A stretch of 40,449 nt of DNA from Elusimicrobiota bacterium (GTDB taxonomy: Bacteria; Elusimicrobiota; Elusimicrobia; F11), in assembly GCA_003140895.1 (NCBI GenBank), contig PLLH01000038.1:1-40449 (forward strand). Direction: 5' to 3'. A program made the position numbers and the translations under genes. The notes under the pieces were generated by a model. That model worked only from the letters and a program-made list of their open reading frames with translations. It did no database searches and had not been told where the DNA came from. Below, one piece after another: positions 1-40,449 of this stretch. How positions within the stretch are numbered: the stretch's first letter is position 1; each line of letters starts with the position of its first letter.

Positions 1-42
<42 letters not shown>

Positions 43-70
43 GATTTTAAACCTTTCAACCTATCAATAG

Positions 71-112
71 AGAAGCCTCTCAAGGACAATTCTTGAGAGG
101 CTTCTTTTTTTT
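71..112 (+). terminator. Rho-independent terminator after tRNA-fMet
   Basis: A perfect 14-bp stem (71-84 with 92-105, AGAAGCCTCTCAAG and its complement) surrounds a 7-nt loop and runs into an unbroken T tract at 105-112. It ends the tRNA transcript just before the convergent TonB-receptor gene. On the minus strand the hairpin is not followed by T's, so it would serve the opposing operon poorly. Confidence 0.9.
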
Positions 113-127
113 CTGGGAATTCGTCGG

Positions 128-2158
128 TTAGAACTGATAACTCACGCGTGAGATGAATTCCCGTGAGCCGCCCGGCAAGGGCGTGTGCCCGCTGTTGTAG
201 GGCTGGATATAGCTGTAGTTGGAACTCAGCAGGTCGAAGACCCCAATCCCGATGTCTAGCCCTTTGCGGAACGCGTCTTTTTTCTGAATAAAGAAGTTAA
301 GCAGGAACACGGTGGGATACCGGCGCAACGTCATATTTCCCGAGGCATCCTGCGGATCGTAGCCGTAGCGCTTGACGAGAAGGATGGCGGAAGGATTGAG
401 GCTGACGCCGCGTCCGAGATTAAAGTTTGAATTCAACGCGATCTTGTGCGTCGGCCAGCCGAGCATGGAGCCGCTGTGACCGGGCACCGAGTAAAGCGGT
501 ACGCGCTTGGTGGCAGAATAGAACGAATAGGAAAGATCCGCGTAGCCCAAACGTCCTTTCCACCGACTGGTGAGTTCAAAGCCGTGAGTGCCTGTTGGAT
601 CGTCGTTGCTGTAGTACTCCGTGCTTGTCAGCGAGTCATAGTGATAGATGATGGGTTTTCGGATCGTCATGTCAAAGAGAGCGATGGAGGCGAACAGGCT
701 ATCGGAAAATTGATAGCCTGTCTCCACTTCGTAGGTTGTCAGTTTCTCCGGCCGAATGTTCGTGTTGAGGCGAATGTTCTCAAGGCTCGGTGTTCGGAAG
801 GCCTGACTGTAGAGGGCCTTTATATTCAGCCGTTCCCACAGTTTTGTCCAGGCCAGGCGCGGCACGAAGGAATCTTTGTAGGCGCTGTGGTATTCATATC
901 GCCCGCCGCCCACAATGGTTCCCATGGGCAGTTTGACCTGCCCCTGCGCGAAATAGGCCTGGTTATCGTAATTAATGTGGCGTTGGTTCCCCGGCCAGAG
1001 CGCCGTGTCGGGGGTGTCCTCGGAGACCTTTGCGTGGTCTTGTTGAAATTCCGCGCCGCCCAGAAGAGTGAGGCGCTGCGAATGCTCATATTGAGTGGTT
1101 ATGGTTTCTCCCGTTCGGGTGTACGTCTTATCGTACATGAAATAGTCGTCATGTTCGTTCCAAGGTTCGTGGCGATTCAGGTTGAACCGAGGCGTGATCG
1201 TCCAGTGTTGGCCGAGCTTTAGGTCATAGGCGGCTTCGGCCAAATAGAGGTGGCTATTGATCTGCGTGGCGGAGGCCTGATTCACGCCGAAGGCATCACG
1301 CTGGGTGGTGAGGAACTCGTCGACGATGATCCGGCTGTGAAAGCCGCCTTTCTCGATCCCAATGTTGGCGCTTTTCGCTGTGAGATCGGAGTTGTCTTTC
1401 ATCGAATACGCATTCCCGGTCGAGTCCGTGTAATGGCGGTCGCTGCGCGGGGTCTTGGAAAAATGCGCCGCTCCACTCAGGTGCAGACTGTCGGGGCTCT
1501 CGCTGCCGGTGCCATAGTGGACGTCGAGCGCGCCGCGATCGCCGCCATTCGAACTGAAGCCCGCGAGTCCCGTGGCCTGGACGCCTTTCTCGCGCGCCCC
1601 GCGCGTGAGGATGTTGATGACGGCCAATTCGGCGTTTCCTCCATAGATGACGGAGCCCGGTCCGCGGATGACCTCAACCCGTTCAATTTGCGCGACGGGG
1701 ATACGGTCGATCTGAGTTCCCGCGTATCCGAGGTCGTTCAGCATCTGTCCGTCGACCATCACGAGCACTTTCCCTTCCTGGCCCCAAATCCCCCGAAAAC
1801 CGATCCCGATGATTCCCTGAATGTCCACGCCGAATTCGATGCCCGGCACCAACCGGAGGACGTCGAAGATGTCGCGCGCGCCTGAGTTTTGAACCTCTTC
1901 ACGTGTAATGATGGTGATGATATTGGGAGACTCGCGCGGCGAGGCGGGGGACTTGGTCGCGACGTTGGTCTTTAAATTAAGGGATTGTTCGAGCGTCAGA
2001 TTTTCATACTCAAAAAAAAGAAAATCCTCGTCCGCCTGCGCCCCAACCGTGGCGAAGAGAAAGAGAGCTAGCAGCCAACCGCATCGGGAAGCGAGCCAGC
2101 TCCTCTTCGGCTTAGCAAAAGAGACGGCGGTGAGTAGCTTTTTTTGAATTCTTTTCAT
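128..2158 (-). CDS. TonB-dependent outer-membrane receptor
   Basis: This 676-residue protein imports a ligand (siderophore, cobalamin or similar, not determinable here) across the outer membrane using TonB energy. A basic N-terminus and hydrophobic stretch ending near AQA (about residues 25-42) form a signal peptide. The plug domain follows at about 65-190, with the typical IITIITREEVQNSGA and VEVIRGPGSVIYGG segments. A beta-barrel fills the remainder and ends in aromatic Phe (VSYQF), as expected for BAM recognition. It is the last gene of a leftward operon, 12 bp after a receiver gene, behind a periplasmic binding protein and a histidine kinase. That context suggests uptake of, or regulation by, the ligand sensed upstream. 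There is no separate TonB/ExbBD in the window. Confidence 0.93.
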   Translation of the reverse strand: MKRIQKKLLTAVSFAKPKRSWLASRCGWLLALFLFATVGAQADEDFLFFEYENLTLEQSLNLKTNVATKSPASPRESPNIITIITREEVQNSGARDIFDVLRLVPGIEFGVDIQGIIGIGFRGIWGQEGKVLVMVDGQMLNDLGYAGTQIDRIPVAQIERVEVIRGPGSVIYGGNAELAVINILTRGAREKGVQATGLAGFSSNGGDRGALDVHYGTGSESPDSLHLSGAAHFSKTPRSDRHYTDSTGNAYSMKDNSDLTAKSANIGIEKGGFHSRIIVDEFLTTQRDAFGVNQASATQINSHLYLAEAAYDLKLGQHWTITPRFNLNRHEPWNEHDDYFMYDKTYTRTGETITTQYEHSQRLTLLGGAEFQQDHAKVSEDTPDTALWPGNQRHINYDNQAYFAQGQVKLPMGTIVGGGRYEYHSAYKDSFVPRLAWTKLWERLNIKALYSQAFRTPSLENIRLNTNIRPEKLTTYEVETGYQFSDSLFASIALFDMTIRKPIIYHYDSLTSTEYYSNDDPTGTHGFELTSRWKGRLGYADLSYSFYSATKRVPLYSVPGHSGSMLGWPTHKIALNSNFNLGRGVSLNPSAILLVKRYGYDPQDASGNMTLRRYPTVFLLNFFIQKKDAFRKGLDIGIGVFDLLSSNYSYIQPYNSGHTPLPGGSREFISRVSYQF

Positions 2159-2170
2159 TACTTTGTTTGA

Positions 2171-2539
2171 TTAGACCTCCGTTTCAATAAGATTTTTTAT
2201 GGTTGACCTCATTTCATGAATGGCAAAGGGTTTTCGCAAGAAGCCGCCCACGCGCATCGTGAGAGCTTGGCTGACGCGTTCCTCAATGGCATATCCCGTC
2301 ATTAAGATAATCGGCAGGGTGGCCCATGTCTTTCGAATCGCTGTGATGGTATCGAGGCCGTCCATGGGGCGCATCTGCATGTCCGTGATGGCGCAATCCA
2401 CTTTTGTTTTTTCCAGGATTTTGATCGCCCCATCTCCGCTGGCGGCGGTCAGTACGCTGTATCCGATTTTTGATAAGTCCGATGATAATAGAGCTCGGTA
2501 ACCCGCTTCATCGTCGATGACAAGAACTGTTTTCCCCAT
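2171..2539 (-). CDS. Single-domain response regulator (CheY-like)
   Basis: A 122-residue stand-alone receiver. The acidic pair is D9/D10, the phospho-acceptor D53 (in ITDMQM), the switch Thr T81 and the conserved Lys K103 (RKPF), so the site looks active. There is no output domain, and signalling must go through protein contacts or a phosphorelay. A clear AGGAG lies 5 nt before the ATG. It lies between a second receiver gene and the TonB receptor gene in the same operon, downstream of the membrane histidine kinase that probably phosphorylates it. Confidence 0.93.
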   Translation of the reverse strand: MGKTVLVIDDEAGYRALLSSDLSKIGYSVLTAASGDGAIKILEKTKVDCAITDMQMRPMDGLDTITAIRKTWATLPIILMTGYAIEERVSQALTMRVGGFLRKPFAIHEMRSTIKNLIETEV

Positions 2540-2558
2540 TGCTTCTCCTGTTATGTCG

Positions 2559-2942
2559 TTATAATGTCGAGATAATCATCAAGATGTCTTTGATGTCAAA
2601 CGGTTTCTGAAAACACGCGTCGGCTCCGAGTTTGTCGGTTTCGTCTTTCACGTCCGCCGAATTGGCTCCGCTGGATAGCATGACGATTCGCTGGTGTGGT
2701 TTTATCGCTTTGATTTGTCTGAGGACTTCCTGCCCCGTCATCTTCGGCATGTGAATATCCAGGAAAATAACGGCGAAATCCCGTTGTTGGGCCAGCTCGA
2801 GGGCTTCTAATCCATCGTGCGCGGAAACGACGTGAAACCCTTTCGGTTCCAGAAGGTAGCGAAACAGAGTGTGGAACCCCAGCTCGTCGTCAGCGACGAG
2901 AATTTCCTTCTTGGGATCTTTCCCCTGCGCATTCGTTGGCAT
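2559..2942 (-). CDS. Single-domain response regulator (CheY-like)
   Basis: A 127-residue receiver with D18/D19 acidic pair, D62 phospho-acceptor (FLDIHMP), S90/S91 in the Thr/Ser switch position and K113 (QKPF). No DNA-binding or enzymatic output is attached. The ATG begins only 3 bp after the kinase stop codon and has no strong Shine-Dalgarno of its own, suggesting translational coupling to the kinase. It and the next receiver give one kinase two separate receiver partners, which would allow a branched or sink-type relay. Confidence 0.93.
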   Translation of the reverse strand: MPTNAQGKDPKKEILVADDELGFHTLFRYLLEPKGFHVVSAHDGLEALELAQQRDFAVIFLDIHMPKMTGQEVLRQIKAIKPHQRIVMLSSGANSADVKDETDKLGADACFQKPFDIKDILMIISTL

Positions 2943-2945
2943 TGG

Positions 2946-4784
2946 TTAGGTTTGAGTGGGGAGAAAAACGGTAAAGGTTGTCCCTTTTCCCATTTCACTT
3001 TTGAGTTCAATTTTTCCTTGGTGTTTCTGGACGATTTCAAAAACCAGTGAAAGGCCGAGTCCCGTTCCTTTTCCGGTTTCTTTCGTCGTGAAAAATGGAT
3101 CGAAAATCTTGGATTGGATGTTGGGGGGGATGCCCGTTCCCGTGTCCGAAACGTCGATCGTGATCCACGGGGTTCCTTTGTCTTGAACCACATTTGTTCG
3201 TACCGTCAATGTCCCTTTGTCGGTCATCGCGTCCATGGCGTTGTTGCACAAATTGATAATGACTTGCTGAATCTGATTTTTGTTGGCGATAATGGGAGAC
3301 AAGGTGTCTTTGAGATCTTTAATTAATTCGATGTTTTTGACACGGCTCTGAGCTGTAATCAACGTGAGGGCTTCCTCAACGGTGTCGTGAATGTTGACGT
3401 TTTCCTTTCTGTCGAGTTGGGAGGATCGTGAAAAGACGAGCAGATTTTGAACCAATTCTTTGCAACGGAGGGTTTCCTTCTCAATGAAATTAAGCCCTGT
3501 CGCTAGTGGGGAATCTCCTGGGACGTCGGCTTTGATGCTTTGGGCAAAGCCGAGGATAATTCCCAGGGGGTTGTTGATTTCATGAGCGATGCCGGCCGCC
3601 AGCTGCCCGATCGCCGACATTTTTTCAGACTGGAAGATCTGTTTTTCTAGTTTTTTCCTGTCTGTGATGTCACGCACCACGACAATATATCCGGTCGCTT
3701 GTCCCATCCCGTCGTGGTGTTCAACCGCGGAGGCCAAAACGGAAATGTCGCCGTTCTTGGCTTTTAAGCTCATTTCGACGTTTCTAAATGTTCCTTTGGA
3801 CGCTTCGGCCACAATGAGCGTGAGTATGGGTTCTTTCTCTTCCTGGAATAAGGAGTTGATGGAATGGTTGTGGAGGGTGTCCGTCGTTTGTCCAAGTAAG
3901 GTTTCCGCCGCTTTATTGTGCAATGTGATGAGGCCGTCCAGATTAATGACGAAAATGGGATCTAATATGTTGTTGATGATGTTGTTTAAATAGTCTTTGG
4001 ATACCGTGGTTCTCCCCAATTCATGGCTCATGAGTGAGAAACGTTGCGCCAAGTACCCTACTTCGTCTTTCGACGTGGATTCAATGGAGATGTTGTAATT
4101 GCCCGCCATGATATTCTCCGTGGCTTTCGTGAGGCGAATCAACGGATCCAGTATTCGTCCAAGGAACAGAAGAAGGAAAATAAGAGCGACGATTCCACCG
4201 ATCCATAATATAAGGAGGGACTGTTTGGTGATCTTATCGGCGGTCATATAGGCGGATTTCATTGATATTTCGGCCATGAATATCCCTATCCGATTTTTCG
4301 CATTCTTTTCTTCTCCGTTGCTTAAGAGAAAAGAGTCGTCTCCCGTTTCCTTGACGGATGTTTCGAAGATAGGGGCGCCGACATGAAGAATGTCGACCCC
4401 ATTATTATTTTTATCGTTTATGAAATGAAAGTAAGGTGTCTGGCTGTCCAAGGCGGATTGTCTTAACGGGCAGATGAAGAGTCGGCCTCGCTCTGTGATT
4501 TTTGAGTGGGCGATAATGGTTCCGTTTAAATCGAGTGCGAACGTGTCACGCGCGTTGAGCTTGTTTTTTGTATCGATCAGCACCGGGAGTAATTTGATTT
4601 CGCTTTTCTCTTTAAGAGGTCCGGCGGCCCGGACGGCGGCTTCTGAGACTTCTCTAATGCCTTCGGTAATGGTGGATTCAGTGATGATGCGAACCACCGT
4701 TTTATGAATAAAGAGGGAGATAACCCCTGAGAAAATCAAAAATGAGGGGATGAAATAGACAAGTAGCTTATTTTTCAGTTTCAC
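2946..4784 (-). CDS. Membrane sensor histidine kinase (Cache-like sensor, HAMP, PAS)
   Basis: This 612-residue inner-membrane kinase has TM1 at about 8-28 and an extracytoplasmic Cache-like sensor at about 29-188. TM2 lies at about 189-209, HAMP at 210-262 and PAS at 265-375. The HisKA domain carries phospho-acceptor H401 (GIAHEINNPL). The HATPase domain has N (NNAMDAM), G1 (DTGTGIP), F (FDPFFTTK) and G2 (GKGTGLGLSL) boxes. All catalytic boxes are present. It starts at GTG (4784) within a 4-bp GTGA overlap with the binding-protein gene, so the two are translated together. Two receivers follow directly. The binding protein may present ligand to the sensor domain; that is inference from the overlap. 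Confidence 0.94.
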   Translation of the reverse strand: MKLKNKLLVYFIPSFLIFSGVISLFIHKTVVRIITESTITEGIREVSEAAVRAAGPLKEKSEIKLLPVLIDTKNKLNARDTFALDLNGTIIAHSKITERGRLFICPLRQSALDSQTPYFHFINDKNNNGVDILHVGAPIFETSVKETGDDSFLLSNGEEKNAKNRIGIFMAEISMKSAYMTADKITKQSLLILWIGGIVALIFLLLFLGRILDPLIRLTKATENIMAGNYNISIESTSKDEVGYLAQRFSLMSHELGRTTVSKDYLNNIINNILDPIFVINLDGLITLHNKAAETLLGQTTDTLHNHSINSLFQEEKEPILTLIVAEASKGTFRNVEMSLKAKNGDISVLASAVEHHDGMGQATGYIVVVRDITDRKKLEKQIFQSEKMSAIGQLAAGIAHEINNPLGIILGFAQSIKADVPGDSPLATGLNFIEKETLRCKELVQNLLVFSRSSQLDRKENVNIHDTVEEALTLITAQSRVKNIELIKDLKDTLSPIIANKNQIQQVIINLCNNAMDAMTDKGTLTVRTNVVQDKGTPWITIDVSDTGTGIPPNIQSKIFDPFFTTKETGKGTGLGLSLVFEIVQKHQGKIELKSEMGKGTTFTVFLPTQT

Positions 4785-5686
4785 GGATAAACTTTGTCGG
4801 CGTTTTTTTGAATCGCTTGAGCGTTTTCAGGGCTGATCAGGTTGGCTGTTTCCATGTTAACGTGGATCTGCGTGTTTGAGGGGAAGACGACAGGCGGCAC
4901 GTTGGCTCCCTTCATTAACTGATGCGCCGTTTGTCCCGCCGTGACTCCGATATCGTGAAAGCTGATGACCACGGCGCCCATGGCCCCTTTTTGAACCAAT
5001 GTGGTTGTCGGGACGTAGAGCGGAATTTTGTTTGAAAGGGAGAATTGTTTCAGAGTGGCGAAGCAGTCTTGTTTGATGAGATTGGGGTCGGGAAGAAGCC
5101 AAATAGATTGGGCTTGGGTGTGAATCTCCCTCAACGTTTCCGGAAGCCGGTCTGATGACGTCATTCGTTTCGAAACGAAGGCGAGATTGGTGGTCGATCG
5201 TTTTGTGAGATCGGCTACGTAACCGGAGAAGACATCGGCGATCCAAAGGACGGCTATTTTCCCCGATGGGGGGGAGAGGAGGGCGATGCGATTGGACAGC
5301 ACTTCAGGAGAGGGCATCATTTCAATTTTGACGGTGGCGGCATCGCGCTCGGCGGGATCGATGATTGTTCCCGGCGAAAGGCAATAAATCAACGGGGTGT
5401 TCTTGGGATAGCTATAGGCGGCGGCCCGGCCTCCAAAAGCAACAATCAGGCGAGTATCTGATTTGACGGGGGGGAGCGTTTTTGAGGCCAGAATGGTAAC
5501 AGAGGGTGAGCCTCCAAACGTATTGGTAAAACCATCGAGCGCTTCACGATAGGCATCAAGGTCGGAACTCAAAACAGCCACGACCTCAGAAGCGGTGGTT
5601 CGTACCGGTAACAAGAAAAATAAAAGAAGAGCAAAAAAATGGCGGTCCATTGGGTAAAGAAGCGAATAAACAGATTTCATTTTCAT
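4781..5686 (-). CDS. Periplasmic substrate-binding protein (ABC_sub_bind-like)
   Basis: A 301-residue exported protein. A hydrophobic segment (about 16-27) after an unusually long N-terminus ends near TTAS, giving a signal peptide. The rest resembles the ABC-type uncharacterised binding proteins of the ABC_sub_bind family: a GGRAAAY segment in the first lobe, and IPLYVPTTTLVQKGAMGAV and DIGVTAGQ segments in the second. No ABC permease or ATPase is adjacent. Instead the gene overlaps a sensor kinase, so a sensory role (ligand capture for the kinase) is likelier than transport. Met3 or Met13 are alternative starts; none of the three has a strong Shine-Dalgarno. Confidence 0.82.
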   Translation of the reverse strand: MKMKSVYSLLYPMDRHFFALLLFFLLPVRTTASEVVAVLSSDLDAYREALDGFTNTFGGSPSVTILASKTLPPVKSDTRLIVAFGGRAAAYSYPKNTPLIYCLSPGTIIDPAERDAATVKIEMMPSPEVLSNRIALLSPPSGKIAVLWIADVFSGYVADLTKRSTTNLAFVSKRMTSSDRLPETLREIHTQAQSIWLLPDPNLIKQDCFATLKQFSLSNKIPLYVPTTTLVQKGAMGAVVISFHDIGVTAGQTAHQLMKGANVPPVVFPSNTQIHVNMETANLISPENAQAIQKNADKVYP

Positions 5687-5771
5687 GGGCTGTGGACAAG
5701 ATTAACACTTGGAGATTTAAAAGCAACGTTTTTTTATGAAATGAGTTATTGATGTCTTTAATCTTCTTTGG

Positions 5772-6161
5772 CTATTTCTTTGGCGGTTCCTTGGCGTCGG
5801 CGAGAGCCGTTAGAACGGCTTGCTTGAAGCTTTCGTTCGTGAACGGTTTGTGGAGGAATTGATAAGGCCCTAAATTCTCTATGCTTCCAAGGCTGTCTTC
5901 AGGAGTGGGGGAGCCGGTCATGACAATAAGTTGAATGTCCTTGTGCTTTTCTTTGACCCCGCGGATCACATCGACCCCGTTTCCATCCGGGAGTTTGAGG
6001 TCCGTGATGAGAACATCTGGAGACAGAGTATTGCTAATGGTCAGCGCTTCTTGAACCAATTGAGCGAAGACGAGTTCGTGACCTTGGTCCTCTAACAAGC
6101 GTTTGCACAAGTGTCGAATGATTTCTTCGTCTTCAACGATGAGGATTGTTTTCTGGTCCAT
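5772..6161 (-). CDS. Single-domain response regulator
   Basis: A 129-residue receiver: acidic pair E10/D11, phospho-acceptor D54 (ITDLKLPDG), switch T82 and K105 (HKPF). The reading frame is open for 55 codons upstream, but that part lies inside the kinase gene and is not receiver-like. The ATG at 6161, giving MDQKTILIVEDEE, fits the family start exactly. It overlaps the 3' end of the receiver-GAF-kinase gene by 29 bp, so the pair is probably co-translated and functionally linked. No output domain is present. Confidence 0.92.
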   Translation of the reverse strand: MDQKTILIVEDEEIIRHLCKRLLEDQGHELVFAQLVQEALTISNTLSPDVLITDLKLPDGNGVDVIRGVKEKHKDIQLIVMTGSPTPEDSLGSIENLGPYQFLHKPFTNESFKQAVLTALADAKEPPKK

Positions 6162-7854
6162 TATCTTTCTCACGGTAGATGGGTAATTCGATGGCGAATG
6201 TTGTCCCGACCCCTTCTTCGCTTTCAACGCGAATGGTTCCCTGGTGCTCTTGAATGATCCCGTATGAAATGGATAATCCCAGCCCGGTTCCTTTCCCGAC
6301 GGGCTTGGTTGTGAAGAACGGATCAAAAATCTTCCCCATATTTTCTTTTGAAATACCAGATCCGGTGTCCTTAAAGAGGACGGCCATTGTTTCCGGCCCT
6401 TCTTTTATTTGAAGCGTGAGGATCGCCGGCTTTCTTTTCTCCATGGATTGCCGGGCGTTTGTGATGAAATTTAAGAATACTTGCTGGATTTGAGCCGGGT
6501 CGGCGAACACGAAGGGTTCCGAGGGGGGCACTTCCTGGATGATTTCGACGCCGGAGGTGGTGAAGTCATACTTGACCAGTTGAAGAGTGGATTCAAGAAG
6601 AGGGGCGAGATAAATGAGTTCTTTTTGGGATTCTTTGCGCCGGCTGAATTGCAGGAGATTTTGAATGATTTGCCGGCATCGTTTGCTTTGCGTGTAGATG
6701 GATTCAACATCTTCTCTGACTTGTTGGGGCAATTCGATGCTTTCCAAAACGATTTCTGAAAACCCCATGATTCCCGTGAGGGGGTTGTTGAGTTCATGGG
6801 CCACGCCCGCGGCCAACTGCCCCACGGCGGCCATTTTTTCGGATTGGAATAATTGAACCTGCGTTTCCTCAAGGCGCGCATACGCCTTTTTCAATTCCTG
6901 AACTTTATTCTCGAGCTTGTCATACAACTTGGCGTTCGACACGGCTTGCGCGATTTGAGATCCCAGGATGATGACACTGTAGAGATCTCCATTATTGAAG
7001 GGCAAGCGCTGAGCTGTTCGATTGATGTTAAGAACGCCGAGGGGTTCGCCGTTCAAAATAAGAGGATAGACGATAGAGGACGCGATATCTCGCAGCGGGG
7101 GGATCCCTTCAAAACGCGGGTCTTTTGAAATATCTCCCGTTAAGATGAGAGGTTCTTTCCAGAGAGCGGCTTTTCCCGCGATGCGGTCTCCAATGGCCAG
7201 GCTGGCTTCCCGGCGTTGCTCGTCCTGGAGCCCGGCCCCGGCGGCGAACGCGAGGTTCCCATCGGGTCCCATTAACAACAACGAGGCGTCGTCGGCCTTT
7301 AGAATTTTTAATATGAGTTGCATCGTGATCGGGAGGAGCGAGTCCAGTTTGATGGATGAGAAGATGGCTTTGCTGGTTTCGTAGACGCCGATGATCGTTT
7401 TCAGTTCGCTTTTCTCAAGAGCCTTCTCAACAAGGGCGAAGATCTCTTCAAGATTAAATGGTTTTTGAACAAAATCGTACGCCCCTCGTTTCATGGCGGT
7501 CACGGCGGTTTCGATGTTTCCAAAGCCGGTGGCGATGATGACTTCGATTTCAGGATTGTCTTTTTTGAGAGCTTCGAGGAGTTCTAGGCCTCCCAGTTTC
7601 GGCATTTTGACGTCGCTGATCGCCAGTTGGAACTTTCCCGCCTTTATTTTTTCGAGGGCGTCTTCGCCGTTGACGGCGGTGGTGACGTTGTACCCTTTTT
7701 TGGTGAGTTCTTGCGAGAGGAGAGCCCGAAATCCCGGTTCATCATCAACAACGAGGATGTGCGCTTCGGAGGGGTTGTATCCAGATTTGTTTAGATCATC
7801 TAATGTGTTTTGATTGTTTTCGATCACATCGAATCCTTTGATTTGATGATACAT
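6133..7854 (-). CDS. Receiver-GAF-histidine kinase (soluble hybrid kinase)
   Basis: Cytoplasmic hybrid kinase of 573 residues from the chosen ATG. Counted from a possible TTG start at 7917 (594 residues), the order is: an N-terminal receiver with D58/D59, D102, T130 and K152; a GAF domain at about 180-330; a short coiled coil; HisKA with H374 (GVAHELNNPL); and a HATPase with NARQSM, DTGSGIS, FDPFFTTK and GKGTGLGLSI boxes. No membrane segment is seen, so the input is a phosphorylated receiver plus a GAF ligand. I prefer ATG 7854, which has AAGG 11 nt upstream; the TTG at 7917 has no Shine-Dalgarno. The gene overlaps the following receiver gene by 29 bp. Confidence 0.92.
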   Translation of the reverse strand: MYHQIKGFDVIENNQNTLDDLNKSGYNPSEAHILVVDDEPGFRALLSQELTKKGYNVTTAVNGEDALEKIKAGKFQLAISDVKMPKLGGLELLEALKKDNPEIEVIIATGFGNIETAVTAMKRGAYDFVQKPFNLEEIFALVEKALEKSELKTIIGVYETSKAIFSSIKLDSLLPITMQLILKILKADDASLLLMGPDGNLAFAAGAGLQDEQRREASLAIGDRIAGKAALWKEPLILTGDISKDPRFEGIPPLRDIASSIVYPLILNGEPLGVLNINRTAQRLPFNNGDLYSVIILGSQIAQAVSNAKLYDKLENKVQELKKAYARLEETQVQLFQSEKMAAVGQLAAGVAHELNNPLTGIMGFSEIVLESIELPQQVREDVESIYTQSKRCRQIIQNLLQFSRRKESQKELIYLAPLLESTLQLVKYDFTTSGVEIIQEVPPSEPFVFADPAQIQQVFLNFITNARQSMEKRKPAILTLQIKEGPETMAVLFKDTGSGISKENMGKIFDPFFTTKPVGKGTGLGLSISYGIIQEHQGTIRVESEEGVGTTFAIELPIYREKDNGPENNPHR

Positions 7855-7956
7855 TTGAAAAAACGCCTTGTCTTTTAAATATATAGGTCGAATAGCGAGC
7901 TTTTGCCAGATATTCAATTATTTTATTAAGGGGATGGATTCGAGGTTGGCGTGAGC

Positions 7957-9207
7957 CTATAACGATGAGAGTTCCTTGCCAATGAGAGTGGTGTCTAATC
8001 CGTTATGCTCGAATTTGACGTAGAGCTCTTGCAAAAGACGAAGACGTTCGGTGGCGGAGGCTCCGGCCGCTTTCCGAGAAAAATAGATTCCGACGGCTTT
8101 GTTGAAGTCATCCGGGAGAGAGAGACCCTGTTGCTTCGTGGGTTGTTTAAGGGATGACGCTTCTCGGATTTCTTGAGAAGCCGGTTTCTGGCCGAGGGTT
8201 CGCGGCGCCTCCTCTGGCGTTCCCCATCGGAATGACAACGAAACCTGGTGGTCGCCTTGAGTTTGGGACAGATTGCCGATGGGGAAGGTGAACGCGTAAT
8301 CCAGATGAATCCAACGGAAGGAGAAGGACGCGCCGCTCGCAAGCATCTGGTATCCGCGGGAGCCTTGGGCGTAACCGGCGCGAAGCCCCATGGATCCGAT
8401 GCTTGACCACGACAACGTCCGTTCTATCCCGAAGGCGGTATCGGTGTCCTGCTCGTTCGCCATACGTTTTGTCCGCCTCACTTCAACCGATAGCAGCGCC
8501 CAGCGGGTTTGATGGGCCATTCCCACGCGGGCAATTAATGGCGCTCTGTCTTTGTCGTGGCCGAGAGAGAGATCGGGTTGGTTGATATTGGTCAGGGAAA
8601 CCCCGAATTTTGTTTTTCTGTTTTCTCCCAATTGATACATCGATCCCAGGTCAACGGCGTAGGCCTGTTTCGAATATCCATTTTTTTCGAAAAGAGGATC
8701 GGGGCGGCCGGTGGCGGTTCCGGCGTCGTTTAAGGCGTTGTTTGTGTACGCGGATGCTTCGTATTGCCGATTGAATTGTTTGACGTTGATTCCCAGCGAC
8801 CATTTCCCGTCCCATCCAAAGGTGAACGGGGCCAGTTGTTTACCGTAGCTGAGAGTCATTGTCCGGTCAGTGAAATAGTCTGCTCCTTTGTAATTCTGAT
8901 ACGCCAATCCGAACGTTCCCAGACGTCCCCCTTGAAGTTGTTGCAGATAACTAACGTAATTGCTTTTAACGGAAGACGCGTCGTCTAAGCCTTTTAAAAA
9001 TTGCCCATAGTGAGTTGTGAATTCCCTGCCGTTAATTTGAGTTGAACCGGCGGGATTGTAATACATCGCGTTGGCGTCGTCTGATACGGCCACGAACGCC
9101 TCCGCCATGCCTCGGGCGCGAGCTCCCGCCCCCGCGTCCTCAAATCCAGCCAGCGCGGGTTCGAGGAGGCCCATGAAGCCGATGAGAACAATCGTTAACG
9201 TTTTCAT
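7957..9207 (-). CDS. PorV/PorQ-like (UPF0164) outer-membrane barrel protein
   Basis: This 416-residue protein has a signal peptide (cleavage near ALAG) and the PorV/PorQ hallmark N-terminus: GAGARARGMAEAFVAVSDD followed by ANAMYYNPAG. Alternating beta strands of a FadL/PorV-type barrel run to about residue 330 (LSFRWG). A charged periplasmic-type tail of about 85 residues follows. In Bacteroidetes, PorV shuttles or anchors type IX secretion cargo at the outer membrane; that role is family knowledge, not shown here. The ATG overlaps by 4 bp (ATGA) the gene for a secreted FN3 protein with a FlgD/T9SS-like C-terminal domain, which makes that protein the obvious candidate partner. Confidence 0.87.
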   Translation of the reverse strand: MKTLTIVLIGFMGLLEPALAGFEDAGAGARARGMAEAFVAVSDDANAMYYNPAGSTQINGREFTTHYGQFLKGLDDASSVKSNYVSYLQQLQGGRLGTFGLAYQNYKGADYFTDRTMTLSYGKQLAPFTFGWDGKWSLGINVKQFNRQYEASAYTNNALNDAGTATGRPDPLFEKNGYSKQAYAVDLGSMYQLGENRKTKFGVSLTNINQPDLSLGHDKDRAPLIARVGMAHQTRWALLSVEVRRTKRMANEQDTDTAFGIERTLSWSSIGSMGLRAGYAQGSRGYQMLASGASFSFRWIHLDYAFTFPIGNLSQTQGDHQVSLSFRWGTPEEAPRTLGQKPASQEIREASSLKQPTKQQGLSLPDDFNKAVGIYFSRKAAGASATERLRLLQELYVKFEHNGLDTTLIGKELSSL

Positions 9208-10406
9208 CGGGCCACCGCCACCGTTCCGGTCAGGACTTTGTTTTCACCGTTAATGCGATAGACATAGAGTCCGCTGGGAACGACCGATCCGCCGGAGTCC
9301 ATGCCCGACCAGACCAGCGTTGTTGCCGTGCCCATGGATGAAAGAGGGGATAGGGTGGCGACGTATCGGCCGGAGGGTTCAAAAATCTTTCCTTCAACGG
9401 AGGCGCCATTCGGGTTTTCAAGAACGAAATAGACTCGGTCGTTGTAGCCGTCGCCGTTGGGCGTGAAGAGGGACGGATAAACGTTCGTTTGACGCAGAGT
9501 GAGTGAAGCGGCTTTGGGCGCCAAGCGCAGTTGGTAGCGTCCTAGGTTTGAGGTCGCCACACTCACGGTTTGTCCGTGGGTGTCCACGGTTCCGCCGACG
9601 TTCACCCATGTGACGCCGTTAAACCAAAAAAGAGCCAGTTGATCGGGTGATCCGCTGGAGAACGCTTCTTGTTGGGACAATCTGTTCCCGGGAGCCCCAA
9701 GGGCGATCTGACCATCGATCGTGTTGTATCCCACGTTGATGATGACCGGCGACGTGAACGCCATGTCCGACACCTCTTCATTTGTGTCGCCCCGGTGAAG
9801 TTGTATGTTGATGCTGCGGACGACGCCGGCCTGAGCGGGCGTCGTCTCTTCGTTCAGTTTGACGGTGAGGGGAACTCCGTATTTGTTGTAGGCGGGGCGT
9901 AGGATGTCACTGGCGTTACCGGGGATGGTGATGGCCGAATGGCCATCATCGGCTGTGAAAATGGTATTGAGTTCCGGGCTGGAATCCACCAGGAGCGATT
10001 CTTTGGATTCGTTGCCGGATGCGTCCGCCGCCCGGACGGAATAGTAATACGTCAGACCGTCGACACGATCCGCGAACACCGTTAGGGAGATGGGGGTGGA
10101 GTTGATCTTGGAGGCGGCCCCTTTTGGTGATGTTCTCCGGTAAATGTTGTAACCGACGATCTCGGACAGGGCCGCCACGTCCCTCTGTTGGCCAACGGGT
10201 TCCCATATCAGGGTAAAGGTCTTTCTCCATGGATCCCCAAACCCTTTAAGTCCCAGGGGTTCAATGGCAAGAACAGCGGGAGTGGAATTGCTGGACGCGT
10301 ACGGCGTAACGGGAGATACCATTACAAGAAAGAACAGGGAAAAGACCAGTGCGGATCGTGTCGATTTTTCTGGTGGGTTTAAGAGATCGAGGCCGGTCTT
10401 TTTCAT
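9204..10406 (-). CDS. Secreted FN3 protein with FlgD/T9SS-like C-terminal domain
   Basis: About 400 residues from ATG 10406. Residues 20-36 are a hydrophobic signal segment ending near YAS. A fibronectin type III-like domain follows (about 45-140, with YNIYRRTSPKG and YYSVRAADASGNES). The middle beta-rich region contains an ITIPGNASD segment. The C-terminal 90 residues (SLFTPNGDGYND onward, then LVWSGMDSGG and PSGLYVYRI) form a FlgD-like Ig / gliding-motility-type module, usual for surface sorting or anchoring. AGGGG lies 10 nt before the chosen ATG; an upstream TTG at 10448 has no such site. A good promoter lies 5'. It overlaps the PorV-like barrel gene by 4 bp. Confidence 0.84.
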   Translation of the reverse strand: MKKTGLDLLNPPEKSTRSALVFSLFFLVMVSPVTPYASSNSTPAVLAIEPLGLKGFGDPWRKTFTLIWEPVGQQRDVAALSEIVGYNIYRRTSPKGAASKINSTPISLTVFADRVDGLTYYYSVRAADASGNESKESLLVDSSPELNTIFTADDGHSAITIPGNASDILRPAYNKYGVPLTVKLNEETTPAQAGVVRSINIQLHRGDTNEEVSDMAFTSPVIINVGYNTIDGQIALGAPGNRLSQQEAFSSGSPDQLALFWFNGVTWVNVGGTVDTHGQTVSVATSNLGRYQLRLAPKAASLTLRQTNVYPSLFTPNGDGYNDRVYFVLENPNGASVEGKIFEPSGRYVATLSPLSSMGTATTLVWSGMDSGGSVVPSGLYVYRINGENKVLTGTVAVAR

Positions 10407-10460
10407 ATCCAATTTACCCCTGTATTCCACATAATCAGATAAATACAATCTCTCTAATTA

Positions 10461-10491
10461 ATTATGTATATCCAATAACTGAATTTGTCAA
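10461..10491 (-). promoter_or_regulatory. Sigma70-like promoter for the 9204-10406 gene
   Basis: On the minus strand a perfect -35 TTGACA (10491-10486) is followed by CATAAT (10466-10461) at 19-bp spacing; TATACA lies at 15 bp as an alternative. It sits about 55 bp upstream of the chosen ATG. This suggests that the secreted protein/barrel pair has its own transcription start and does not depend only on readthrough from 10601. Confidence 0.5.
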
Positions 10492-10512
10492 CGGGGGTAG
10501 TCTGTCTATATT

Positions 10513-10539
10513 GCAAGTAATTGATAATCAATTACTTGC
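10513..10539. promoter_or_regulatory. 27-bp perfect palindrome, candidate operator
   Basis: Left arm GCAAGTAATTGAT (10513-10525), one central A, right arm ATCAATTACTTGC (10527-10539): 13-bp arms with no mismatch. It lies 21-48 bp upstream of the TTGACA box of the minus-strand promoter, a position typical of an activator or enhancer site. It is not followed by a T run on either strand, so it does not look like an intrinsic terminator for the gene ending at 10601. The binding protein is unknown. Confidence 0.5.
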
Positions 10540-10600
10540 TTATATTCTTTGGTAAGATGGGTTTGTTTTTAGTTGGACGGTAAGGGAGGTAAAAAGGGGT

Positions 10601-12010
10601 TTAAAGCACCCATTCTCCTTTCTGTTTTTCATCGTTTAGGAACGCGGTGATTTTTTGCCGATAGGCTTCGGGCAGGGGGGATTTTTCATATAGCAGTAGG
10701 AATTTGAGGCTTCTGAGAACCTCGCGCTGGACGTCCGGATTGGGGTCTCGGAGGAGCTTAAAGAGAATATCAAGGGTTGTGGTTGTCCCGATTCGAGCCA
10801 AGGAGGCGACAATGCTGGCTCGGGTCCAGGGGTTTTTATCCTCCGCCAAGCCTTTCAAAAATTGAAGAGCTTCGTCGGCTGATGTGGTATATAAACTCAT
10901 CACCTGATCCGCGATGCGGTCCCAGGAGGTTCTTCGTTCGGGAGGAGGGATGTCGCCCATGACGCCTAAAATTTGTTCTTCTTGACGTTTGGCCAGCGAG
11001 AGATCGAGTTGAGCGGCGGTGGATGTTGCGAAGGGAACTCCGCCCGGAGATGTTTTTCTTTTCTCCGCCCATTCGGCCTTCATTTTCTCTTCTTCCTGTC
11101 GCCTTTTCTCGGCTATTTCGGCGAACATCTTCTTCTCTTCGTTTCGTTTTAATTTGTCCATTTCAATATGAAGGTGTTCCTCTTCTCTTCTTTTGATCTT
11201 GGCCAGCTCGGCGGCTCGCTTTTCGGCTTCTTCTTTGGCTTCCATATCTCGTCGGAGAGCGGTTCGTTCCGCTTCCTCTTTTTTTATCGTTTCCTGAAAT
11301 AGTCTCGTTTGGTCGAGCAAGGTGCGCCGGTAATTTTGAAGAGTGAAAAAGAAAAACAGCGCCATAACCAATCCAACGAAGAAAAGCAGATAGATAAACA
11401 GGTTGCTATGAAAAAAGGATGGTTGGTTCTGCGCGGTCGATGAGAGGGGGGCTTGTTTTAGGGAAGGCGGATGAACCGCTTCTTCATGATCATGGGCGGG
11501 CGGGGGAGCATAGACAGGCGCGCTTTCCTGTCTTTTGGGTTTGGGGGTTTCTTTTTTGACAACGCGCCGGACCGGTTCCGCCTGTTGCGGGGGCGGCTCC
11601 GCGAGGGGGGCTCGTGTGAGAGACCCGTATAGGCTTTTTATTTGTGGATCAAACGGGAGATATTTTTGAGATTGCAGAATGAGGTTTTGCGCGCTTTGCG
11701 AATCACCGATTTTGATTTTCGCCTGAATCGTTCGAACATACACTTTAAGGAGAAGTTTTTTGGCTTTTTCGTTCTGGCTGTTTTGATCCAGGGCTTTGTT
11801 GAGATGTGTAATAGAGGCTTCGTCGTTTCCGTCGAGAAAGGCCTGAACGCCTTCGCGGTACGGATCGGCGGCGGATGAATCGGAAGAGGAGGATTCGTTC
11901 AGGGGAGCGGACGATAGATTCCCGGACATGAAGAGTGGGAGGAAGAGGAAAACTCCCGCCTGGAGTGCCGCCGTCAGTCGATGCCCATGGGGTCTGTTTA
12001 AGCTGTTCAT
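10601..12010 (-). CDS. TPR / transmembrane / coiled-coil / HEAT-repeat protein
   Basis: A 469-residue protein of unknown function with a clear mosaic. It has a signal-like hydrophobic N-terminus (about 14-36), a TPR-like helical region (about 48-135), and a Pro-rich linker (about 138-190). One TM helix follows at about 205-223 (IYLLFFVGLVMALFFFF), then a highly charged Glu/Lys coiled coil (about 235-320). HEAT-like repeats occupy the C-terminus (about 375-465, with DKNPWTRASIVASLARIG and RDPNPDVQREVLRSLKFL). If the N-terminus is exported, the TPR part would be periplasmic and the coiled coil plus HEAT part cytoplasmic, a trans-envelope scaffold. It starts 1 bp after the stop of the PorV/TPR gene, so it belongs to that operon. 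Confidence 0.75.
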   Translation of the reverse strand: MNSLNRPHGHRLTAALQAGVFLFLPLFMSGNLSSAPLNESSSSDSSAADPYREGVQAFLDGNDEASITHLNKALDQNSQNEKAKKLLLKVYVRTIQAKIKIGDSQSAQNLILQSQKYLPFDPQIKSLYGSLTRAPLAEPPPQQAEPVRRVVKKETPKPKRQESAPVYAPPPAHDHEEAVHPPSLKQAPLSSTAQNQPSFFHSNLFIYLLFFVGLVMALFFFFTLQNYRRTLLDQTRLFQETIKKEEAERTALRRDMEAKEEAEKRAAELAKIKRREEEHLHIEMDKLKRNEEKKMFAEIAEKRRQEEEKMKAEWAEKRKTSPGGVPFATSTAAQLDLSLAKRQEEQILGVMGDIPPPERRTSWDRIADQVMSLYTTSADEALQFLKGLAEDKNPWTRASIVASLARIGTTTTLDILFKLLRDPNPDVQREVLRSLKFLLLYEKSPLPEAYRQKITAFLNDEKQKGEWVL

Positions 12011-12011
12011 C

Positions 12012-13484
12012 TTATTCGGTCTCGCTTAGATCTTTAACTCGCCCGTAGAGCCGTTGCGCTTCTTGGTTGTCCGGATCGAGTTCCACGGCTGTGATCAATT
12101 GCTGCGCCGCTTGTTTGTAGTCTTCTTCAATGAGATAGATTTGCGCGTGAGCCATTGCCTTAAGTGTATTCACTTTTACGGAAGGCGCAATCTTCTCGAT
12201 AATTTTTAAGCACTGCTGGTATTGTTTGGCCGCGTAAAAATCTTTGGCTTGATCGAACTTGATTTCAGAGGTGTCTCTGGATTGTTTGTCTTGAATCGCT
12301 TTTTCCAGCGCCACCGTTTCCGGGTCGTTCGGCCGTTCATTTAAGATGAGGGTGACAATGCGTTGGGCTTTTTCATAGTCGCCTTCATCGAAAAGCGTTT
12401 GCGCTTTTCGCCGGAGATTGTCGATGTCCGCGGAATCTTGTCTTTTCTGCGGTTTTTCTCCTTTTAATTCGTGCGTGAGCCGTTTTAAGGCCGCCTCCCT
12501 TTTTTGGATGCGTTCCCACTCTTCCCGGATTCGTTCTTCCGCGAACGTGGGGAGGTTTCCAAAACGGATGGTCACTCCAAAACGATGGAGAATTTCAAGC
12601 TCGTTGAAGCTCGTGGAGTAGTCGATGACCAGCGGATCCTTTTCAATTCCAAGCCCCAGCGTGTATTCCTTTTGGTTGATTCCCATCCGGAGGAAGAGGG
12701 GCACCACTTTCGTTTTTAAGAGTTGCGCTTCCAACCCGACTCCCCACCGGAGTCCTTTGGCCGATGTTTTTTGCGACGTTGTGTCCGCGCAAAAAAGGAA
12801 GGAACGGTCCCAAAGCGTGAAATGGAGAGCCGCTCCTGTTTTTATGGCGAGAGGAAAATCATCTTTTGTGTCTTTTAGTTTGAGAGAGGGGGCGATGGCG
12901 TTTTGAAGCGATAACCCCAGGTTAAGAAAATCGCCGAAGGGATGCGTCTGAACTCCAATATCCATTCCGTACCCCGTGGCGGAGTAACCCGCCAGGGATT
13001 GCCGGACGACTTTAATGTTCATGCCGGTATCCAGATAATCCTCCAGGAGCTCCCGCCCATAGGTTAACAGGAAGGCCATGTCTTGTTCGTCGAAGGTGCC
13101 GTTCGCCTGGCCGAACACATCCGTTCGTTCCGCTTGGCCCGATCCCAAATAGAGGAACGAGAGGCCGGCGCTGTCCAAATGCGTCATGGGATACGAGATG
13201 GTGAGAGATTGATAGCGGCCCGCCGACACGAGAGGCGCCACCATAAAGCCGGCTTCACCGGTTTGATTGCCGACGATGCCGGCGGCGTTCGAATAGGGGA
13301 TGGCCGATCCTTTAAGCGCCGTCGCGGCGTTGGCGAGTCCCGCTTCCCGGGCGCTCGCGGCAAACGAGTTGAGCCACTCTCCAGGGGTTCCGCCGTCGGC
13401 CGTCCGTGTTCGATAGGGAAGTTCCAATGCCAGTGACGCGTTTGCCAAGAAGAGGGCACAGAGGAACTGGGCGGCGCGCTTCAC
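12012..13484 (-). CDS. PorV/PorQ-like barrel with C-terminal TPR domain
   Basis: A 490-residue exported protein (signal peptide to about residue 19, ALA). It has an N-terminal PorV/UPF0164-like barrel (about 20-315, with NAATALKGSAIPYSNAAG near the start, degenerate relative to the usual YYNPAG). A charged helix (about 320-350) leads to TPR repeats at about 360-488 (AQTLFDEGDYEKAQRIV and AVELDPDNQEAQRLYGRV). The TPR part would sit in the periplasm, for protein contacts. It begins at GTG (13484) with a 4-bp GTGA overlap with the Kelch/FN3 surface-protein gene, the same arrangement as the 9204/7957 pair. The TPR/HEAT membrane protein follows after 1 bp. Confidence 0.8.
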   Translation of the reverse strand: MKRAAQFLCALFLANASLALELPYRTRTADGGTPGEWLNSFAASAREAGLANAATALKGSAIPYSNAAGIVGNQTGEAGFMVAPLVSAGRYQSLTISYPMTHLDSAGLSFLYLGSGQAERTDVFGQANGTFDEQDMAFLLTYGRELLEDYLDTGMNIKVVRQSLAGYSATGYGMDIGVQTHPFGDFLNLGLSLQNAIAPSLKLKDTKDDFPLAIKTGAALHFTLWDRSFLFCADTTSQKTSAKGLRWGVGLEAQLLKTKVVPLFLRMGINQKEYTLGLGIEKDPLVIDYSTSFNELEILHRFGVTIRFGNLPTFAEERIREEWERIQKREAALKRLTHELKGEKPQKRQDSADIDNLRRKAQTLFDEGDYEKAQRIVTLILNERPNDPETVALEKAIQDKQSRDTSEIKFDQAKDFYAAKQYQQCLKIIEKIAPSVKVNTLKAMAHAQIYLIEEDYKQAAQQLITAVELDPDNQEAQRLYGRVKDLSETE

Positions 13485-16400
13485 TTGAGCACCCCGATCC
13501 GGCGAATTTCCTTATCGGCGCTTCCAGACGTCTCCGCTCTGATTTCCATGATGTAGACGCCGTTGGCGACCGTACTCTGGGAGTCATTTTTTCCATCCCA
13601 GGTTATTTCATTCGTATAACCGAGGGGGTTTCCCATGCCTCCCGTTGAGCCCGGCGAAAATTCTTTGACGCTGACCAAATCGCCCAGAAGCGTATAAATG
13701 CGGATCGTGACGCGTGAATCCTGCGTCAAAATATACCGGATGCGCGTCACCTCGTTCCCGGCCGCAAACGGGTTTGGAAAGTTGGTGAGACCCGTGAGAT
13801 TTTTGGAGGGGGTGGCGGATCCGACGACGCTGTAAACGAACAAACTGTTGACGGTCGCGGTGATGTCTCGTTCACTGGAGGAGCGAACGGTTTGCGTGGG
13901 GACAATCTCCCAACGCCCGCGGGTTTGGTTCAAGCTCGCGATCTTGAGAAGTTTGATGTCGGTGGCCCCTGGATCAACGCTTTGGGCGGTGCTCGTTCGA
14001 GCGGTGCTCGTTCGAGCGGCGCTCGTTTGAGCGGCGCTCGTCTCTGCTGTGATATGGCAGGTGATCCGAGCCAGTATTGAAGGGGGGGGGAGGGCGTCTC
14101 CATTAATGTCGCTGATCTGAAGATTCCAGACGGGGTAGTCGAGGACATGGATGAGGCGGTCGCCGATGGAATCGCGATCGCTTTGATCAAGGATCGTCTT
14201 ATGGGTGTTTTGAGCGTCCCGGATCCGGATGAATTCCTGCGAGCTCAATCCGGAGAGTATTTCCACCGTCAACAAACCATCGGAGCTTTTGGCTTTGGAG
14301 CGGGCCAGCATGAAATGCTCCGTCGCGCTTTGAGTCTCCAGAGAGAGGGAGTTCCGTACCGTGACGCGCCAGTAATACGTCGTGTCCATAAGCAGAGAGC
14401 CGATCGTGGGGCTGTAGTTGGTTTGGGCCAGGTTTGAGACGGTCGTTCCGCCAAGAAGTGAGCTGTTCGTCGAATACAACAAGGAATAGACCAACCCGTC
14501 TTTTGCCTGGTTGGACGGAGCGTCCCACGAAAAAACGAGATCAAACACGGTTGGGAAATCATTCTCCAGGGGTTTGAGCAACGCGAACGTCTTTGGCGGC
14601 AACGGGTTGTAGATCTCAAAGAGGTCGGTGAAGATGGTGGTTGTGAGCGGAGGGGCGCCTGAGTCCGACGCGATCAATTTGAATTTGCACGTGGTTGAAT
14701 TGGGCCATGTTTTGGAATCCAGCACATAACTGGTTTGCGTTCCGGAAGAAAGAAAAACGTAGTTCGTTCCTCCGGATGACGATAAATAGAGGGCATAGGA
14801 ATAGGAAATGTAGGGGCTGGGGTTGCGTGTCTCCCACTGCACCGTCAACGCGTCAGATAGTCGCTGGCCCTGCGTTGGGGCGGATGTGAAGGCCACATCC
14901 GGCGCCTGGCTGAAACTTTGTTTCTCGAAATTCGCGTCAGAGGCGTCCGTGGCGGAATACCCCATCGGGTCAACGACCTCAACTTGAATGCGAAAGGAGG
15001 AACCGTTCGGTAAACCGCTGGAGTTCCATTGATAGCTCGTTGTCCCGGAAGGGATTCCGCTTGAAAGGAGGATCGGATAACTGATCCCGCCGTCAAACGA
15101 AAGGCGCAGAGCGCTGGTCAACGTTTCCCCGGTGTTGGGATCGGAGACCGTCCAAGAAATCGGTGTGAGTTGATTGACCTGTTCTCCACCGTTGGGGGAC
15201 AGAAGCGTCACCGTGGGAGAGGCATTCGTCATCGCGTACGGGCTCACGGTTGAGAGCGGCGAGACGCCGCCCCGGTTGTCCTCCGTTTTGATGGCGAAAT
15301 AATACGTGGTGGCGTCGGAGAGACCGGTCATGGTACTGACGACGGTGTCGCCGGGGTTGGCGACGAGCGGAAGCGTTTGCGAGTTCGGGGCCGCCGTCCA
15401 CTCCGCGTTCGACAAAATAGGCCCTTGCGTTGAGGCGCGCATATACAATTTTCCGTTGTCGACTCGTCCCTCATCGTCTCCGGGGAAAGTCCAGGTCACT
15501 TGGATTTGGCGATTACCGGGTCCTCGCAACGCAGCCATTATCGTTACCGGAGACGGAGGTCCGTTGCTCCTCGCCGACGGGCTCACCGTTGATAAATTAG
15601 ACCTGTTACCCAGGGCGTCATCGGTTTTTATGGCGAAGTAATAGGTGGTGGCGTCCGATAGCCCTGTCACAACGGTGTGGATCGTATCACCCAGAGAGGC
15701 GTTTAGAGCTTCCGAGTAGGACACCGTGGCGGCGGTCCAGGACGTTGTCGTGAGAATGGGGCCTTCCGTCGAAGCTCGGACGAGGGTCAGCCCGTTGTTG
15801 ACCCGGCCCCCATCGTCCCCCGGGAAAACCCAGGTGAGGGTGATCTGCCCGTTTCCAGGGCCCACCGCGGCCGTCATTTGGGTCACGGGTTGCGGAGGGC
15901 CGTTTGTTCGAGCGAAAGGACTCACCAAGGAGAGAGCGGACCGGTTTCCCAGTTCGTCGTCCGTTTTTATGGAGAAGTAGTAGGTTGTGGCGTCTCCCAG
16001 CCCCGTCACGGTGCTCACCACCGTTTCTCCCGGATTGGCGTTTAAGGTAAATGTTCGTTCTTCTCCTGCGGCAGCGTTCCACGCTCCTTCCGTGAGGATC
16101 GCGCTTTCCGTCGAATATCGGACAACGGCCAATGCATTGTCCAACCGGCCTTGGCCCAAGAAGGCGCCCGAGGAGACCCAAGTGAGAACGATTTCTCCAT
16201 TGGCCAGACCCATGGCGGCGGTCATTTGCGTAACAGCCCCAGGAGGAGTTGTGGTGTCGATCACCAATCTGTACGGGTCGCTCCACTCTCCGTAAAGACC
16301 CCAGGTGTCTTTCGCGCGCGCTCGCCAAACCCAGGTTCCCTGAGGTATGTTTGTCTGAGGGATAAACGACACATTGGAACCATCTTGAGGAATATTTTCA

Positions 16401-18037
16401 GTTGATATCACGGGATGAGTGAAGTTGGTCGAGTTGTCAATCTGGAAGTGATAGGTCACGGGCAAGTCGCCCGCTCCGTCGTTATCCGCGGAGAGTTGCC
16501 ATCGAAACGTGGGTTTCGATTGATTGGTTCGGGCGGCGTTAACAGGGGTGGTTAGAACACCGGACGAAGGGGCTTGGTTGTACGCGAAATTAAAAGCCGA
16601 TACCAACGGACGAGAAGGGATGTTTGTTGAGATAAAAAGCGCGTCCATTTTTAAATAACGTTGATTGGCGTGTCCGGCCCAGAGAGCTTGAGAATATGAA
16701 CTTGTAAAGACGTAATAACTGTTCGTCGTTCCATCGGGCCCCCGAAATGAATCGTACGTGACTCCGTCCGTCGAGGAGGCCACCCGCGTTTTGATTTGAG
16801 TGCCCGCGGCGGGGGGCGATGCGTTCATGGGATCACTGAATTGAAGAGCCAGCGTGTCCCATGTGAGCGGGGTTGTTCCGTTCACGTGAAGCGCCGGCGA
16901 GCTCCACGTCCCCGTGGATCTCAGCACATACGACCAAAGGAGGTTTGTGGCCACATCACGCCGACCTCCGAACACCAGGCCCTTGTTGGTGTTGGAGTTG
17001 TAAACCATTTGATGCCCGTACCGGCCTGACGGAGCCGAAGGGACCGAAAACGAAAGCCATCGGTTCTGAGTGGCGTCATAAAAAAAAGTGTCTCCCACAT
17101 ACCCGGTCAGCGCGTTTCGTCCGCCGAACATGACGATTTGACTATGGAGGGAGTCGAACGCCATGGCCGTGTCGGTTCGCGGGCTTGGTTTTTGAGCCGG
17201 GGCTTTTTCCTCCCATACATTGTTTGTGATGTCGTAGGCCCAGGTGTCATCAAATAGATCTCCGCTGTTCCAACCGGTGGTTCTTCCGCCGAAGAGAATC
17301 ATCCGGTGACGGACGGGGTCGTAGGCCATCGCCGCTCCCTGTCGGGCGGGCGGTGACGGGATAGGGTTATACACCGACCAACTGGCGGCGGCCACGTCAA
17401 ACACACAGGTGAAGGGTTGCGCCAGGAAACCACTTTCGCTTTCACCTCCGAACATGACGATTTTATTGTGATCGGGGCTATAGGCCATGACAAACGACGA
17501 TCGAACGTCCGGAGACGAGGGGGTGACAATATAGCTCCATGAGCTGGCGGCGGGGTTGTACATCCACGTGTCATTCAATAATTGGTCGGACAAATTTTTC
17601 CCGCCGAAGAGAATGAAATTGCCTCCGGCCCAGACAAGGCGGTGGTTGCTACGGGCGGTCGGCGCCGTGGAGGGGGATTGTTGAGTCCATCCGGAGGAAG
17701 ACAAAATCCAGGTGTCGCTCGAGACAACGCCATAATAGTCCCGCCCGCCAAAAACCAAGGATTCATTTCGATTTGGATCGTACGAAAACCCCATGTCGTA
17801 TCGCGCGGAGATGACGGGGGAGCTGTAGTCCCAATGGCTGGTCAATGTCAGAAGGTTGTCTTCAACTTCGACGTTGTCTTTTGTGCCGGATCCGAAGGAG
17901 GCCGAATCGAGGGCCGTTGATCCTCCTCCATACAAGGTGGGTTTTAAAAGGAGGAGGATACACAGGAGAACCGTGAGCCGTCCGAAGGGCTTACTCGTGT
18001 GTTCGAGAAGAGATTTTGGATGTGGGTCTGGGGTCAT
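13481..18037 (-). CDS. Giant secreted Kelch/FN3 protein with T9SS-like C-terminal domain
   Basis: A 1518-residue protein with a hydrophobic export segment at about 20-37. A Kelch beta-propeller covers about 75-375 with six FGG-centred blades (near residues 95, 143, 195, 248, 304 and 356). A beta-sandwich linker region follows, then three near-identical FN3 repeats of about 113 residues (roughly 598-940), and further Ig-like domains. The last ~100 residues match FlgD-like / type A sorting domains: NFPNPFAAGN, IRIYTLLGDLV, EITWDGKND and NGVYIMEIRA, then a short basic end. AGGAG lies 5 nt before the ATG. It overlaps the PorV/TPR barrel gene by 4 bp. Likely a cell-surface adhesin or structural protein; the ligand is unknown. 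A C9 tract and a 15-bp tandem repeat lie upstream of the sorting domain. Confidence 0.87.
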   Translation of the reverse strand: MTPDPHPKSLLEHTSKPFGRLTVLLCILLLLKPTLYGGGSTALDSASFGSGTKDNVEVEDNLLTLTSHWDYSSPVISARYDMGFSYDPNRNESLVFGGRDYYGVVSSDTWILSSSGWTQQSPSTAPTARSNHRLVWAGGNFILFGGKNLSDQLLNDTWMYNPAASSWSYIVTPSSPDVRSSFVMAYSPDHNKIVMFGGESESGFLAQPFTCVFDVAAASWSVYNPIPSPPARQGAAMAYDPVRHRMILFGGRTTGWNSGDLFDDTWAYDITNNVWEEKAPAQKPSPRTDTAMAFDSLHSQIVMFGGRNALTGYVGDTFFYDATQNRWLSFSVPSAPSGRYGHQMVYNSNTNKGLVFGGRRDVATNLLWSYVLRSTGTWSSPALHVNGTTPLTWDTLALQFSDPMNASPPAAGTQIKTRVASSTDGVTYDSFRGPDGTTNSYYVFTSSYSQALWAGHANQRYLKMDALFISTNIPSRPLVSAFNFAYNQAPSSGVLTTPVNAARTNQSKPTFRWQLSADNDGAGDLPVTYHFQIDNSTNFTHPVISTENIPQDGSNVSFIPQTNIPQGTWVWRARAKDTWGLYGEWSDPYRLVIDTTTPPGAVTQMTAAMGLANGEIVLTWVSSGAFLGQGRLDNALAVVRYSTESAILTEGAWNAAAGEERTFTLNANPGETVVSTVTGLGDATTYYFSIKTDDELGNRSALSLVSPFARTNGPPQPVTQMTAAVGPGNGQITLTWVFPGDDGGRVNNGLTLVRASTEGPILTTTSWTAATVSYSEALNASLGDTIHTVVTGLSDATTYYFAIKTDDALGNRSNLSTVSPSARSNGPPSPVTIMAALRGPGNRQIQVTWTFPGDDEGRVDNGKLYMRASTQGPILSNAEWTAAPNSQTLPLVANPGDTVVSTMTGLSDATTYYFAIKTEDNRGGVSPLSTVSPYAMTNASPTVTLLSPNGGEQVNQLTPISWTVSDPNTGETLTSALRLSFDGGISYPILLSSGIPSGTTSYQWNSSGLPNGSSFRIQVEVVDPMGYSATDASDANFEKQSFSQAPDVAFTSAPTQGQRLSDALTVQWETRNPSPYISYSYALYLSSSGGTNYVFLSSGTQTSYVLDSKTWPNSTTCKFKLIASDSGAPPLTTTIFTDLFEIYNPLPPKTFALLKPLENDFPTVFDLVFSWDAPSNQAKDGLVYSLLYSTNSSLLGGTTVSNLAQTNYSPTIGSLLMDTTYYWRVTVRNSLSLETQSATEHFMLARSKAKSSDGLLTVEILSGLSSQEFIRIRDAQNTHKTILDQSDRDSIGDRLIHVLDYPVWNLQISDINGDALPPPSILARITCHITAETSAAQTSAARTSTARTSTAQSVDPGATDIKLLKIASLNQTRGRWEIVPTQTVRSSSERDITATVNSLFVYSVVGSATPSKNLTGLTNFPNPFAAGNEVTRIRYILTQDSRVTIRIYTLLGDLVSVKEFSPGSTGGMGNPLGYTNEITWDGKNDSQSTVANGVYIMEIRAETSGSADKEIRRIGVLK
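13986..14045. repeat. Four-copy 15-bp tandem repeat inside the Kelch/FN3 gene
   Basis: Units GCGGTGCTCGTTCGA (13986-14000), an identical copy (14001-14015), a copy with two changes (14016-14030) and a partly diverged copy (14031-14045). Being a multiple of three, it adds a Thr/Ser/Ala/Arg pentapeptide per copy in the minus-strand protein, forming a flexible linker before the C-terminal domains. Copy-number change would alter linker length without breaking the frame. Confidence 0.9.
14082..14090. repeat. Nine-base G/C homopolymer in the Kelch/FN3 gene
   Basis: Nine consecutive G on the plus strand (C9 in the coding sense, encoding Pro-Pro-Pro within DALPPPS). It is longer than the 7-G runs I noticed elsewhere in the window. 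It lies about 600 bp before the stop codon, upstream of the C-terminal sorting-like domain, so slippage would truncate that domain. Confidence 0.9.
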
Positions 18038-18090
18038 CTCATCTCCTCATCGAGCGGAGGCTTTTTGAGGGCGCTCCGGCTCGGTTGCGA

Positions 18091-18480
18091 CTAGCTGGTC
18101 TTGAAAATTTCGCTCAGCTTTTCCAATAACAGGGCGACTGGAAACGGCTTTTCTAAATACGCCGTCACTTTTAAATCTTCCCGGATATCCAGGAGTTCTT
18201 TTAAGTGGCCTTTCCCGGTCACGATGATGACGGGGATTTGCGCGGTCTGTGGATCCTCTTTGAGTCGCAAATTAACGGAATGGCCGTCCAGCTTCGGCAT
18301 CATGAGATCCAAAATAATGGCGTCCGGATGGAAGGCCCGCACTTTCTCCAGCCCTTCAACTCCATTGGACGCCGCCAATGTTTTATAGCCGTTTTTTTCC
18401 AGAGCCATTTTGAGTACGAACACAACGTCGGGCTCGTCATCCACGATTAAAATGGTTTTTATGCTTTCTTCGTTGCTCAT
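18091..18480 (-). CDS. Single-domain response regulator
   Basis: A 129-residue receiver: acidic pair D14/D15, phospho-acceptor D58 (ILDLMMPKLDG), switch T88 and K111 (EKPF). No output domain. The ATG overlaps the preceding receiver-histidine kinase gene by 4 bp (ATGA), so kinase and receiver are almost certainly partners. The Kelch/FN3 surface-protein gene begins 53 bp downstream and may be read from the same transcript. Confidence 0.93.
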   Translation of the reverse strand: MSNEESIKTILIVDDEPDVVFVLKMALEKNGYKTLAASNGVEGLEKVRAFHPDAIILDLMMPKLDGHSVNLRLKEDPQTAQIPVIIVTGKGHLKELLDIREDLKVTAYLEKPFPVALLLEKLSEIFKTS

Positions 18481-19637
18481 GGGGTTTCACCTTCCTTTTG
18501 AATCGGTTGTTTTGGCAGTGAAATATAAAATTGACTCCCTTTTCCCAGTTCGCTTTCCACCCACGCGTTTCCGCCGTGCATCTCAACCACGGCTTTAACG
18601 ATGGATAGACCAATGCCGGTGCCTCCCGTTTCCCTCGTTGACGAACCGTCCACTTGATAGAAGCGATCAAAGATTCTCTTTTGATCGTGTTGATCAATGC
18701 CCGGCCCCGTGTCCCAGACGCAAATTCGAATATCATTTCCTTGGTCTTCGAGCTTGATTCCCACTTTCCCTTTTTCCGGCGTGAACTTAATGGCGTTTCC
18801 AAGGAGGTTGATCAACACGTGTTGAATTTGTTCTGGATCGGCCGTGAAACGAGTCGTGAAAGGGGATGGATTCGTTTCAAAGACAAAGTCAATCTCGCGC
18901 CGGGCAAAGAGGGGGGCCAATCCGGCCGTCGTTTCTTTTATGAGGTTGGATAAATCCAATTCGCGCGGTTTAATGTGCAACGTCCCGTTTTCAAGGCGGG
19001 AAAAATTGAGAATATTTTCAATCAGCCGTCGAAGGCGTTCGATGTTATTTCGCATGACGTCACACAACTGTTTCATGGGGTCGCTTAAGGATTCATACAT
19101 ATCTTGAAGGAGGATCTCCAAGGCGGCGGCGATGGCGAAAAGAGGCGTGCGCAGTTCATGGGATACATTGGAAACGAACTGGGCTTTTAGCTTGTCGACT
19201 TCTTCCAGACGGAAAACGGTTTCCTTGAGGCGCCGGGATTCGAGTTCTTGATCATAATGCCGTAAGCAACGAAAGGCCATGGCGGTGAGTTCTTTCTTCT
19301 CGCATGGTTTGGAGAGGTAATCGCACGCTCCCAATTGCATGCATTCCACGGCTCCTTCGATTGTGACCAAGCCCGTGATCATGTTAACGCAGGTGGCGCT
19401 GTGTTTTTGTTTGACGTATTTGAGAAGGTCTTTGCCGCTGATGCCGGGCATGTTGATGTCGGTGAACATGACGGCGAAGGTTTGGTCTTTGAGAATTTGA
19501 ATGGCTTCTTCTCCGGTGGCGGCGGTGACGACATCAAACCCTTCCGACGTTAAAAAACGAGTCCAGACGCTGAGGACGCTTGTGTCGTCGTCAACGACGA
19601 GGATTCGTTTCGGGTTTGTAACGGAATTAATCACCAT
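18477..19637 (-). CDS. Receiver-histidine kinase (soluble hybrid kinase)
   Basis: A 386-residue cytoplasmic protein. The N-terminal receiver (about 10-125) has D16/D17, phospho-acceptor D60 (FTDINMPG) and K110 (SKPC). HisKA follows with H160 (NVSHELRTPL). The HATPase has N box (NLLGNAIKF), G1 (DTGPGID), F (FDRFYQVDG) and G2 (GGTGIGLSIV). There is no membrane segment or sensory domain, so the receiver itself is the input, as in a phosphorelay intermediate. It overlaps the following receiver gene by 4 bp and sits 33 bp after the HTH-receiver gene. Confidence 0.93.
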   Translation of the reverse strand: MVINSVTNPKRILVVDDDTSVLSVWTRFLTSEGFDVVTAATGEEAIQILKDQTFAVMFTDINMPGISGKDLLKYVKQKHSATCVNMITGLVTIEGAVECMQLGACDYLSKPCEKKELTAMAFRCLRHYDQELESRRLKETVFRLEEVDKLKAQFVSNVSHELRTPLFAIAAALEILLQDMYESLSDPMKQLCDVMRNNIERLRRLIENILNFSRLENGTLHIKPRELDLSNLIKETTAGLAPLFARREIDFVFETNPSPFTTRFTADPEQIQHVLINLLGNAIKFTPEKGKVGIKLEDQGNDIRICVWDTGPGIDQHDQKRIFDRFYQVDGSSTRETGGTGIGLSIVKAVVEMHGGNAWVESELGKGSQFYISLPKQPIQKEGETP

Positions 19638-19670
19638 GATTCGCCCCCAAACTTGACCTTAATCGTTTCG

Positions 19671-20258
19671 CTATTGTTGAAGGAGCTTGAGGAGCCTTTC
19701 TTTTAATTCCTTGTTTTCGAAGGGCTTCGGAAGGTAATCATTGGCTCCGGCGCTCAAGATTCGTGTTTTCGCATCAGGAAAATCCTTCCCTGTGATAGCC
19801 AGGATTTTGGTGTGATTGAACCTTTGGTTGTTGCGAATGTGTTTGCAGACGTTAAACCCGTCGATGCCGGGAAGGCCTAAGTCCAGGATGACGATTGAGG
19901 GGAGAAACTCCAACGCTTTGGCGCCGGCTTCGAATCCGTCGCTGGCTTGATAGACTTCCGCCGCCGGATCGATGGATTTGATGACGTGCGTGATCACCTT
20001 TCGGATATCCGGTTCGTCGTCGACAACCAGACATTTGATGCAGGCGTATTGGTTGAGTTGGGAAGGGATTGGCATCTTGTATTGTTTTAAAAACTTGATG
20101 AGATCGTCGGGACTGATGCGGCGGTGTCCTCCCGGGGTTTTAAAGGCCTGCAATTTCCCTTGTTGGCACCAGTCAATGACGGTGGCCATGTCGACACCCA
20201 GCAATTTGGCGGTGTCAAACGTGCTGAGTAGTTTTGGCGTTTGAGTTGTTATGTCCAT
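19671..20258 (-). CDS. HTH (MerR/excisionase-type)-receiver protein, inverted domain order
   Basis: 195 residues from ATG 20258, which has AGGGAGG 5 nt upstream; an ATG at 20291 is open but lacks this. Residues 12-60 form an HTH_17/BldC-like winged helix (TAKLLGVDMATVIDWCQQGK, then the TPGGHRRI wing). A receiver follows at about 74-195 with D80/D81, phospho-acceptor D126 (ILDLGLPGIDG), T156 and K178 (PKPF). Response regulators normally place the receiver first and the DNA-binding domain last; here the order is reversed. It is the only obvious DNA-binding regulator in the window and the first gene of the leftward block, so it is the prime candidate to control the downstream surface-protein genes or itself. 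Confidence 0.9.
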   Translation of the reverse strand: MDITTQTPKLLSTFDTAKLLGVDMATVIDWCQQGKLQAFKTPGGHRRISPDDLIKFLKQYKMPIPSQLNQYACIKCLVVDDEPDIRKVITHVIKSIDPAAEVYQASDGFEAGAKALEFLPSIVILDLGLPGIDGFNVCKHIRNNQRFNHTKILAITGKDFPDAKTRILSAGANDYLPKPFENKELKERLLKLLQQ

Positions 20259-20303
20259 GAGTTCCTCCCTGTCGGAATCTAATAAATCCAATCTTTCTAA
20301 TCT

Positions 20304-20332
20304 AGCCTAAATCTCCAACCTGGTTTTGTCAA
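20304..20332 (-). promoter_or_regulatory. Weak sigma70-like promoter for the HTH-receiver gene
   Basis: On the minus strand TTGACA (20332-20327) is followed 17 bp later by TAGGCT (20309-20304), which matches the -10 consensus poorly. TAGATT lies a few bases further on at non-ideal spacing. It lies in the 103-bp divergent gap between the leftward regulator and the rightward arn operon. Confidence 0.3.
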
Positions 20333-20361
20333 GGGCCTTTATTTATTAACATCCAGTCGTT

Positions 20362-21954
20362 ATGGGCCAAAACTCCAATAAAGTCTTTTTCCTTCTTTTT
20401 CTAGCGATTTTTCCGCTCTATTTGTGCTGGACATTCGACCATTCGTTGTGGAATCCGGACGAGACACGAGACGCGGGGATGGCTCGGGAAATGTTTATTT
20501 CGAAAGACTTCGTTGTTCCGCGTCTTAATGGCGTGGCGTTTCTTGAGAAACCTCCTCTTTATTATTGGAGTTGTTCTCTTGTTTACGCGGTTTCAGGGCG
20601 GGTGACGGCGGGACTCACGCGTCTTCCGGCGGCGCTCTATGGTTTTTTAGGGGCTTTATTTGTTTTTTTGATCGGGAAACGGTTTTTTAACGCCCGGGTT
20701 GGTTTCGTGGCGGCGGCCATCTTGGCCACGTCCATCCAATATTTCAAGATGAGTCATTTCGCGCTAATGGATTCGTCTTTGGCGGCGCTCATCACGGGCA
20801 GTTTTTATTTTTATCTGATCGGTCAAAATTTCCTTTTTATCCTCGCGTTGATCCTGGCGTTTTACACCAAAGGATTTGTCGCCGTCGCCTTGGCCGGTGT
20901 TGTGATTGGGACCGATCTTCTGCTCCAGAAAAAAATCAAAAAGTGTGTTTGGCTGTCCCTGGCGGGTTTCGCGCTTCTTTTGTTGGCGCTCTTACCGTGG
21001 GTGATCGGGCTTTGGCGTTCTGGCGGCGAAAATTTTCTGCGGATCTTTTTTATCGACAACAATTGGAAACGGTTTGTGTCGAGCGGAGCGGATCATCACA
21101 GCCCTTTTTATTTATATTTCGGTTCGTTCTTGGGCGATTTCCTTCCTTGGACGTTGTTCTTTATCGGAGGCCTGATCGGCTTTTTGAAGAGGGAAAAATG
21201 GAGAGATCTCCCGCCCGTTCATCGATTTTTTTGGATCTGGTTTGGCGCCATGTTTTTGTTTCTCAGCGCCTCATCGAGCAAACGGAGCATGTATTTAATG
21301 CCGGCGTTTCCCGCCGCCGCTCTCCTGTCGGCTCTTTGGGTTGAAAAAATCTTTCAGTCGATGGATGTGCCTAAGATGGACCGGATTTTCTTTGTGGGAA
21401 CGGCGGTTCTCGCAATTCTCGCGGGCGGTTTTGTTTTCGGCTTCCATGCCGTTCGACATAAAGCTTTTGTCGCTCCTCTTGTTGGGGGAGTGGCTCTCAC
21501 GGCGTTGGGTTGGTTTTATTGGGCCGCTTTGAAAAAGCGACAACATTGGCATGCCTTCCTGGCGGTTCTCTTTATATTTATGGGATCTTTGGTGTCGGCC
21601 AACCGGTTTTTTATTCGCGATTTGGAAGCGGACAAATCCTTCGTTCCCTTCTGCGACACCGTCAAGTCCCGGCTGGGAAATGGAACCTTGATCGCCTATG
21701 ACTTGAGCGAAATGGAGAGGGGGGTTTTCTCGTTTTATTTTGAGCGATTGATTCCCAACGCGCTCAACTTGAATCAGTTGGGGGCGGATTTGATGGCCAA
21801 CCAAAAGACGAATGTTCTGTTGATCGCCAGTCGAAACAAAGACGCGGAACTCATTCCGTTCCTAGAAGATCAAATGGATTTGATTTATTCATTCCGTGAA
21901 AACCAGAAGACGCGAGCGTATCGGCTTTTTTCCAACCGGACAAGCCATGAGTGA
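20362..21954 (+). CDS. ArnT-like GT-C glycosyltransferase (first copy)
   Basis: A 530-residue polytopic inner-membrane protein. In ArnT (GT83) it would move 4-amino-4-deoxy-L-arabinose (or another sugar) from undecaprenyl phosphate to lipid A on the periplasmic face. The first periplasmic loop has NPDETRDAGMAREM and then RLNGVAFLEKPPLYYW, the family signature; many TM helices and a soluble C-terminal part (about 420-530) follow. No Shine-Dalgarno precedes the ATG at 20362, so translation may be weak or leaderless. It is the first gene of the plus-strand operon and overlaps the second ArnT-like gene by 8 bp. Divergence between the copies suggests different acceptors or sugars. Confidence 0.85.
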   Translation: MGQNSNKVFFLLFLAIFPLYLCWTFDHSLWNPDETRDAGMAREMFISKDFVVPRLNGVAFLEKPPLYYWSCSLVYAVSGRVTAGLTRLPAALYGFLGALFVFLIGKRFFNARVGFVAAAILATSIQYFKMSHFALMDSSLAALITGSFYFYLIGQNFLFILALILAFYTKGFVAVALAGVVIGTDLLLQKKIKKCVWLSLAGFALLLLALLPWVIGLWRSGGENFLRIFFIDNNWKRFVSSGADHHSPFYLYFGSFLGDFLPWTLFFIGGLIGFLKREKWRDLPPVHRFFWIWFGAMFLFLSASSSKRSMYLMPAFPAAALLSALWVEKIFQSMDVPKMDRIFFVGTAVLAILAGGFVFGFHAVRHKAFVAPLVGGVALTALGWFYWAALKKRQHWHAFLAVLFIFMGSLVSANRFFIRDLEADKSFVPFCDTVKSRLGNGTLIAYDLSEMERGVFSFYFERLIPNALNLNQLGADLMANQKTNVLLIASRNKDAELIPFLEDQMDLIYSFRENQKTRAYRLFSNRTSHE

Positions 21955-23587
21955 AAAGCGAATCCTCACGCTTTTTCTCGGCATTTTTCTTTTCCTCCTT
22001 TTCCTGGAGCTTCCCGGTTCGTGGCTTTTTGAGCCCGATGAAGCCCGGTACGCTGAGATTCCTCGCGAAATGCTGGCGTCCCACGATTTTCTGACTCCGA
22101 CGCTGAACGGCTCGCATTATTTTGAGAAGCCGCCTCTCTTTTACTGGCTGAACGCGGGATCGATGGCTCTTTTCGGTCAGACCCCGTACGCGGCCCGGCT
22201 TCCGGTTCGGCTGGCCACGTTGGGCACGGTTCTTCTCCTCCTTTTCGGATTTCGGCGTCGTGAGGCACCCAACGCCGGTCTTTGGGCGGCGGTGGTTTAT
22301 CTTTCAGCGCCTCTGTCGTTCGCTTTGGGACGCATTAATATCATCGATGGCCTTCTTTGCTTTTCGATGACGTTGGCCTTTCTGTCGCTCCGAGGGTTTC
22401 TTCTGGATCGAGAGGAGGGGAAAACAGGACGCCTGAACCAGGCTTTGTTTGGCCTTGGATGCGCGATGGCGTTTCTCTCCAAAGGCCTCGTGGGGATCGT
22501 TTTTCCAGGGCTCGTGTTGGTGGCGTGGGTCGCTCTGTATGGGCGATGGCGGCGCCTCCCCGAGCTTTTGTTTTCCGTCGCCACGCCGATTTTTCTTCTT
22601 TTGACGGCGCCGTGGTTCCTTCTTATGGAAAAAGCGAACCCGGGGTTTAATTGGTTTTTTTTCGTCCACGAACATTTTCAACGGTTCGCGACCAACGAGG
22701 CCCGCCGAGAAGGCCCGGTCACTTATTTTCTTCCCGTGTTTATCCTGGGTTTTCTGCCGTGGACAAATCACTTTCTCAAATCCATCCTTCCCTTCTTTAA
22801 ATTTTCCCGCTCGACCTGGTCAGACAATAAAGACCAGGTTTTTTCGATCCTTTGGTTTTTCGTGATTTTCTTGTTCTTCTCTTTCTCGAAATCGAAGCTT
22901 ATTCCCTATATTCTTCCCGCCTTCCCGGCCGCCGCTCTTTTGGTGGGAGGATGGATGGCCCATCGTTCCGAACATCCGAGGCATCGTTTTTGGGCGCTCT
23001 CTCTTGTTTTTTGGTCGTCCGTCATTGTGGCGGGCCTCGCGGTTGGCTTTTATTCAGGATTTTTCCGTCAATACGAATTGGTTCCGCAGGCGATTTTCAT
23101 GGCTGTTTCTTTGTTGGCGGGGATTTGGACGGAGGCCTTTTTGGCGGGCCGGGGGGGAACGTCCGGCCCGCTTGCCGTGATCGCGGGAATGGCGGGTTGT
23201 TTCTTGGCTCTTATTTTGTCGGTTCCCGTTTTAGCGAGGGGGTATTCCGATCATGATTTGGCGGTGACGGCAAGAGAGGTGGGCGCAGATCAAACGGTTT
23301 GTTTAATAAATTATTCTCAGAGTTTTCCTTGGGTGTTGAAAACACCTGTTCCCGTCGTTGATACCCAGGGGGAATTGGCTTCCGATAAGCGGTTGTCTCC
23401 AGCCCTTTTCTGGAACATAGAGACATTCTGGACCCATTGGAATTCCACTGAACACGTGGTGGCCTTTGTAAAAAAATCCAACATGGATCTTTTCTTGGCG
23501 TCTGGAGTTAAGAACCCGATGACGCTCGATCAAAATCGAAAATCTCTCGTGATCGCCAATTTTATTCCTTCGAAAGAAAAAAGGTAG
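21947..23587 (+). CDS. arnT: ArnT-like GT-C glycosyltransferase (second copy)
   Basis: A 546-residue polytopic protein from ATG 21947, which overlaps the previous stop by 8 bp. The open frame reaches back to a GTG at 21896, but that part lies inside the first ArnT-like gene. Signature FEPDEARYAEIPREM (29-43) and NGSHYFEKPPLFYW (54-67) match ArnT closely, more closely than the first copy. About a dozen TM helices and a C-terminal soluble domain follow. Predicted role: undecaprenyl-phosphate-Ara4N to lipid A transfer. The ArnB gene follows 11 bp later, supporting the assignment. Confidence 0.87.
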   Translation: MSEKRILTLFLGIFLFLLFLELPGSWLFEPDEARYAEIPREMLASHDFLTPTLNGSHYFEKPPLFYWLNAGSMALFGQTPYAARLPVRLATLGTVLLLLFGFRRREAPNAGLWAAVVYLSAPLSFALGRINIIDGLLCFSMTLAFLSLRGFLLDREEGKTGRLNQALFGLGCAMAFLSKGLVGIVFPGLVLVAWVALYGRWRRLPELLFSVATPIFLLLTAPWFLLMEKANPGFNWFFFVHEHFQRFATNEARREGPVTYFLPVFILGFLPWTNHFLKSILPFFKFSRSTWSDNKDQVFSILWFFVIFLFFSFSKSKLIPYILPAFPAAALLVGGWMAHRSEHPRHRFWALSLVFWSSVIVAGLAVGFYSGFFRQYELVPQAIFMAVSLLAGIWTEAFLAGRGGTSGPLAVIAGMAGCFLALILSVPVLARGYSDHDLAVTAREVGADQTVCLINYSQSFPWVLKTPVPVVDTQGELASDKRLSPALFWNIETFWTHWNSTEHVVAFVKKSNMDLFLASGVKNPMTLDQNRKSLVIANFIPSKEKR

Positions 23588-23598
23588 GATTGGTTCTT

Positions 23599-24762
23599 AT
23601 GCGTCAACACTTTCTGCCTTTTGCCAAGCCAGCCGTCGGAGACGAGGAAATCGCCGAGATCGCTGATTCCATTCATTCGGGTTGGATCACGACCGGCCCC
23701 AAAGTGGAGCGGTTCACCAAAGAGTTCGCCGCCTATGTCGATGGACGGTTCGCGACGGCCTTGTCGTCCGCCACGGCGGGCCTTCATCTGGCCTTGCTGG
23801 CCTTGAAAGTGGGGCCCGGAGACGAGGTGATCACGACGCCCATGACCTTTGCCGCCACGGTGAACGTCATTGAACTGGTTGGAGCCACTCCGATTTTCGC
23901 CGATATCGACCCCGGCACTCTTCAGATCAGGATCGATGAAATAGAGAAGAAAATCACCCCTCGAACCAAAGCGGTCATTCCCGTCCATTACGCCGGCCAG
24001 CCGGTGGATCTGCACCCGTTGTTGGAATTGGCGGGGACGCACCGATTGGCGGTCCTTGAGGACGCGGCCCATTCCGTTGGAACGGAATACAAGGGGAAGA
24101 AGATCGGTTCGTTCCCGACGGTGTCCGTTTTTTCCTTCCATCCGAATAAGAACATGACGACGGGAGAAGGCGGCATGGTGGTCAGCCACGATGAGAAATT
24201 GATTGAGGCTGTGTCGCTTCTTAAATTTCACGGGATGGATAAAAACGCGTGGAAGCGTTTCGATAAAGCCGGGTCGCCTCGGTATGATATTTTGGCGCCG
24301 GGCTATAAGTTCAATATGATGGATATTCAGGCCGCGATGGGGCTTCATCAGCTTCGCAAGTTGGATGGTTTTATTGAAGAGCGCCGTCGCCGCGTGATGA
24401 GATATCAGGAGGCGTTCCGCACCGTGGCGGGGCTCCAACTCCCCAAAGAAGTGCCGTATCCTCATCGGCACGCGTGGCATCTCTATACGCCGCTTGTTGA
24501 TATCGACCGCCTTAAAATTGATCGGGACGCTTTCATGTTTGAATTGAAGCAGAAGAATATTGGTTCCGGGCTTCACTATTCGGCGGTTCACGAGTTTTCG
24601 TATTACGCCAAAAAATACGGATATCAGCCGAACGATTTCCCGAACGCCCATTTCGTTTCCGAGCGGATCCTGTCTTTGCCGCTCTTTCCGACGATGACCG
24701 ATCAGGATCAAAATGATACCGTTGAAGCCGTGATAGAGATATGCCGGAGGTTCGCGCGATGA
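23599..24762 (+). CDS. arnB: ArnB-type UDP-4-keto-pentose aminotransferase
   Basis: A 387-residue PLP enzyme of the DegT/DnrJ/EryC1/StrS family. In the Ara4N pathway it converts UDP-4-keto-arabinose to UDP-Ara4N using glutamate. Seen here: the HSGWITTGPKVERFTKEF start typical of the family, DAAHS (155-159) that contacts PLP, and K184 in FHPNKNMTTGEGG as the Schiff-base lysine. ATG 23599 is preferred: AGGA lies 9 nt upstream, and an in-frame TTG at 23590 adds nothing recognisable. It overlaps arnC by 4 bp. Related sugar aminotransferases share these motifs; the complete Ara4N context makes ArnB most likely. Confidence 0.9.
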   Translation: MRQHFLPFAKPAVGDEEIAEIADSIHSGWITTGPKVERFTKEFAAYVDGRFATALSSATAGLHLALLALKVGPGDEVITTPMTFAATVNVIELVGATPIFADIDPGTLQIRIDEIEKKITPRTKAVIPVHYAGQPVDLHPLLELAGTHRLAVLEDAAHSVGTEYKGKKIGSFPTVSVFSFHPNKNMTTGEGGMVVSHDEKLIEAVSLLKFHGMDKNAWKRFDKAGSPRYDILAPGYKFNMMDIQAAMGLHQLRKLDGFIEERRRRVMRYQEAFRTVAGLQLPKEVPYPHRHAWHLYTPLVDIDRLKIDRDAFMFELKQKNIGSGLHYSAVHEFSYYAKKYGYQPNDFPNAHFVSERILSLPLFPTMTDQDQNDTVEAVIEICRRFAR

Positions 24763-25742
24763 GTCAAACACCGTCCAAAAAAGTATCCGTTGTCATTCCC
24801 ATTTTTAACGAAGAAGCCAACATCCCTTCATTGTTGCCGCGCCTGATGCCGGTGCTGGAAAAGTTGGGGCGTCCGTATGAAGTGATTTTCGTCGATGATG
24901 GCAGCCGGGACCGCTCGTTGGAGATGCTTCTCGCCGAAGCCTCACGGTTCAGCGGGCGCGTGAAGATTCTCGAATTGGCGCGAAACGCCGGACAGCACCC
25001 GGCGATTTTAGCCGCCTTCCGTCACGTGACGGGCGACTACATCGTGACGTTGGACGCGGATCTTCAGAATCCGCCCGAAGAGATTCCGAAGCTCTTAACT
25101 CTGATGGACCAAGGGTACGACGTGGTGGGAGGAGTTCGCCAGCATCGTCAGGACAGGTTCTACCGGAAGTTCGCCTCCAAAATCGTGAATCGGATGACGG
25201 TTCTCATGACGAACATGAAACTGCGGGACTATGGGTGCATGTTGAGAAGTTATTCTCGCGACGTGGTGGACCAAATCAACCGGTGCGAAGAAAACTCCAC
25301 ATTTATCCCGGCGCTTGGGTTGCTCTTCGCGCGAAAACCGACGGAAGTGGAGGTGGCTCACGCGGCTCGTTCCGCCGGCCGCTCGAAATATTCTTTATAC
25401 AAGCTCATTCGGCTCAATTTCGATTTGATGACCGGTTTCTCCGTCGTTCCGCTTCAACTCTTTACGCTTTTCGGATTCGTCGTCGCCTCCGGCGGCGTTT
25501 TCTTCGGATTCTATTTGCTGGTCCGGCGGTTTGTTCTTCTCCGTCATTCGGAAGCCGAAGGGGTGTTTACTCTCTTTGCCTTGGCGTTCGTCGTGATGGG
25601 GATTTTGATGGCCGGTATCGGCATCGTCGGAGAATATATCGGTCGGATCTATCAAGAAGTTCGGGCGCGGCCCCGGTTTATCGTTCGGAAAGTTCACACG
25701 GGGCAGCCGCAGGGGCCCGCAAAAGTCGGATTGGAAGCGTGA
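24759..25742 (+). CDS. arnC: ArnC-type undecaprenyl-phosphate 4-formamido-arabinose transferase
   Basis: A 327-residue GT2 enzyme, predicted to load the formylated aminoarabinose onto undecaprenyl phosphate at the cytoplasmic face. The GT-A fold shows VVIPIFNEEANI, DDGS (46-49) and the metal-binding DAD (99-101, followed by LQNPPEEIP). LRDYGCMLR and two C-terminal TM helices (about 228-255 and 270-295) match the ArnC/DPM1-like class. The ATG at 24759 has GGAGG 8 nt upstream and forms an ATGA overlap with arnB. The downstream end overlaps the formyltransferase gene by 4 bp. Confidence 0.9.
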   Translation: MSQTPSKKVSVVIPIFNEEANIPSLLPRLMPVLEKLGRPYEVIFVDDGSRDRSLEMLLAEASRFSGRVKILELARNAGQHPAILAAFRHVTGDYIVTLDADLQNPPEEIPKLLTLMDQGYDVVGGVRQHRQDRFYRKFASKIVNRMTVLMTNMKLRDYGCMLRSYSRDVVDQINRCEENSTFIPALGLLFARKPTEVEVAHAARSAGRSKYSLYKLIRLNFDLMTGFSVVPLQLFTLFGFVVASGGVFFGFYLLVRRFVLLRHSEAEGVFTLFALAFVVMGILMAGIGIVGEYIGRIYQEVRARPRFIVRKVHTGQPQGPAKVGLEA

Positions 25743-26677
25743 CGAAGAAGACTATCCTTGTTTTTGCCTACTCCGATGTCGGCCACGCCTGTCTCTCGTA
25801 TTTGCTGGAGCGCGGTGAGCCTGTGGCGGCGGTTTACACGCATGAGGACGGGCCGAGTGAAACAATTTGGTTCCCTTCTGTCCTGAAACTCGCTCAAGAA
25901 AAGAAAATCCCTGTCCGGACGGTGTCCAGTTTGAAATCGGCCGAAGAACAGTCCTTCATTGCTTCTCTTTCTCCTGATCTCATTTTCTCTTTTTATTATC
26001 GGAATATGATTCCGATGGAGGTTCTCCGCTCGGCTTCGCTCGGAGCGTATAACATGCACGGATCGTTGCTTCCCAAATACAGGGGTCGCGCGCCGATCAA
26101 TTGGGCTGTTCTTCATGGGGAAAAAGAAACCGGCGTGACGCTTCACGTGATGGTTGAGAAACCCGACGCGGGAGATATCGTCGATCAAGAGTCGGTTCCG
26201 ATTGGATTGGATGACACGTCGGCTCTCGTGCAGGCGCGCGTCACGAAAGCCGCCGTGACGGTTCTTTCCCGACAAATTGATTTATTGAAAGAAGGGCGCT
26301 CGCCCAGGACGCCTCAAGACGCGTCGGAGGCGACTTATTTTGGCCGCCGAAAACCGGAGGATGGCCGGATTGACTGGAATCGTCCCGCCCAGGACATTCA
26401 CAATTTGGTTCGGGCGGTGGCGCATCCTTATCCAGGGGCGTATGCTGACATCCATGGAATTAAAACGTATATTTGGGCCTCCCGGCTTTCGGGCGACCTC
26501 CGGTTGGATAAAAAACCCGGAGAAGGAGCGTGTGACGGAGATCGGTTTTTTATTCAATGTGGCGATGGACGGGCCCTTGAAGTCGTGTCCGCCCAACGAG
26601 AAGGGGAAAAAGAAACAACGGGCTCAGGCTTGGCCCCCATTTTAAATCACAACATTAAAAAGAGAGGCACACAATGA
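25739..26677 (+). CDS. UDP-Ara4N formyltransferase (stand-alone ArnA N-terminal half)
   Basis: A 312-residue N10-formyltetrahydrofolate-dependent formyltransferase starting at GTG 25739 in a 4-bp GTGA overlap with arnC. A far longer open frame (to 25235) lies inside arnC and is not real. The catalytic triad expected from E. coli ArnA (Asn102, His104, Asp140) is visible as N105, H107 ([15 protein letters not shown]) and D143 (DAGDIV). The C-terminal OB-like subdomain extends to 312. In E. coli this is fused to the decarboxylase. Here the stop codon falls at the domain boundary and the decarboxylase is a separate, 4-bp-overlapping gene. Confidence 0.9.
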
Positions 26678-27708
26678 AAGTCCTTATTTTGGGAGTGAAC
26701 GGTTTTATCGGAAACGCGTTGGTCGAACGGATTTTGAAGACGACCGATTGGGAGGTCTTCGGGCTCGACATGATGTTCAACAAGATCGAGCCGTTTCTGG
26801 AAAACAAGCGGTTCCGGTTTCTCGAAGGCGATATCGCCATCAACAAAGAATGGATTGAATATCACATTAAGAAGTGCGATGTCGTGATGCCTTTGGTGGC
26901 CATCGCGACGCCGGCCACCTATGTGCAAAATCCGCTTGGCGTGTTCCAGCTTGATTTCGAAGAAAATCTGCGGATCGTGAAGCAATGCGTTCAGTATAAG
27001 AAGCGGATTGTTTTTCCGTCGACATCGGAAGTGTACGGAATGTGCGCCGATTCAAAATTTGATGAGGAGACGTCGCATTTCGTGTACGGGCCCATCAATA
27101 AACAGCGGTGGATTTATTCCTGCAGCAAGCAGTTGTTGGATCGCGTGATTCACGCTTACGGTCTAGCGGAAGACCTTCAGTACACGCTCTTCCGGCCGTT
27201 TAACTGGATGGGTCCCAATTTGGACAACATTGATTCTCCAAAGGAAGGTTCCTCGCGCGTTTTAACGCAGTTTCTCCATAATATTCTCTATGGGGAAACC
27301 ATCAAGTTGGTGGATGGGGGGAAACAGCGGCGGTCGTTCACCTATATTTCAGATGGGATCGATTGCCTGATGAAAATCATTGAAAACAAGGGCGGCGCCG
27401 CGAGCGGTCAGATTTTCAACATCGGAAATCCAAAGAACGATTTGTCGATTCGCGAGCTGGCGGAGAAATTGCTGGCGGCTGTCAAATCCTATCCGGAGTA
27501 CAAGACCGTCGCCTCCAAAGCGCGGATTGTCAGCGTGGAATCCAAGGATTATTACGGTAAGGGGTATCAAGACATCATGACTCGGACACCGTCGATCCAA
27601 CGGGCCAAAGACAAATTGGGATGGACCCCCAAGACCTCCTTCGATAAAGCCATTCGGTTGACCTTGGATTTCTACCTGAAAGGGCGAAAAGAAACTCCCG
27701 TCCCTTAA
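26674..27708 (+). CDS. UDP-glucuronate oxidative decarboxylase (stand-alone ArnA C-terminal half)
   Basis: A 344-residue short-chain dehydrogenase/reductase converting UDP-GlcA to UDP-4-keto-arabinose with NAD+. It aligns closely by eye with the C-terminal half of ArnA: GVNGFIG nucleotide-binding loop (8-13), [27 protein letters not shown] with T117/S118/E119 at the catalytic Thr-Ser-Glu position, and YxxxK (Y148/K152). R304 in [11 protein letters not shown] is equivalent to ArnA Arg619. All decarboxylase-specific residues I can recall are retained, so ArnA-type rather than UDP-xylose synthase activity is predicted. It overlaps the formyltransferase gene by 4 bp; arnD follows after 7 bp. Confidence 0.92.
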
Positions 27709-27715
27709 GTTTTTT

Positions 27716-28657
27716 ATGACCTCATCCCATCCTCGATTGGCTCTCAAAGTGGATTGCGATACTTTTGAGGGAACCCAAAAGGGAATCCCGCAACTTCTCC
27801 GGCTTTTTGATAAGGCATCGATACGCGCCACCTTCTTTTTTACCTTGGGGCCCGACACGTCCGGGCGCGCCGTCATGCGCGTCTTCACGCGGAAAGGATT
27901 CCTCAGGAAAATGCTTCGCTCCAACGCGGTGGCTCTTTACGGGCCGAAAACAATGCTCTATGGAACGCTTTTGCCGGCTCCCATGATCGGGGAAAAATGT
28001 TCCGAGGTGATTCGCTCCGTGGCCGCGGCGGGCCACGAAGTGGGAATTCACGGATGGGACCATGTTCGCTGGCACGACCGGCTTGACCGAATGAGCGAAG
28101 ACCAAATCACGCGCGATGTGGAGCGGGCTCATGGCGTGTTCACGCAGATTTTTGAAAAAAAAGCCCACGCGGTGGCCGCTCCCGGATGGCATGTCACGCC
28201 GGCTTACCTCCAAATCCAAGACGCCTATCGCCTCTTATATGCCTCCAACACGCGCGGCGGCTCTCCTTGTTTTCTGGAAGCGGACGGCGTTCGGTTCAAG
28301 ACGTTGGAAATTCCGAGCACCCTTCCGACGTGGGATGAAGTTTTGGGAACGCCGGAGGATCAAAATGAGGCCGCGTTCATCGACTATTTTCGAAAACAGA
28401 TCCGCCAAACGGAAGTTCACTCCATTCACACCGAAGTTGAAGGCAGGGCGTATTCAGGACGATTTGAGCGCCAGCTCGATGCCTGGCAGGCCGATGGGGT
28501 TCAGTTCGTCACCCTTGAAGAAGTTGCAAACGAGGTGTTGGCCGACCGTTCGCGCATCCCTGTTCGACGCCATGTCCGAATCGCCATTCCCAACCGGGCC
28601 GGTTTTGTCAGTTCCGGCGCCCCGTCAACCCGTGCCGGAGATCTTCCTTCTTCATGA
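27716..28657 (+). CDS. arnD: ArnD-type 4-deoxy-4-formamidoarabinose-phosphoundecaprenol deformylase
   Basis: A 313-residue polysaccharide-deacetylase-family (NodB) enzyme predicted to remove the formyl group before flipping and transfer of the lipid-linked sugar. It has metal and catalytic motifs LKVDCDTFEGT (D13/D15) and GIHGWDHVRWH (H112/H116), the ArnD-specific FLRKMLRSNAVALYG insertion, and a C-terminal HSIHTEVEG histidine. No signal peptide is visible. The last ~40 residues (after EEVANEVL) are a Pro/Arg-rich tail not obviously part of the fold. The stop overlaps the next ATG by 4 bp. Confidence 0.9.
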   Translation: MTSSHPRLALKVDCDTFEGTQKGIPQLLRLFDKASIRATFFFTLGPDTSGRAVMRVFTRKGFLRKMLRSNAVALYGPKTMLYGTLLPAPMIGEKCSEVIRSVAAAGHEVGIHGWDHVRWHDRLDRMSEDQITRDVERAHGVFTQIFEKKAHAVAAPGWHVTPAYLQIQDAYRLLYASNTRGGSPCFLEADGVRFKTLEIPSTLPTWDEVLGTPEDQNEAAFIDYFRKQIRQTEVHSIHTEVEGRAYSGRFERQLDAWQADGVQFVTLEEVANEVLADRSRIPVRRHVRIAIPNRAGFVSSGAPSTRAGDLPSS

Positions 28658-29178
28658 GCGCGCGAATCAACAAGGGAATTCTTTGGTTTCTCTTTATTGT
28701 CGCGTTCTTTCTTTTCCTGGGGTTTCAGTATTCCAGGGGTCCTTGGCGCGGATTTTATTATGCGAACCGGTCTTTCGAAGGGAAACCCATTCTGAGTCGT
28801 TCGAGGCGCCTGTTGTTTGATTGGGGAGAGGAAACACCGTTCACGGAGCTGCTGACCTCTGGTTTTTCAGCCCAGTGGGACACCTGTTTAAGGGTCAAAA
28901 AGCCTGAGACGGTTTCTTTTAGCTTCGGCTCGTATTCATCGGCAACCTTTTATATGGATGGAGAACTCGTCGCTTTTTCTTCCGGGAGCAATCTGTTTAA
29001 TGATCAGATTGTGCAGCGGGATCTTTTTCCGGGGATGCATCGGCTTCAGGTGAACTTCATTAAAAATAGACGATTGGGCGCGGTTCGGTTGGCGGCCCGA
29101 TCTGATTCTTCCCGAGATGTGTTGGTGTCGAGGAATCTCGTTTATCCGGATGCGTGCCGGGAGGAGCGAGCGCCATGA
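28654..29178 (+). CDS. Membrane-anchored small protein, PA14-like beta-sandwich
   Basis: A 174-residue protein not recognised as a named family. One N-terminal TM helix (about 8-25) would anchor a periplasmic domain. Residues about 68-145 read like a PA14-type carbohydrate-binding sandwich: FSAQWDTCLRV, VSFSFGSYSSATFYMDGELVA, and then PGMHRLQVNFIKNRRLGAVRL. The gene overlaps arnD upstream and a GT-C transferase downstream, each by 4 bp, so it is co-translated with them. A sugar-recognition partner for the adjacent transferase is plausible but inferred. The PA14 resemblance is by eye only. Confidence 0.6.
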   Translation: MSARINKGILWFLFIVAFFLFLGFQYSRGPWRGFYYANRSFEGKPILSRSRRLLFDWGEETPFTELLTSGFSAQWDTCLRVKKPETVSFSFGSYSSATFYMDGELVAFSSGSNLFNDQIVQRDLFPGMHRLQVNFIKNRRLGAVRLAARSDSSRDVLVSRNLVYPDACREERAP

Positions 29179-30821
29179 ACCTGATCGCTGATCTCGGGCA
29201 GACTCTTCGACGGTTAAAAAAGGTCAGGTTGAATTTTTTTGATGTGTTGTCCTTGGTGGCGTTGCTCGTCCTGGTGGAGGTTGTTTTTTTGATTGCCGGT
29301 GATTACGGCATCACGTGGGATGAGGATTATTGTCTCGCCACAGGGGAAAACATCATCAAATTTTACGCTTCCGGATTCAAGGATCACTCGGCCTTGATCC
29401 AGGGAGAATGGCATTGGGTGCAATATGGGGGGCTCCCCTTCGTCTTGGCGAGTTTGGCGGATTGGTTCTCGACGGGGGATCCGTTTCTCTTAAGGCATCT
29501 GTCGAACGCCTTCCTCGGAATTCTGGGGATTGTCGGTGCGTGGAAGGTGTCCCGTTTTTTAAACGGGCCTTCCGCTGCTTTTTGGTCAGGCCTGTTTCTT
29601 GCCCTTACGCCGGTGTACTTTGGTTTCATGTTCAATAATCACAAAGACGTTCCCTTCGCCGTCGGCTATGTGTGGGCCCTCTATTTTTTGCTTCGATTTT
29701 ATTCCGCGTTGCCAACGCCCTCGGTGTCAGACGCGTTGAAACTAGGCGTGTCGGCGGGTTTGTGTTCCGGAGTCCGGGTGGGGGGGCTCATGATTCTTTG
29801 TTATCTGGTTGGATTTTTTGCGATCTATCCATGGATGAACGGGGAGCTGAACAGGAACCGGATCAAAGAGTATTTTCGAGAGGTTTTTCCACTCGTGTTT
29901 CTGGCTCTCGTGATAGGGTTCTCGGTCATGCTTCTTTTCTGGCCGTGGGCGTTGGTGGATCCTCTGCGCCGGCCCTTCCTTGCTTTGTCGGAGATGACGC
30001 ACTATCGCCATTGGGGACGAATTTTGTCGACCACATTCGAAGGGGTGTCCATCCCCGGAGATCGTTTGCCGATGGTGTACATTCCGCGTCTCCTTTTTGT
30101 GACGCTTCCGGAGATTGTTGTTGCTCTTCTGGGGTTTTCAGTTTTTTTTGGCATGATGCCGCTGGTGAAGGCTGGAATGACTTTCAAAAGGCCCTCTAAA
30201 AAATACCAGCTTTTTGGAATCGTGGTTTTCTCGGCCCTTTTTCCTATTGTTTACGTGATCGTCCGAAAATCCCATCTCTATAATAATCATCGACAAATGC
30301 TCTTCGTGATTCCTCCGCTTTGTTGCCTTGCCGGATGTACTCTCGCTTTTGTTTTTTCCTGGACGTATCAGCGTTGGAAATCGGTGGCCGGTGTGTTGGG
30401 AGCCGTCGTTTGCGTTGCGTTGTCCCTTCATGTCTACACGATGATCCTGCTGCATCCCAATCAATACGTGTACTTCAATCGGTTCATTGGGGGGCTTCAA
30501 GGGGCGCGGGGAAAGTACGCCATCGACTATTGGGGGAATTCGGTTAAAGAGGCTGTCGAGGGGTTAATGCGTTACCTGAAAGAAAAAGACGGGGAGGCGT
30601 TTAAAACAAAACAATATCGAATCTCTCTTTTTTATAAGGACTATTTCTCCGGCGAATATTTTTTTCCGCCCAACTTTATTCTTGTGAGGAATTCGTTCGA
30701 CGCGGATTACGGGATTGTGGCACCGGACCTCTTTGATGATAGAGAAGTAGTTTTCGCGGTCACTCGGTTGGGCGTTCCGCTTAAAAAGGTCATAAAAATG
30801 GACCGCCAGCTTGGACGTTAA
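29175..30821 (+). CDS. GT-C family glycosyltransferase (GT39/PMT-like)
   Basis: A 548-residue polytopic membrane protein from ATG 29175 (GGAGG 11 nt upstream, ATGA overlap with the PA14-like gene). An in-frame GTG at 29154 is open but lies inside that gene. ITWDEDYCLATGENI in the first extracytoplasmic loop carries the Asp-Glu pair of GT-C enzymes. NNHKDVPFAV and KSHLYNNHRQMLFVIPP resemble PMT/ArnT-like families. About ten TM helices are followed by a soluble C-terminal domain (about 425-548). It presumably uses a polyprenyl-phosphate sugar donor; the acceptor is unknown. As the last gene of the Ara4N operon it may add another sugar to lipid A or a surface glycan. Confidence 0.78.
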   Translation: MNLIADLGQTLRRLKKVRLNFFDVLSLVALLVLVEVVFLIAGDYGITWDEDYCLATGENIIKFYASGFKDHSALIQGEWHWVQYGGLPFVLASLADWFSTGDPFLLRHLSNAFLGILGIVGAWKVSRFLNGPSAAFWSGLFLALTPVYFGFMFNNHKDVPFAVGYVWALYFLLRFYSALPTPSVSDALKLGVSAGLCSGVRVGGLMILCYLVGFFAIYPWMNGELNRNRIKEYFREVFPLVFLALVIGFSVMLLFWPWALVDPLRRPFLALSEMTHYRHWGRILSTTFEGVSIPGDRLPMVYIPRLLFVTLPEIVVALLGFSVFFGMMPLVKAGMTFKRPSKKYQLFGIVVFSALFPIVYVIVRKSHLYNNHRQMLFVIPPLCCLAGCTLAFVFSWTYQRWKSVAGVLGAVVCVALSLHVYTMILLHPNQYVYFNRFIGGLQGARGKYAIDYWGNSVKEAVEGLMRYLKEKDGEAFKTKQYRISLFYKDYFSGEYFFPPNFILVRNSFDADYGIVAPDLFDDREVVFAVTRLGVPLKKVIKMDRQLGR

Positions 30822-30860
30822 GGATTGTTTTTTTAAATCGATGTTTAATTCGAGGGCACT

Positions 30861-33089
30861 ATGAACCAGAAGATCGTTGTTATTGGAGGAGTGGCGGCGG
30901 GGGCGAGCGCCGCCGCCAAAGCGAGGCGAGTGAATGAACGGGCTGAGGTTGTCCTTTATGAGAAAGGGCCTTATGTGTCGTTCGCCAATTGCGGGCTTCC
31001 TTATTTTATAGGCAATAAGATCCAGGATCGAGATTCTCTTTTTCTCCAGACGCCGGAGGGCTTTTGGAAAAGGTATCGGGTGAAGGTCCACGTCTTGCAC
31101 GAAGTTCTCCGCATTGATCGATCAGAAAAAAAGATCGACGTTAAAGATTTGAAGACCGGACAGGTGAGCCGGGTGTCGTATGACAAGCTGATTCTGGCTC
31201 CGGGGGCCGGAGCGGTCGTGCCGCCCTTCCCGGGGATTCAATCGAAAAACATCTTTACGGTGAAAACAGTTCCCGATTCCGATGCCATCAAAGACTTCAT
31301 CCTTCAACATTCTGTTCGAAAGGCGGTTGTGGTGGGCGGCGGGTTTATCGGCCTTGAAACCGCCGAAGCGCTAGCGGGCCGCGGGATTCAAGTGACGGTG
31401 ATTGAAATGTTACCGCAGATTCTTCCGCCGTTTGATCCCGATATGGCCGCCTTCGTTTCGACGCATCTTGAAGAAAAGGGGATTCACCTGGTTCTTGCGG
31501 ACGGCGTCAAAGCCTTCCACGGCGGCGAATTGGCCACGGAGATTGAACTTCAGAGCGGGCGCCGTTTCCCGTTGGATCTCGCCATTCTTTCCATCGGAGT
31601 TCGCCCGGAATTGGCGTTGGCCAAAGACGCCGGGTTATTGATCGGTGAGGCGGGCGGCATCAGCGTGGACGACGCTCAGCGAACGTCGGACCCCGATATT
31701 TATGCCGCCGGGGACGTCGTTGAAGTGGTGAACATGATTACCGGGCGTAAAACACGGATGCCATTGGCCGGCATTGCCAATAAGCAAGGCCGGGTGGCCG
31801 GGGCCAACGCGGCGGGAGATAAGTTGACCTTTCCTGGCGCGATTGGGACGGCGATTGTTGAATCCATGGGGATTATCGCCGCCAAAACCGGTTTGAGCGA
31901 GGCGGATGCCAAAAAGGCGGGTCTCGCTTCCTATATCTCCCTGACGCATTCCTTGAGCCACGCCGGGTATTATCCCGGGGGCGAGCTTCTGCATCTTAAA
32001 ATCGTTGCCGAAAAAACGACGGGCCGGCTTTTGGGGGCGCAAATCGTCGGAGAACAGGGAGTCGATAAACGGATCGATGTCTTGGCGACCGCCATCGGCG
32101 CGCGCCTGACGGTCACCGATCTGGAAAATTTGGATCTGGCGTATGCCCCGCAATTCTCATCGGCCAAGGATCCGGTCATTATGGCCGGCTTTGTGGCGTC
32201 CAACATCGGCCGGCAGACGATGAAAGCCATCACGTGCGATGAACTAAAAGGGAGACTGAAGGCGAACCCGGATCTTCAATTGATTGATGTTCGCAGCGTT
32301 CGTGAATTTTCGTCGGGGCATCTTGAGAACGCCCGGCTGATTCCGATTGATGAATTGCGGGAGCGCGTTCAAGAGTTGGACCCGAAGAAGGAAACAGTGG
32401 TTTATTGCAAGGTTGGGTTTAGAGGATATTTGGCGGCGCGCATTCTTCAACAACTGGGGTTCGATCAAACCTCCAATTTGGCCGGAGGCATTTTGGTGTG
32501 TCAGGAGACCGGAAGCGCCCCCGCGGCGTCTGTTTCTTCGACGAAGGGAGGCGTGGTTGACGTTCATCGGCTCAAAGCGGTTCTGGCGGGGGCCGCGGCG
32601 GTGGTTCTGGACGTTCGTGATGAGGATGAAGTTCGATATGAACACATCGAAGGAACGACCAACGCGCCATTTGACCGGCTTCATCAGGCGGTCTCGACGT
32701 TGCCGACCAATAAAGAAATCTTTGTCTTATGCCAAAGCGGCGTGCGGTCTCCCCGGGCGATTGAAATTCTTTCCGGGCTCGGAGTGAAGCCTCTCTTTTT
32801 GGTTGAGGGCGGCATCAACGCGTGGCGGAAAGCCGGGTATCCCCTTGTTAAAAGCGGAGGGCCGATCCCGGTGATGCGCCAAGTCCAAATCGTCGCCGGG
32901 AGTTTGGCATTTTTGGGCGGATTGATACCGGGGCTCAGGTGGGTCGCGATTCTTGTGGGGGCCGGTTTGGTGTTTGCGGGGGTTTCCGGATTCTGCGGGA
33001 TGGCCGTTCTTCTGGATAAGATGCCGTGGAACCGCGGGCGTTTCGCTTCTCCTCGCGGGACGGATCGATGCGGTTCCTCCTGTGATTAG
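30861..33089 (+). CDS. CoA-disulfide-reductase-like flavoprotein with two rhodanese domains and a membrane tail
   Basis: A 742-residue fusion. Residues 1-450 form an FAD/NAD(P)H pyridine-nucleotide-disulfide reductase: VIGGVAAGASAA dinucleotide motif, single active Cys C44 in SFANCGLPYF, second GGGFIGLETAEAL motif and YAPQFSSAKDP (Y428), as in CoA-disulfide and persulfide reductases. Rhodanese 1 spans about 455-545 with Cys C516 (YCKVGFRG). Rhodanese 2 spans about 565-665 with Cys C624 (LCQSGVRS). Residues 674-720 are a YgaP/DUF2892-like hydrophobic hairpin, and the C-terminus is CGSSCD. Predicted role: reduction of CoA persulfide/polysulfide or sulfane-sulfur handling at the membrane. GAGG lies 6 nt before the ATG. 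It is 39 bp after the GT-C gene and probably not functionally part of the arn set. Confidence 0.9.
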   Translation: MNQKIVVIGGVAAGASAAAKARRVNERAEVVLYEKGPYVSFANCGLPYFIGNKIQDRDSLFLQTPEGFWKRYRVKVHVLHEVLRIDRSEKKIDVKDLKTGQVSRVSYDKLILAPGAGAVVPPFPGIQSKNIFTVKTVPDSDAIKDFILQHSVRKAVVVGGGFIGLETAEALAGRGIQVTVIEMLPQILPPFDPDMAAFVSTHLEEKGIHLVLADGVKAFHGGELATEIELQSGRRFPLDLAILSIGVRPELALAKDAGLLIGEAGGISVDDAQRTSDPDIYAAGDVVEVVNMITGRKTRMPLAGIANKQGRVAGANAAGDKLTFPGAIGTAIVESMGIIAAKTGLSEADAKKAGLASYISLTHSLSHAGYYPGGELLHLKIVAEKTTGRLLGAQIVGEQGVDKRIDVLATAIGARLTVTDLENLDLAYAPQFSSAKDPVIMAGFVASNIGRQTMKAITCDELKGRLKANPDLQLIDVRSVREFSSGHLENARLIPIDELRERVQELDPKKETVVYCKVGFRGYLAARILQQLGFDQTSNLAGGILVCQETGSAPAASVSSTKGGVVDVHRLKAVLAGAAAVVLDVRDEDEVRYEHIEGTTNAPFDRLHQAVSTLPTNKEIFVLCQSGVRSPRAIEILSGLGVKPLFLVEGGINAWRKAGYPLVKSGGPIPVMRQVQIVAGSLAFLGGLIPGLRWVAILVGAGLVFAGVSGFCGMAVLLDKMPWNRGRFASPRGTDRCGSSCD

Positions 33090-33152
33090 GTATAACGGCA
33101 AGCGCCGGATATTATTTTGTAGATTCAGTTCATTCTGGGCGGCCTTAAAACA

Positions 33153-33833
33153 ATGAAATCAACAACATCCTTTCTTTTTATTCTTTGCACTCTGATTTTC
33201 GTGGCGGGAAGCGCCTTCGCCGTCGATGAGCGCATTCACTTTTGGAACGTGGGGGTTCATCCGGGGCTGTCACTTCCAGGGGGAACCATCAACAATCTTC
33301 AAACCGAATCGGTTTCTCTTCGGGCCAGCTGTGAATACGCGTGGAGCAAGCGTTCCTCCGCTGGATTTGAAGTCGGGCACGATTTCGGCCATCGGTTGGA
33401 CGGGGAACTGGTCGTCGACATCGATCATGACGGGATCATGGATTATATTAAGGCCACGGGAAATGAGTCCGTTCAGATTAACCAGCTCACCGCCTTCCTT
33501 AAAAAAGGAACCATCAGCGATTGGGGAACATGGAATTCGCGGCTGGTTCGCACCTTTTTTATTTTCGGCGCCGGCGTCTATGAAACGGTCGTTCACGCGG
33601 GGCAATACTCCCTGAAAGGACGCTCCTCCGGAGGAATGGATTTGGAAGGCGTCACCTACCCCATCCAGGCTGAGCGCCATGCGAATTTCGGAGTCAATGT
33701 GGGGCTCGGTTTCGATGCGCAGGTGTTCGGCCCGGGGCGTTTGGGATTTGATTTTCGTTATCACCGGATCATTCAGCCCGGAGATGATTCCGAATATTAT
33801 ATTCCCTCGCTTCGAATGGGGGTCGTCTTTTAA
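33153..33833 (+). CDS. Putative outer-membrane beta-barrel protein
   Basis: A 226-residue protein with a signal peptide cleaved near AFA (about residue 23). Repeated alternating hydrophobic segments end in Phe (SLRMGVVF), consistent with a small 8-10-strand barrel. A DIDHDGIMD segment near residues 90-98 has the DxDxDG spacing of a calcium-binding loop, likely in an extracellular or periplasmic turn. No named family is recognised. No Shine-Dalgarno is visible before the ATG. A HEAT-repeat protein gene starts 1 bp after its stop, so the two are co-expressed. Confidence 0.65.
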   Translation: MKSTTSFLFILCTLIFVAGSAFAVDERIHFWNVGVHPGLSLPGGTINNLQTESVSLRASCEYAWSKRSSAGFEVGHDFGHRLDGELVVDIDHDGIMDYIKATGNESVQINQLTAFLKKGTISDWGTWNSRLVRTFFIFGAGVYETVVHAGQYSLKGRSSGGMDLEGVTYPIQAERHANFGVNVGLGFDAQVFGPGRLGFDFRYHRIIQPGDDSEYYIPSLRMGVVF

Positions 33834-33834
33834 T

Positions 33835-34461
33835 ATGAACAAGATCCTTGTGCGGCCTATTGTTTCAATGCTCTCCTTCCTTTTGATCCTCGGGATATTT
33901 CCTCTTCAGGCGGGTTCGGCGGCGCAAACCGATCCGCACGTTCAAAAGCTGATCGGCAAAATCATCGGTTCGTTGAAGGCGGCCGAACGTCCTGGAGCGT
34001 CGGAGAAGAAAAAAGCTTCGCTTCGAAATAAAATGGCGGCCTCTATGGATCAGCTTTTGTTGTCGGGACCTTCCTCGGCTGAGGCCATTCAATCCCTCTT
34101 ATTCCCCAAGCTTCAGAAAGGGAGTGAAGAAGAAGTCTTGCTCCTGGGAGCGTTGTTAAGGCATCCGGTTGGCATCGTCGCCAGACAAGCGGCGGGCCGG
34201 CTCCGAGATGCGGGCCCAAAAGCCGCCGGGGCGTTGCCCGATCTTCTAACGTACTTACGTGGCGTGTGCGCCACGCAGAAAGGAAACGAATTGAATGTGA
34301 ACGGGTTTCCAGCCATCATTAAAAAAATCGGAGAACCGGCTGTGCCTTTTCTCGTCGAGGCGATGGGAGATTCGTCTTCATGCGTGCGTCAGAATATTAT
34401 AGCGGCGCTTGAAGAAATCCCGTCCGAAGACGCAAGAGCGGCGGTCAAACGGTTTCGATGA
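33835..34461 (+). CDS. Exported HEAT-repeat protein
   Basis: A 208-residue protein from ATG 33835, directly after the barrel stop codon; the frame is open further upstream but that part overlaps the barrel gene. Residues 1-30 form a signal peptide (LLILGIFPLQAGSAA). The remainder is helical HEAT/PBS-lyase-like repeats: LGALLRHPVGIVARQAAGRL, IKKIGEPAVPFLVEAMGDSS and VRQNIIAALEEIPSEDA. Probably a periplasmic protein-protein adaptor for the adjacent barrel; the function is unknown. A 100-bp gap with a promoter-like sequence follows. Confidence 0.72.
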   Translation: MNKILVRPIVSMLSFLLILGIFPLQAGSAAQTDPHVQKLIGKIIGSLKAAERPGASEKKKASLRNKMAASMDQLLLSGPSSAEAIQSLLFPKLQKGSEEEVLLLGALLRHPVGIVARQAAGRLRDAGPKAAGALPDLLTYLRGVCATQKGNELNVNGFPAIIKKIGEPAVPFLVEAMGDSSSCVRQNIIAALEEIPSEDARAAVKRFR

Positions 34462-34518
34462 AAGGGCTGAATCGCGGATTCTGATCTAAAAGACGAACAG
34501 CTTTTATATTTTGAACCC

Positions 34519-34546
34519 TTGAATTACGATGGGGCGCCGTTAAAAT
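34519..34546 (+). promoter_or_regulatory. Sigma70-like promoter for the receiver-Yip1/export operon
   Basis: TTGAAT (34519-34524), 16-bp spacer, TAAAAT (34541-34546). The implied start of transcription is about 10 nt before the ATG at 34562, leaving almost no leader and no strong Shine-Dalgarno. The first gene may therefore be translated from a very short leader. Confidence 0.45.
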
Positions 34547-34561
34547 TAATACGGAAACCCC

Positions 34562-35764
34562 ATGAGCATTCGAATCTTAATTGTTGAAGATGAAAACGGG
34601 ATCAGTTCCGTTCTTCAAGACTATCTTTACGAAGAACGGTTCGAAGTCCGCGCCGTTCCAACCTTGGCTGCCGCTCGGGCGCTCATTAAAGCAGAGAAAT
34701 TGCCGGATCTGGCCCTTTTGGATGCCGTTCTCCCGGATGGCACCGGGACTGATCTGCTCGCGGAACTTCGTTCCAACCCCCTGACGAAAGAGATGCCGAT
34801 TATTATGATTTCGGCTTATAAAACGTCCGTCCAAGACCGGATCGATGGTCTTGATCGCGGCGCCGATGATTATTTGGTCAAACCTTTTCATTTGCAAGAA
34901 CTCAAATCCCGTATCGAACGCCTTTTGCGCCGGGTGAAACAGATTGAAAAATCACATCCGCCCCGGTCTCCTGTCCAGGAAAAACAACCCGTTTATGAAA
35001 AGTCTCTGGAGGCGAGCATTCCACCCAAAATCGAAGAGGCGCCGCCCCCGGCGGAGCCCAATTTGGAGTCCGTCTTAAAGAAAATTATTACGTCGCCGAG
35101 GTCAAAAGGAGAAATCTTCAAGACAAAGCCGCCCTCCGTGGGACTGCCTGTTCATTCATCAAAGGTTTCGTTTAAGAATAAATTGGTTCAGTTGTTTTTA
35201 GATCCCGCCGCGTTCCTGGCTTACTGGAAGGAGCAGATCGATTTTTTTGTGCCGCTTTTCCTGGCGGGGATTTATTCGCTGGGAATGGGGCTGCAGTTCG
35301 GCGTTCAAGAGAAAAATTTCGGCGCCGGGTTTGTGGGCGTGACCGTGTTTTTTTCTGGATCGCTCTGCGTCGTCGCGCTAGTCGCTTGGCTTGTTGAATG
35401 GGGGCTCGGATTACAGCAAAGACATGTTCCCTTTTCGCATTTGACCTATTCCTTCGGACTGTTGTTCGGCCCTTTGGCTTTGGCCAGCGTTTTGGGAGCG
35501 TTCACGGTGATCCTCGGAGGGGGTCGGATGGGGGAATTGACCGCGGGGCCCCTGCTCTTCTTTTTTTCTCAATCTCCTTCTTCGGCTGTCGGGTTTGTCT
35601 TTCGTCGGATGGACATCTTCGAGTTATGGGCTTTTTGGATATCGTTATCGGCCTTCTCCTCTGTGGCTGGGATTAGCCGCCAAAAGGTTCTGAAATGGGG
35701 GCTGATGATGTGGGGAAGCGGTGTGGCGGTCATCGCTCTCGTTTTATGGAGTGTGCGGTCATGA
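34562..35764 (+). CDS. Response-regulator receiver fused to a Yip1-like membrane domain
   Basis: A 400-residue protein. Residues 1-125 are a receiver with E9/D10, phospho-acceptor D54 (LLDAVLPDG), S84 and K107 (VKPF). Residues about 126-205 are a Pro/Lys-rich linker. Residues about 205-400 form a polytopic domain of five to six hydrophobic helices resembling the Yip1/YIF1 family (FLDPAAFLAYWKEQ entry helix, then TM segments near 229, 255, 290, 325, 350 and 375). A receiver tied to an integral membrane output is rare. The stop overlaps by 4 bp with the TolC-type gene, tying it to the export system, which it may gate or localise. Confidence 0.85.
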   Translation: MSIRILIVEDENGISSVLQDYLYEERFEVRAVPTLAAARALIKAEKLPDLALLDAVLPDGTGTDLLAELRSNPLTKEMPIIMISAYKTSVQDRIDGLDRGADDYLVKPFHLQELKSRIERLLRRVKQIEKSHPPRSPVQEKQPVYEKSLEASIPPKIEEAPPPAEPNLESVLKKIITSPRSKGEIFKTKPPSVGLPVHSSKVSFKNKLVQLFLDPAAFLAYWKEQIDFFVPLFLAGIYSLGMGLQFGVQEKNFGAGFVGVTVFFSGSLCVVALVAWLVEWGLGLQQRHVPFSHLTYSFGLLFGPLALASVLGAFTVILGGGRMGELTAGPLLFFFSQSPSSAVGFVFRRMDIFELWAFWISLSAFSSVAGISRQKVLKWGLMMWGSGVAVIALVLWSVRS

Positions 35765-37200
35765 AACGCATCACAGTCGCCTCCGTGGCGTTCGTGGCTT
35801 TGTCGCTCTTTATCTCAATGGCGCCGGCGGTTCCAAACCAACCCCCGGTTGACACGCCCCAAAAGTTGACCATCGATAATTTCGTCGCCATTGTTCTCTC
35901 CCAGGGGGATCGGGCGTTGACAGCCTTCAATACCTTTGAAAATGCGACGTTGAGCTCTAAAGTATCTTACCGGCAAACGCGGCTTCCCCAATTGAGCGCG
36001 ACCTCTTCTTTTAATGCGGCCAGAGAAGATGTTTCTTCCGTGGTCACTCGTAATAAAAGCGCGACGGGGGCCACTGTCCTTTCTCAACCCGTTTACCCGT
36101 TAGGCGGCGATCTGTCCCTTCGAATGGAGAAAACGGAATCGCAAGCGGGAATAAACGATTGGACCGGCGTTGATCCCACGTATTCCGCTGCTTTGACTCA
36201 ACCGGTGCCTTTGTTTGTCGGAAATACCAAGTGGCGAGCGTGGCGGCGCTCTTCCATCGCTTATGCGTTGGCTCAGGAGTCGTATCGGCGGGAAGTTCAA
36301 TCCATTGAAAAAGAAGCGCGCTCGAAGTATTTTGATGTTCTCCTCCAATTGAAAACGCTGGATGTCGAAAAAGCCAAATTGGAATCGTCGCAGCGGATGC
36401 ACAACATCGTTGAAGCGATGGTCGATGCCGGGCGTTACGCCGGCATTGAATTGGCCCGCTCCAAAACGCGCCTCCAAACGGACCGGCGTCGTATTGAAAA
36501 TGCGACCACCTCTCTCAAACAGTCCATCAACGACGCTCTTTCCTTCGCTTCTCTTAAAATCGGAAGCTCAGCGGATTTCGTTTCATCCATCAATTTCGTG
36601 CCGCTTCGAATGTCCGTCGATCGTTTGACGGAATTCGCGCTCAATCACCGGCCCGATTATCTCGCCGCCCAGCGCCAGTTGGAGTTGTCGGAGTTGACGG
36701 TGAGAGAAACATTGGAACAGAACAACCCGAATATCAACATGAGCGCCAGTTATTCCCGGAGCGCCGCTTTGTCGGACGCAACAAAAATCATTACACGGAA
36801 TTGGACGGGAGGGCTTAATCTTTCCTGGTTGTTGTTTGATTCGCGAATCGTTTATTTGGAGGCCAAAGCGGCGCGGAACAACCTTATTAACGACCGGATA
36901 GCGCTCAGGAATTTGGAACGAAACATTCGCAATGAAGTGGCCAACGCCTATTTGGGAATTAAAACGTACGAGAGCCAGTTCAGCGATCTGGAGGAGTCCC
37001 GCGATCTGGCTCGTCAAAACGTCGAAGTGGTGAGGACCCGTTACCAAAACGGACGCGATCGTTTGGTGGATGTGTTTGATTCAGAAAATGAATTGCGGTC
37101 GATCGAGCTTGAATATTTGGGGGCCCTGATCAGCGCCAGCAAGGCCAAAGACTCATTGGAGTTGACCATCGGCGGTCGGCTGGCCGAGGTCGCCCAGTGA
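35761..37200 (+). CDS. TolC-family outer-membrane efflux protein
   Basis: 479 residues from ATG 35761 (ATGA overlap with the receiver-Yip1 gene). A signal peptide covers residues 1-24 (VALSLFISMAPA). Two long repeats, each a helix-strand-helix unit, are typical of outer-membrane efflux proteins; the second includes NHRPDYLAAQRQLELSEL and ARQNVEVVRTRYQNGRD near the C-terminal helix. It would form the trimeric outer-membrane channel of the tripartite exporter encoded next (adaptor, ATPase, permease). The substrate is unknown. Confidence 0.88.
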   Translation: MKRITVASVAFVALSLFISMAPAVPNQPPVDTPQKLTIDNFVAIVLSQGDRALTAFNTFENATLSSKVSYRQTRLPQLSATSSFNAAREDVSSVVTRNKSATGATVLSQPVYPLGGDLSLRMEKTESQAGINDWTGVDPTYSAALTQPVPLFVGNTKWRAWRRSSIAYALAQESYRREVQSIEKEARSKYFDVLLQLKTLDVEKAKLESSQRMHNIVEAMVDAGRYAGIELARSKTRLQTDRRRIENATTSLKQSINDALSFASLKIGSSADFVSSINFVPLRMSVDRLTEFALNHRPDYLAAQRQLELSELTVRETLEQNNPNINMSASYSRSAALSDATKIITRNWTGGLNLSWLLFDSRIVYLEAKAARNNLINDRIALRNLERNIRNEVANAYLGIKTYESQFSDLEESRDLARQNVEVVRTRYQNGRDRLVDVFDSENELRSIELEYLGALISASKAKDSLELTIGGRLAEVAQ

Positions 37201-37213
37201 AGGGGCATGAGAT

Positions 37214-38287
37214 ATGAGTAATAAAGGAACTCTTTTATCGGGAGTCAACCGGTTTCGGGTGAGGGCTGTCTTCTTGCTCGTGGCTTGTCTTGGAATCTTG
37301 ATCTGGAACATCGCGCTTTCTCCCATACGGAAAAATTCAGACGGCTTGCTCGCCCTTGTCAAAGAGGAGACGGTGGTGCTTAAAGTGGCGTGCCCGGGGA
37401 AAATTGAATCCAAAGTGGAACGAACGGTTCGCTCCATTTTAGATGGCCGGAAGAAAACGGTTTATGTTCAAGAGGGAGAATCGGTGAAGAAAGGGCAACT
37501 TATCATGGAAATTTCAGACGAACAGCTCTTGGGGGAATTAACGGCGAAACGGATCGCCGCTCAAAATTCTCAAGACGACTATAGCAAAGCGAAAAAGGAA
37601 TACGAGCTGGAAAAACGGCTCTATCAACAACAGGCCATTCCCCGGAAAGACGTCGAGAACGCGGCGCAAGTGTTGACGCGGGCTTCTCAAAGCCTGATGC
37701 TGTCCCGGCAAGATTTGGCTTCCACAGAGAAAAAAGTGGGAGGGGTTCGCGTCGTGTCTCCGTTGGACGGGGTCGTCGTGAAAAACTTTGTATCGAACGA
37801 TGAGTGGATCGTGAACGGAAAGGAGTTGGTCAAAGTGGCTCAGCTGGATCGGTTTATCGTTCGTGGGCGCGTTGACGAACTGAGTATTTCCCAAGTCCAT
37901 ACGGGCCAAGAGGCGGTGGTTACGTGCGACGCGTTTAAAGGGGAGGAATTGAGGGGGCGGGTGAATTGGATTGGCGCGCAGGCCGCCGAGGGGGCTTTTG
38001 CTGAAATCGAGACAGTGTTGGATATCACGGACGATAAAGGGTTGCCCCTGAAACCTAATTTGTCCGCCGAAGCGTTCATTATTACCGGTACGCTTGACAA
38101 AGCGATCGTCATTCCCTCCGCCGCGGTCCATCATGGATCGGAAGGGGCTTATGTTCTGCGCTCGCAAATCGGGGGATGGCTGATTCGGCAGCCGGTGGTG
38201 GTGGCTAAAATAAACGGCGATCAAGCCATTATCGAGCGTGGGCTGAGGGCTGGCCAACGCGTTCTTGCTCCTCAGGAAGAGGAATAA
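37214..38287 (+). CDS. Periplasmic adaptor (membrane fusion protein, MacA/HlyD-like)
   Basis: A 357-residue protein with one N-terminal TM anchor (about 17-33). A biotinyl-lipoyl domain is split in two halves (VYVQEGESVKKGQLIMEISD at about 93-112, and RVVSPLDGVVVKNF) around a coiled-coil hairpin (about 113-175). A beta-barrel region and a C-terminal membrane-proximal domain (IPSAAVHHGSEGAYVL) follow. It links the MacB-type permease to the TolC-type channel. It starts 13 bp after the TolC stop with AAGGGG upstream. Confidence 0.9.
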   Translation: MSNKGTLLSGVNRFRVRAVFLLVACLGILIWNIALSPIRKNSDGLLALVKEETVVLKVACPGKIESKVERTVRSILDGRKKTVYVQEGESVKKGQLIMEISDEQLLGELTAKRIAAQNSQDDYSKAKKEYELEKRLYQQQAIPRKDVENAAQVLTRASQSLMLSRQDLASTEKKVGGVRVVSPLDGVVVKNFVSNDEWIVNGKELVKVAQLDRFIVRGRVDELSISQVHTGQEAVVTCDAFKGEELRGRVNWIGAQAAEGAFAEIETVLDITDDKGLPLKPNLSAEAFIITGTLDKAIVIPSAAVHHGSEGAYVLRSQIGGWLIRQPVVVAKINGDQAIIERGLRAGQRVLAPQEEE

Positions 38288-38314
38288 ACGTATGAAACGA
38301 TTTTGGGCGATTCT

Positions 38315-38977
38315 ATGTCCGCCATCACGCTAGAGAATGTCAGCAAGTCCTATCGGATGGGCCAAGAAGACCTTCCCGTTCTTCGCGGGATTAATCTGAC
38401 GATTGAAGCGGGAGAGTTCGCGGCGATCATGGGGCCTTCGGGATCCGGCAAGTCGACGCTCCTTCACTTAATGGGCGCTTTGGACCGGCCCACCTCCGGC
38501 CGGGTGGTGATTGCCGGGTCCGATGTCGCCGAGTTATCGGATGTCGATTTATCCTTTCTTCGAAACCGGATGCTCGGCTTTGTTTTTCAAAATTTCAATT
38601 TGCTTTCTTATTACACCGCGTTTGAAAATGTGTGCTTACCGCTGGTTTATTCAGGGACGAATCAAGAGGATTACGAATTCGCCAAGGAAATCCTTATCCA
38701 TGTCGGGCTCGGGGAACGGCTGCGGCATAAGCCACATGAGTTGTCGGGGGGAGAACGGCAACGTGTGGCGATGGCTCGTGCGCTGGTCAACCGGCCTCAC
38801 ATTATTTTGGCGGATGAGCCGACCGGTAATCTGGACAGTAAAAATGGAGAGACGATTATGGGGTTCTTGCAGGAGATTAACCGCGCGGGAACGACGGTTG
38901 TTTTGATCACGCATGACTCGTCGGTTGCGTCTTACGCGCATCGCGTTTTCCGGATTCAGGACGGGGTTTTCCAATGA
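38315..38977 (+). CDS. ABC transporter ATP-binding protein (MacB/LolD type)
   Basis: A 220-residue ATPase from ATG 38315. Walker A GPSGSGKST (40-48), Q-loop FQNFNLL (91-97), signature LSGGERQR (143-150), Walker B IILADEP (163-169) and H-loop His200 (LITHD) are all intact. SYRMGQEDLPVLRGINL and the short length match the LolD/MacB-N class. A TTG at 38303 is in frame but unneeded. A 13-codon frame (38292-38333) overlaps the start. It overlaps the permease gene by 4 bp. Confidence 0.93.
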   Translation: MSAITLENVSKSYRMGQEDLPVLRGINLTIEAGEFAAIMGPSGSGKSTLLHLMGALDRPTSGRVVIAGSDVAELSDVDLSFLRNRMLGFVFQNFNLLSYYTAFENVCLPLVYSGTNQEDYEFAKEILIHVGLGERLRHKPHELSGGERQRVAMARALVNRPHIILADEPTGNLDSKNGETIMGFLQEINRAGTTVVLITHDSSVASYAHRVFRIQDGVFQ

Positions 38978-40149
38978 CCTATCTCGATAGCGTTCGCGTG
39001 GCTTTTCTTAATTTGAAAGCCAATATGGTCAGGTCTCTGTTATCCATGCTCGGGGTCATCATCGGAACGGCGGCCGTCATTGTTGTGATTTCACTCGTGA
39101 ATGGTTCTCGCGAATCGGACATAGAGAGTTGGATGGCTGGCATCAAAGGGGTTCTCACGATTCGTGTGAAATACAGCGGGGGAGACGTGCGGCGCATTAC
39201 CATGGATGATGTCGAGTATCTGAAGAAAACCCCTCACGTTGTTGATGTGCTTCCGGATGTCAAGACCATGACGGATATGCGTGGCCCTCTGGGGCGCGCC
39301 AATGGAACGCTTGGCGGCGTTAACATGTTTTATGTTGAAAACAATAAATATGTGTTGGTGAGCGGTCGCCTTTTTTCCGCCGCTGAAATTGAAACCAGGA
39401 GCTCGTTGTGCCTCATTACCGATCAATTCGCCAGAAAAATGTTTCGGAATCAGTACCCGATCGGTCAAAAAATTCGTTTGCCGGAGGCCGCGGTTGAGGT
39501 GATCGGCGTCGTGCGCCCCCCGGCTAGGAGTCTCAATCCCTTTTTGGACATGGATGTGATGGTTTCGATTCCAACCGCCATGCGTTTCATGAAAAAATTT
39601 CCTATTTATTCCATTGATATCCATGCCGGCGAAGAAAATCTAGAGAAGGTCAAGGCGTCCCTCACGCAACTCATTTCACTGAATCCTGAAAAATCCGATT
39701 ATCTCGAGCTCATCGACCCGCGCGATATGTATCGGGAAGCGTTTGAACGGTCCCGGTCTCTTATGATTCAAATGATTTTGATCGCGTGCATCTCCCTGAT
39801 GGTTGGCGGAATTGGGCTTATGAATGTGATGTTGACTTCTGTCGCGGAGCGGACTCATGAAATTGGTTTGCGGAAAGCGTTGGGAGCCAGCTCACGGGTG
39901 ATTCTTCATCAATTTTTGATTGAGTCCATGACGTTGAGCGGTGTGGGGGGCTTAAGCGGAGTATTTTTGGGAACCATGGTGTCCTATTCCCTCGGCGTGT
40001 TGTCGCATGGGAAGATTTACGTGTCCATTCCGTTCGTGGCGCTCGTGGTCTCGTTTGTGTTTTCATCTGTCATCGGCCTCGTGTTCGGGTTGTTTCCCGC
40101 GTCAAAGGCCGCTCACCTGTCGCCAGTTGAAGCTCTGAGATACGAGTAG
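38974..40149 (+). CDS. MacB-type ABC transporter permease
   Basis: A 391-residue protein with the MacB/FtsX layout. TM1 lies at about 20-45 (SLLSMLGVIIGTAAVIVVIS), followed by a periplasmic MacB_PCD domain (about 50-255). Three C-terminal TM helices (about 262-290, 325-345 and 353-378) carry the FtsX signatures GGIGLMNVMLTSVAERTHEIG and RKALGA. It ends FPASKAAHLSPVEALRYE, the usual family ending. With the adjacent ATPase, adaptor and TolC homologue it forms a complete tripartite mechanotransmission-type exporter of peptides, lipids or antibiotics (substrate unknown). Confidence 0.93.
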   Translation: MTYLDSVRVAFLNLKANMVRSLLSMLGVIIGTAAVIVVISLVNGSRESDIESWMAGIKGVLTIRVKYSGGDVRRITMDDVEYLKKTPHVVDVLPDVKTMTDMRGPLGRANGTLGGVNMFYVENNKYVLVSGRLFSAAEIETRSSLCLITDQFARKMFRNQYPIGQKIRLPEAAVEVIGVVRPPARSLNPFLDMDVMVSIPTAMRFMKKFPIYSIDIHAGEENLEKVKASLTQLISLNPEKSDYLELIDPRDMYREAFERSRSLMIQMILIACISLMVGGIGLMNVMLTSVAERTHEIGLRKALGASSRVILHQFLIESMTLSGVGGLSGVFLGTMVSYSLGVLSHGKIYVSIPFVALVVSFVFSSVIGLVFGLFPASKAAHLSPVEALRYE

Positions 40150-40214
40150 TTTTCTCGCCTCGAATTCCGCTTTCGGAACAAATTAACCGAATCTTAATGA
40201 AATCATAATCCGCT

Positions 40215-40242
40215 TTGAATTAACTTTGTTTAGTGCTATGAT
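40215..40242 (+). promoter_or_regulatory. Sigma70-like promoter upstream of the last gene
   Basis: TTGAAT (40215-40220), 16-bp spacer, TATGAT (40237-40242), about 90 nt before the ATG at 40331. Two further TATAAT boxes at 40272 and 40296 lack a good -35. No clear intrinsic terminator is visible between the permease stop (40149) and this site; a short TTCCG/CGGAA hairpin at 40165-40178 has no T run. Confidence 0.4.
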
Positions 40243-40330
40243 TCCGTCGATAAGTGGGGAATCTCCCTTCTTATAATGGCTGCAGTTCGAGTTCGTATAA
40301 TTTTCTATAGGTGTCAATGGGAGGGGAGTT

Positions 40331-40449
40331 ATGAAGGTGAGGTCATCCAGTAAATTCGTTACTGTCATATCTGCGGTACTCAGTTTGTGTCTTCTCGGAT
40401 TCGTATATTTTCTTCTGGACGTCTCATCGCCTTCTTCGAAAATTGAGGC
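40331..40449 (+). CDS. Start of an unidentified gene (membrane-anchored or exported), cut by window edge
   Basis: ATG 40331 is preceded by GAGGGGAG two to three bases upstream, a strong Shine-Dalgarno region although close to the start. The 39 complete codons stay open to the edge. They encode a basic N-terminus (MKVRSSSKF), a hydrophobic helix (about residues 10-29, VTVISAVLSLCLLGFVYFLL) and then DVSSPSSKIE, i.e. a signal peptide or signal anchor. Nothing more can be said about function. Confidence 0.6.
   Translation, partial: MKVRSSSKFVTVISAVLSLCLLGFVYFLLDVSSPSSKIE

Follow-up and report, generated by a model that had tools for sequence, protein, structure and literature searches.

Current papers restrict the T9SS to Bacteroidota (PMC12618676, 2025) or to the Bacteroidetes–Chlorobi–Fibrobacteres group (PMC12421860). 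Barrels dedicated to a single cargo have precedents. In Flavobacterium, the pairing of a cargo bearing a type B C-terminal domain (CTD) with an adjacent PorP/SprF carrier—the SprB/SprF type—is established (PMC12618676), and PorZ/PorQ has been put forward as another (PMC10202324). Precedents also exist for adjacent cognate carriers supplied in stoichiometric amount (PMC12618676, PMC9143113) and for the carrier mechanism itself (PMC10994853).

We analyzed a 40,449-nucleotide window of an Elusimicrobiota contig that carries two such cargo–barrel gene pairs; all features described below lie on the (−) strand. Pair 1 joins cargo 1 (9204..10406), a predicted secreted protein with an FN3-like region and a type-B-like CTD, to barrel 1 (7957..9207), a predicted PorV-family outer-membrane carrier of 416 aa with a signal peptide, 14 predicted strands, and a short helical C-terminal tail (~residues 343–416). 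The genes overlap by exactly 4 bp (ATGA): Cargo 1 ends in ...GTGGCCCGATGA and barrel 1 starts with ATGAAAACG. Barrel 1 matches the PorV_fam model NF033709 at 1e-19 (71 bits, under the curated 90-bit cut-off), with a secondary match to TIGR03519 that is particular to this barrel (9e-11; 41.7 bits vs. a cut-off of 90.55). Its AF2 model (pLDDT 82) contains N-terminal helices, and the best PDB matches in a fold search were PorV within the T9SS translocon (8gl6_F and 6h3i_F); FadL was also listed. The cargo 1 CTD (9207..9536) carries an FTPNGDGYND motif, ends in GTVAVAR, and matches CHU_C over the cut-off (9.8e-7). Its AF2 model (pLDDT 88.6) is a beta-sandwich; below 1e-3 it matches a single PDB entry, 5m11, the T9SS protein PorZ. 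In L217, L086, L144, and L218, a cargo 1 homologue immediately precedes the corresponding barrel homologue.

Pair 2 repeats this organization on a larger scale. Cargo 2 (13481..18037) is a predicted secreted protein of 1518 aa with a Kelch beta-propeller, FN3/Ig domains, and a type-A-like CTD (13484..13822; FPNPF motif). A CTD profile built from the same genome matches residues 1420–1518, and the tail also matches the T9SS models NF052323 (2e-10) and PorU tail (1.3e-6); a FlgD_ig-like match falls below cut-off (21.5 bits). The gene overlaps barrel 2 by exactly 4 bp (GTGA), ending in ...GTGCTCAAGTGA where barrel 2 begins with GTGAAGCGC. Barrel 2 (12012..13484), a predicted PorV-family carrier with a GTG start and C-terminal, periplasmic TPR repeats, matches NF033709 (1.3e-24; 87 bits, under the curated 90-bit cut-off), PorQ (1.2e-15), and TPR_19 (2.3e-8), and the PorQ equivalog model scores it above the PorV equivalog model. 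All four reading frames are open, and both 4-bp overlaps reported in the preliminary description of this locus are exact. The barrels find their best match in PorV_fam, not in the PorP/SprF family.

One base pair past the end of barrel 2 begins a gene (10601..12010) for a protein with a signal peptide, a TPR-like N terminus, and one TM segment, all assigned by eye, followed by a charged coiled coil and C-terminal HEAT repeats (HEAT_2, 2.9e-10). A homologue occupies the equivalent position in the relative G005 (L164:4073-5410; 26% over 499 aa, 1.5e-24). The earlier suggestion that this protein is an accessory is therefore retained as likely, for pair 2 only. A promoter and terminator scan gave signal no higher than shuffle level; one strong stem-loop was seen at 10513–10539.

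The association of barrels with CTD genes extends from this window across the genome and the phylum. Across seven genomes (the source genome and six near-complete relatives), a CTD gene adjoins 96 of 120 PorV-family barrels (80%); the cargo comes first in 86 of these 96 pairs, and 50 have a 4-bp overlap. For the source genome, where we examined the stretches of DNA around matches, 22 of 27 barrels adjoin a CTD gene vs. ~0.75 expected by chance (P ~4e-30), an adjacency ~30 times chance. Same-strand 4-bp overlaps occur at 12/18 cargo–barrel junctions vs. 42/230 of the remaining junctions at those loci (p = 2.5e-5). A scan of named Elusimicrobiota contigs, using an alignment of three close barrel sequences, found that pair-1-type barrels were preceded by a CTD gene in every case (29/29), 26 of them with overlap. 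Cargo first, barrel second is thus the rule, as originally noted, but not a universal one: The order is reversed at C4, C85, C116, and C16b in the source genome. Barrels are not found mostly away from CTD genes, and at the genomic level these counts, together with the correlated divergence described below, give good support to the proposal that each large surface protein has a dedicated barrel. In this uncultured bacterium, most large predicted surface proteins appear to combine a T9SS-like tail with their own adjacent PorV-type barrel, which suggests a one-carrier-per-cargo variant of secretion. Orphans also exist—~20% of barrels across the seven genomes lack an adjacent CTD gene, and 5 of 21 listed CTD genes in G001 lack an adjacent barrel—so some sharing of carriers is likely. 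Many barrels bear additional C-terminal domains: Among 43 scanned, 18 have TPR, 4 LysM, and 2 OmpA tails.

Several candidates were set aside. Three PorV_fam matches in the source genome (C52, C55, and C11), none adjoining a CTD gene, were taken to be FadL-like and are not among the barrels counted. An apparent cargo–barrel fusion (C5:5231-7867, 878 aa) was rejected: An N in the assembly and a shift of frame interrupt its CTD, and the barrel portion carries a separate start along with a signal peptide. An in-frame cargo–CTD–barrel frame of 7398 aa in G005 (C28), whose stop may have been lost or misread in sequencing, was excluded from the evidence.

Both a PorV/PorQ-type carrier and a cargo with a C-terminal CTD, features of the T9SS, are present by sequence and fold matches. 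A profile of the source genome's 25 CTDs matches solved T9SS CTDs (PorU, 6za2; PorZ, 5m11; and 8glj_D of the SprA–PorV translocon). The genome also encodes a distant, single-copy SprA homologue of ~1870 aa, which matches TIGR04189 at 2.3e-32 (111 bits, below the curated cut-off of 200). A profile of this protein aligns with F. johnsoniae SprA (6h3i/6h3j) at ~3e-28 (6h3i, 3.4e-28) over four stretches, whereas a single-sequence PDB search returned no match. A single-copy SprA homologue is present in 76 of 80 Elusimicrobiota genomes, in which barrels number 0–31 per genome; 3 of the 4 SprA-less genomes also lack barrels (Fisher p = 5e-5). Because SprA is present phylum-wide and barrels are lost with it, the system has the look of a T9SS-type translocon served by many dedicated carriers, and the original view of a scheme distinct from the canonical T9SS needs changing. 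In the source genome, one PorV-family barrel with no adjacent CTD gene (C32) is linked to sprA; weak barrel matches lie near sprA in G001 and G008.

Beyond sprA, the T9SS core genes searched for were those of GldL/GldM (PorL/PorM) and of the PorU sortase. GldL and GldM were not found: TIGR03517 (GldM) had no match in the source genome at E<=0.1 and TIGR03513 (GldL) had none in 20 of 21 genomes, with one weak match of 18.6 bits, both against a control set containing no T9SS-positive genome. The C25 sortase of PorU (PF01364) matched neither the source genome nor any control, a search that had no positive control. The failure to find GldL and GldM weighs against a T9SS-type reading, because it leaves the powering of such a cycle without an explanation.

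Over 94 pairs, barrels and CTDs diverge in a correlated manner (Mantel r = 0.51; 0/2000 permutations), a result that holds when permutation is restricted to within genomes, and for 62 of the 94 the closest pair by CTD also ranks among the five closest by barrel (~5 by chance); the pairs therefore evolve as units. Type-B-like CTDs concentrate on one barrel subgroup (10/12; permutation maximum 8). The correlated divergence is consistent with each cargo depending on its own carrier for secretion, but joint duplication and inheritance of pairs, with no strict binding specificity, can also yield it. On that basis one could propose a T9SS-like system with promiscuous use of PorV-type barrels by CTDs, where adjacency serves co-expression only and the correlation stems from duplication of units. 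The clear inheritance of pairs as units, the presence of orphans of both kinds, and the cross-talk known between related type B CTDs and SprF-like carriers (PMC12618676) all fit such sharing; we nevertheless judge it quite unlikely, as CTD flavour follows barrel subgroup and a genome would have little need for ~20–30 barrels if one served many cargoes, in the way that Bacteroidota PorV is described as the shuttle for all type A cargo (PMC12618676). Alternatively, the barrels may act only as permanent PorZ/PorQ-like holders that anchor cargo exported by a separate general carrier, for which the sprA-linked orphan barrel C32 is a candidate. PorQ holds PorZ through an uncleaved CTD (PMC10202324), PorZ is the best fold match of the cargo 1 CTD, barrel 2 favours the PorQ equivalog model, and the weak barrel matches near sprA in G001 and G008 point the same way. 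Yet the best-studied cognate pair, SprB/SprF, requires the adjacent barrel for export itself (PMC12618676, PMC12635249), and we regard a purely holding role as unlikely.

Two further readings fare far worse. One barrel per cargo and translational coupling resemble two-partner secretion, in which each barrel would be the outer-membrane pore for its own cargo, with SprA playing no part. This reading is very improbable here: The barrels belong to the PorV/FadL type, and the model shows N-terminal helices; the pair proteins gave no family match to an Omp85/TpsB barrel or an N-terminal TPS signal, the signal being C-terminal and T9SS-like; and SprA is near-universal in the phylum, with barrels disappearing alongside it in reduced genomes. 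Still more remote is the idea that the barrels transport small hydrophobic molecules, in the manner of FadL/TodX, and neighbour surface-protein genes by chance. FadL does appear in the fold search and the barrel profile weakly matches TodX and FadL, but PorV is best by fold and by sequence (6h3i, 1.7e-33, vs. TodX, 5.7e-7), CTD adjacency far exceeds chance and is coupled by overlap, and the likely FadL-type barrels of this genome stand apart from CTD genes.

We therefore consider it probable that the two pairs belong to a large cognate cargo–carrier set feeding one SprA-type translocon, in which a PorV-type carrier translated together with each cargo exports that cargo and probably also holds it. 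The cargo would be made with a signal peptide and taken across the inner membrane by Sec. The PorV-type barrel from the next gene would then recognize the cargo's C-terminal Ig-like domain inside the SprA pore, a step suggested by solved SprA–PorV–CTD complexes and by the correlated divergence; it would take the cargo out sideways and remain bound as an outer-membrane anchor. Translation coupled by the 4-bp overlap could supply carrier and cargo in about equal amounts, as expected for a carrier that is not recycled. The TPR, LysM, and OmpA domains on many barrels probably tether the complex, whether to the cell wall or to accessories like the pair 2 HEAT-repeat protein. More tentatively, and with less than even confidence, Elusimicrobiota could run an SprA-based, T9SS-like machine that dispenses with the GldLM motor of Bacteroidota and perhaps with the PorU sortase as well. 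Nearly all cargoes would be exported and then stay permanently bound to a PorV-type carrier of their own, which is coupled to them in translation and in many cases includes a periplasmic tether. Such a machine might be a form of T9SS that is older than, or parallel to, that of Bacteroidota, whose single shared PorV would then be a later simplification.

Phylum-wide SprA and expanded PorV-type carriers in Elusimicrobiota would widen the distribution of T9SS and pose the question of what drives an SprA translocon in the absence of GldLM. They would also provide about a hundred naturally occurring cognate CTD–carrier pairs from which recognition rules could be derived through co-variation and co-folding. 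The arrangement also suggests a route by which the little-known Elusimicrobiota may coat the cell surface with proteins that reach several thousand residues.

Set against known systems, the pairs most resemble SprB–SprF, Fjoh_3952–3951, and PG1035–PorP of Bacteroidota, in which the barrel gene lies directly downstream of a CTD cargo (PMC12618676, PMC9143113). Such pairs show cognate specificity, a stoichiometric carrier, and in some cases a PorE link to peptidoglycan, and the Elusimicrobiota pairs may have comparable traits. The PNGDG of the pair 1 CTD recalls type B cargo of this kind. Unlike those pairs, the Elusimicrobiota carriers are PorV/PorQ-type, type-A-like CTDs have their own barrels too, larger genomes hold ~20–30 pairs with a 4-bp overlap as the usual junction, the barrel itself carries domains that may serve as anchors, the phylum is a different one, and GldL/GldM were not found. 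Bacteroidota PorV (6h3i, 8gl6) is the best sequence and fold match, but there one PorV serves all type A cargo, whereas Elusimicrobiota have many paralogues, each beside a cargo. PorQ–PorZ of the T9SS attachment complex shares a PorV-family barrel, the CTD fold match to PorZ, and the holding of a specific protein through an uncleaved CTD; it is, however, a single pair, whereas in Elusimicrobiota the scheme appears general and PorU was not found, in a search without positive control. Two-partner secretion (T5bSS) has one barrel per exported protein and adjacent genes in common with these pairs but differs in barrel family, in the C-terminal signal, and in the separate SprA translocon. What is new is the scale, the PorV-type carriers, the phylum, and the missing motor genes; the dedicated-carrier principle itself resembles that of Bacteroidota SprB–SprF and PorZ–PorQ.

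The window, contig C59 in an assembly of 2.53 Mb and 99.8% completeness, holds two gene pairs that share one layout: cargo (9204-10406) then barrel (7957-9207) in pair 1, and cargo (13481-18037) then barrel (12012-13484) in pair 2. Both junctions, read directly as CGATGAAAAC and AAGTGAAGCG, bear out the 4-bp overlaps with cargo first of the preliminary description, cargo and barrel sharing ATGA in pair 1 and GTGA in pair 2. A strong palindromic stem at 10513-10539 (GCAAGTAATTGATAATCAATTACTTGC), a possible bidirectional terminator or operator, separates the pair-2 operon from cargo 1. Hybrid histidine kinases and response regulators crowd both flanks of the two pairs (2946-7854 and 18091-20258). 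The gene after pair 2 (10601-12010) encodes a protein with TM, coiled-coil, and HEAT regions, and a homologue occupies the equivalent place in a genome from a different family; this product, earlier suggested as a possible accessory, is therefore probably a member of the pair-2 unit.

Both window barrels, although scoring under the curated cut-off, clearly fall in the PorV/PorQ family on profile and model evidence: a profile built from 24 own-genome barrels retrieves Flavobacterium johnsoniae PorV (6h3i) as best solved structure (1.7e-33), and an AF2 model (pLDDT 82) places barrel 1 closest in fold to 8gl6_F, the PorV of a CTD-bound translocon. The C-terminal domains (CTDs) likewise group with T9SS sorting domains: among solved structures their profile matches PorU, PorZ (5m11), and the CTD of 8glj, and CTD 1, modelled by AF2 at pLDDT 88.6, has PorZ as its best match. 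CTD 1 is type-B-like (FTPNGDGYND; CHU_C over cut-off) and CTD 2 type-A-like (FPNPF). The organism's closest named relatives belong to the Elusimicrobiota, and Candidatus Obscuribacterium magneticum supplies the most similar barrel (64% identity).

Pairing extends across the genome, which encodes ~27 PorV-family barrels and ~32 CTDs: a CTD gene adjoins 22 of 27 barrels (~0.75 expected), and locus maps place a barrel beside 19 of 21 CTDs identified by Pfam FlgD_ig alone, neighbourhood ignored. The adjacency count proposed in the preliminary description, run on this genome and six near-complete relatives, gave 96 of 120 barrels adjoining a CTD gene, cargo first in 86 (4-bp overlap in 50) and barrel first in 10. 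A CTD gene precedes 29/29 pair-1-type barrels in named Elusimicrobiota contigs, with overlap in 26. In another genome (G001), 16 of 21 listed CTD genes have an adjacent barrel, so some orphan cargoes exist. About 10 barrels from KSB1, Zixibacteria, and one other bacterium had no CTD neighbour that the profile could recognise, a weak contrast because the CTD profile was Elusimicrobiota-trained.

CTD-only mini-proteins (signal peptide plus CTD, ~113–148 aa, without cargo) are encoded just before a barrel, as at G000:C12:43258-43599 (L068:9459-9800) and in L226, L230, L231, G001:C9, and G010:C8, and occasionally directly after a full-size CTD cargo. Some CTD cargo genes are giant, at 7700–8300 codons, and adjoin TPR-tailed barrels (G000:C77, frame end ~23299; G001:C14, 8354-aa frame). 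A 7398-aa open frame in L162 (G005:C28) runs from giant cargo through CTD (contig 53238-53498) to PorV-type barrel (53628-54455) without a stop, either a genuine gene fusion or the result of an indel or lost-stop error. At G000:C118:1-1886 (L086), three near-identical small secreted proteins (~180 aa) lie in tandem immediately upstream of a cargo–barrel pair.

Barrel and CTD distances correlated across pairs (r = 0.51, n = 94), a value reached in 0 of 2000 permutations, likewise with shuffling restricted to within genomes. Nearest-barrel and nearest-CTD lists mostly coincide for both window pairs, and type-B-like CTDs go with one barrel subgroup. As judged from these distances, the correlation shows that pairs stay together; by itself it is no proof of binding specificity, because co-duplication yields the same signal.

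The search for T9SS core genes suggested earlier succeeded for the translocon and not for the motor. A SprA homologue lies on contig C32 of this genome and occurs in 19/21 close relatives and 76/80 genomes across the phylum; searches returned neither GldM (own genome) nor GldL (20/21 genomes), and a search of the own genome for a C25 sortase, run without positive control, was also negative. Barrels range from 0 to at least 31 per genome, and three of the four SprA-less genomes have none, the other having two (P = 5e-5). From gene content, the presence of a single translocon beside many carriers, together with their joint loss, argues that the barrels serve SprA. In a fifth genome, the 1.1-Mb reduced G035, SprA survives only as a remnant carrying two in-frame stops (C1:953515-953796), alongside one weak barrel match; the related small genomes G067, G088, and G090 have lost SprA and all barrels. 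On C32, 19266-28653 (L089) groups sprA, two lptF/lptG-like genes, and an orphan PorV-family barrel; since G001 and G008 likewise have weak barrel matches close to sprA, the orphan may be the partner that belongs to the translocon itself.

T9SS turned up only in Bacteroidetes in an earlier survey (PMC4793230), and our literature search, with preprints and most subscription papers outside it, found no paper linking Elusimicrobiota to PorV and T9SS in substance. As read from solved complexes, a PorV-type carrier closes the SprA lateral gate, binds the CTD inside the pore through its loops, and departs with the cargo (PMC10994853). A type B cargo has an adjacent SprF-like carrier that is specific, required for secretion, and produced in stoichiometric amount (PMC12618676). 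Cognate PorV-like barrels, as in PorZ/PorQ, have been proposed in a review to shield the CTD from cleavage (PMC10202324). By analogy, an Elusimicrobiota barrel would block the SprA lateral gate, hold the CTD in the pore by its loops, and exit together with its cargo; gene overlap would be expected for equal synthesis of two proteins remaining together.

Among 43 C-terminal barrel extensions scanned, 18 carried TPR, 4 LysM, 2 OmpA, and 3 a FlgD_ig-like domain. An extra FlgD-like Ig domain follows a PorV-type barrel, on the predicted periplasmic side, at G000:C98:1591-2892 (L078) and G008:C10:52842-53942. In Bacteroidota the tether beside PorP is a separate protein, PorE, with TPR and OmpA-type peptidoglycan binding (PMC9143113, PMC12204202), whereas in Elusimicrobiota the putative tether domains are fused to the barrel, an arrangement that fits static anchoring.
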